DNA of 37,836 bases, from assembly GCA_016213725.1 (NCBI GenBank), contig JACQZS010000243.1, positions 1 to 37,836 on the forward strand. Reading direction: 5' to 3'. Shown piece by piece: positions 1 to 37,836 of the stretch. Positions within the stretch are counted from its first letter, which is position 1. Every line of letters starts with the position of its first letter. Position numbers and translations under genes: made by a program. The DNA is from Acidobacteriota bacterium (GTDB taxonomy: Bacteria; Acidobacteriota; Terriglobia; Bryobacterales; Bryobacteraceae). Under the pieces are notes generated by a model. That model saw nothing but the letters and a program-made list of their open reading frames with translations. It had not been told where the DNA came from and did no database searches.

Positions 1-843
1 CGTGATGGGGACGTCTCCAGGCTGTTCAGGGCGGCGTTCGACGATAGCCTGCCGGCCGACGACCTTTTCGATGGTGGCGATCATGTCGCGCAGCAGGATG
101 GGGTGGGAATTGCCAAGGTTGAAGACGTCGAAACGGACGTTGGCGTCGATGGCGGCCACGATGCCGCCGACAGTATCGGAGACGAAAGTATAGTCGCGGC
201 CGGTGCTGCCGTCGCCGAAGACCTGAATCGGGCGGCCGGCGGCGATGTTGTGGGCGAACTTGCGAATGGCAAGGTCCGGGCGCTGGCGCGGACCGAAGAC
301 CGTGAAGAAGCGCAGGCAGGCGATTTGCATGCCATAGAGGTGCGAGTAAGTGTGGCAGAGCGCTTCACCGGCGATCTTGGTGGCGGCGTAAGGAGAGATG
401 GGCCAGCGGACGGCATCGTCTTCAGAGAAGGGCACGCGGCTGGCGGCGCCGTAAACGGAGCTGGACGATGCGAACACGAAACGGCCGACGCCCTGTTTGC
501 GGGCTTCTTCGAGCAACAGTGTGGTGCCTTCCACGTTCGCGTGCTGATAGAGCAGCGGACTGTCGAGCGAGGGCCGAACGCCCGCACGGGCGGCGAGGTG
601 GACCACGCATTCCGGCGCAAAATCCTGGAACAAGGCGGAGACCGCGGGCTGGTCGCAGATGTCGGATTGCAGAAAGCGCACTTCTCCGGCCTGGCGGACC
701 TGCTCGAGGTTGCGCAGTTTGAGCTGCGGGGCGTAGTAGTCGTTCAGTTCATCGATGATGGCCACCTGGTGGCCGGCGGAAAGCAGTCGTTCGCAAAGAT
801 GAGAGCCGATGAAACCGGCTCCGCCGGTGACGATGATTTTCAT
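1..843 (-). CDS. NAD-dependent UDP-sugar epimerase, 3' end outside window
   Basis: Reading the minus strand from the ATG at 843 gives about 281 codons open to the window edge, so the C-terminus is missing. The N-terminus has the Rossmann nucleotide motif GGAGFIGSHL (residues 8-17) and an LNDYYAPQLK segment typical of UDP-glucuronate 4-epimerases. A serine-rich FASSSSVYG stretch and the YAATK motif supply the Ser-Tyr-Lys catalytic residues of extended short-chain dehydrogenases, and GRDYTFVSD follows. The start overlaps the stop of the upstream glycosyltransferase by 4 bp (ATGA), which implies translational coupling. The likely role is supplying a nucleotide sugar for the adjacent polysaccharide genes. 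UDP-glucose 4-epimerase or a related 4,6-dehydratase cannot be excluded without the C-terminus. Confidence 0.9.
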   Translation of the reverse strand, partial: MKIIVTGGAGFIGSHLCERLLSAGHQVAIIDELNDYYAPQLKLRNLEQVRQAGEVRFLQSDICDQPAVSALFQDFAPECVVHLAARAGVRPSLDSPLLYQHANVEGTTLLLEEARKQGVGRFVFASSSSVYGAASRVPFSEDDAVRWPISPYAATKIAGEALCHTYSHLYGMQIACLRFFTVFGPRQRPDLAIRKFAHNIAAGRPIQVFGDGSTGRDYTFVSDTVGGIVAAIDANVRFDVFNLGNSHPILLRDMIATIEKVVGRQAIVERRPEQPGDVPIT

Positions 844-1970
844 GCTTCAGAAACCCTTTCACCCGTTCGTCCACCTGCGCGCAGATAGGTTTGACGATAG
901 TCTTCGATCATCAGGTCCTTGCTGAAACGATGGAGACAGCGGTCCCGGTTATGCTCGCCGGTTGTGCGGCGGAGGCCGGCGTCGGCCAGCAGAGTCTCCA
1001 GCGCAGCGGCCAGATGGCCGGGCTGCGCGGGCGGAACAATGAACGGCGGCTCACTGCGGTCCAGCATCTCGGCGCAATCGCCCACGTTGGTGCAGACGGC
1101 CGGCAATCCGGAGGACATCGCCTCGAGCAGGGCAACCGGCATCTGCTCGGTGGCGGAACTGAGGGCGAAGATGTCCATCGCATCGTAGGCGAGGGCGGGC
1201 TCCCGCAGCAAGCCGGCGAAGCAGACGCGTTCGGCGCAGCCCAACTGGCGGGCAAGCGCGGCGAGGTCATCGCGGCAGGGACCGTCGCCAACCAGCAGCA
1301 GCCGGGCGTTTTCATGCGGCAGCCGGGCGAAGGCCCGGATCAGGTTGCCGAAGTCCTTCTCCGCGCGGAGGTGTCCCACCGAACCGACGACGAGGGAGTG
1401 CGGCGGGAGTTGGAACGCCTCGCGGGCGGCTGCATTGGATCGCGGAGCGAAGGTGGACACGTCGACGCCGTTAGGTAGATAGAGGACCTTGCGGGGAGGC
1501 ACGCGATAGCGCTCCAGTGCGATGCGCTCCAAAGTCCGCGACGGCACGGCGACGCCATAGGCCGCCTTCAGGACAATGCGGCGCGTCAGGACACGGCGGA
1601 GTTTCAAGCGTTGTGCCTCGTCGGCCCCGAAGCCGTCTTCCGTGTGGAGGAACGGGCACGGCCTGTGAAGCGCTGCCGCCATCGCCACGTCCATGGCTCC
1701 CCAGTTGTACGTCACCAGAAGGTCAGGGGCCACCTGCCGGAACATCGCAGGCGCCATCTGAATGGCGGGCAGAGTTCCGCGCGGAAGAGGGGGTAGCAGG
1801 TGGTAACTCACGCCGCTGGCGATGCGGGCGGCGGCGGTGGTGACGCCGTCCATCGAACAGATCCAATGTTCGAAATCATTCCCGAGATGATTCATCAGCT
1901 CCAGAGTGCGCACTTGAGCGCCGCCGGGGGCGAAGGTGGAAAAGACGTGGAGAATTTTCAGGGCGCTCAT
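840..1970 (-). CDS. Glycosyltransferase family 4 (GT-B, retaining)
   Basis: A 376-residue cytosolic or membrane-associated glycosyltransferase. The N-terminal Rossmann domain opens with LHVFSTFAPGGAQVRTLEL, the donor/acceptor glycine loop of GT4 enzymes. The C-terminal domain has SVGHLRAEKDFGNLIRAF, LLLVGDGP and the E-x7-E type nucleotide-sugar motif around EQMPVALLEAMSSGLP. I chose the ATG at 1970 because GGAG lies 6 nt upstream; a GTG at 2030 would add 20 residues with no family resemblance. It resembles sugar transferases associated with EpsH/exosortase-type exopolysaccharide loci, but donor and acceptor cannot be read from sequence. It overlaps the downstream epimerase by 4 bp. Confidence 0.92.
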   Translation of the reverse strand: MSALKILHVFSTFAPGGAQVRTLELMNHLGNDFEHWICSMDGVTTAAARIASGVSYHLLPPLPRGTLPAIQMAPAMFRQVAPDLLVTYNWGAMDVAMAAALHRPCPFLHTEDGFGADEAQRLKLRRVLTRRIVLKAAYGVAVPSRTLERIALERYRVPPRKVLYLPNGVDVSTFAPRSNAAAREAFQLPPHSLVVGSVGHLRAEKDFGNLIRAFARLPHENARLLLVGDGPCRDDLAALARQLGCAERVCFAGLLREPALAYDAMDIFALSSATEQMPVALLEAMSSGLPAVCTNVGDCAEMLDRSEPPFIVPPAQPGHLAAALETLLADAGLRRTTGEHNRDRCLHRFSKDLMIEDYRQTYLRAGGRTGERVSEA

Positions 1971-2084
1971 GAGCGGCTCCGCTCCGAACGGCCGGAGCCC
2001 GTAGTTGTGGGGCAGGACGACCGGCTCCACTCTTCACTCCATTGCGCCGGGGCCGCGATCTGCCAGTGCTGCATAGCCCGTAGT

Positions 2085-3326
2085 TCAACTCAGTCTATCA
2101 GGTGGGGCGATCGACTCGCCTACGATCGTGCGGAAGAGGTCCGCGACCTGGGCGGCCACCGCTTCCCAGCTCCTCCCTGCACCCCAGCGGGCGATAGCGG
2201 CGCGGTCCCAACCGCGCCGCAGCGCGGTGCACAAGGCCGCCGTCAGAGCCGCGTCGTTCGCGGGCGGAACCACGATGCCGTATTGATCTCCGGGCAGCAT
2301 CTGGGGCACGCCTCCGACATCGAAGGCGACGGCCGGCGTACCACACGCCAGGGCCTCGTTCACCACGTTCGGCCAGCCTTCCCGTTCGCTGGCGAGACAG
2401 AAGACATCGCTGGCCGCCATGTAACGAGCGAGTTCCGCCGGCCCCACGCTGCCGGTCAGGTGTACGAAAGGAGCCAGGCCGAGACGTTCCACGGCGTTGC
2501 GGATCTCCTCCTGGCAATCGCCTTCGCGGCCCGGCCCGCCGACAATCCACAGCTGTGCGGGCACGCCTTGCCGGCGCACTTCCGCCAGCGCATTCACCAC
2601 GCGATGGTGTCCCTTGCGGGCGATGAGATAGCCCGCCGAAAGCACATGGAGCGAATCGGGGTCCATCCTCAGTTGCTGCCGTGTCTCTTCCCGCGGGTGA
2701 GGGCGGAAGACCGCGGCGTCGATGCCATTGGGGACTACGTGCGCCCGCTCGGCATCCACCCCCAGTGAAAGGGCAAAATCGCGCAGCGGGCTGGAGACGC
2801 AGATCACGGCCGCGGCCCTCTGGAGCGATTCCGCCATCAGTAGCCGGATCTTCGGATGGGACGCGTGCATCGTTTCGTTGCCGCGCAACGTCACGGTGAA
2901 GGGAACGCGGAAATGGCGTGCCAAGCGGTCCGCCGCAATGCCCTCGGGATGGCCGAAGTGCGCGTCGATCAGTTGGAAGTCGAAACTGCGCCGGCAGCGC
3001 GCCAGGCGTCCTTGAAGCGCGCGAGCCATAAAGAGGCCATTCCAGGTGCCCCATCCGGGAGGGTAGAACCAGACCGGGTAGTCGACCTCCAGGCCGCTTT
3101 GATCGCCGGGGGACTTGGCGTCCAGCGCCGGCAGTTCGATGCGGCCGCGCGACAAGTCGATCCACGGCACAGGACAGACGACACGCACCGGCACTCTGCG
3201 GCTCAATGCAGCCAGGCGGCTCTTCACGAACAGCCCGAGCCGCTCGTCGCCGGCGCGCGGAAAGACCCCGGACAGACTGAGCACTCTCGGCTCGGCGCAA
3301 TCCGCGGGAGAACCGTCTCTTCGCAC
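2085..3326 (-). CDS. Glycosyltransferase family 4 (GT-B)
   Basis: A 413-residue GT4 enzyme beginning at a GTG 4 nt after the stop of the upstream ligase gene, so the two are probably co-translated. The N-terminal domain contains VLSLSGVFPRAGDERLGLFV and the LIDAHFGHPEGIAA segment. The C-terminal domain holds VVPNGIDAAVFRPHP, LHVLSAGYLIARKGHH, LWIVGGPGREG and the EGWPNVVNEALACGTP nucleotide-sugar binding motif with both conserved glutamates. These are hallmarks of retaining group 1 glycosyltransferases that add sugars to a lipid-linked repeat on the inner membrane face. The 114 bp to the next gene downstream holds no obvious gene. Substrate unknown. Confidence 0.92.
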   Translation of the reverse strand: MRRDGSPADCAEPRVLSLSGVFPRAGDERLGLFVKSRLAALSRRVPVRVVCPVPWIDLSRGRIELPALDAKSPGDQSGLEVDYPVWFYPPGWGTWNGLFMARALQGRLARCRRSFDFQLIDAHFGHPEGIAADRLARHFRVPFTVTLRGNETMHASHPKIRLLMAESLQRAAAVICVSSPLRDFALSLGVDAERAHVVPNGIDAAVFRPHPREETRQQLRMDPDSLHVLSAGYLIARKGHHRVVNALAEVRRQGVPAQLWIVGGPGREGDCQEEIRNAVERLGLAPFVHLTGSVGPAELARYMAASDVFCLASEREGWPNVVNEALACGTPAVAFDVGGVPQMLPGDQYGIVVPPANDAALTAALCTALRRGWDRAAIARWGAGRSWEAVAAQVADLFRTIVGESIAPPDRLS

Positions 3327-3330
3327 TGAA

Positions 3331-4737
3331 TTATCCTCTTGGGCGGAGTCTGGGCCGGGTCATTCTCATTCTTCCCGGCGAGACCAGCGGCCCTGCGCCC
3401 ACCGGTGCGGTGGGGCGCGCATCCATGGCAGGAATCGTTGTAAACCCCGAGGCTTCCGCCGGGGCGGGCGCGACAACAGGCGTGAAGAAGCCTTCTCTCT
3501 GCTCCAGAGTCAGGTAGGTGGCGGCGGTCATGACGAGCATGTAGAAGAAGTCGAACGTGGTGCGCGAGAGGAACGTGCTGCCCACCGCATAAGTGATCAG
3601 CGCCGTCAAGATGGCGTCGCAGATTCCCGCTGCGGCGTCGTCGCCGCGCTGTCTTGCCCGCCGCCCGGCCGCACGCATTTTCATGATTGTGCCGAAAAGG
3701 AGGTAGAGGTAGATTATCAGCGCGAAGATGCCGGTATCGGCGAGCAACTGCGTATACGTGTTGTGAATCACCTTGCCCGCGTGGGCTTTGTCCTCACCCT
3801 GCAAGTACTTCCCGATCAGCGCCTGCTCGTTCTTCTCGGTGAAACCCACCCCGAACAGCGGATAGTCCATCCACATTCGGATCGCCGCCGCCGACAGAAC
3901 CAAGCGCGATTGTGCCGAGGATTCGGCGTCACTCGACCCTACGGTGGCCACGGTCTCCATCCGCTTCAGCAGCGTGTCCTTCACCAGGTAAGTAATGCCG
4001 CCCGTGCACCCCAGCAGCACGAGGCCCATCATGACCCGCCGCTTCGATTTCAGCAGAATCAACAGCAGGCAAACCATAACCGAAACCACACCACCCCGGC
4101 TGTGCGTGAAGAAAACGCCGCCGATGCTGAGAAAACTGCAGGCCAAGAGTCCCATCTTCATCCACGGCTGCGATACCACGGGACGGATGAAATAGCAGAG
4201 CGGCAGCGCCAGGCAGAAGGCCAGCGCCATGGTATTGTTGTCGCTCAGCATGCCGCCGTAGCCGGCCATGAATCGGGCTCCGCCGGCAATCACTCCCGCC
4301 AGCCCGTACTTGGCGGCCAACAACCCGATGGAGGCGGAGATGACAACCATCATCAGCTCCAGGTGCCGCCGTGTCACAAGCACCAGCGGGAGGATCAAAG
4401 CCATAATGACAATCCGCAGGAACATGCCGTATTGCGGAAGGCAGATGTCCATCGATACGGCAAACACCACGGAAAGCGACACAGTCACCACAAACAGGAT
4501 GAGTGCGCGGCACAGCGAATTTGTAATCAGGACGGGAAGATTCTGCAGAATGCGTGGCAGCGCGAACAAGATGGTCACCGCCGCCATGTAGAAGGAGTAG
4601 TTGTTGGCCCCCGACCAAGCCAACACGTCGGGGCGCATGATGGCGAACCAATAGTAGCCAAACAGCCCCAATTGCGGACCGAAGGGCGCCATCAGGCACA
4701 CCAGCGCCACAATCACGACGACGATCATGTTTCTCAT
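3331..4737 (-). CDS. O-antigen ligase / Wzy-like polysaccharide polymerase
   Basis: A 468-residue polytopic membrane protein with about a dozen hydrophobic segments. Its N-terminus (MAPFGPQLGLFGYYWFAIMRP) and later FFTHSRGGVVS and GVGFTEKNEQALIGKYL segments match the exosortase-associated O-glycosylation ligase group with a Wzy_C domain. The periplasmic loop with VIHNTYTQLLADTGI is the signature of O-antigen ligases and polymerases, where the His is implicated in transfer of undecaprenyl-linked glycan. The cytoplasmic C-terminal tail is Pro/Ala-rich and low in complexity. It is followed after 4 nt by a glycosyltransferase. The likely role is polymerising or ligating the exopolysaccharide assembled by neighbouring enzymes. 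Polymerase and ligase cannot be told apart here. Confidence 0.9.
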   Translation of the reverse strand: MRNMIVVVIVALVCLMAPFGPQLGLFGYYWFAIMRPDVLAWSGANNYSFYMAAVTILFALPRILQNLPVLITNSLCRALILFVVTVSLSVVFAVSMDICLPQYGMFLRIVIMALILPLVLVTRRHLELMMVVISASIGLLAAKYGLAGVIAGGARFMAGYGGMLSDNNTMALAFCLALPLCYFIRPVVSQPWMKMGLLACSFLSIGGVFFTHSRGGVVSVMVCLLLILLKSKRRVMMGLVLLGCTGGITYLVKDTLLKRMETVATVGSSDAESSAQSRLVLSAAAIRMWMDYPLFGVGFTEKNEQALIGKYLQGEDKAHAGKVIHNTYTQLLADTGIFALIIYLYLLFGTIMKMRAAGRRARQRGDDAAAGICDAILTALITYAVGSTFLSRTTFDFFYMLVMTAATYLTLEQREGFFTPVVAPAPAEASGFTTIPAMDARPTAPVGAGPLVSPGRMRMTRPRLRPRG

Positions 4738-4948
4738 GGACGGCGCGCCCCTTCGTGGACGAATTCAAGCGCTGCCCTCCGAAGAAGGTGGCCCGCCGGC
4801 AGTGTCAAACGCTTCCTGGACGCTGCAGCCGGAGGACCCGCCGTGGCAGCCATATCAGTACGCAATAAAATCCCGAGACCTCGCATCAATTGTAACCGAG
4901 CGCCACGCTTCAACTGCCGCTTGGGCTGGTTCAGAGTGGCGAGCCGTG
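4738..4948. other. Intergenic region without recognised gene
   Basis: The 211 bp between the upstream glycosyltransferase stop and the ligase start carry no ORF with family features. It is long enough for a separate promoter for the ligase and downstream genes, but I see no convincing -35/-10 pair. Confidence 0.4.
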
Positions 4949-6058
4949 TCATGCGCCGACAGCGCTCCCGCCCCTGGCCTCTACACAGCGCCGGATCGAT
5001 TCCGCCACTTGCTTCGCATACACCGGCATGGCGCACTGCTCCTGGCAATATTGCCGGGCGTTGCGTCCCAACCGCTCTCGCAGTTCTCCGTCAGCCAGCA
5101 GGCGGTTTAACGCGGCATGCATCGCCCCGGGATCTCCCGGCTCGACGACCAGTGCCGTCTTGCCGTCTTCCACATAGTCGGTCACGCCCGGGCTGGCGCT
5201 GACCACCACCGCCTTGCCCATCGACATCGCCTCCAGCAGGGCATTGATTCCGCTCGGATGGATCGTCCTCTGCAAAGGCACCGCGACGATGGAAGCCGCC
5301 GCATACAGCTCCCGCAGTTGTTGCTCCGTCAGCCAACTTCTCTGCACATGCACGTTTTCCGGCAGTGGGCCCGCGATCGCCTTCCGGGTGTGCACCAGGA
5401 CCCGGGCGCCCAGTCCGTCCGATGCGCGCACCAGGCAGGCGTAGTCTCTGCCGATATCGCTGCCAACTGAAACAACCAGAGAGGCCGCAAGGCCGGGAGC
5501 GGGCGCCAAATCAGGATCGTAGAACTCCGTATCCATCCTGTGGCGGATCAGGCGCGCCTGGACCACGCTGCCGAAGCGTTCCCGCAGGAACCGCACCTGG
5601 ATTTCGCCGAAGACGATCACTTCCTGTACATGCGGCAGGACCAGGGAGTGCATCTTCATGCGCCACCGATAGTTGGGATCCAGCGCGGGGTCGATCACCA
5701 ATACCGGCTTCCTGAGCCGTAGGAGACGTTTGCACAGCACGAACAGGCAGGCCGAGGAAGAGTCGATTGAGAGGACCAGGTCGTACTTCCAATATGCCGC
5801 CATCAGCCGCAGGAACCGCACCGGATCGACTCCCGACCACAGGCTGCCACGCTTGGCCATCGGGTTCAGCCATGCAGGGGACGAGTCCACGACGACCGGC
5901 TCGATGCCCGACTCCTCCAGGTAGCTCAGGCCGTCCATCTCCTCGTGCTGTGCCGGGTCCTTGAAACGTCGCCTGATTCTCTCCCAGCGAGGGTGGGGCC
6001 ACAGAATGGCTACCCGCAATCGGCGAGCGGAGTAGCTGCTTTCTGTCGTCGGCATCAT
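4949..6058 (-). CDS. Glycosyltransferase family 4-like protein
   Basis: A 369-residue group 1 glycosyltransferase. The C-terminal half has the usual GT-B elements: LVVSVGSDIGRDYACLVRA, then IHPSGINALLEAMSMGKAVV (the Glu-containing nucleotide-sugar motif), then GVTDYVEDGKTALVVEPGDP. The N-terminal half (RVAILWPHPRWERIRRRF, DLVLSIDSSSACLFVL) is more divergent. No signal peptide is present, so it acts in the cytoplasm. It is the first minus-strand gene of the locus, and its start faces the divergent lipoprotein gene across 175 bp that must contain both promoters. Sugar specificity is unknown. Confidence 0.88.
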   Translation of the reverse strand: MMPTTESSYSARRLRVAILWPHPRWERIRRRFKDPAQHEEMDGLSYLEESGIEPVVVDSSPAWLNPMAKRGSLWSGVDPVRFLRLMAAYWKYDLVLSIDSSSACLFVLCKRLLRLRKPVLVIDPALDPNYRWRMKMHSLVLPHVQEVIVFGEIQVRFLRERFGSVVQARLIRHRMDTEFYDPDLAPAPGLAASLVVSVGSDIGRDYACLVRASDGLGARVLVHTRKAIAGPLPENVHVQRSWLTEQQLRELYAAASIVAVPLQRTIHPSGINALLEAMSMGKAVVVSASPGVTDYVEDGKTALVVEPGDPGAMHAALNRLLADGELRERLGRNARQYCQEQCAMPVYAKQVAESIRRCVEARGGSAVGA

Positions 6059-6233
6059 CCCATCTTAGCGGACGATTCCCGCCTGGCCCGATGCTGGAAT
6101 TCACCTCCGTCCGGGCGCTGTGCGGTTGCCGCGCGGACCGTACGCGTTGCTACCGCGCGGAGAATTGGCGTGGGACGGGCATGAGATACTAAACGCAAGC
6201 TCAAAATCTGGTTCCAAATGAGGTGGACTGCCG

Positions 6234-8597
6234 ATGCCATACAATCTGTCCCTTGGCGGTGTGGGCGTGAGATTCTGGTTGACGCGTCTGGGCGTCCTCT
6301 ATCTCGGCATCGTCTTACTCGGTTGCGCCACACCCGGCGCGGGCAAGGCACCGCCGGCGATTAAACGCCTCACGCCCGCCGGCCCTGCCCGCCGCGCCGC
6401 CGAAGGCGCTGTACAGAATGTGATGGTTGTCTATTCGAAGTCCGCGGTCCGGCGCCCGTACACCATCTCACGCATCTTCGCGCAGGGCGAGATTCTCAAA
6501 GAGGCTCAGGTCTCCTTCAATGGAACGCCTGCTCGCACTCAATGCGAGGTGAGAACACGCTGGCCGGACGGCAGCGTTCAACACGCGGTTCTTTCTTTCT
6601 GGGCGGAAACGAATGAAGGCCCCAACGAGCTGACATTCAGCCAGCAGGAGCCGGCCGAGCCCGGATCCGGTCTATCAGCCGAGGAGATGCTCTCCTCCGA
6701 ATACACTTTCGGCGCCACCATGGAGTTGAGCTCCGAGGGGCACACCGCTTTAGTGGATGCCCGGCAGATGATCTCCGCGGGCGCTTTCCGTTACTGGCTC
6801 CGGGGCCCCATCTGCACGCAGGTGGTCATTGAGGACCGCGGAGCGCAGCGCTCGTTCGATCAGGGGTGGACCGATCACAAGCCATTCCACCCGATGTTCG
6901 TCGCTACGTTCTATCCCGGCTGGCGGGGCGTCAAGGTGGAGTGGATTGGGGAGATTAGCTGGACGAACTCCCTGGAGGATATGGCCTATTCCCTCACGCT
7001 CAAGGCGGGCGCCCCGGACGCCCTTAGCGCGGTCTACTCTCTGCCCAATTTCAAGCACATTCTCGGTGCCCGCTGGCGCAAGAGCTTTTGGAGCGGTCCA
7101 GAACCGGCCCCTGTCGCGGTGAATCACAACCTGCCCTACCTCATTCACACCCGTGTATTGCCCAGCTACGACCAGAGCAAGTTCGTTTCCAACGCGGCCG
7201 TGGAAGCGATGTACGATCAATACTCCGCCAGCGGCCGCGGCGAGCCGGGCGACAATGCGCTCTGGCTGAAGTACTTCCCCACCACCGGGGGGCGGGCCGA
7301 TATCGGTCTGTTCCCGAGCTGGTACGTGAACTATCTCTATACCTTCGATCCTCGCCTGGAGGAGGTCTTCGCGGGTTGCGGCAATGCCAGCGGCAGCGCC
7401 CCCATCCACTTCCGGGAGGGCTCGTCGCGCCCTTATCTGCTCGACTCCGACGTGGAGGCCTTGGGGCGCCCTATCTCGGTGGAGGCACGCCCTTCGTTCT
7501 GGATCGGCAGATTCGACTATGCTGAATCCAACCCCAACGATCGCATTCAGTACTCGGGCCCACATGCCGATTCCGGCTGGACCGTCGATCTTTCGCATCA
7601 ACCCAGCATCTCTTTTCTTCCATACATCCTGACCGGAGATTATTACCACCTGGAAGAGCTGCAGTTCTGGGGCGCCCTCAATGCCGCCGCAGGCAACCCG
7701 GGCGATTGCTATTACTGCCGCCACAGCACCTGGGGCTTCATCAACGACCAGACGAGAGGCAATGCCTGGGGCTTGCGGACACTCGCCCATGCGGCATGGG
7801 CCACGCCCGATGGAACGCCGGAAAAGACCTACTTCACGGACAAGGTGTACCGGAACCTTGCCATCTTGGAGGGCGTCGCGGATGTGAACACCGGCAGCTT
7901 TTTCGACGAGTCCGTCGGCTCTCCGTGGTCTTTCGGTCGGCGCGATGTTCTGGCCGGGAAGAGCAATCCGTTGGGATTCATGGATCTGAACAATCCATAT
8001 GCCAGGTTCGACGGCCCGAAGTTCAACGCCGACCCGGCCTCCCCCGATCGCGTCACTCGAATCAACTCCCCGTGGCAATATAACTTCGTCCACCTGGTTC
8101 TGGGCCACATCGAGGAACTGGGTTTTCCCGCAGGCGCGGTGCGTAAGGCCTTCGCATTAAACCTGCTCCACCAACTCACGGATCCCGCATGCAACCACTA
8201 CCTGGTCGCCGACTACCAGAATCCGGTACTCAAGGCGGACGGCGGTCTCTATCAGTCCTGGGAATCCTATGCCCGGGCCTGGAGCCCGGATTACTTTGCC
8301 ATTCAGAAATGGCCTGAAAATGACGACAGGGATGTGCAGCACGGCTATCCGCACATCGCCCGGGCGGCGGCATCGTTTCTCCCCGGCATTTGCGATGGCG
8401 CCTTGTGCGGCGATCAGGCCTGGAACTGGATCAACCAGCACGTGGGCTATCAAGATCTGCTGAAAGACAATCCGAAGTGGGCGATCATCCCTCGCGGAGA
8501 GCAACCCGCCGAAGTTCTCGCCCAGAGGGCCGCTCAGAGACTCAAAGCCTACCGGCCGGCTCCCGCGAAAACCCGACCCAAAGGCCGCTCTAAGTGA
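6234..8597 (+). CDS. Large secreted lipoprotein of unknown function, paralogue of the 13189-16143 protein
   Basis: A 787-residue protein. Its N-terminus ends in a lipobox-like LLGC (Cys31), so it is probably a lipoprotein; an internal GTG at 6267 would give a more typical short signal. AGGTGG precedes the ATG. I recognise no named domain. An N-terminal beta-rich part contains RPYTISRIFAQGEI and RWPDGSVQHAVLSFW. A central part has NALWLKYFPTTGGRADIG and DLSHQPSISFLPYILTG, followed by a Trp-rich helical C-terminal half. All these blocks recur in order in the 984-residue protein at 13189-16143. The conserved Trp, His and Asp residues and the likely helical-toroid C-half suggest a carbohydrate-active enzyme; this is inference. 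It sits inside the polysaccharide locus, and its 3' end overlaps the convergent GT2 gene by 8 bp. Confidence 0.88.
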   Translation: MPYNLSLGGVGVRFWLTRLGVLYLGIVLLGCATPGAGKAPPAIKRLTPAGPARRAAEGAVQNVMVVYSKSAVRRPYTISRIFAQGEILKEAQVSFNGTPARTQCEVRTRWPDGSVQHAVLSFWAETNEGPNELTFSQQEPAEPGSGLSAEEMLSSEYTFGATMELSSEGHTALVDARQMISAGAFRYWLRGPICTQVVIEDRGAQRSFDQGWTDHKPFHPMFVATFYPGWRGVKVEWIGEISWTNSLEDMAYSLTLKAGAPDALSAVYSLPNFKHILGARWRKSFWSGPEPAPVAVNHNLPYLIHTRVLPSYDQSKFVSNAAVEAMYDQYSASGRGEPGDNALWLKYFPTTGGRADIGLFPSWYVNYLYTFDPRLEEVFAGCGNASGSAPIHFREGSSRPYLLDSDVEALGRPISVEARPSFWIGRFDYAESNPNDRIQYSGPHADSGWTVDLSHQPSISFLPYILTGDYYHLEELQFWGALNAAAGNPGDCYYCRHSTWGFINDQTRGNAWGLRTLAHAAWATPDGTPEKTYFTDKVYRNLAILEGVADVNTGSFFDESVGSPWSFGRRDVLAGKSNPLGFMDLNNPYARFDGPKFNADPASPDRVTRINSPWQYNFVHLVLGHIEELGFPAGAVRKAFALNLLHQLTDPACNHYLVADYQNPVLKADGGLYQSWESYARAWSPDYFAIQKWPENDDRDVQHGYPHIARAAASFLPGICDGALCGDQAWNWINQHVGYQDLLKDNPKWAIIPRGEQPAEVLAQRAAQRLKAYRPAPAKTRPKGRSK

Positions 8598-9507
8598 TGG
8601 AGTGGTCCCCGCCGGCCTTGCGGCCGCGGTCTGAGCCGAACTGACCAGCACGCTTCAAAGCCCGGTATGCGTTGAACACCCAGTCGGGTAGGTACGAGAG
8701 TGCGCGCAAGAGCCAGCATTGGAACGAATACCCCAAGCGGGTCGCCTCGGCCAGCCACATTTGCGCCGCCTTCCGCTGCCTGAGGTGGATCAATCCTCTG
8801 GCATGGCCTGCGTAGGTGTTCAGCTTCTGGACTTTAATCTGTTCTCGTGTCAACCCGGTCTCAGTTCCAACTCGTTCGAGACACTCGAGCAGACTTCTGA
8901 CGAATCGATCTGTGTTTCGCGTGACGCTCTGGTCCGTGGGACTATAGATGGTCAGAGGCTCAGAACAGGCCAGAATCCCGCCATAACGGAAGGCCAGCTT
9001 CAGCCAAACATAGTAGTCTTCCACGGGCGCAAGGTCGATTGGGAATCCCCCAACTGCGCAGAAGCGATCCTTTCGGACGGCAACAGAAGAAGTCGCTATC
9101 CAATTGCGCCGCCAGAGCTCCTGGAAATCCAGTTCGGTGGGAGGGACCGGTCGTCCGGCCACCGCCGTGTGCACCAGGGTGGCGTCCCTGTCCGTGATCG
9201 CGAGCAGTTGGCGCTCCAGTTTCCCAGGGAGCCATTCATCATCCGCATCCAAGAAGGCGATCCAATCGCCCAGAGCTGCCTCCACCCCGTGATTCCGGGC
9301 AGCGCCAGCTCCCTGGTTGGCCTGCCGCAGCAACTTGACTCCACTCCCATACTTCTGAACCGCCAACACCGTACCGTCCGCCGACCCGTCGTCCACCACC
9401 ACGATTTCCAGCGGTTTGATAGTCTGTCGCAGCACGCTGTCGAGCGCTTTTCTGATCGTCATCTCGGCGTTATACGCGGGAATGACCACGCTAATCTTCG
9501 GCGGCAT
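8590..9507 (-). CDS. Glycosyltransferase family 2 (GT-A)
   Basis: A 305-residue GT2 enzyme. It has the GT-A start ISVVIPAYNAEMTIRKALDS (residues 5-24), the VVVDDGSADGT nucleotide motif, and the metal-binding DADD motif in WIAFLDADDEWLP. A downstream DLAPVEDYYVWLKLA segment supplies the ED acceptor-site acidic residues. GGGAG lies about 10 nt upstream of the ATG. The C-terminal 90 residues are helical with several Trp and Arg and may associate with the membrane. It probably adds one sugar to the lipid-linked repeat unit. It is a lone minus-strand gene between two plus-strand genes, and its last 8 bp overlap the convergent lipoprotein gene. Confidence 0.92.
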   Translation of the reverse strand: MPPKISVVIPAYNAEMTIRKALDSVLRQTIKPLEIVVVDDGSADGTVLAVQKYGSGVKLLRQANQGAGAARNHGVEAALGDWIAFLDADDEWLPGKLERQLLAITDRDATLVHTAVAGRPVPPTELDFQELWRRNWIATSSVAVRKDRFCAVGGFPIDLAPVEDYYVWLKLAFRYGGILACSEPLTIYSPTDQSVTRNTDRFVRSLLECLERVGTETGLTREQIKVQKLNTYAGHARGLIHLRQRKAAQMWLAEATRLGYSFQCWLLRALSYLPDWVFNAYRALKRAGQFGSDRGRKAGGDHSIT

Positions 9508-10248
9508 ATTTCGTGTTCTCCCTGCGGGCCGGCTCTGCCGTGCCGTTGCTGCATCGGTCCAGCCCTACCGCTACCAGACCTGCGGCCGCACTATGCGGCA
9601 TCGGCCGGGCCCATCTCCGCACAACGCGTGAAGACGCGATCCCGAAAGCGAATCTCATGGACAACGGAAATGCATGTGAATGGCGGCATTGTGCTACCGG
9701 CCCAAGGCGCTGCGGAGGTGCGGCCCGAGCATGGGCGGCGCGCCGGAAACCTCGAAACTCCCGCACTCCCTCTTCACCTGATGCGCATCCCCAGCCTCAC
9801 CCACCGCCGACCATTCGCTCGCCAGCCCGCGATGAGCGTGCGCGAGCCCGTGATCCGGTAGTGCTGCGGCCACGGGCAACATATGTTTCTTATAACACAG
9901 GGATCTTCGACCCCTCAAAGCCGGCAGTGACAGCGGTTTTGCTGAGACATTTAAACTCTCAACACGGCGGTGCGCCGGAGGGGCTGCGCTTCCCCCTGCG
10001 AAGGCATTCCGGCGTGCCGCGAGCAAGTAGGGGGCGGGTGCGGTAATGGTATTCTGTGCAGATATGACGTTGGAGTAGATGTATTTGTTGCTGCCCGTCC
10101 CTGACCTGGTTCGCCCACTCTGTCGGCTGGCTCAGTCGCGGCACGGACCAGGAGGCGGACAAAGCCCCAGGGCAGCCCGGTTGCCGCGGCGATCAGGTTT
10201 CATTAGCGGCAACTGGCGGGCTTCCTGCCGCGGCGTGGAGAGTCGACA
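9508..10248. other. 741-bp intergenic region without recognised gene
   Basis: Neither strand gives an ORF with protein-like composition; short Arg/Pro/Ala-rich ORFs are GC-driven. It separates the divergent GT2 and flippase genes and so must contain two promoters. An AT-richer patch lies around 9880-9960. I found no confident RNA structure, repeat or transposase remnant. Confidence 0.4.
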
Positions 10249-11706
10249 TTGCATTCCCTAAACAGGATTCTTAGTAAGAGCGCGTCCCTTTCAGTGCCCA
10301 TGCTGGCATCGAGAGTTCTTTCGATCCTGGTGGTTCCGATCTATGCCCGCTATCTGTCCACGGCCGAATTCGGAGTCTTGGAGCTGCTCGACCTCACTCT
10401 GTACTTCTTCACCGCGCTTTGCGCCCTGCAACTCAGCAATGCCGTGGTCTATTGCGTGGGAGACCGGCCGCCGGAATCACACAATCGGATTTACAGCACG
10501 GTCTTGATCGCCGGGTTGTCGTTCGGCATGGGGGTCTTCCTGATGGGGAGTCTGTCCAGTCCGGTTCTCAGCCGCCTGGTATTCAACTCCACTGCCTACA
10601 CGGCTGCCTTGATTTGGTACTTCGCCGCGTTCGCCCTCAATCCGGTGATCGAAGTTGGCATGATCATCCTCCGGCTGAAGGACCGCATCGGCGTCATGAA
10701 CACCGTCGCCATTGCGCGTAGCGTGCTGCAGGCCGTGCTGAGTATCATCTTCCTCAGCGCGTTTCGCCTGGGCTACATGAGTTTTGCCTGGTCCTCGCTA
10801 GCCGTATCGGTCCTGTTCGGCTTGGGTGTCCTGGCGGTTGCCTATTCCCAGATGCCGATTGTGCTCGACCGGGCGATCATGAAGACCGTGGTGAAATATG
10901 CCGCACCCCTCGGACTCGGTTCGTTTGCCATGCTGATCGTCCACTACGGCGACCGATTCTTCCTGCAGCGCTACGCGTCTCTCTCCGACGTGGGCATCTA
11001 TGCGCTGGCCAACAAGATCGGTATGCTGGTTTACTTCTTCCAGGGACCCTTCAGCGCCTATTGGGCCGTGGAGCGTTTCCGCGTGATGAACGATCCCGCG
11101 GGAGCGGCCCACTACGTCCGGATTTTCACCTACCTGACTCTGGCGCAAGGCGCCGCGCTGCTCGCCCTGGCCGTGGCTGCCCGGCCGGTAGTGGCCCTCT
11201 TCCTGCCCCCGGCTTACGCTGACGTGGCGACCTACGTGCCCTGGATCGCCTTGGCGTTCGTCCTGCGCTCCCTGGGAGAGCACCTCAGGGGTGTGCTGCT
11301 GGTGCGCGCCCGCACTACTTACGATACGGCCATCTGCGTGGCCGGCTCCGTGCTTTGCCTGCTGCTTTATCTCGGTCTCATTCCGTCTTTCCACGTCGCA
11401 GGCGCCACGGCCGCCACGGTTATCGCATTCGCCGCGCTTGTCGTCATCAGTTTTGTCGCCGCTCAGCGGGCGCACCACTTCGACTATGAATATGGCCGCC
11501 TCGCGCGTATTGCCGTCGCCGTCTGCGTTCCCGTCTGCGCGCTGTTCGCCGTGCTGCCCGTGCCGCTCTGGCTGCAGACGCTTCTCGGGTTGGCGTGCCT
11601 TTTGTTCTATGCGGTGATCCTTAGGTTCTCCGGCTTCTTCCAGCCCGACGAGTTGGACGCCTTGCGGCGCAACCTGTCGAAGGCAAAGAGCTTGATCTCG
11701 GCATGA
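10249..11706 (+). CDS. Wzx-type oligosaccharide flippase
   Basis: A 485-residue polytopic protein with about 12-14 hydrophobic helices, of the MOP/polysaccharide biosynthesis superfamily. The N-terminus (SASLSVPMLASRVLSILVVPIYARYLSTAEFG) is the classic amphipathic first helix and loop of Wzx flippases. YAAPLGLGSFAMLIVHYGDRFFLQRYAS is the equivalent start of the second half. It would move undecaprenyl-linked repeat units across the inner membrane to the ligase/polymerase. The likely start is TTG at 10249, because GGAG lies 8 nt upstream; no better ATG is present. The next glycosyltransferase follows 85 nt later on the same strand. Confidence 0.92.
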   Translation: MHSLNRILSKSASLSVPMLASRVLSILVVPIYARYLSTAEFGVLELLDLTLYFFTALCALQLSNAVVYCVGDRPPESHNRIYSTVLIAGLSFGMGVFLMGSLSSPVLSRLVFNSTAYTAALIWYFAAFALNPVIEVGMIILRLKDRIGVMNTVAIARSVLQAVLSIIFLSAFRLGYMSFAWSSLAVSVLFGLGVLAVAYSQMPIVLDRAIMKTVVKYAAPLGLGSFAMLIVHYGDRFFLQRYASLSDVGIYALANKIGMLVYFFQGPFSAYWAVERFRVMNDPAGAAHYVRIFTYLTLAQGAALLALAVAARPVVALFLPPAYADVATYVPWIALAFVLRSLGEHLRGVLLVRARTTYDTAICVAGSVLCLLLYLGLIPSFHVAGATAATVIAFAALVVISFVAAQRAHHFDYEYGRLARIAVAVCVPVCALFAVLPVPLWLQTLLGLACLLFYAVILRFSGFFQPDELDALRRNLSKAKSLISA

Positions 11707-11791
11707 TTCCGGGTTCCTTGATCGGTGTCGCCTGGCGAGGAGTATCACGCATGCCGCTGGCCGGTCTTACGGTTCGCGGCTGGGAGGACTC

Positions 11792-13105
11792 ATGTTGAAA
11801 CGGATCCAGGGGCTGGCAAACAAGGCCTTCACTCATCTGCGGTTGCTGCGTGACGATCCGGAGACGTTTGGCCGGAATGTCCTGCAGTACACCCAGCCGC
11901 AGCTCTTCGAATCAAGGCTTGTCGATGTCCTTTCCTGTCCCCAGCATCATCTGCACGTAGATCCCGATCGGCCTCCCGCCCTCAACGTGATGCAGGCCGG
12001 GCTCGGTTCGGCCGGCATGACAGGCGGCCCGAACACCATCGTCCTCCTCGCCGCCTTGGCCGCGGAAACCGGGTTAACCGTGCGCATTGTCACCCATTCT
12101 CCCGGCGCTACCACCGACTTCAGTTGGTTCGCGAGTCACGTCAGCAGCCTGCTGGGGCGGCCCATGCCTCCTACCCTGGAGGTTGTTTCTGCCGCTGACT
12201 CGGATCATCCCGCAACCGTCGGCAAGCGCGACCTCTGGCTGGCCACGCATTGGACTACCGCTCAGGCCGTCAAGCCCATTCTCGACCTGATGCATCGCCG
12301 TTGGTTCCTTTACCTGATCCAGGATTTCGAGCCCGGCTTCTATCCCTGGTCCAGTAACTACGCCCTCTCGCTGGAGACCTACCAGATGCCGCACCGGGCG
12401 ATCGTCAATGAACGGTTCCTGGCGGACTATCTGGTGGAACGCCGCGCCGGGCTCTATGCCGAGGCAGGCTTTGGCGCTCAACACGCCATCGCTTTTGATC
12501 CCGCCGTCGATCGGCGTGTCTTCTATCCCCCCACCCAATCCTCTCCCGGTTCCAAGCGCAGGCTGCTGTTCTATGCGCGCCCCACCAACCCCAGAAACCT
12601 CTTCGGCCTCGGACTACAAGCCTTGCGGGCTGCCGTTCGCAACGGCGTGTTCTCCGGCGATTGGGAGTTCCTGAGCATCGGCAGCCGCGGCAGCCTGCCT
12701 GTTCTTGACTTGGGTTCCGGCCTTCAGCTCAGACCCGAGCCCTGGGCCGGGTATTCCGCCTATGCCGATCTGCTGCGGACCGCCGACCTGCTGCTGTGCC
12801 CCATGCTGTCGCCGCATACCAGCTATCCCGTCCTCGAGATGGCCGCCTGCGGCGGTACTGTGGTGACCTGCAGCTATGGCCCGAAGAGTGCCGCGGCTCT
12901 GGCCGCTCTCTCGCCGGATATCCTCGGCGTCCCGCCCACTTCGCAAGGCCTCCTCGATGGCCTCGCCGCCGCTGCTCAACTCGCCGGCAAGCCGAAACAA
13001 GACCGCCTCCAATTGCCGGCTTCCTGGGACGACGTGCTTCCGCCCATCGTCGACTGGGTTGTCCACAATGTGAACGGCGTCGATTGGCCGTTTGGCGGCG
13101 GCTGA
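11792..13105 (+). CDS. WsaF-like GT4 glycosyltransferase (rhamnosyltransferase-like)
   Basis: A 437-residue protein resembling the GT4 rhamnosyltransferase WsaF and related rhamnan-synthesis proteins. It has a glycine loop (GLGSAGMTGGPNTIVLLA), a WLATHWTTAQ segment, and the diagnostic YLIQDFEPGFYPWSSNYALS block. LLFYARPTNPRNLFGLGLQAL and HTSYPVLEMAACGGTVVT complete the C-terminal nucleotide-sugar site. No signal peptide; probably cytosolic. A rhamnose donor is suggested by family resemblance only. It follows the flippase and is likely co-transcribed. A strong hairpin lies 46 bp after its stop. Confidence 0.85.
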   Translation: MLKRIQGLANKAFTHLRLLRDDPETFGRNVLQYTQPQLFESRLVDVLSCPQHHLHVDPDRPPALNVMQAGLGSAGMTGGPNTIVLLAALAAETGLTVRIVTHSPGATTDFSWFASHVSSLLGRPMPPTLEVVSAADSDHPATVGKRDLWLATHWTTAQAVKPILDLMHRRWFLYLIQDFEPGFYPWSSNYALSLETYQMPHRAIVNERFLADYLVERRAGLYAEAGFGAQHAIAFDPAVDRRVFYPPTQSSPGSKRRLLFYARPTNPRNLFGLGLQALRAAVRNGVFSGDWEFLSIGSRGSLPVLDLGSGLQLRPEPWAGYSAYADLLRTADLLLCPMLSPHTSYPVLEMAACGGTVVTCSYGPKSAAALAALSPDILGVPPTSQGLLDGLAAAAQLAGKPKQDRLQLPASWDDVLPPIVDWVVHNVNGVDWPFGGG

Positions 13106-13151
13106 TCTTCCTTGCGCTCGCCAAGCCCTCCCCGCGGTTCGCTTCGGGGAA

Positions 13152-13177
13152 GCGTGCGCCGGCGGAGCGGCGCACGC
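13152..13177. terminator. Hairpin between convergent genes
   Basis: A perfect 9-bp inverted repeat (GCGTGCGCC / GGCGCACGC) with an 8-nt loop lies in the 83-bp gap between the converging genes ending at 13105 and 13189. Position and stability suit a bidirectional terminator, although no T-run follows on either strand. Confidence 0.5.
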
Positions 13178-13188
13178 CTCACCATTCG

Positions 13189-16143
13189 TCACTGAACCGT
13201 TCCGATGACCCTGCCTGTCCCGCAGGTGATTCGAAAACGGTAGGGACCCGCGCCCAATCCGGATACCGACACCGTCCGCGCCACAGCCCCGCCTCCATCG
13301 CTGGTGTCGCCGCCGTCTGAGGAATCCGCTAATGCTCCCGCCACCGTGTACTTGCACGCGCCAAGGTCCGGAGCACTGTAGCGCAGCGTGACTGTGCCGC
13401 TGGCCGCGGAGGCGCGGACATCTGCCGGATCGGGCCTGCGCTGAAAGGTCCACATCGGACTGCCGTGCGATGGATCGGTGTTCGAGTTGATGATCTCGTG
13501 CGCGGCGATGATCCTCTCTAATGCCGCTCGCGTCGAGGCGTAACCCGGCGTCGACGCATCAGCGGAGACCGCGAGTCCTGCCCTGGCGAGAGTCGTGTAG
13601 CCCCCCGACCAATCGTTGCCAAAGAAGAGATGCTGGAATCTGACGCCCGCACCGCTGGCGTGAGTGGTGGCCGTCGTGCCGAGCGCCCCCCGGCCAGACG
13701 GGCAAACTGTAGCGGTGACCACTCCATTCCGAGGGCTGCCGGTGAGCTTGCAGATCACGATGGCTTCGCTTTCCACCCAAACCACACCGATCGGCTGCGA
13801 GTACAACCACCCATATGATGTGTTCGCCTCGCCCGCCATGGCCCCGGAGAATTGAAACGTGGTGTCAGCAAGCCCCATGCTGGCCGCAGTTGTGCCAGTC
13901 AGATCCAGCAGCGTATTCATCTCGGTTCGATTGGCCGGAGCCTTCCCTACGCCTGCTTTGAGCATGGTGGTCGGATGGACGTAGAATGCAATCGCCGGAG
14001 GATAAGCCGCCTCATCCATCATCGTCCGTGAGCTGAACAATGAGGCCTCGGCCAGGGTGCGCTTGAAAACGGGGCTTCCGCCGGTTGTCAACACGCCGCT
14101 TTGGTTGGCCCACGCGAATGTGGTGAGTAGGAAGTTGTGCTGCCAGACCGACATACCGCCGCAGGCCAATGAGGAGTGGTTCCCGTTGGGGTTGCCCACT
14201 TGCGTGCTCCCGAAGTGGGTGATCCTCAAGTCGCTGGCGCCGGCCGCCTCGCCAAACGCTTTCCGTCCGATGCACCATGGACGAGTCTCTGTGTCCCATG
14301 CATAACCGGCACAGGTTGTGTCCGCCGGCGCGTACAATCCGTCGGTCACGTTGAAGTACCCCTCCCAGGCCGCGTCGATGTTCCGTAGTTTCGAGGCGAA
14401 GTACGCTGCTTCCGCGTCTGTCTCATTGGCAATCGCCGCACCCAGCCAGATGTCTCTGGTGGTCCAGGACGCACCCCGGAGCTGCTCGTTATTGATAGAC
14501 CTCATCCCCATCGGACTCCCTGATCCGTACCAGGGCGAAGCGCACGCGCCCCCCATGCTCGTCGCGTTCCAGTTCCCGCGCCACGGATTGCCGCCCTGCA
14601 CGCTCAGCTGCGCCAGAAAATACTGCTCCCAGATGTAGAAAGGCCTTCCGGTCAGCAGCGCAGGGAGAAAGAAGAAAGAGGGCTGGTGGGCCAGGTCCCT
14701 TGTCCAGTTCTGAGTGTAGGCCACGTCCCCGTTGTACAGTGACCCGTCGCACGGCGCCGTGGAGCAGACCGGATCGAACGCGTCTGCCGCCGCGACGTAA
14801 CTGTCCGTGGTCTTCTCGCGGTCGCACAGCCCCACAGTCGGCCGGCTGTCGGCGTTGACTGTCTTGCCGAAATAGGACGTACGGGAAGCGTCCGACTCCC
14901 AATAGTGGATCGGGTATGACGTAGCGGCGTCCGCGTTCCCGACGAGCAGCTTGTTCCACACGTCCAACTTCCGTGTGGCCGTCCAGCCGGCGTTTCCCAT
15001 TCCGTAGAGATAGTAGGCGTACCACTGGGGAATCGGGGCGATGTCCCCGCGGCCGCCCGTGTTTGGGATGTACTTCAACCACAGCGCGCAGTTGCCGGAC
15101 GCCGGCGTACACCACTCGGGCTTTTCGGTGACCGTTCTGGAATCGTAGGTCGAGAGAAGCCCATCGACTTTGCTTTGTGCGAAGTTCAATGAGGTGTCGT
15201 AAGGCAGCAAGGCCCGCGAGTACACCATATAGGCGAAATTGAAGTCCACCACTGCCGCCGATGGAGCCGTGCCGCTCCATTGGACGGTATGCCAGGTTCG
15301 CCGCGTGATCATGTTCGGAGTCCCGGCACTCGTGATCGTGCAGCCCGTTCCGGCGCAGTAACTCTCCGTCGTGCCGGCAGCCCCGGTCAGCACCCTGAGC
15401 CTGTCCAGCGGGATGCGCTGGAGGCGAGTAGTCGAGGCGTTCCATAGAATCGCTTCGACCTCCACCCCCGGCCATGCGGAGGCTGTGCCAGAGGCGGGCC
15501 AGAACTGCACCATGATGATCGGGTGCAGGCTCTTGTACTGGGAGGCCGATGGCGCCTGCCACGAGCCTCCGCTGTACTGCCAGCCGAAATCATACGAAAG
15601 GGCCGCGGTGCGATCTTCTGCGATGGCCCATGTCACCACGGGCCCGCGCAAGTAGTAGCGCCACGTGCCGGCAGCGAGCATCGTCTTCGCGTTCGCCGTG
15701 TAGCTGATCGAGTTCAGCGTCCCTTCGACAATCCCGTTCCACGATCCGCTGCCGCCGCCTGTGTCGAACGCCAGCATCCCGGCCTGGTCCAGCGCCGCCG
15801 CGTCGGTGGCGGTGTCGTCGCCGGCCGAGGAACGGTTGGTGTCGTTCACGAAATCCGCCGTCACGCTGCCGCTGCCGGCGATGTCCTGCCGCCATGAGAC
15901 GTAGGCCAATCTCACGCTGCCGTCGTCCCATCTCGCCTTCACGTCGCACTGCCACGCTCCCGGCGCGGCCCCCGCCACTCTCGGCTTGGCGTAGCTGGCA
16001 ATCTCGCCTCGCGCGAACCAGCGATGGATCAGTACCGGGCGCGCCGTTTGCGCCGCCGCCGCCGCGTCATGGATCGTCACGCTGTTGTCCAGCGCCGGCA
16101 GCGGAAGGCACAGAAGTATTCCCATCAACGCTCGCTTCATCAT
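13189..16143 (-). CDS. Large secreted protein of unknown function, paralogue of the 6234-8597 lipoprotein
   Basis: A 984-residue exported protein with a Sec signal peptide (MMKRALMGILLCLPLPALDN). Blocks shared in order with the 787-residue lipoprotein include RPVLIHRWFARGEI, RWDDGSVRLAYVSW, YYLRGPVVTWAIAEDR, CALWLKYIPNTGGRGDI, DLAHQPSFFFLPALLTG, INNEQLRGASW and WQHNF. It is about 200 residues longer. Extra parts include a segment near residues 805-835 with RGALGTTATTHASGAG, a motif style seen in phage tail proteins, and a C-terminal Fn3-like beta domain (about 905-984). Many Cys and Trp residues fit an extracellular protein. It is the third gene of a compact operon and overlaps the preceding gene by 4 bp (ATGA). 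Polysaccharide hydrolysis or lysis is my guess. Confidence 0.88.
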   Translation of the reverse strand: MMKRALMGILLCLPLPALDNSVTIHDAAAAAQTARPVLIHRWFARGEIASYAKPRVAGAAPGAWQCDVKARWDDGSVRLAYVSWRQDIAGSGSVTADFVNDTNRSSAGDDTATDAAALDQAGMLAFDTGGGSGSWNGIVEGTLNSISYTANAKTMLAAGTWRYYLRGPVVTWAIAEDRTAALSYDFGWQYSGGSWQAPSASQYKSLHPIIMVQFWPASGTASAWPGVEVEAILWNASTTRLQRIPLDRLRVLTGAAGTTESYCAGTGCTITSAGTPNMITRRTWHTVQWSGTAPSAAVVDFNFAYMVYSRALLPYDTSLNFAQSKVDGLLSTYDSRTVTEKPEWCTPASGNCALWLKYIPNTGGRGDIAPIPQWYAYYLYGMGNAGWTATRKLDVWNKLLVGNADAATSYPIHYWESDASRTSYFGKTVNADSRPTVGLCDREKTTDSYVAAADAFDPVCSTAPCDGSLYNGDVAYTQNWTRDLAHQPSFFFLPALLTGRPFYIWEQYFLAQLSVQGGNPWRGNWNATSMGGACASPWYGSGSPMGMRSINNEQLRGASWTTRDIWLGAAIANETDAEAAYFASKLRNIDAAWEGYFNVTDGLYAPADTTCAGYAWDTETRPWCIGRKAFGEAAGASDLRITHFGSTQVGNPNGNHSSLACGGMSVWQHNFLLTTFAWANQSGVLTTGGSPVFKRTLAEASLFSSRTMMDEAAYPPAIAFYVHPTTMLKAGVGKAPANRTEMNTLLDLTGTTAASMGLADTTFQFSGAMAGEANTSYGWLYSQPIGVVWVESEAIVICKLTGSPRNGVVTATVCPSGRGALGTTATTHASGAGVRFQHLFFGNDWSGGYTTLARAGLAVSADASTPGYASTRAALERIIAAHEIINSNTDPSHGSPMWTFQRRPDPADVRASAASGTVTLRYSAPDLGACKYTVAGALADSSDGGDTSDGGGAVARTVSVSGLGAGPYRFRITCGTGRVIGTVQ

Positions 16144-17171
16144 CGAACCCCCTGCGTGGAAATGCGCGCCTTCGCCCCGTAGTAGTCCAGGTACAGCGAC
16201 TTCGACGCCGCCTCGTTGGTCTTCAGCCGCACCTCCGTCTGCAGCGCTTTATCGTTCACGATGGTCGCCGTCACATCGCAGCCCGCTCCGCAGAGTGTTT
16301 TCTCAACGCCGTCCAGCTTCATGCGCACCTTGCCTTGTTCCACGTCGTCGCCTTGGATGCAGAAGGTGTGCCATGCCGTGTCTCCCGCGATTCCGGTGTC
16401 AAAGTCGGCGTTGGTGCCCGCGGTGTACTTCCCGGTGCGGAACCGGAAGTTCTGCGCCGTTGTGGTCGCGTCGTAGTAAAGCGCCACGTAGTTGTACCAG
16501 GCGAACAAGCTCGTATCGTTGCCTAAACCGATCCAGGCCGACATCTGCGTCGTCGTCCCGAGCTTGAAAACCCAGCACGCCTTCCAACCTGTCCTCGAGG
16601 CGTCCAGCCACGCCGACGTCTTGGCGTAGGGCGCCAGGGTCAGTGCAAACGCCGTGCCTGACGTGGCGCCGGTCTGCAGCAGCCACTGTCCGGGGTGATT
16701 CGGCCCATCGGTCATGTCGGTGTTCCCCGGCTGCACGCCGCTGAGGGAGTACCCCGATCCGCCCAACCCCGCCAGAAACCAGAGGTTTTCACCCATAATC
16801 CATCCGGCATTGCTGGCGTTCTGTTGCGCCACCGCCATACATTCCTCCCGATGCACCATCCATCCCACGTCCGTGGGGTCAGGCTCGGCAGCACTTGCAG
16901 CCGCGCCGGCTGCGACTGTCCACGTGTTGGCGGCCGTACACAGGTACAGGTTGCGGCCCGCCGCCGCGTCGGTTTTGAAATAGGTCTGTCCCACTGAGCA
17001 GGTAGCCGGCAGCGCTATACCGCTCTTGTTCGGAGCCGTCGACGACGACGCCCCAAAATCCACCACGTTCGCCGTCAACGTGCCCAGCACCGCCAGCGAA
17101 CCGTTCACCGTCATACCCCACAACAGAGCCGCGCTCAACAAAGCGAGCAACAGAACCAGTATTCTTCTCAT
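16140..17171 (-). CDS. Secreted LamG-like protein with phage-tail-like N-terminus
   Basis: A 343-residue protein with an N-terminal signal peptide (MRRILVLLLALLSAALLWG). Residues about 50-95 contain LPATCSVGQTYFKTDAAAG followed by NLYLCTAANTW, a short beta motif common in tail-fibre-like and surface proteins. The rest reads as a concanavalin/LamG-like jelly roll: FALTLAPYAKTSAWLD, WHTFCIQGDDVEQGKVRM, LDGVEKTLCGAG, and a final LDYYGAKARI strand. Such folds bind glycans or build surface appendages. It starts 1 nt after the stop of the repeat protein and its stop overlaps the start of the 984-residue protein, so the three are almost certainly co-expressed. Function not known. Confidence 0.82.
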   Translation of the reverse strand: MRRILVLLLALLSAALLWGMTVNGSLAVLGTLTANVVDFGASSSTAPNKSGIALPATCSVGQTYFKTDAAAGRNLYLCTAANTWTVAAGAAASAAEPDPTDVGWMVHREECMAVAQQNASNAGWIMGENLWFLAGLGGSGYSLSGVQPGNTDMTDGPNHPGQWLLQTGATSGTAFALTLAPYAKTSAWLDASRTGWKACWVFKLGTTTQMSAWIGLGNDTSLFAWYNYVALYYDATTTAQNFRFRTGKYTAGTNADFDTGIAGDTAWHTFCIQGDDVEQGKVRMKLDGVEKTLCGAGCDVTATIVNDKALQTEVRLKTNEAASKSLYLDYYGAKARISTQGVR

Positions 17172-17172
17172 T

Positions 17173-18603
17173 TCAGAACCCCCGAATCACCCGGCCGCCG
17201 AAGGCCAGTCCGTCTCCCACCGAAATCCCCACAGCTGTCGCATTGCACAGCCGCACCACAATCAGATTGTTGGCCGCATACATCATGCCGAGCAGACCGT
17301 TCGCCAGGTATGGAAACACCGGCGCGATCGCGTCGCCCGGTTGGACCCCCGCCGCCGTGATGTTCTTCTCCAGGCAGCTGGCCGCCGCCAGCGTGCCCCA
17401 GCCCGTGGGGTTTCCCACGTAGAACGCCTGCGACGCCGCGCCTCCATTCGGATCCACACGCACCGGATCCTGCGACGTTCCCGTGCCTGTAACGCCCCCG
17501 CTCGTGACCACTGATCCGCCGCCGCCGCCGCCCGAAGCCGTCGCCCACGTCCCGTCTCCTCGCAGGAACACGGTCGAGTTCGCCGTCCCGCTTCCTAGGC
17601 GCGCCGCCGGCAGGATGCCCGATGTGATCTTCGACGCATCCAGCGATGGGATTTGCACCGCCGCCAGCGTGCCCGTGGTGATCTTCGACGCATCCAGCGA
17701 TGGGATCTGCACCGCCGCCAGCGTGCCCGTCGTGATCTTTGAGGCGTCCAATGCCGGCACCTGCGCCGCAGTCACCGCTCCCCCCAGATGGGAGAGCTGC
17801 AGGCTCGCCTCAACGATATCGATCGTCGGCGCTCCGGCCACGCCATCGCCATTCGCCACGCTCACTTTGGTGCTGCCGCCCGTCAGGCTTCGCGCCTGCC
17901 AGGCCACTCCCGTCCAACTCTGCAGCCCCGCCGCCGACGGGTTCGTTCCTCCGCCTCCGCCGGCGCCGCCTGACGCCCAACCCCCGTTCACCGTGTTCAC
18001 CACGCAGCTCCCACTTTGCGGTTGGCCGAATGTCACTTGCACCGTGCTTGCATCGACCACCCGGATCTCATCCGGCTGCACCACCGCGCCGTTAGTGTCA
18101 TAACAACTCACCAGCACGTTGGCCGTGCCCTGGTTGTGCGCCACGGTGACCGCCGTCTGCGAAGTGAAGCTCTGCCCGGCGTTCGGCACCATCGCCGCGC
18201 ACGGTTTGCCGCTGCTGGTCAGGCTGCCGCTGGCGTCAAACTGCGCGCACTCTCCGCTGTTCACCGTGCCGCCGCCATAGGTCTGCAGCACTCCGCTGGC
18301 GCCCTGCTTTCCGCTGATGCCCGACAGGTCAGCCAATCCATGGCTGTGCGCCGCCACGGCGCTCCAGACCCCGGCGGGCGTACAGTAATAAAGCCCCGTC
18401 GCCCCGGTTGTCAGCGCAACAACCTCGCCACTGGCGCAACCGGCCGGCAGCGATGCCACCGTTCGCGCCGGCCGCGTGAAACTCTGCCCTCCGAAATCGC
18501 CGCCTCTGGTCTGATTCGGAATTGGGACGCTGGTCTGTCCCACCGCCAGCACCGAGGCGGCCGCCAGCACCGGCAGCCAGCCGATGCACCTCTTCTCGTT
18601 CAT
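17173..18603 (-). CDS. Secreted tail-fibre-like repeat protein
   Basis: A 476-residue exported protein. I start it at the ATG at 18603 because AGGAG lies 6 nt upstream and the signal peptide (MNEKRCIGWLPVLAAASVLA) begins there. Tail-fibre features follow: GLYYCTPAGVWS, a Gly-rich linker, then three tandem 18-residue units around LDASKITTGTLAAVQIPS (about residues 273-326), and STVFLRGDGTWA. Repeats of this type form beta-helical or trimeric shafts in phage tail fibres. A second Gly-rich linker leads to a C-terminal domain ending VGDGLAFGGRVIRGF. There are no capsid, portal or lysis genes nearby, so this is a host surface protein rather than a prophage. It heads the operon with 17171 and 16143. 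Confidence 0.82.
   Translation of the reverse strand: MNEKRCIGWLPVLAAASVLAVGQTSVPIPNQTRGGDFGGQSFTRPARTVASLPAGCASGEVVALTTGATGLYYCTPAGVWSAVAAHSHGLADLSGISGKQGASGVLQTYGGGTVNSGECAQFDASGSLTSSGKPCAAMVPNAGQSFTSQTAVTVAHNQGTANVLVSCYDTNGAVVQPDEIRVVDASTVQVTFGQPQSGSCVVNTVNGGWASGGAGGGGGTNPSAAGLQSWTGVAWQARSLTGGSTKVSVANGDGVAGAPTIDIVEASLQLSHLGGAVTAAQVPALDASKITTGTLAAVQIPSLDASKITTGTLAAVQIPSLDASKITSGILPAARLGSGTANSTVFLRGDGTWATASGGGGGGSVVTSGGVTGTGTSQDPVRVDPNGGAASQAFYVGNPTGWGTLAAASCLEKNITAAGVQPGDAIAPVFPYLANGLLGMMYAANNLIVVRLCNATAVGISVGDGLAFGGRVIRGF
17624..17785 (-). repeat. Tandem 54-bp coding repeats
   Basis: Three consecutive 54-bp units begin at 17624, 17678 and 17732, marked by GTGATCTT(C/T) on the plus strand. 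The first two are almost identical; the third has diverged. They encode the 18-residue tail-fibre-like repeat of the surrounding gene. Near identity of two copies suggests recent duplication or slippage. Confidence 0.85.
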
Positions 18604-18679
18604 CTCTCGCTCCTTTCGAGCGCGGCAGCTTGCGTCCGGGCGCAATGCCGCGTCCCGCCAAGAAGAGAAAACGGGTCAA

Positions 18680-18709
18680 ACCGGAGACGGCTCCATCCGG
18701 CTCCGGTTG
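18680..18709 (-). other. Stem-loop in the leader of the tail-fibre-like operon
   Basis: An 8-bp stem (AACCGGAG / CTCCGGTT) encloses a second short CGG/CCG stem with a 6-nt loop. It lies about 80 nt upstream of the 18603 start codon within the 212-bp gap before the operon. It could be the terminator of the region-3 operon reading in from 18816 or a leader hairpin; no U-run is present. The rest of the gap shows no gene, and a weak -10-like AT-rich patch lies at 18740-18765. Confidence 0.35.
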
Positions 18710-18815
18710 GACCTCCGCAATTCAGTGCATCAAAGAGGGTTATGCCCTATTCAGATTTATTTCTAAGAGCCGTGACCGGCTATCGTCCACCGCCCGGAAG
18801 CGCGATCCCCCAGAC

Positions 18816-19604
18816 CTAATCCAGCCCGAAGCCCTCCGGCATCTCGAACGCCGGCGGCTGCTTGCCGTCCACGTCCGTGAAGCCGTACTCCTTCGCCAGT
18901 TGCCCGGCCGTCAGCACCTGTCCGCTCCAGCGCAGCACTTCCGGGTCCCGCGCCAGGTGCGCCACCGCTCTCCCGATATACTCCGGAGACTCGGTCGCCG
19001 ACAGGTCGAACGGGTGCCGCGCATGCGCCGCCATCACCGCCTCCGTGCGCACAAAGCCCGGCGCCAGCGCCACCGCCGCCACCTTGTGCGGCTTCAACTC
19101 CAGCGAAAGCGCGTAGGCCAGCCGCGCGCACGCCTGCTTCGACAGGTCGTAGTACAGGTGCCGCAGGTACTTCCCGCCCAGCCATGCGATCGTGTTGACG
19201 ATCAATCCGCGCTTGCCTTTGATCATCTTCGGAATCGCCAGCCGCGAAGCCGCGATGTGCGCCCGCAGTCCGCGCGTGAACATCCCATCCCAATCGTCCA
19301 GCGGCAGCTTCCAGAACGGATCCATGCCCAGTCCGTTGGGATGGTTTTCATAGCCGCCCCACACGTTGTTCACCAGCACGTCCAGCCGCTCGACCCGCGC
19401 GAACGCCGCCTCCACCTGCGCATCGTCGGTGTGGTCGCAGACGCACGGCACCGCCTCCCCGCCGCGTCTCCTGATCTCTTCCGCCGCCGACTCCAGCGCC
19501 TCTCCCGAGCGCCCCGTGAGAAACACCTTCGCGCCCGCTTCGCCCAATGCCAGCGCGATGCCCCTGCCCACGCCCCGCGACGCCCCGGTGACCATCGCGA
19601 TCAT
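18816..19604 (-). CDS. Short-chain dehydrogenase/reductase
   Basis: A 262-residue classical SDR, probably cytosolic. It has the NAD(P) motif TGASRGVGRG (residues 6-15), a D-x-L-V-N-N segment with NNVWGG in place of NNAG, and YDLSK (Tyr152, Lys156) as the catalytic pair. The residue usually occupied by the catalytic Ser falls in NTIAW and is not Ser, an oddity that could mean altered or lost catalysis. The insert around ENHPNGLGMDPFWKLPLDDW recalls the DHRS1 subgroup. It overlaps the stop of the enolase-superfamily gene by 4 bp, suggesting they act in one sugar or hydroxy-acid pathway. Substrate unknown. Confidence 0.88.
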   Translation of the reverse strand: MIAMVTGASRGVGRGIALALGEAGAKVFLTGRSGEALESAAEEIRRRGGEAVPCVCDHTDDAQVEAAFARVERLDVLVNNVWGGYENHPNGLGMDPFWKLPLDDWDGMFTRGLRAHIAASRLAIPKMIKGKRGLIVNTIAWLGGKYLRHLYYDLSKQACARLAYALSLELKPHKVAAVALAPGFVRTEAVMAAHARHPFDLSATESPEYIGRAVAHLARDPEVLRWSGQVLTAGQLAKEYGFTDVDGKQPPAFEMPEGFGLD

Positions 19605-20851
19605 GCCGGAAATGCCTCCCGCTTCTCCACCTCCGCCTCGTCGATCTCGATGCCGAAGCCCGGCCCCTCCGGCAGCTCAAACCGCCCGTTCACCGGCGCC
19701 AGCGGCCGCTTCTCGAAGTAGTAATAGCTGCGCATCTTCGCGATGAGGTACTCCACCAGCGGGCACGTTGCCGGCGACTGCGCCGCCACCACGTGCAGCG
19801 CCGCGTGCAGCGAGTGGCCGTGCGGAATCACCTGCGCATCGTAAGTGGAAGCGATGTTGCAGATCTTCACCAGCTCGCTCACGCCGCCGCACCATTCGGG
19901 ATCGGCCTGCACCACCGTGATCGCCTGCGCCTCCAGAAACCGCTTCGCCTCCCAGCGCCCGTAGAAGTGCTCGCCCGTCGCCACCGGAATCGAAGTGGCG
20001 CGCCGCAGCGCTGCAAACGCCTCCAGCCTGTCCGGCGGAAACGCCTCTTCAATCCAGCGCGGATTGAACTTCTCCGCCTGCTTCGCCCACGCCACGGCGA
20101 AGTCGAGCGACCATCCCATGTAGGCGTCGAACATCTGGTGCACATCGTCGCCCACCGCGTCGCGCAGTACCTTCACCAGGTCCACTGACTTGCGGATGCC
20201 TTCCGGCCCGTCGCCCGGCCCCCAGGCCATGAACCACTTCTGATGGCGGAAGCCCTGCTGCTTCAACTCCGCCGCCTTCTGCGCCGCCGCCGGCAACTCC
20301 ACCGAAAAGCCCAGGCACGATCCGTAGGCCTCCACCGCATCGCGCGTCGGCCCGCCCAGCAGGCGGTAGACCGGCGCGTTGTACACCCGCCCCCGCAGGT
20401 CCCACAGGCAGTTGTCGATGGCCGAGATCGCCATCATCGGATGCGAGGCGCGGAAGTGGCGGTTCGCCCGGTAGAGCTGGTCCCACACCGTTTCGATCGC
20501 CAGCGCGTCTTTCCCCATCAGCAGCGGTTTCATCTGGGCCGCGATCACTGCCGCCGCTTCGCTATCCACCGGTCCGTAGATGCCCTCCGAGCCCTGGTCC
20601 GTTCGGACGGTCAGGTAGATGGCGCTCACCGGGACTTCCCTGGCCGTCTGCGGATTAGCGCGGTAAGGCTTGGGCCGCTGCGCATCGTATATGTGCGCCG
20701 GCTGCACCTGGAACTGGTTGTCTACGCCCGGCGTGGCCATCCGCCGGCCGCGCAGCCGCACCAGCTCCACGGCCGTCACGCGGTGCGGTTTGGGCGGCGC
20801 GGCGTAGGCCGAAAAGGCCGGCAGCGCGGTCAGGAACGATCTTCTTTGCAT
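19601..20851 (-). CDS. Enolase-superfamily (mandelate racemase / L-rhamnonate dehydratase-like) enzyme, Tat signal
   Basis: A 416-residue protein starting with MQRRSFLTALPAFSAYA, a twin-arginine signal, so it is predicted to be periplasmic or surface-located. The TIM barrel shows superfamily ligands: Lys205 in HQKWFMAWGPGDG, Asp242 in FDAYMG, Glu268 in WIEEAFPPD, Glu294 in ATGEHFYG, and His344 in IPHGHSLHA. KWF with GPGDG and the later DPEWCGG recall L-rhamnonate dehydratases, so acid-sugar dehydration is likely. The start overlaps the 3' end of prmA by 22 bp in another frame, and the stop overlaps the SDR start. Export of a sugar-acid dehydratase is unusual but recurs in acidobacteria-like genomes (inference). 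Confidence 0.87.
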   Translation of the reverse strand: MQRRSFLTALPAFSAYAAPPKPHRVTAVELVRLRGRRMATPGVDNQFQVQPAHIYDAQRPKPYRANPQTAREVPVSAIYLTVRTDQGSEGIYGPVDSEAAAVIAAQMKPLLMGKDALAIETVWDQLYRANRHFRASHPMMAISAIDNCLWDLRGRVYNAPVYRLLGGPTRDAVEAYGSCLGFSVELPAAAQKAAELKQQGFRHQKWFMAWGPGDGPEGIRKSVDLVKVLRDAVGDDVHQMFDAYMGWSLDFAVAWAKQAEKFNPRWIEEAFPPDRLEAFAALRRATSIPVATGEHFYGRWEAKRFLEAQAITVVQADPEWCGGVSELVKICNIASTYDAQVIPHGHSLHAALHVVAAQSPATCPLVEYLIAKMRSYYYFEKRPLAPVNGRFELPEGPGFGIEIDEAEVEKREAFPA

Positions 20852-21639
20852 AGGACGAGGCACACCCATTCGTGGTCGGTGAACGTGGCGCTGAGCTTGA
20901 AGCCAGCCTCTTTGAGCGCGGCCTTTACACGCGCCGCGGCGCGGTCCGGGAAGCCTGAGACGACCAGCGTGCGCCGGCACACGCGCGCATATTCGTGGGC
21001 GATGGCCTCGTGCGTCACGGCGTTGATGTTCGCCACCAGCGTGTCCACCGACGCGCCGCGCATGGCCCGTGTGGAGCCCGTGAAGACCAGCGGCGCAACG
21101 CCGTCGCTGATGAGATTGGACTTGGCGATCTGCACCGAATGGAACTCGATATCGCAGCCCACGGCGCAGCCGGCCCCCAGCAGCACCGCGGCCGAAGTCA
21201 GAATGCCCGATCCGGTTCCCACGTCCAGCACCGTGTCGCCCGGCCGCAGGTGCGCTTCCAGCGCCGCCAGGCAAAGCTGCGTGGCCGGATGCGCGCCGGA
21301 GCCTAGCGCCTGGCCGGGATGAATGGTCAGCCGCAGCCGCCCGCGCGGCGTCGGATTCTCGTCCCATTCCGGCGCCAGGTGCAGCCGCGCGCCCACGTCG
21401 AAAGGCTGCCAGGCCTGCCGGCAGGCGGCCTCCCAATCGATCTCCGGTTCGGCTTCGATGCGCGGCTGGTATTCCGAGAAGCGCTCCGTCAGCCCGTTGG
21501 GGTCTTCAAACCAGGCCCGCAACAGGCAGCGCTCGCCGGGCAGTGCGTCTTCCTGCACACCGGTGGCGCCCTCTTCCCACAACTCGGCAGAAAGGTATTC
21601 CGCTTCCTGCTCGGCGCATTCGACGTATAGGGAGAACAT
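20830..21639 (-). CDS. prmA: Ribosomal protein L11 methyltransferase
   Basis: A 269-residue cytosolic methyltransferase that trimethylates ribosomal protein L11 using S-adenosylmethionine. The N-terminal L11-binding domain is MFSLYVECAEQEAEYLSAEL through WEAACRQAWQPFDVGARL. The Rossmann methyltransferase domain has GQALGSGAHPATQLCLAAL and motif I, VLDVGTGSGILTSAAVLLGA. I chose the ATG at 21639; a TTG at 21675 would add 12 residues not seen in PrmA. Motif IV differs slightly (TLVANINA rather than VVANI). It precedes, and overlaps by 22 bp, the unrelated Tat-exported dehydratase gene, so the pairing is probably only transcriptional. Confidence 0.88.
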   Translation of the reverse strand: MFSLYVECAEQEAEYLSAELWEEGATGVQEDALPGERCLLRAWFEDPNGLTERFSEYQPRIEAEPEIDWEAACRQAWQPFDVGARLHLAPEWDENPTPRGRLRLTIHPGQALGSGAHPATQLCLAALEAHLRPGDTVLDVGTGSGILTSAAVLLGAGCAVGCDIEFHSVQIAKSNLISDGVAPLVFTGSTRAMRGASVDTLVANINAVTHEAIAHEYARVCRRTLVVSGFPDRAAARVKAALKEAGFKLSATFTDHEWVCLVLCKEDRS

Positions 21640-21708
21640 TGTGCGTCGTGATGGGTGCGAGTCCCTGTTTATCAAACGCCGCCCTGCGGCGCAAGTTGAA
21701 GCCGGCTC

Positions 21709-22203
21709 TCAGGCGGAGGCTTTGCTGGCCTTATAGGCGTCGCGCGCGGCACGAATCTGCCGGGCGTGGCCTTCGGCGTGGTCGGCGTAGATGCGCAGCA
21801 GGTCTTTGAGTGTCAGCGGCCCGCGCTCATTGTGCGTGCCGATCCGCGGCCAGGCGGTTTCGGGCTGGTCTTTGAGCAGCTCGAAGTTCTCCCCGCGGAT
21901 GCGCCGGAATGTCTCCAGCGCCTGCGAAAATTTGCGTTTGCGGTAGTCCAGCTTTTCGGCCCAGGCGTCCTGGTCGTAGCCGATAATGGTCGGGTTCTCC
22001 TCGGCGATCACGCGCGACAGCCGGTCCCGCCCGACAATCTCGGAATCGGCCAGGTGGCAGACGATCTGCCGGACGCTCCACTTGCCCGGGGCGGGGCAGT
22101 AGTCCAGCTCGGCGCCGGCCGCCCCCGTTGTGACGACGGCGATCAGCTCCGCGCCGCGGCGGAAGCGTTCCAGCAAATCTTGAATCTCGTTCTGATCAGG
22201 CAT
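21709..22203 (-). CDS. DinB-fold protein
   Basis: A 164-residue four-helix DinB_2/YfiT-like protein. The metal-binding histidines appear in GKWSVRQIVCHLADSE and in YADHAEGHARQIRA near the C-terminus. The family includes damage-inducible DinB proteins and thiol S-transferases; the exact reaction cannot be assigned. It starts 20 nt after the stop of lexA, so lexA and this gene are probably one transcript, which would place it under SOS control if the operator at 22840 works. Confidence 0.88.
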   Translation of the reverse strand: MPDQNEIQDLLERFRRGAELIAVVTTGAAGAELDYCPAPGKWSVRQIVCHLADSEIVGRDRLSRVIAEENPTIIGYDQDAWAEKLDYRKRKFSQALETFRRIRGENFELLKDQPETAWPRIGTHNERGPLTLKDLLRIYADHAEGHARQIRAARDAYKASKASA

Positions 22204-22223
22204 GGGCGAGCTTTCAGTTTAGC

Positions 22224-22838
22224 CTAGTCCAGCCGGCGCACGACGGTGCGCACCACGCCCTGAATCACCAGGTCCGCCCGCGGGTGCAGCTCCGGATAGG
22301 CCGGGTTTTCCGCCTTCAGAAACCAGTTGTTGCGCAGCTTCACCAGGCGCTTCAGCGTGCATTCGCCGTCGATCAGCGCGGCCACAATCTGGCCCACGCG
22401 CGGCGAGGGATTCGGCTCAATCACCACCGAGTCTCCGTTCAAAATGCCGGCGTCGCGCATCGAGTCGCCCCGCACCTTCAGCACGAAGCAGCCCTGCCTG
22501 GGCCGGAAGCCCAGCACCGTCTCGTCGAACACCGGCGTCGATTCGGCCTCGCCGGCCTGCACGTCCTGCGGAAGGCCGGCCGGAATCTATCCGTACATCG
22601 GCAGCGCGTGCAGCGCGGCCGGCGGCGTGGCCTGGGCCACGTCGATCTGGCGCGAGCCCCGCTCGGCCCGCCGGATCATCCCCTTGGCCTCCAAGGCGTG
22701 CAGATGTCCCGCCACGCCATTCGGGCTGCGGATGCCGAAGTGGCGCTGGATCTCCGGAATCGACGGCGAGCAGCCGTTCGAGCGCCGGAAATCCAAAATG
22801 AAGTCGTAGATCTGCTGCTGGCGATCCGTGAGCATCAT
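22224..22838 (-). pseudogene. lexA: lexA repressor interrupted by an in-frame amber codon
   Basis: Read as one frame, this is a complete 204-codon LexA except for a TAG at 22587-22589. The 83-residue N-terminal part (MMLTDRQQQIYDFI...) holds the winged helix with SIPEIQRHFGIRSPNGVAGH. After the TAG come IPAGLPQDVQAGE, including the Ala-Gly self-cleavage bond, then catalytic Ser in RGDSMRDAGILNGD and Lys in ECTLKRL. The stop therefore falls three codons before the cleavage bond, in the linker. A GTG at 22562 could restart the C-terminal domain alone. No frameshift is seen. Possibilities are a sequencing error, a real loss of repressor function with derepressed SOS, or suppression. If real, the product mimics already-cleaved LexA. 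Confidence 0.85.
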
Positions 22839-22839
22839 A

Positions 22840-22855
22840 GTGTAATTATTTACAG
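22840..22855 (-). promoter_or_regulatory. Candidate LexA operator (SOS-box-like palindrome)
   Basis: On the minus strand this reads CTGTAAATAATTACAC, one base short of the CTGT-N8-ACAG SOS-box pattern and with an AT-rich core. The inner TGTAA-N4-TTACA is a perfect inverted repeat. It ends immediately upstream of the lexA start, where bound LexA would block its own transcription. The divergent oxidoreductase starts 86 bp away on the other side. Confidence 0.6.
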
Positions 22856-22940
22856 TTTCCCTCGCCGTGTCAAGGGGACAGCTTGTCTTAGCCGTCTTGC
22901 CGCTAGTATGATGCCAACGGGTGGGAGAGAGAGGTTCACC

Positions 22941-24479
22941 ATGGCAGTCTCAAGACGGCATTTCTTTTACGGATCACTTCTGGCCGGGGCAGTGCCCGCG
23001 GCCGGCTACGGCAGCGCGCCGAGCCTGAAGGCGGCAGGCTATAAGTCGCCGAACGAGAAACTGAATTTCGCGGCCATCGGGTCGGGCGGGCAGGGCGCTG
23101 CGAACCTGGGCGCCGCGTCTCCCACGGAAAAGGTCGTCGCGCTGTGCGACGTGGACGACCGCCGCGCCGATCCCAGCTTCAAGCGCTACGAGAAGGCCAC
23201 GCGCTACAAAGATTTCCGGCAGATGCTGGATAAGGAAAAGAACAACATCGACGCCGTCATCGTGGCCACGCCCGACCACATGCACGGCATCGCCACCATG
23301 TGGGCCATGGAGCGCGGCAAGCACGTCTACACGCAGAAGCCGCTGGTCCGCACCGTGTGGGAAGCCCGCCAGTTGCGCGCCGGCGCGAAGAAGTATGGCG
23401 TTGCCACGCAGATGGGCAACCAGGGCTACTCCAACGAAGGCACCCGCCAGTGCGCCGAGATGATCTGGAACGGCGAGATCGGCAACGTCACCGAAGTCCA
23501 CGCCTGGAGCGACCGCCCGCTCTGGCCCCAGGGCCTGACGGCCATCCCCAAGGAAGATCCCATCCCCTCCACGCTCGACTGGGACCTCTGGCTCGGCGTC
23601 GCCAACAAGCGCCCCTTCACCGCCGGCGGCTCCACCACGCCCGACCGCTGGGGCGGCTTCTTCTACCAGCCTTTCAACTGGCGCGGCTTCTTCGACTTCG
23701 GCTGCGGCGCGCTGGGCGACATGGCCTGCCACATCCTGGGCGCCCCCAACATGGCGCTGCATCTTTCCAAGCGCAAGATCGTCGGCGTCGAGTGCATCAA
23801 GAAAGAGGGCCCCAGCGCCTTCATGTTCCCCAAGGGCTCGGTGACGCGCTACGACTTCGCGCCTTACGAAAACATGCCCGCGCTGAAGGTCTTCTGGTAT
23901 GACGGCCTGAAGGAAAACCCCAAGATCGAAGGCGTGCCCGCCGGCGAATGGATCGGCGATCCTCCGTTCCTCGCCACCGGCGGTCAGGGCGGCGGCCGCG
24001 GCCAGGGCCGCGCGCAGGCAGCCGGAGGCGGCTTCCGTTCGCCCGGCCGCGTCTTCAACTGGGAGGAGTTCCAGACTCTGCGCGCCCCCGACGCCAAGCT
24101 GCGCTTCCCCACGCCCGACGGCAGCGTCTTCGTCGGCGACAAGGGCCTGCTCACCACCGGCACCTACGGCGAAGTCACCCGCCTGCTGCCCGTGGACAAG
24201 ATGAAGGACTACCAGATGCCCGCGCCGCTGCTCACGCGCTCGCCCGGCCACATGCGCGACTTCATCCGCGCCTGCAAGGGCGGCGATCCGGCCTGCTCCA
24301 ACTTCGACGTGGCCGCGCCGTTCGTCGAATGGATGCTGCTCGGCGTGATCGCGCTGCGCCACGAAGGCAAGCTCGAGTACGATCCGGCCAAGATGCAGAT
24401 CACCAACAACTCGGAGGCCAACAAGCTGCTGAAGCCCGCTCTGCGCAAGGGCTGGGACTTCCACCCCGTCAAGCTGTAA
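22941..24479 (+). CDS. Gfo/Idh/MocA family oxidoreductase with Tat signal
   Basis: A 512-residue enzyme. The start at 22941 follows a GGGAGAGAGAGG purine tract, and the protein opens with MAVSRRHFFYGSLLAG, a twin-arginine signal typical of exported Gfo/Idh/MocA enzymes. The NAD(P) domain shows FAAIGSGGQGAANLG (about 43-57), VVALCDVD and VATPDHMHG. The catalytic-region equivalent of EKP reads YTQKPLVRTVWEA. The C-terminal part has HAWSDRPLWPQG, DWDLWLG and FDFGCGALGDMACH, the hallmarks of the secreted subgroup with the Bacteroidales-type C-terminal domain. A Gly-rich insert (GGQGGGRGQGRAQAAGG) interrupts it near residue 350. It probably oxidises or rearranges a sugar in the periplasm. Substrate unknown. 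A strong terminator follows. Confidence 0.92.
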   Translation: MAVSRRHFFYGSLLAGAVPAAGYGSAPSLKAAGYKSPNEKLNFAAIGSGGQGAANLGAASPTEKVVALCDVDDRRADPSFKRYEKATRYKDFRQMLDKEKNNIDAVIVATPDHMHGIATMWAMERGKHVYTQKPLVRTVWEARQLRAGAKKYGVATQMGNQGYSNEGTRQCAEMIWNGEIGNVTEVHAWSDRPLWPQGLTAIPKEDPIPSTLDWDLWLGVANKRPFTAGGSTTPDRWGGFFYQPFNWRGFFDFGCGALGDMACHILGAPNMALHLSKRKIVGVECIKKEGPSAFMFPKGSVTRYDFAPYENMPALKVFWYDGLKENPKIEGVPAGEWIGDPPFLATGGQGGGRGQGRAQAAGGGFRSPGRVFNWEEFQTLRAPDAKLRFPTPDGSVFVGDKGLLTTGTYGEVTRLLPVDKMKDYQMPAPLLTRSPGHMRDFIRACKGGDPACSNFDVAAPFVEWMLLGVIALRHEGKLEYDPAKMQITNNSEANKLLKPALRKGWDFHPVKL

Positions 24480-24499
24480 CTCCAAGTCCTTCCGAAACC

Positions 24500-24538
24500 A
24501 ACGCGGCGGAGGCCATCCCGCAGGCCCTCCGCCGCGTT
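24500..24538 (+). terminator. Rho-independent terminator of the oxidoreductase gene
   Basis: A perfect 13-bp stem (AACGCGGCGGAGG / CCTCCGCCGCGTT) with a 13-nt loop begins 20 nt after the stop at 24479. It is followed by the T-rich tract GTTCTTTTC. This is a strong plus-strand intrinsic terminator. Confidence 0.85.
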
Positions 24539-24561
24539 GTTCTTTTCGCGGCGCTGAGCGC

Positions 24562-24584
24562 GGCCAGCGCCCCCCGCGCTGGCC
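24562..24584. repeat. GC-rich palindromic hairpin
   Basis: GGCCAGCGC - CCCCC - GCGCTGGCC forms a perfect 9-bp stem. With the terminator on one side and a GTGTC...GACAC imperfect hairpin at about 24600-24628 on the other, it gives a cluster of three hairpins in 130 bp between convergent genes, like a small REP-type element. It adjoins the end of the DUF2961 gene, whose normal stop is missing. Confidence 0.5.
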
Positions 24585-24587
24585 TCC

Positions 24588-25715
24588 GCGCGGCCCGCGT
24601 GTCTGGAGCGGCGGGAGTGCCGGACACGCCCTAGGCGGCTCGGCCTGATACCAATAAGCCACCGAAGCGATGTCGTCGGCCAGCGGCTGGTAGCGGCGGG
24701 TGGGCCACCAGCCCAGCGCCTGAATGGTCAGCTTCAGCTCCTTGTGGAACGCCACCGGATCCGGAATGTGCCAGCGGTAGAGGCTCCACTTGGGCGGGCC
24801 GTCCTTGCCCTTGTGGTCCAGCGTGCTGCCCAGGTAGGGCGTCGAGTACACCTCGGGGAAACCGTAACTGCCGCCGAAATAATCCTCCGTTCCGGTGCCG
24901 GCCAGGGTAGGGAACTGCGTGTCGCCGTCGATGTAGAACTTCACCTCGCCCTCGCCGAACCAGCCGTCGGAGAGCTGCGTCCAGGCCAGGAAGGTGCCGA
25001 CGTAACGGCCCTCGCCCCGGGCTTCGAGAATCGTGTAGTCGGGCCTGGCGCGGTCGGTGACGGCGCGCCGCCACTGGGCGTGGAAGTAGCCGGCGCTGGC
25101 GGCGACGGGCTCTTCGGAGTAGTCGATCTGCCAGGTGAGGAGGTCCAGGTCCTTGTCGGAATCGTTGGTGAAGGTGGCCCGCGCGGACTTGCGGAACGGC
25201 ATGGGCCAGTAGCAGTTCATAGCCGATTTCGGCAGCACCACGACGGCCGCGGAATTGACGCGCGCAAACTGTTCGTGGCCCACGGCGAAGAAGTCCGTCA
25301 TCGGCACTTCGATGGAAGGCGTGGCTTCGCCATCCCAATAGAAGCGCAGTACGGAGGCGCGCCCATTGCCTTTCCAGTCGCCCAAGGTGGCCATCCAGAT
25401 ATGGCGGATGACGCCGGGTCCCGCCACGTCCATCAGCGTGGCCGTGGTGTGCGCCTTCACCTTGATAAAGGGGCGCACCTTCCAGCCCTGCCCCAGGTCG
25501 ACGGCGGCATTGGAGAAGGCCAGGTCCGGATCTGCGGGGTTCGGCACGGCCATGGCGCCGCGCCCTTTCTGCCCGGTCGGATTCTCGGGTGACACCATGC
25601 GGTTGTTGGCGTTCGGCGTCAGCGTGGCAAGAGAATCGAGGGGGCCTTGAGCCGGAGCGGGCAAGGCCAGCGGGCAAACGGCAAGGGTGAAGACGGCGAA
25701 AGAGCAGCGCGGCAT
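24588..25715 (-). CDS. DUF2961 protein, exported, no stop codon at domain end
   Basis: About 376 residues from the ATG at 25715 to the end of recognisable homology. A Sec signal peptide (MPRCSFAVFTLAVCPLALPAPAQ) is followed by DUF2961 features: VRPFIKVKAHTTATL, GPGVIRHIWMATLG, RFYWDGEATPSIEVP, GEVKFYIDGDTQFPTLAGTG and TEDYFGGSYGFP. Members are thought to be secreted carbohydrate-active jelly-roll proteins. The domain end (DDIASVAYWYQAEP, then PALPPLQTRGPR) is reached near 24588, but no in-frame stop follows until 22974, on the antisense of the oxidoreductase gene. The +1-shifted frame has a TAG at 24631-24633. Either the natural stop was lost next to the hairpin cluster or there is a 3' frameshift. 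It lies 31 nt after the aconitase X small subunit gene, probably in the same operon. Confidence 0.8.
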
Positions 25716-25746
25716 GGCGTGATTATGCCACGCCACGCGGGCCGGG

Positions 25747-26193
25747 TCAGCCGCGGCGGGTGATTTCCACCGTGCCTTCATCCGCGTTCACGCGGATGAA
25801 GTCCCCGGTGCGGATCAAGGCGAAAGGATCCTGATCGAGATCGGCCACCATCGGCACGCCGTGGACGATGCAGCCCAGCGCGGCCAGGCAATCGGCCTCG
25901 ACGTTGACGAACGCCGCGGGCGCGTTGTTCTCCAGCTTGCACAGCCCCAGCACCATCGGGGTTGCCGAGGAGCCTTTGGTGGAGCGGATCACCAGCACTT
26001 TGCCGCGCAGCGCGCAGCCTTCCAGCGGATGGCCCACCGCGATCACAGTCCCTTTCACCGGGTCCACCTCGCCCCAGAACGAGAGCATGGCGTCGGCCAC
26101 CAGGGCCTCGCCTTCAGCGGCGCCGCCGGCTATGCGGCGGCCGCGGATGACGGTTATTTCCGGCATGGTCTTCGTGGCCTCCTGATCACTCAT
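25747..26193 (-). CDS. Aconitase X small (swivel-domain) subunit, DUF126
   Basis: About 148 residues forming the swivel domain of aconitase X. Visible are EITVIRGRRIAGGAAEGEAL, VDPVKGTVIAVGHPLEG and the KVLVIRSTKGSSATPMVL loop carrying the conserved Ser cluster. HGVPMVADLDQDPF follows. I start it at the ATG at 26193, which overlaps the large-subunit stop by 8 bp; an in-frame ATG at 26166 is also possible. Together the subunits form an Fe-S dehydratase. Known members are bacterial cis-3-hydroxy-L-proline dehydratase and archaeal mevalonate 5-phosphate dehydratase; the former type is more likely here. Confidence 0.88.
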   Translation of the reverse strand: MSDQEATKTMPEITVIRGRRIAGGAAEGEALVADAMLSFWGEVDPVKGTVIAVGHPLEGCALRGKVLVIRSTKGSSATPMVLGLCKLENNAPAAFVNVEADCLAALGCIVHGVPMVADLDQDPFALIRTGDFIRVNADEGTVEITRRG

Positions 26194-27436
26194 CGCCGCA
26201 CCACTTTCCAGCCAGCGCCGCGCGGACGCAGGCGGCGGTCCTGGCGACAATCACCTCCGCGCCGATCATGCCGCGCGAGTAGTGCGCCTGCTTGAAGCCA
26301 TGCGTCACCAGCCGGCGCGCCGGAATCCGCATGTTGGTGGGGCAGGTGTCGCACAGCACCCGGCCCCCGGCCGCCGCGATCTGCTGCGCGATGCCCATGG
26401 ATTCGGCCAGCGCGCGCGTCGGCCGGGCCGTGTTCACCCACAGCGCCACGCCGTCCGCCACGTGCCGGCCGCGCAGCAACGCGGCGATCTCGGCGATCTC
26501 CTGAATCGAGGCGTGCGGGCAGCCGAGGATGACGGTGTCGATCTCGTCGCCCGTGTGGTTGCGCAGGGAGAGATACGCCTGGCGCAGAGTCTCGGGCGTG
26601 AACTGCAGGGCCTCGGAAGGCACATCGCCGTGGAAGGCGTCCGCCAGCGTGGGCGCCTCCGGCGTGACGCCGGCGATGTGGCACATGGTGACGCCGCCGC
26701 CGGTGGCCAGCGCGGCGCAGAGCTGTTTGGCGTCGTCCTGCGAGGGCCGCGGCGTGCCGTGAAATACCGGGATGCCGAGCCCTGCGGCGGCGCCGGCCAC
26801 ATAGCCGAGCGCGCCCCAATCGGAGGGGCAGGTGAGCGCGGCGGTGACCTCGACGCGCAGCGTCCCTTTGCGGTTTTCGTCGAGCAGCACGCCGAACTCC
26901 GGCACCAGGCCGAGCAGCGATGCGGCCATGGCGCTCTCCGTGCCGTGGCGCGTGGTGCGTGCGCCCAGAATCGAATTGGCGTAGACCACGGCGCTCGATT
27001 CGGTCCACGCGCAGACCTCGCCCTTGAGGGGCACGTTTCCGGTGAGATACGGCGCGCAGGTGAAGGTGGGCAGGAAACCGGAGCGCGTGGCCAGTTCGGC
27101 GATGCCGCGCTGCACCTCGATCTGCACCGGGTCGTTCTGCGGCACGTCCAGCGGATCCATGGTGAGGAAGAGCGTATGGACGGTGCAAAGGCAGCCGGGG
27201 GCGGTGGGATGCTGGCAGGCTTCGCGCAGCTCTTCCGCCTGTTGGGCGAGGGTGGCGGCTGAGGCGCCGCGCGCCAAAGTGTTGGCCACGGGCATCAGAG
27301 CGTGTGTGTTGGTGCAGCGGACCAGGCGCTTGGCGCCCATCACGTCACCCCATTCGACGATCCAGCGCAGCGCGCGGGCCAGGTATGGCCCCCGGCCGCC
27401 GGCCAGGACGGATAGTTGATCTGAAGTGAGTTCCAT
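26186..27436 (-). CDS. Aconitase X catalytic subunit, DUF521
   Basis: A 416-residue large subunit of aconitase X. Family features include RCTNTHALMPVANTLARGAS, CAPYLTGNVPLKGEVCAWTE with SSAVVYANSILGARTTRHG, and GYVAGAAAGLGIPVFHG. Candidate Fe-S ligand cysteines are in TCAPYLTG, LGCPHAS and LCDTCPTNMR. The usual subunit length is about 400, so it appears complete. It converts a hydroxy-acid-like substrate by dehydration. cis-3-Hydroxy-L-proline is the best guess from bacterial relatives, but no proline-catabolic neighbours are present; a DUF2961 gene lies downstream instead. The start at 27436 faces the divergent hydrolase gene across 49 bp. Confidence 0.9.
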   Translation of the reverse strand: MELTSDQLSVLAGGRGPYLARALRWIVEWGDVMGAKRLVRCTNTHALMPVANTLARGASAATLAQQAEELREACQHPTAPGCLCTVHTLFLTMDPLDVPQNDPVQIEVQRGIAELATRSGFLPTFTCAPYLTGNVPLKGEVCAWTESSAVVYANSILGARTTRHGTESAMAASLLGLVPEFGVLLDENRKGTLRVEVTAALTCPSDWGALGYVAGAAAGLGIPVFHGTPRPSQDDAKQLCAALATGGGVTMCHIAGVTPEAPTLADAFHGDVPSEALQFTPETLRQAYLSLRNHTGDEIDTVILGCPHASIQEIAEIAALLRGRHVADGVALWVNTARPTRALAESMGIAQQIAAAGGRVLCDTCPTNMRIPARRLVTHGFKQAHYSRGMIGAEVIVARTAACVRAALAGKWCGDE

Positions 27437-27485
27437 GGCGGTTTTCTGCGACCATCATATGGCAACTCAGGTAGTCTGGATGATC

Positions 27486-28376
27486 ATGAGAACTCAATTG
27501 CTGGCATGCATGGCGGTGGCCGCCGCGACGGCGCTGGGCCAGGGCCTGGATACTGTTCGCATCCTGAACCAGTACGCGGTGACTCCGAACATCACCTACC
27601 TCACGGCAAACAACTACGAGAGCAAACTGGATGTCTACCGCCGGCGCGGCATCGAAACGCCGCTGCCCACCGTCGTCGTGATCCACGGCGGGGGCTGGGT
27701 GGGCGGCACGAAGGAGGCCACCAGCCTGTGGGTGCTGCCGTATCTGGAAGCCGGTTTCAACGTGGTGAACGTGGAATACCGCCTGGCGCGCGTCTCTCTG
27801 GCGCCGGCGGCGGTGGAGGATTGCCGCTGCGCCCTGCGCTGGGTGGCGAGGAACGCAAAGCAGTATGGCTTCGATCCCGCGAAGCTCATCCTCACCGGCG
27901 GCTCGGCGGGCGGACACCTGGCGCTGATCACCGGCATGATCCCCGAATCCGCCGGACTCGACCGCTACTGCGAGGGCGGGCCGGAGCCCAAGGCCGCCGC
28001 CATCGTCAACTGGTACGGCATCACGGACGTAGCGGACCTGCTGGATGGCCAGAACAAGAAAGGCTATGCCGTGACATGGCTGGGCTGGCAGAGCGATCGC
28101 GTGGAGATCGCCAAGAGAGTATCGCCCATGACCTACGTGCGCGCCGGTCTGCCCGCGGTGCTCACCATCCACGGCGATGCCGACCCCACCGTGCCCTACG
28201 CGCACGGCGTGGCGCTGACCAAAGCTCTGAAGGCGGCCGGCGTGCAGGCCGAACTCTTCACCGTGCCGGGCGGCAAGCATGGCGGCTTTTCGCTGGCGGA
28301 AAGCCTGAAGGTCTACCAGGCCATCGGCGGCTTTCTCGGCGGTTTGGGGCTGACGCCTCCCCCGCTGGCGAAGTGA
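27486..28376 (+). CDS. Exported alpha/beta hydrolase (esterase/lipase, HSL/BD-FAE-like)
   Basis: A 296-residue alpha/beta hydrolase with a short signal peptide (MRTQLLACMAVAAATALGQG). It has the HGGGW oxyanion-hole motif, the nucleophile elbow GGSAGGH, the acid in HGDADPTVPY and the catalytic His in PGGKHGGF. This is the pattern of hormone-sensitive-lipase-like or feruloyl/acetylxylan esterases of the periplasm. I prefer the ATG at 27486; upstream in-frame starts add a non-signal segment lying in the promoter region. De-esterification of plant or microbial polysaccharide is a reasonable but unproven role. Confidence 0.88.
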   Translation: MRTQLLACMAVAAATALGQGLDTVRILNQYAVTPNITYLTANNYESKLDVYRRRGIETPLPTVVVIHGGGWVGGTKEATSLWVLPYLEAGFNVVNVEYRLARVSLAPAAVEDCRCALRWVARNAKQYGFDPAKLILTGGSAGGHLALITGMIPESAGLDRYCEGGPEPKAAAIVNWYGITDVADLLDGQNKKGYAVTWLGWQSDRVEIAKRVSPMTYVRAGLPAVLTIHGDADPTVPYAHGVALTKALKAAGVQAELFTVPGGKHGGFSLAESLKVYQAIGGFLGGLGLTPPPLAK

Positions 28377-28413
28377 TGACCGGGTGTACACTGTTCTTCA
28401 CCTGGGGTTCCAC

Positions 28414-28908
28414 ATGAACAGCAAAGCCGCCACCGTCGCCGAATACATGAACGATTTGCCGGAGGAGCGCCGCAAGGCGATCGATCAGGTCAGGAAAGTC
28501 ATCAAGAAGAATCTCCCGAAAGGCGTCGTGGAGGGCATGAACTACGGCGCCATCGGCTACTACGTGCCGCACAAGATCTATCCGCCCGGCTACCACTGCG
28601 ACCCGAAGCAGCCGCTGCCCTTCGCCGGGCTGGCCTCGCAGAAGGGCCACATGTCGATCTACCTCTGCACGCTCTACATGAATCCGGAGCTGGAGAAATG
28701 GCTGCGCGGCCAGTTCGCCGAAAAGGGCAAGAAGCTCGACATGGGCAAGGGCTGCGTGCGGTTCAAGAAATTGGAAGACCTGCCGCTGGATGTCGTGGGC
28801 GCGGCGGTGGCGCGCATGCCGCTGGAGGACCTGATCGCCCTCTACGATCAGCGCGTGGCCGAATCGAAGGAGCGCCGCAAGGCCAAGACAGCCGCCAAGA
28901 AAAAGTAA
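28414..28908 (+). CDS. DUF1801 domain protein
   Basis: A 164-residue protein of the YdhG/DUF1801 fold. It begins with TVAEYMNDLPEERRKAIDQVR and continues with VVEGMNYGAIGYYVP, PFAGLASQKGHMSIYLCTLY and KGCVRFKKLEDLPLDVVGA. The C-terminus is a Lys/Arg tail (RRKAKTAAKKK). The family is small, cytosolic and of unknown biochemistry; iron-chaperone and stress links exist for some members. It starts 37 nt after the hydrolase stop and may share its transcript. Confidence 0.88.
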   Translation: MNSKAATVAEYMNDLPEERRKAIDQVRKVIKKNLPKGVVEGMNYGAIGYYVPHKIYPPGYHCDPKQPLPFAGLASQKGHMSIYLCTLYMNPELEKWLRGQFAEKGKKLDMGKGCVRFKKLEDLPLDVVGAAVARMPLEDLIALYDQRVAESKERRKAKTAAKKK

Positions 28909-28963
28909 GACGCTTCTTTTCCGGCGAGGCCGGGTTCATATTGAAAGAAGGAGGCCTACGCGG

Positions 28964-29686
28964 ATGAAGCTGGCGGCTTGTCTGATATTGGCGATGGGCT
29001 TGGCGGCGGGCCAGGAGAGCTTGCGCGAAAGAGCGCCGGCCGGCGCCAGCCGGGTGATGGACGACGGTACGGTGCTGCTGGCGGCGGGCACGCGCATTCC
29101 GCTGGTGATGATGAACTCCATCAGCACGCGCAACGCCGAGCCGGGCGATCAGATCTACCTGCGCACGATGATGCCTGTGGCGGTGGAAGGGCGCATCGTC
29201 ATCCCCGAGGGCACCTATGTCACCGGATCTGTGGTGAAGAGCGTGCGGCCGGGCAAGGTGAAGGGCAAGGGGCAGCTGGCGGTGCGCTTCGATTCCATGA
29301 TGCTCTCCGACGGGCGTTCCATCGACCTTACCGGCAAGCTGGGCTCGCTCGACGGCGACAACCCCGGCAAACTGGACCGCCAGGAAGGCAAGGTCACCGG
29401 GCCGGGCTCGGAGGGCAGGGACGCGCTCACGGTAGGCTCCACCGCCGCCGCCGGAACCATGATGGGCGGCTGGATTGGGGACCACGGCTCGGATGCCGCC
29501 ATCGGCGCCGGCGCGGGCGCCGCGGCCGGCCTGGCCGCCGTCCTGATGACACGCGGCCCCGAGGCCACGCTGCACAAGGGCGCCACGGTGGACATGGTGT
29601 TGAACCGCGACGTGCGCATGGACGGCACGGCGGTGGGAGGCCGGCCCGCCAGGGGCCGCGGCTTCCAGCCCGCCCCCCCAAAGTAA
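28964..29686 (+). CDS. Exported VirB10/TrbI-like protein without a secretion system
   Basis: A 240-residue protein preceded by AGGAGG and starting with a signal peptide (MKLAACLILAMGLAAGQ). The body resembles the C-terminal beta-barrel domain of VirB10/TrbI: LLAAGTRIPLVMMNSISTRN, PGDQIYLRTMMPVAVEGRIV, IPEGTYVTGSV, then a Gly/Ala-rich helical hairpin (AAGTMMGGWIGDHGSDAAIG) and ATLHKGATVDMVLNRDV. There is no membrane anchor, Pro-rich arm or other type IV secretion gene nearby, so it is probably an envelope protein of unknown job rather than a conjugation component. Its 3' end faces a strong bidirectional hairpin. Confidence 0.85.
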   Translation: MKLAACLILAMGLAAGQESLRERAPAGASRVMDDGTVLLAAGTRIPLVMMNSISTRNAEPGDQIYLRTMMPVAVEGRIVIPEGTYVTGSVVKSVRPGKVKGKGQLAVRFDSMMLSDGRSIDLTGKLGSLDGDNPGKLDRQEGKVTGPGSEGRDALTVGSTAAAGTMMGGWIGDHGSDAAIGAGAGAAAGLAAVLMTRGPEATLHKGATVDMVLNRDVRMDGTAVGGRPARGRGFQPAPPK

Positions 29687-29697
29687 TCGATGAAAAG

Positions 29698-29728
29698 CGC
29701 GGCGCCGGTGGAGACGGCCGGCGCCGCG
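29698..29728. terminator. Bidirectional hairpin terminator
   Basis: An 11-bp perfect stem (CGCGGCGCCGG... / ...CCGGCGCCGCG core) with a 9-nt loop sits between the converging stops at 29686 and 29745. An AAAA run lies just before it, giving a UUUU on the minus strand, so it best terminates the cytochrome transcript. Confidence 0.65.
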
Positions 29729-29744
29729 GACAGACCGCCGGGAA

Positions 29745-31067
29745 TCAGCGGTCGTAAGTGCTGCCTGAGGTGCGGATCTCGTGCGCGCGGCGCACGTCCT
29801 CGCTGCGCCCCGGCCCATGGCAGGTGACGCATTGCTCCTTGCCTTCGAGCACCGATTGGTAGGCGCCGAAGCTGGCGCCCTTCGAGATCATGTGGGAGCG
29901 GACCTCGGCGGAGTCGTGGCAGCCGGAGCAGGTGGCGGCGATGGGGCTGATGCGCAGGTCGTTGGAGGGATCGCGATCAACAGTGGAACTGGTGGTGTTG
30001 TTGATGACGCTGCCCGTGTTGATGGTGGATCCGAGCTTGGTGACCTGCCGGAGTTCGAAGGTGCCCTTGCGGCCGTCGTCGATGTGGCACTTGGTGCAGT
30101 TGCGAAGTTCGGACGGGAACCGCACCTGCGAGAAGTCCACAACCGTGCCGCGGAAGCCGACCACGGAGAAGGGCGTCTTGCGGAAGCCGCCGGCGTGGAT
30201 GGAGTGGACCATGCGCTTGAAGTCCACCGACTGCTCGGCTCCGGAGGCGCGGTAGGCGGCGTCGGTCTGGTTGGGGTTGTGACACACCACGCAGGCCGCC
30301 GGTTCCTCGTTGCGGTTGGCGCCGTGCAGGCTGAGGCGGGGGACAATGGTGTTGCCATGCTGGCGGTCGTCATGGCACTGCTTGCACTTGTTGAACTCGA
30401 CGATCTGGCGGCGCGGCGTCGCCGTGTCGATGGCAAAGTCGCGGGCCAGCGTCTTCACCGGAACACTGGCGTAGACAGGCTGGTTCAGGGCGTCGAAGCC
30501 GGTCTGCTCGCTGGGGTGCCCTTCTATCAGCAACCGGCCTACGCCGGAGACCTGTGCGGGCAGCGTGGTGATCATCCAGAAGCGGCCGGTGGGACAGAAC
30601 GGAGGCGATCCGGCGGCGCCGCAGGGCTTGGCCGCCGTGGGGCCGGCGAGCGCATTCAGCGACACTGGAGCGGCCGGCGCCACGCCATTGGGAGCCGTGG
30701 GCGGGACCGCCGTCATCCACGTGCGCGTCACCGTGGTGATCGCAGCCGTGTTGGTGAACTCGGGCAGTCCGTAGGAGTTGTTGGTCCAGCCGACGACAAC
30801 GCGCAGCGAAGCCACCCCCGCGGGGTACGGCGCCACCCCGGACAGGATGTTGTAGGGCGTGTTTGCGCTCATTGGATTGGTCACCGAGAAGACCACCGTC
30901 AGCACGTGCGTGGACGGCACATAAATGAGCGAATCGACGTTGTATTGATAGTTGGCGGTGGAGTTCCACAACAGTTGGGCCTGGAGGGCGGGTGCGAGTG
31001 AGCCGGTAAGCAGAACTGCGAGCAGTGCCAGCCGGAGGATTTGAGAGCCGTTACGAGAGGTGGGCAT
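29745..31067 (-). CDS. OmcA/MtrC-like multihaem cytochrome c (five haems)
   Basis: A 440-residue exported cytochrome with a signal peptide (LRLALLAVLLTGSLAPALQA). The N-terminal half is a beta domain with no haem sites. Five CxxCH motifs follow: CKQCH (228), CVVCH (259), CTKCH (324), CSGCH (380) and CVTCH (413). The spacing and the blocks around them (VDFKRMVHSIHAG, FPSELRNCTKCHID) match the OmcA/MtrC decahaem family, but with half the haem count, so it may be a one-lobe form. The family moves electrons to or across the outer membrane. It lies at the end of an electron-transfer cluster, preceded by its own long structured leader, which suggests separate control. Confidence 0.88.
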   Translation of the reverse strand: MPTSRNGSQILRLALLAVLLTGSLAPALQAQLLWNSTANYQYNVDSLIYVPSTHVLTVVFSVTNPMSANTPYNILSGVAPYPAGVASLRVVVGWTNNSYGLPEFTNTAAITTVTRTWMTAVPPTAPNGVAPAAPVSLNALAGPTAAKPCGAAGSPPFCPTGRFWMITTLPAQVSGVGRLLIEGHPSEQTGFDALNQPVYASVPVKTLARDFAIDTATPRRQIVEFNKCKQCHDDRQHGNTIVPRLSLHGANRNEEPAACVVCHNPNQTDAAYRASGAEQSVDFKRMVHSIHAGGFRKTPFSVVGFRGTVVDFSQVRFPSELRNCTKCHIDDGRKGTFELRQVTKLGSTINTGSVINNTTSSTVDRDPSNDLRISPIAATCSGCHDSAEVRSHMISKGASFGAYQSVLEGKEQCVTCHGPGRSEDVRRAHEIRTSGSTYDR

Positions 31068-31071
31068 GATG

Positions 31072-31232
31072 GGCCTTTCAGGGATTTAGTGTTGGCCGGG
31101 CTGGTGCGGGACAGCGGGATCCGCCAAGACGGACGCAATCACTAACAATTGCTTCATGTATCAATTCGTCGGCGGAGTGATTGCTGAACAGTAGAGTTCT
31201 AAGTCTGTTTGGCGGAGTTTCCCTGAAAGGCC
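31072..31232 (-). promoter_or_regulatory. Structured leader of nested inverted repeats upstream of the pentahaem cytochrome
   Basis: Three nested perfect inverted repeats fill this leader. The outer pair is 13 bp (TCCCTGAAAGGCC, arms 31072-31084 and 31220-31232). The middle pair is 8 bp (TCCGCCAA / TTGGCGGA, 31120-31127 and 31209-31216). The inner pair is 9 bp (31135-31143 and 31176-31184), capped by an AATTG/CAATT pair. The outer arm nearest the gene contains GAAAGG, the only ribosome-binding-like sequence, 6 nt before the ATG. Pairing would hide it. A translational switch or a small palindromic element are both possible. Confidence 0.6.
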
Positions 31233-31253
31233 TGATAGGAAGGGGTCGGAGGT

Positions 31254-31270
31254 CCTAGTTGTTCACTAGG
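31254..31270 (-). terminator. Short palindromic hairpin after the membrane-protein gene
   Basis: CCTAGT-TGTTC-ACTAGG forms a 6-bp stem with a 5-nt loop directly after the stop codon at 31271. There is no U-run, so termination would be weak. It separates the upstream operon from the structured leader. Confidence 0.35.
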
Positions 31271-33040
31271 TTAGTCGCCCGATCCGGCCGCTGCGTTGTG
31301 CTCTCGCCGCAGGATGCGCGGAAGGCAGATGAGCGCGCTGCCGTAGATGATGAGAGACAGGACCATGGCAAAGGTATTGGCTTGGCGGAAGTCCTGGAAG
31401 AGCAGCTTGCCGGAGGCGATGGCGGTGAAGAGCCAGGCGAACCAGCGCAACTCCCGGCTGTGGCTGTAGATGGCGCTGCAGGCGGCCAGCAGGGCCGTGC
31501 CGATCAGCGTGACGGTGAGCAGCGTGGGACAGAAATCGCGCGCACCCACTCCGGTCGAGAGCATGCGGCACAACGGGGCCACGGCCATGGAAGCGGCGCC
31601 GGCGAGGCTCCACAGCGCGCTGGCGGAGAGCAGCAGCGCGGCCGCGGCATAGAGGCGCGAGCCGAGTTTGGAGAGAGACGGCGGCAGCGGGGCGCGCAGG
31701 AACAGGAAGTACGCCGCCAGGCAGCCGGCGGCGGCGATCCAGGCTGAATAATGCGGCGCGAGCGCGTCCGGATGAGCCTCCGAAGAGAAGAACAGCGAGG
31801 CGGTGTTGGCGGCCAGGCCGGAAGAGAAGAGCGAAAGCAAGGCGTAGACGCCGGAGTGGACTTTGAGCGTCATGCGTCCGGAGCTGCCGCCGGCGGTGAC
31901 GAAGAACACAGCCAGGACGGACCAAAAAGCGACCAGGAACGCGCCGCTCAACAGGAACCCGGAACCGATGAGAACCAAGGCCAGACCGAAGGTGGAGTAG
32001 GTGAGGAAGTTGCGGTCCTTGCCGGCATGGCGCTCCAGGAAGAAGAACGACACCACGTAGCAGGCGATGCCGCACAGGCTCCAGAAGCCGCCCACGGTGA
32101 GGACCGAGGCGGCGTGGCCGTGGGCGATGGTGATGGCGCCCCAGGAGCCGATGATGGCGGCGGCGACGCACTGCGCAATCTCGAAGACGGCGATGTTGAA
32201 GCCGCGCCCCAGGGTCCTGACGTATGTGCTGGCGAGGTAGATGACCGTGAGCCCGATCTGCAGGGCCAAAACCTGCCCCATGGGCAGGACCGGATAGCTG
32301 GGCAGCGAGCCGGAGGGCTGGGCGGCGGCGAAGGTGGTGAGCACGAGGGCGAGGTCAGCCACGGCGGCCACAATCCAGCGCTCTCCCAGGTAATGCTCCA
32401 GGCAGGCCGAGATCTCCACGGCGGCGGCGAGGCCCAGCAGTGCTGTGGAGTAGGGGATCAGCTCGTGTGTGCGCAGAATCAAGGCCCCGGCCAGCAAGAG
32501 GCCGGCGACGGAGCTGATGAGCGCCACGGCGTTCAGGTTCTTGCGCCAGGAGATGCCCAGGCCGAAGGCGGAGAAGAACATCAGCAGCCCGGCGGTCTGC
32601 CAGGCGGAGATGGCCTGGAAGCGCACGGTGGCTTCCCACAGCAGCGGGGCGAGGATCAGCACGCTGGTGAGCGAGCGCAAACACACCGAGAATGTTTCCG
32701 AGGCCGGGGTGCGCGCGGCCCAGATCAGCCAGGCCAGGGCGTAGCACAGGCCCAGAGCCACACCGCCTCGGGCGGAGTAGGTGCCGTTTTCGGCCAGCGC
32801 CCGCAACAAGTACGCCAGCGCGAGGCCGAGCAGCGAAATGCCGATGGAGGTGGTGGTGGCGGCGGTGTCGCCGATGCGGGGTAGGCTGAGGCCTTCGAGC
32901 ACGTCTTCTTCGCCGGATTCCTCCTCAAAGCCGTGGATGGCGAGTTTGCGCTCCACGGCGGCGAGGCGCAGGCGCAACTCACCCACTTGGCGCGCGAGAT
33001 CCTGGACATCGCCCGCGGAGGGCTGGGATTCCGATTGCAT
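31271..33040 (-). CDS. Polytopic membrane protein, DUF2339-like
   Basis: A 589-residue inner-membrane protein. The N-terminal 40 residues are an amphipathic coiled coil (VQDLARQVGELRLRLAAVERKL), followed by an acidic linker (EEESGEEDVLEG) and some 16-18 hydrophobic helices with few charges. This is the layout of DUF2339 proteins, whose function is not known. I start it at the ATG at 33040, with GAGGTG upstream; a GTG two codons earlier is possible. It begins 9 nt after the stop of the NrfD gene, so it probably belongs to the same electron-transfer operon and may anchor or assemble the complex. That role is inferred from position only. Confidence 0.75.
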   Translation of the reverse strand: MQSESQPSAGDVQDLARQVGELRLRLAAVERKLAIHGFEEESGEEDVLEGLSLPRIGDTAATTTSIGISLLGLALAYLLRALAENGTYSARGGVALGLCYALAWLIWAARTPASETFSVCLRSLTSVLILAPLLWEATVRFQAISAWQTAGLLMFFSAFGLGISWRKNLNAVALISSVAGLLLAGALILRTHELIPYSTALLGLAAAVEISACLEHYLGERWIVAAVADLALVLTTFAAAQPSGSLPSYPVLPMGQVLALQIGLTVIYLASTYVRTLGRGFNIAVFEIAQCVAAAIIGSWGAITIAHGHAASVLTVGGFWSLCGIACYVVSFFFLERHAGKDRNFLTYSTFGLALVLIGSGFLLSGAFLVAFWSVLAVFFVTAGGSSGRMTLKVHSGVYALLSLFSSGLAANTASLFFSSEAHPDALAPHYSAWIAAAGCLAAYFLFLRAPLPPSLSKLGSRLYAAAALLLSASALWSLAGAASMAVAPLCRMLSTGVGARDFCPTLLTVTLIGTALLAACSAIYSHSRELRWFAWLFTAIASGKLLFQDFRQANTFAMVLSLIIYGSALICLPRILRREHNAAAGSGD

Positions 33041-33049
33041 GGGCACACC

Positions 33050-34219
33050 TCACAGGGCCTGCGGCTCCTCGAAGGGAGGCAGGAGTTTTACGAGCACCCA
33101 GAGGATTCCGAGCGGGAGAAGCATGAGCGCAAGACTGGACAGCAGGCCCTCCCGGGCGGCGAATTGCAGCTTATAGGTGGTGTAGCCGAGGTAGCTCTTG
33201 GAGAAGAGCTGGCCCCCGATTACCACATTCCAGCGCATGGCGAAGATGCCGATGAGCGTGAGAACGCCGGAGACGGCGTAGAGCTTGCGGCGGGTGGATT
33301 CGGCCAGGCGCAGCACCTGGGCGGCGCCGAGCAGGGCCAGTGGGAGGCAGGTGCCGAGGAGGATCTGGAGAATCACCTGCGAGGTGTAGAGGCGGGTGTG
33401 CACCATGAAGTCCAGGCTGCGGAAGGATTCGTCGGCTTCGTAGATTCTGTGCACCAAATCGAGCATTTCGAGCGAGAAATCGATCACAAACACGTAGAAA
33501 AGGTACTTGGCGATGGTGTCGAGGCAGCGCATGTCGAGCGCCCGTTTCAGCAGCAGGCAGGAGGCGTGGTAAAGCAGCATGACGGCGGCGATGCCGGAGA
33601 CCATGGCGGAGAACAGGAAGACGATGGGCATCAGGGGCGTGGACCACCAGGCATTGGCTTTGACCGAGCCGAAGATGAACCCGACATAGCCGTGGAGGAG
33701 GAAGGCCGAGGGGATGCCGATGATGGTGATGATGTAGCCGACGCGGTCGTCGATGGAGCGCGCGGCCGGACTGACATTCATGGAGCCGAGGGTGAGGATC
33801 TTGTAGACCCAGCCGATAGGGCCGGAAGTGGTGCGGGCCTTGTGGACGATGTCGGCGCGGTAGTCGAGCCAGATCTCGGCCAGCAGCACCACCATGAGGT
33901 ACCAGAGATAGACGAAGCCGAACATGGCCATGGCGGAGGAGCGGTGCGGGGTGAGGTACATCTCCAGCGAGCGCTCGGGGTGGCCGAGGTGGAGTTGGAG
34001 CGGCAGCGGCGCCACCAGCAGGAACGCCAGGGCGGTGAGCAGGGCGAGGCGGTAGGTGGGCTTGACGGCGGAGACGCGGAAGACGCGCTCCAGCGAGGCG
34101 AGGATGAAGGCGCCGGCGACAAGTCCTGTGATGTAGGGGTAGAGCACGATGAGGATGCTCCACTGCAGCTCGACCTCATTGGGGTACATGAAACCTTCGA
34201 CGCCTGGGATGGGATGCAT
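33050..34219 (-). CDS. NrfD/PsrC-family quinone-interacting membrane subunit
   Basis: A 389-residue integral membrane protein with about ten helices. NrfD/PsrC features are ELQWSILIVLYPYITGLVAG at the start, LPLQLHLGHPERSLEMYLTP, and the SAMAMFGFVYLWYLM and STPLMPIVFLFSAMVSG helices. In polysulfide reductases and alternative complex III such subunits bind menaquinol and pass electrons to an Fe-S partner. Its partner is the ferredoxin gene 12 nt upstream. No molybdopterin subunit is encoded nearby, so it more likely serves a quinol-oxidising cytochrome complex like Geobacter Cbc (inference). Confidence 0.9.
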   Translation of the reverse strand: MHPIPGVEGFMYPNEVELQWSILIVLYPYITGLVAGAFILASLERVFRVSAVKPTYRLALLTALAFLLVAPLPLQLHLGHPERSLEMYLTPHRSSAMAMFGFVYLWYLMVVLLAEIWLDYRADIVHKARTTSGPIGWVYKILTLGSMNVSPAARSIDDRVGYIITIIGIPSAFLLHGYVGFIFGSVKANAWWSTPLMPIVFLFSAMVSGIAAVMLLYHASCLLLKRALDMRCLDTIAKYLFYVFVIDFSLEMLDLVHRIYEADESFRSLDFMVHTRLYTSQVILQILLGTCLPLALLGAAQVLRLAESTRRKLYAVSGVLTLIGIFAMRWNVVIGGQLFSKSYLGYTTYKLQFAAREGLLSSLALMLLPLGILWVLVKLLPPFEEPQAL

Positions 34220-34231
34220 CGGGATCTCCTT

Positions 34232-34996
34232 TTAGCGGACAGCGCCATCGAGTTCGCGGTAAAAGACTTTGGCGCGCGTGGCCATGTGGGGTTTGAGCAC
34301 CTGGACCTTGTTCTTGCGCAGGAACTCGTGCACGGGGTCCTTGGGGTTCTTTAGGTCGGCAAGCTGGCGGGCCTGGGTGGGGCAGGCTTCACAGCAGGCG
34401 GTGGTGAGGCCCTGGGTGATGCGGTGGTAGCAGAGGGAGCACTTGTCGACGGTTTCCTTGGCGGGGTTGATGTAGCGGCAGCCGTAGGGGCAGGCCTGGA
34501 TGCAGTAGCGGCAGCCGAGGCAGTAGGATTCGTCGACGAGGACGACGCCGTCGGGCGAATCGAAGGTGGCGCCGACGGGGCAGACCTGGACGCAGGGCGA
34601 GTCCATGCAGTGGTTGCAGAGTTTGGGGACGAAGAACTGTTTGGCTTTCGCGTCGCTGGAGGGGGGGAAGCCGTTCTTGCCGCCGCCGGGAGAGGTGACG
34701 TGGGGATGCTCCTGGTCTGCGCCATCGATTTCGTAGTGCTCCACCCAGGTGCGGAAGAAGCCCTCCGGGACGTCGTTCTCCTTCTCACAGGCGCGCACGC
34801 AGTTGCCGCATCCGATGCACTTCTCGATGTCGATAGTCATGCCCCAGAGGTGGGCCTGGGGATTGTAGGCGGGCAGGGCTGGCGCGGCCGCCGGAGTCGG
34901 AGCCGGGGCAGCGGAGGGAGATGATGAGACGGCGGCGGAACCGAGGATGAGGAACTTTCCTGCTTCCCACAGAACATCGCGGCGTGACGTAGCCAT
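34232..34996 (-). CDS. Four-cluster 4Fe-4S ferredoxin subunit (DmsB/NrfC-like), Tat signal
   Basis: A 254-residue protein with a twin-arginine signal (MATSRRDVLWEAGKFLILGS) and a Pro/Ala linker. Four cysteine groups bind [4Fe-4S] clusters: CIGCGNCVRAC (60-70), CNHCMDSPCVQVC (127-139), CLGCRYCIQAC (159-169) and a CSLC...CEAC set (186-205). The order is that of the electron-transfer subunit of NrfD-type complexes. It would shuttle electrons between the NrfD quinone site and the tetrahaem cytochrome on the periplasmic side. It lies 27 nt after the cytochrome gene and 12 nt before the NrfD gene. Confidence 0.92.
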   Translation of the reverse strand: MATSRRDVLWEAGKFLILGSAAVSSSPSAAPAPTPAAAPALPAYNPQAHLWGMTIDIEKCIGCGNCVRACEKENDVPEGFFRTWVEHYEIDGADQEHPHVTSPGGGKNGFPPSSDAKAKQFFVPKLCNHCMDSPCVQVCPVGATFDSPDGVVLVDESYCLGCRYCIQACPYGCRYINPAKETVDKCSLCYHRITQGLTTACCEACPTQARQLADLKNPKDPVHEFLRKNKVQVLKPHMATRAKVFYRELDGAVR

Positions 34997-35023
34997 TTCG
35001 GTTTCCTCTCGTGAAACGGGGAT

Positions 35024-35482
35024 CTAGAGCTTGGGACTGTGCGGCTGGTGGCAGACTTCGCAGGAGGTGCCGGCATTGTGGGTGACGCTGGACACCTGCT
35101 TGAACCAGGCGGGCTTGGCGGCGCTGGCCTCATGGCAGCGGGTGCACAGCGCGGCGATCTCGGGTTTGGCGGGCTTGAGTTTGCCGGGCTCGTCGGCATG
35201 GGAGGCGGCGGGGCCGTGGCAGGCTTCGCAGGAGATGGAGCGGTGCGGGCCGGCGTTGCGCGCCGTCTGCTGCTCCGTGTGGCACATCACGCAGGTCTCC
35301 TGGCCGGCGAAGTGGACTGGCTTGCGGCGGATATCGTCCAGCGCTCCGGCGCGGTAATGGCCGTATTGGCCGAAGGAAGGTGGGATGACCGCCTTGCGGG
35401 CGACGGCGAAAAGTCCGAGGCCGATCAGGAACACCACTGCAGGCCGGATGAGGTGGGCGGCCTCTTTCCAGTTGCTGGACAC
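35024..35482 (-). CDS. Membrane-anchored tetrahaem cytochrome c
   Basis: A 152-residue protein with an uncleaved-looking N-terminal helix (LIRPAVVFLIGLGLFAVA, residues 11-28) and four CxxCH haem sites: CVMCH (64), CEACH (85), CTRCH (113) and CEVCH (141). Extra histidines (HRS, HADE, HNAG, HQPH) can serve as sixth ligands. It resembles small NapC/c7-like periplasmic cytochromes and would accept electrons from the ferredoxin and NrfD subunits. The start is a GTG with AGGAG only 3 nt upstream, suggesting modest initiation. It is the first gene after the promoter at 35632-35660. Confidence 0.88.
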   Translation of the reverse strand: MSSNWKEAAHLIRPAVVFLIGLGLFAVARKAVIPPSFGQYGHYRAGALDDIRRKPVHFAGQETCVMCHTEQQTARNAGPHRSISCEACHGPAASHADEPGKLKPAKPEIAALCTRCHEASAAKPAWFKQVSSVTHNAGTSCEVCHQPHSPKL

Positions 35483-35625
35483 GGACTCCTCGATTCCCGC
35501 CGGAGACGGGCCGGCGTAAAGACTGAGAGGGGAGAACCGGTAGGGAACCCGCCCTCGGAGGCCACAGTGCCGTGGGTGCCTGGGGGCTTGCGCCTGCGGG
35601 CATCCAAACTTGATCAGTTAATGCA
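35483..35625 (-). other. Long, GC-rich 5' leader of the electron-transfer operon
   Basis: From the predicted transcription start to the GTG is about 140 nt. The leader can fold into GCCCGC/GCGGGT enclosing a GGC-GCAA-GCC tetraloop hairpin and a CCAC...GTGG hairpin, with a further CGCCGG/CCGGCG hairpin close to the start codon. Some short strings recall GEMM (c-di-GMP/cGAMP) riboswitches, but the outer pairing does not fit, so I make no riboswitch call. Confidence 0.35.
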
Positions 35626-35630
35626 GATCA

Positions 35631-35660
35631 GATAATAAGGTCTTATCAGTGTCTTGTCAA
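35631..35660 (-). promoter_or_regulatory. Near-consensus sigma70 promoter with overlapping inverted repeat
   Basis: On the minus strand TTGACA (35660-35655) is followed after exactly 17 nt by TATTAT (35637-35632), a perfect -35 and a 5/6 -10. An inverted repeat GATAA-N7-TTATC (35631-35647) covers the -10 and part of the spacer, where a repressor would block polymerase. It drives the cytochrome operon beginning at 35482. Confidence 0.72.
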
Positions 35661-35766
35661 GTATTTCTTGGCTTGGCCTTCGCTTGGATGGGCCGATGGC
35701 GAGGCGCGGGACGGCCGGAGAGGGGGTATTGGGCCGCAAAACGGCTTCGCCATGGATTCGAGGGGA

Positions 35767-35904
35767 TCAGAAAGGGAAGCCGACGCCGGCGGCGCCGAAG
35801 CCGAAAGTGGCGCCCGGTTCGACGTTCAGTCCTGATGCGGGGACAGGGAGGGCCAACGTCGTGGCGGCGAGGACGAGGAACCGCAGGCTCAGGCGACGCG
35901 GCAT
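35767..35904 (-). CDS. Predicted 45-residue exported peptide
   Basis: A short ORF starting at the ATG at 35904 with GGAGG exactly 6 nt upstream. The first 24 residues form a clear signal peptide: MPRRLSLRFLVLAATTLALP then VPAS. The mature part would be only about 21 residues, Gly/Phe-rich (LNVEPGATFGFGAAGVGFPF). I recognise no family. It could be a small envelope peptide or the remnant of a longer secreted protein that lost its 3' part. It lies about 107 bp upstream of the cytochrome operon promoter, on the same strand, and is divergent from the following oxidoreductase. Confidence 0.5.
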   Translation of the reverse strand: MPRRLSLRFLVLAATTLALPVPASGLNVEPGATFGFGAAGVGFPF

Positions 35905-36012
35905 GGGCTGCCTCCAGGGGGCTGTCCGGAGTTTTCGGCGAGGGGGCCGCGAAGTCAAGGGTCGAGTGGGTGTGAGCACGAGCGCGGTAGAATGCGGGGC
36001 GAGGTGCAAGCG

Positions 36013-37326
36013 ATGAGCCAGCAGATGGGACGCAGGGAGATGGTGGCGGCGGCGATGGCCGTGCCGCGGAGCGTATTGGGCGGGCGCGGGGTGGCGGCGC
36101 CGAGCGACAAGCTGGTGATTGCGGGCGTGGGGGTAGGCGGGGTGGGGCAGAGCTATCTGAAGGGTTGCGCCAGCGAAAAGATCGCGGTGTTGTGCGACGT
36201 GGATTTGAATTATGCGGCGAAGACGTTCGCCACGTATCCGGCGGCGAAGGTCTATCAGGACTACAGGGTGATGCTGGAGAAGGAGAAGGGCATCGACGCG
36301 GTGGTGATCGGGACGCCGGACCATACGCACGCGCAGATCGCGCTGGCGGCGCTGGAGCTGGGCAAGCACGTCTACTGCGCCAAGCCGATGACGCGCACGG
36401 TGGTGGAGGCGCGGAAGCTGAAAGAGATGGCGGCGGAGAAGAAGCTGGCAACGCAGATGAGCGTGCAGACGTGCGGTTCAGACGATTCGCTGACCACGGT
36501 GGAATGGGTACGCGCCGGGGCGGTGGGGCGCGTGCAGCGCGTGGACGTGTGGAACGACCGTCCGTTGTGGCCGCAGGATCTGGCGCGGCCGAAGGAGCAG
36601 GTGCCGGTGCCATCCGGCCTGAATTGGGATCTATGGCTGGGCAACGCGCCGAAGCGGCCGTATCATCCGCTCTATCACCCGTTCAACTTCCGCGGCTGGG
36701 TGGACTTCGGCACCGGCGCGCTGGGAGACATGGGCTGCCACACGCTGCACGTGATCGCACTGGCGCTGGAACTGGGAGCGCCCATATCGGTGGAGGCGTC
36801 GCGGAGCCTGGTGAAGGTCTTCGCGGAGTCTGGGCAGGGCGATCTGAGCTGGACGCGCAGCCGCACGGCGCGCCATGCGGAGACGTTCCCGCATGCGTCC
36901 ATGGTGACCTGGCGATTCCGGAAGGCGGGGGGCGTATTGCCGGTGACGTGGTACGACGGCGGGCTGAAGCCTCCGAAGCCGGAGGGCTGGGAGCGGTCCA
37001 AGCCGCTGCCGGATTCCGGCATCCTGTTCCACGGCGAGAAGGGAGTGTTGTGGAGCGGCTTCACGGGCCGGCCGCGGATGCTGGGCGAGCGCGAGTTTGC
37101 CGCGCCGCCGAAGACATTGAAGCGAACCGAGGAACACTACCAGGAGTGGATTACGGCGGCGAAGGGCGGTCCGGCGGGCGCGTGCGAGTTCGGCTTCGGA
37201 GCCTATCTGACGGAACTGACGCTGCTGGGCGCGGTGGCGCAGCGCACGGGGCGCTACTTGGACTGGGACAGCGCGGCCATGAAGTTTCCAGGCGACGAGG
37301 AAGCCACGGCCATGCTGCGCGGGTAA
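36013..37326 (+). CDS. Gfo/Idh/MocA family oxidoreductase
   Basis: A 437-residue enzyme. The NAD(P) domain has KLVIAGVGVGGVGQSYLKG, KIAVLCDVDLNYAAK and VVIGTPDHTHAQIALAALE, then CAKPMTRTVVEA in place of the usual EKP. The C-terminal part includes VWNDRPLWPQDLARP, LNWDLWLGNAPKRPYHP and VDFGTGALGDMGCHTLH, shared with the 22941 protein. The N-terminus (MGRREMVAAAMAVPRSVLG) is a degraded Tat-like signal with one RR pair. I start at 36013 (GAGG upstream); 36025 is an alternative. It probably acts on an exported sugar. Its stop is 8 nt from that of the convergent RraA-like gene, with no room for a terminator. Confidence 0.9.
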   Translation: MSQQMGRREMVAAAMAVPRSVLGGRGVAAPSDKLVIAGVGVGGVGQSYLKGCASEKIAVLCDVDLNYAAKTFATYPAAKVYQDYRVMLEKEKGIDAVVIGTPDHTHAQIALAALELGKHVYCAKPMTRTVVEARKLKEMAAEKKLATQMSVQTCGSDDSLTTVEWVRAGAVGRVQRVDVWNDRPLWPQDLARPKEQVPVPSGLNWDLWLGNAPKRPYHPLYHPFNFRGWVDFGTGALGDMGCHTLHVIALALELGAPISVEASRSLVKVFAESGQGDLSWTRSRTARHAETFPHASMVTWRFRKAGGVLPVTWYDGGLKPPKPEGWERSKPLPDSGILFHGEKGVLWSGFTGRPRMLGEREFAAPPKTLKRTEEHYQEWITAAKGGPAGACEFGFGAYLTELTLLGAVAQRTGRYLDWDSAAMKFPGDEEATAMLRG

Positions 37327-37334
37327 GGCGCGAC

Positions 37335-37836
37335 TCAGATTCGCCCGAACTTGGCGACGGCTTCCGCGATGCTCTTCAGCTTCTCGATGAAGGGGTACAT
37401 GCGGTGTTCGGTGTCGTCTAGCTCCTGGGCGCGTTTGAGCACTTCGGCGGCCTTGGCCTTGGGCACGACGACGACGCCGTCTTCATCGGCGGCGATGATA
37501 TCGCCGGGGTTGACGGTGACGCCGGCGCAGACGACGGGCACGTTGGCGGCTTTGAAGCGGTAGTGGTTGACGGAGGTGGAGGGGACGATGCCGCGGGCGT
37601 AGACGGGGAACTGAATGCGCTTGATCTGGGGTGTGTCGCGGACTCCCGCATCGACCACGGCGCCGGCGAGGGAGCGGAACTTCATGGCGGTGGACATGAG
37701 GCCGCCGATGCCGGCGACATCGGCGCCATCCGGCAGAACGATGACATAGACGGAGCCGGCCGGCGCGGCGTCGATGGCGTCAAGCATACCTTGGCTGGCC
37801 TTGCTGCCGTCCTTGTGCTCGACCTTCTCCATCTGA
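37335..37836 (-). CDS. RraA-like / HMG-aldolase-family protein, 5' end outside window
   Basis: The frame is open to the window edge, so the N-terminus is missing; about 166 residues are visible against a usual 210-230. RraA-family blocks are AIDAAPAGSVYVIVLPDGAD, GGLMSTAMKFRSLAGAVVDA, GVRDTPQI, FPVYARGIVPSTSVNHY and VNPGDIIAADEDGVVVVPK. The GAVVDAGVRD region carries the Arg-Asp pair used for substrate and metal binding in 4-hydroxy-4-methyl-2-oxoglutarate aldolases. Such proteins split pyruvate from hydroxy-keto acids, which fits a setting of sugar-acid enzymes. The exact substrate cannot be stated. Confidence 0.85.
   Translation of the reverse strand, partial: QMEKVEHKDGSKASQGMLDAIDAAPAGSVYVIVLPDGADVAGIGGLMSTAMKFRSLAGAVVDAGVRDTPQIKRIQFPVYARGIVPSTSVNHYRFKAANVPVVCAGVTVNPGDIIAADEDGVVVVPKAKAAEVLKRAQELDDTEHRMYPFIEKLKSIAEAVAKFGRI

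What the first reader, a model, noticed from the sequence alone, without database searches (positions are those of the whole stretch)
6234..16143. Two divergent paralogues of an unassigned large exported protein family bound to a polysaccharide locus
The 787-residue lipoprotein (6234-8597) and the 984-residue secreted protein (13189-16143) share at least seven blocks in the same order, such as ALWLKYxPxTGGRxDI and DLxHQPSxxFLPxxLTG, yet I recognise no named domain. One is lipid-anchored, one free. They lie on opposite strands around the flippase and glycosyltransferase genes. Conserved Trp/His/Asp and a helical C-half suggest a new glycoside hydrolase or polysaccharide lyase family acting on the locus product.
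Basis: partly seen in the sequence, partly recalled or inferred. Interest (0 to 1): 0.75.

Follow-up and report, generated by a model that had tools for sequence, protein, structure and literature searches.

The report
Phage-shared polysaccharide lyase-like pair
Two related exported proteins in and beside a surface-polysaccharide gene cluster of a bacterium, by its relatives an acidobacterium, are predicted to fold like a pectin-cutting lyase and would likely trim the cell's own sugar coat; tailed phages encode relatives of them, which points to a likely uncatalogued enzyme family used on both sides of the phage-host contest.

Summary
The 787-aa lipoprotein (P1) and 984-aa secreted protein (P2) are divergent paralogues (3e-55; profiles 1.6e-136 over 702 columns), the only two found in this genome, and neither matches Pfam or NCBIfam. 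Confident AlphaFold2 models of both have one full-length PDB match: the PL26 exo-rhamnogalacturonan lyase. Sequence kinship with PL26 is detectable only in the first domain, so this is a PL26-like family, not PL26. P1-type genes lie in flippase/ligase polysaccharide loci (15 of 19 strict P1-type loci; 0 of 24 control stretches); 16 of 41 family loci lie within 5 kb of an O-antigen-ligase-family gene, 0.5 expected. P2-type genes instead follow a tail-fibre-like and a LamG-like exported protein (16 of 19). Tailed phages also carry the family, one with that same cassette beside portal and capsid genes. Most likely P1 trims the locus's own polymer and P2 is a phage-type depolymerase. Activity, beta-elimination and substrate are inferred; no uronate-making gene was recognised in the window, a point against a lyase.

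The parts
6234..8597 (+). P1: 787-aa lipoprotein; predicted RIFT barrel (about 61-140), beta sandwich (about 160-300), alpha/alpha toroid (about 312-760); domain limits read from the model
13189..16143 (-). P2: 984-aa secreted paralogue with the same predicted plan, a beta insert in the C-half (about 760-840) and a C-terminal Fn3-like domain
16140..17171 (-). h343: exported protein, LamG/concanavalin-like by eye (no Pfam match), overlapping the P2 start by 4 nt
17173..18645 (-). h490: exported phage-tail-fibre-like protein with 18-residue (54-nt) repeats, first gene of the h490-h343-P2 cassette
3331..4737 (-). O-antigen-ligase family protein (Wzy_C; TIGR03097 above cut-off)
10249..11706 (+). 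Wzx-type flippase (Polysacc_synt)
11792..13105 (+). WsaF-like glycosyltransferase (rhamnosyltransferase label recalled)
8590..9507 (-). GT2 glycosyltransferase, convergent with P1 and overlapping it by 8 nt
4949..6058 (-). GT4 glycosyltransferase
840..2030 (-). GT4 glycosyltransferase
2085..3326 (-). GT4 glycosyltransferase
1..843 (-). NAD-dependent sugar epimerase/dehydratase (GalE-like, below the equivalog cut-off; runs off the window)

Best explanation
P1 and P2 are two exported paralogues that are predicted to share the three-domain fold of the PL26 exo-rhamnogalacturonan lyase and would likely cut an acidic bacterial surface polysaccharide. Shown by calls: common ancestry, long fold matches of the predicted models to PL26, linkage of the P1 type to flippase/ligase loci, a conserved h490-h343-P2 cassette, and relatives in tailed phages. 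Inferred: P1, lipid-anchored and predicted to sit at the outer membrane (Ala at +2), trims or clears the polymer made by its own locus, much as AlgL is a lyase within the alginate machinery. Inferred: P2, secreted with a LamG-like and a tail-fibre-like partner, is a phage-type depolymerase cassette fixed in host chromosomes that acts on polymer outside the cell. Inferred: catalysis is beta-elimination in the toroid cleft using the invariant His455 and Arg508 with Arg354 and Tyr705.
Confidence: 0.55

Rival explanations
1. The proteins are glycoside hydrolases, not lyases: the toroid carries a hydrolytic active site as in GH88/GH105 or other alpha/alpha families, acting on the same locus polymer.
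Against: These rows cover only the C-half and lie near the background that the tool gives; PL26 covers all three domains of both models.
Confidence: 0.2
2. They are degradative enzymes for foreign polysaccharide (plant or microbial), and the biosynthetic neighbours are accidental.
For: PL26 itself is named for a pectin activity (entry titles). The window also holds a DUF2961 protein and sugar-acid catabolism genes (AcnX, MR_MLE, RraA).
Against: Repeated linkage of the P1 type to flippase/ligase genes. Homologues of the window's catabolic genes turned up in 2 of 26 loci examined (DinB/MR_MLE/SDR in L024, DUF2961 in L045).
Confidence: 0.12
3. They are non-catalytic glycan-binding or matrix-organising proteins built on an enzyme fold.
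For: Fn3-like, LamG-like and tail-fibre-like parts and partners are typical of adhesins and matrix proteins; no member has an activity known to me.
Against: A set of polar residues (His455, Arg508, Tyr705, Arg354) is invariant or nearly so across 82 divergent members.
Confidence: 0.13

Closest known systems
Polysaccharide lyase family 26 (PcRGLX, PDB 5xq3/5xqg/5xqj/5xqo; YetA-like proteins)
   Same: Predicted RIFT barrel, beta sandwich and alpha/alpha toroid over most of the length; weak sequence link in the RIFT barrel.
   Different: About 9% identity in the structural alignment; no PF21345/PF21346 match in the 47 and 34 members scanned; no profile link in sandwich or toroid; often in polysaccharide biosynthesis loci and in phages, whereas the PDB titles name a pectin enzyme.
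RbmB, Vibrio cholerae VPS lyase (PMC11637428, abstract read)
   Same: A secreted lyase that cuts the producer's own biofilm polysaccharide.
   Different: A different protein, with a different fold (recalled); its activity is shown by experiment, here it is inferred.
AlgL, lyase of the Pseudomonas alginate system (PMC4432689, passages read)
   Same: A lyase that belongs to the machinery making its own substrate.
   Different: Different family; alginate is made by a synthase-dependent system (abstract of PMC9734138 in the listing), this locus has a flippase and a ligase-family protein.
Phage virion depolymerases (PMC6966330, abstract start seen in the listing)
   Same: Several phage relatives lie among virion-structure genes of tailed phages.
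   Different: The known ones are virion tailspikes; many phage members here carry signal-peptide- or lipobox-like N-termini by eye, odd for a virion part.

Membership tests
Polysaccharide lyase family 26 (PL26) | Three-domain fold: RIFT barrel, central beta sandwich, alpha/alpha toroid | tested here: met
Polysaccharide lyase family 26 (PL26) | Sequence match to the sandwich and toroid models PF21345/PF21346 | tested here: not met
   0 of 47 and 0 of 34 members at E up to 1; PF21346 not found in the window's genome
Polysaccharide lyase family 26 (PL26) | Sequence match to the RIFT-barrel model PF19501 | tested here: inconclusive
   Not P0001 or P0002; 18 of 47 P1-side members at E<1, best 1.5e-6; 0 of 34 P2-side members
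Polysaccharide lyase family 26 (PL26) | Catalytic residues of PcRGLX conserved | not testable with these tools
   Structure paper not held, only cited; the Tyr changed in 5xqo lies where no profile alignment with P1 exists; no coordinates at hand
Polysaccharide lyase family 26 (PL26) | Exo-cleavage of rhamnogalacturonan by beta-elimination | not testable with these tools
   Needs an assay
GH88/GH105 unsaturated uronyl hydrolases | (alpha/alpha)6 barrel fold with catalytic Asp (recalled) | tested here: inconclusive
Phage virion depolymerase (functional class) | Encoded among virion-structure genes of tailed phages | tested here: met
   For phage relatives, not for the window genes: gp39 between terminase and head protein in JF412302; portal and capsid genes in L139; terminase in L147, portal in L133 and L136
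Phage virion depolymerase (functional class) | Present in virions and cleaves host surface polysaccharide | not testable with these tools
   Needs virion proteomics and an assay

The most novel reading that the evidence does not exclude
One uncatalogued, PL26-like lyase family serves both sides of the phage-host contest: tailed phages carry it among virion genes or as exported enzymes, and Bryobacteraceae have fixed it twice around one polysaccharide locus, as an outer-membrane lipoprotein (P1) that processes their own coat and as a captured phage fibre cassette (h490-h343-P2) that cuts the same coat from outside. The two genes would recognise the same polymer, so each host locus would name the receptor that its phages digest.
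Probability: 0.25. Interest if true: 0.8.

Novelty: new variant of a known kind. Interest (0 to 1): 0.62.

Why it matters
It would add an uncatalogued polysaccharide-cleaving family, with a structural parent (PL26) that suggests chemistry and residues to test, to polysaccharide loci of Acidobacteriota. If phage and host members act on the same polymer, the bacterial locus and the phage gene become a matched pair for predicting coat receptors. The cassette in which P2 sits looks like a phage module reused by hosts. My paper searches were few and by keyword; I opened none of the listed papers on this family, and they do not prove that it is undescribed.

Tried and rejected

Choices that bear on the counts. 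A1 holds 47 of the 63 proteins, and A2 holds 34 rows, mostly from the 42; I left out fragments and over-long or fused rows. One search used the 26 genomes with strong matches out of 35 with any match in 200; nine with weak, N-terminal hits (such as G027, G034) were left out, and two pieces of one likely gene in G010 count as two loci. The strict P1 class (A5 score over 500, set after seeing the scores) leaves out seven P1-classed loci (L035, L104-L106, L114-L116), of which two (L105, L106) have a ligase or flippase. The marker HMMs were built from hits within the test loci, which favours them; two controls (L061, L129) hit the epimerase model. L120 was fetched as a control and dropped because its contig bears a ligase-family gene. 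The tree used 22 of the viral open frames plus gp39; three rows identical or nearly so to viral loci (P0074, P0091, P0093) were dropped, and the other tips that did not come from my viral scans may include viral contigs.

Full report
Observation. Both reading frames exist as described, P1 at 6234-8597 (+, 787 aa) and P2 at 13189-16143 (-, 984 aa). They match each other at 193 bits, 3e-55, 30% over 597 columns, and the raw alignment score of 537 lies far above 100 shuffles (mean 47, maximum 69). Profiles built from each side align over 702 columns at 1.6e-136. No third copy was found in the window's genome (6.05 Mb, 341 contigs, 88.8% complete). P1 has a lipobox-like motif ending in Cys31; its six closest rows (P0003-P0008) match the same loose pattern, as do 21 of 63 P1-side rows in all, against 1 of 41 on the P2 side. 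The genome is placed in one genus with G008, whose contig of 170,905 bases has the length and gene order of a MAG contig titled Paludibaculum sp., so it is a Bryobacteraceae-like acidobacterium.

Candidate active site. In an alignment of 82 homologues, His455 and Arg508 (P1 numbers) are invariant, Tyr705 is kept in 80, Arg354 in 77, and Gln103 and Asp112 of the RIFT barrel in every row with a letter there (79 and 80). Their roles are inferred. In the printed alignments the PL26 substrate complex 5xqo differs from wild type by a Tyr to Phe change (compared by eye), probably a catalytic Tyr, but I could not place it on P1.

Context of the P1 type. In 200 Bryobacteraceae genomes, 35 have a family match. 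For the 26 with strong matches I located Wzy_C genes (134 over cut-off). Of 41 family loci, 16 lie within 5 kb of one, against 0.52 expected from gene number and genome size (carriers are related, so the nominal P of 2e-20 overstates). On fetched neighbourhoods, 14 of 19 strict P1-type loci have a flippase or ligase homologue by HMM and one more by Pfam (L098, same contig as L045). The misses are L025, L030, L097 and L113, two of them on contigs under 8 kb. Of seven lower-scoring P1-classed loci, two have one (L105, L106). None of 24 control stretches (325 kb) has a flippase or ligase homologue; two hit the epimerase model.

Context of the P2 type. Of 19 P2-type loci, 16 carry homologues of the window's h343 and/or h490 on the same strand within 1.6 kb of the gene. 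The misses are L030 and L117, pieces whose upstream side is cut off by the contig end, and L031, which shows 1.9 kb upstream without a match. h343 and h490 share a short motif, so their HMMs cross-match and I count them together; none of the 24 controls has either. h490 matches PHROGs families weakly (2.6e-10 to one of unknown function, 1.7e-6 virion structural, 1.2e-5 tail) and carries 54-nt repeats. In the window h343 overlaps P2 by 4 nt. In four genomes of one genus (L100-L103) the cassette stands with no ligase-family gene within 20 kb, though L102 has a GT4 gene beside it. P1- and P2-like frames lie 4.1-5.5 kb apart on one contig in five genomes: G000, G008, G010 (P2 piece), G414 and G442 (the P2 class is marginal in the last two).

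Phages. A structure search of viral proteins gave an uncultured Caudovirales phage protein (E 2.3e-13, TM 0.71 by target, 19% identity). tblastn of phage records found one, gp39 of EBPR siphovirus 1 (2e-43 from a distant homologue, 5e-26 from P1), encoded between the terminase and head-protein genes and next to a gene annotated as a glycosyl hydrolase. IMG/VR scans gave 18 loci from each side, with some repeats of one virus. In L139 the h490-h343-P2 order sits near a portal/adaptor (1.1e-25) and a major head protein (1.8e-48) and beside a virion structural protein (3.7e-80). L149 has an endolysin and a tail fibre protein; L147 has a terminase, L133 a portal at up to 49% identity to Synechococcus phages, L136 a portal. 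Neighbours were tested in 7 of the 36 loci: 5 gave such hallmark genes, L150 gave phage families of unknown function and a weak virion-structural match, and in L144 (75% identical to L139 in the family gene) only cassette proteins were tested. The other 29 rest on IMG/VR's own call. On a tree of 102 rows, 23 viral tips need at least 14 changes (shuffled mean 20.9, minimum 16), so viral and other members are interleaved, though less than at random. The tree does not settle the direction: L133 and L139 lie at the base of the P2 side (support 0.83-0.85), and the clade of 29 rows that holds P1 has no viral tip but weak support (0.53). Many viral members keep signal-peptide- or lipobox-like N-termini by eye, while EBPR gp39, L147, L134, L140, L141 and L146 show none, so some may be exported by the infected cell rather than built into virions. 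This is unexplained.

Mechanism and rivals. I commit to a polysaccharide-cleaving enzyme, most likely a lyase, with P1 working on the polymer of its own locus at the outer membrane and P2 a captured phage-type depolymerase. Precedents for a lyase that goes with the polymer it cuts are AlgL (passages of PMC4432689) and RbmB (abstract of PMC11637428). Against a lyase, I recognised no uronate-forming gene in the window, and UDP-glucose dehydrogenase genes lie on other contigs in 8 of 9 genomes. Hydrolase, foreign-polymer degradation and non-catalytic binding remain open at lower odds.

Verdict. I rate it a new variant of a known kind.

Noticed in passing
window 13189-18645 and L024, L026, L032, L034, L100-L103, L107-L109, L139, L144, L150-L155, L157: Same-strand cassette of a tail-fibre-like exported protein (h490), a LamG-like exported protein (h343) and a P2-type enzyme, in bacterial genomes and in viral contigs (order differs in L032).
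   Followed up: partly
L131, L133, L135-L137, L139, L142, L144, L149-L151, L153, L155, L159: Viral family members with signal-peptide- or lipobox-like N-termini by eye, unexpected for virion parts; they may be exported by the infected cell.
   Followed up: partly
window 18816-27436 and 37335-37835: Sugar-acid catabolism set (SDR, L-rhamnonate/galactonate-dehydratase-like MR_MLE, aconitase X, RraA-like aldolase) and a DUF2961 protein at 22974-25781 (related to GH172, recalled).
   Followed up: no
window 29745-34996: OmcA/MtrC-like multihaem cytochrome with an NrfD-like membrane protein and a 4Fe-4S protein, a possible outer-membrane electron-transfer module.
   Followed up: no
L168:7797-10403 (Skermanella rosea plasmid pSR-1): A family member annotated as a calcium-binding protein on a plasmid typed as mobilizable (27% identity over 60% of P1).
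   Followed up: no
L030:3217-5229, L033:2001-3953: Asparagine-synthase-type amidotransferase next to P1-type genes in two genomes.
   Followed up: no
L065, L067: Another group of large proteins with a partial PL26 toroid match (E about 1e-13) in other families of the phylum.
   Followed up: no
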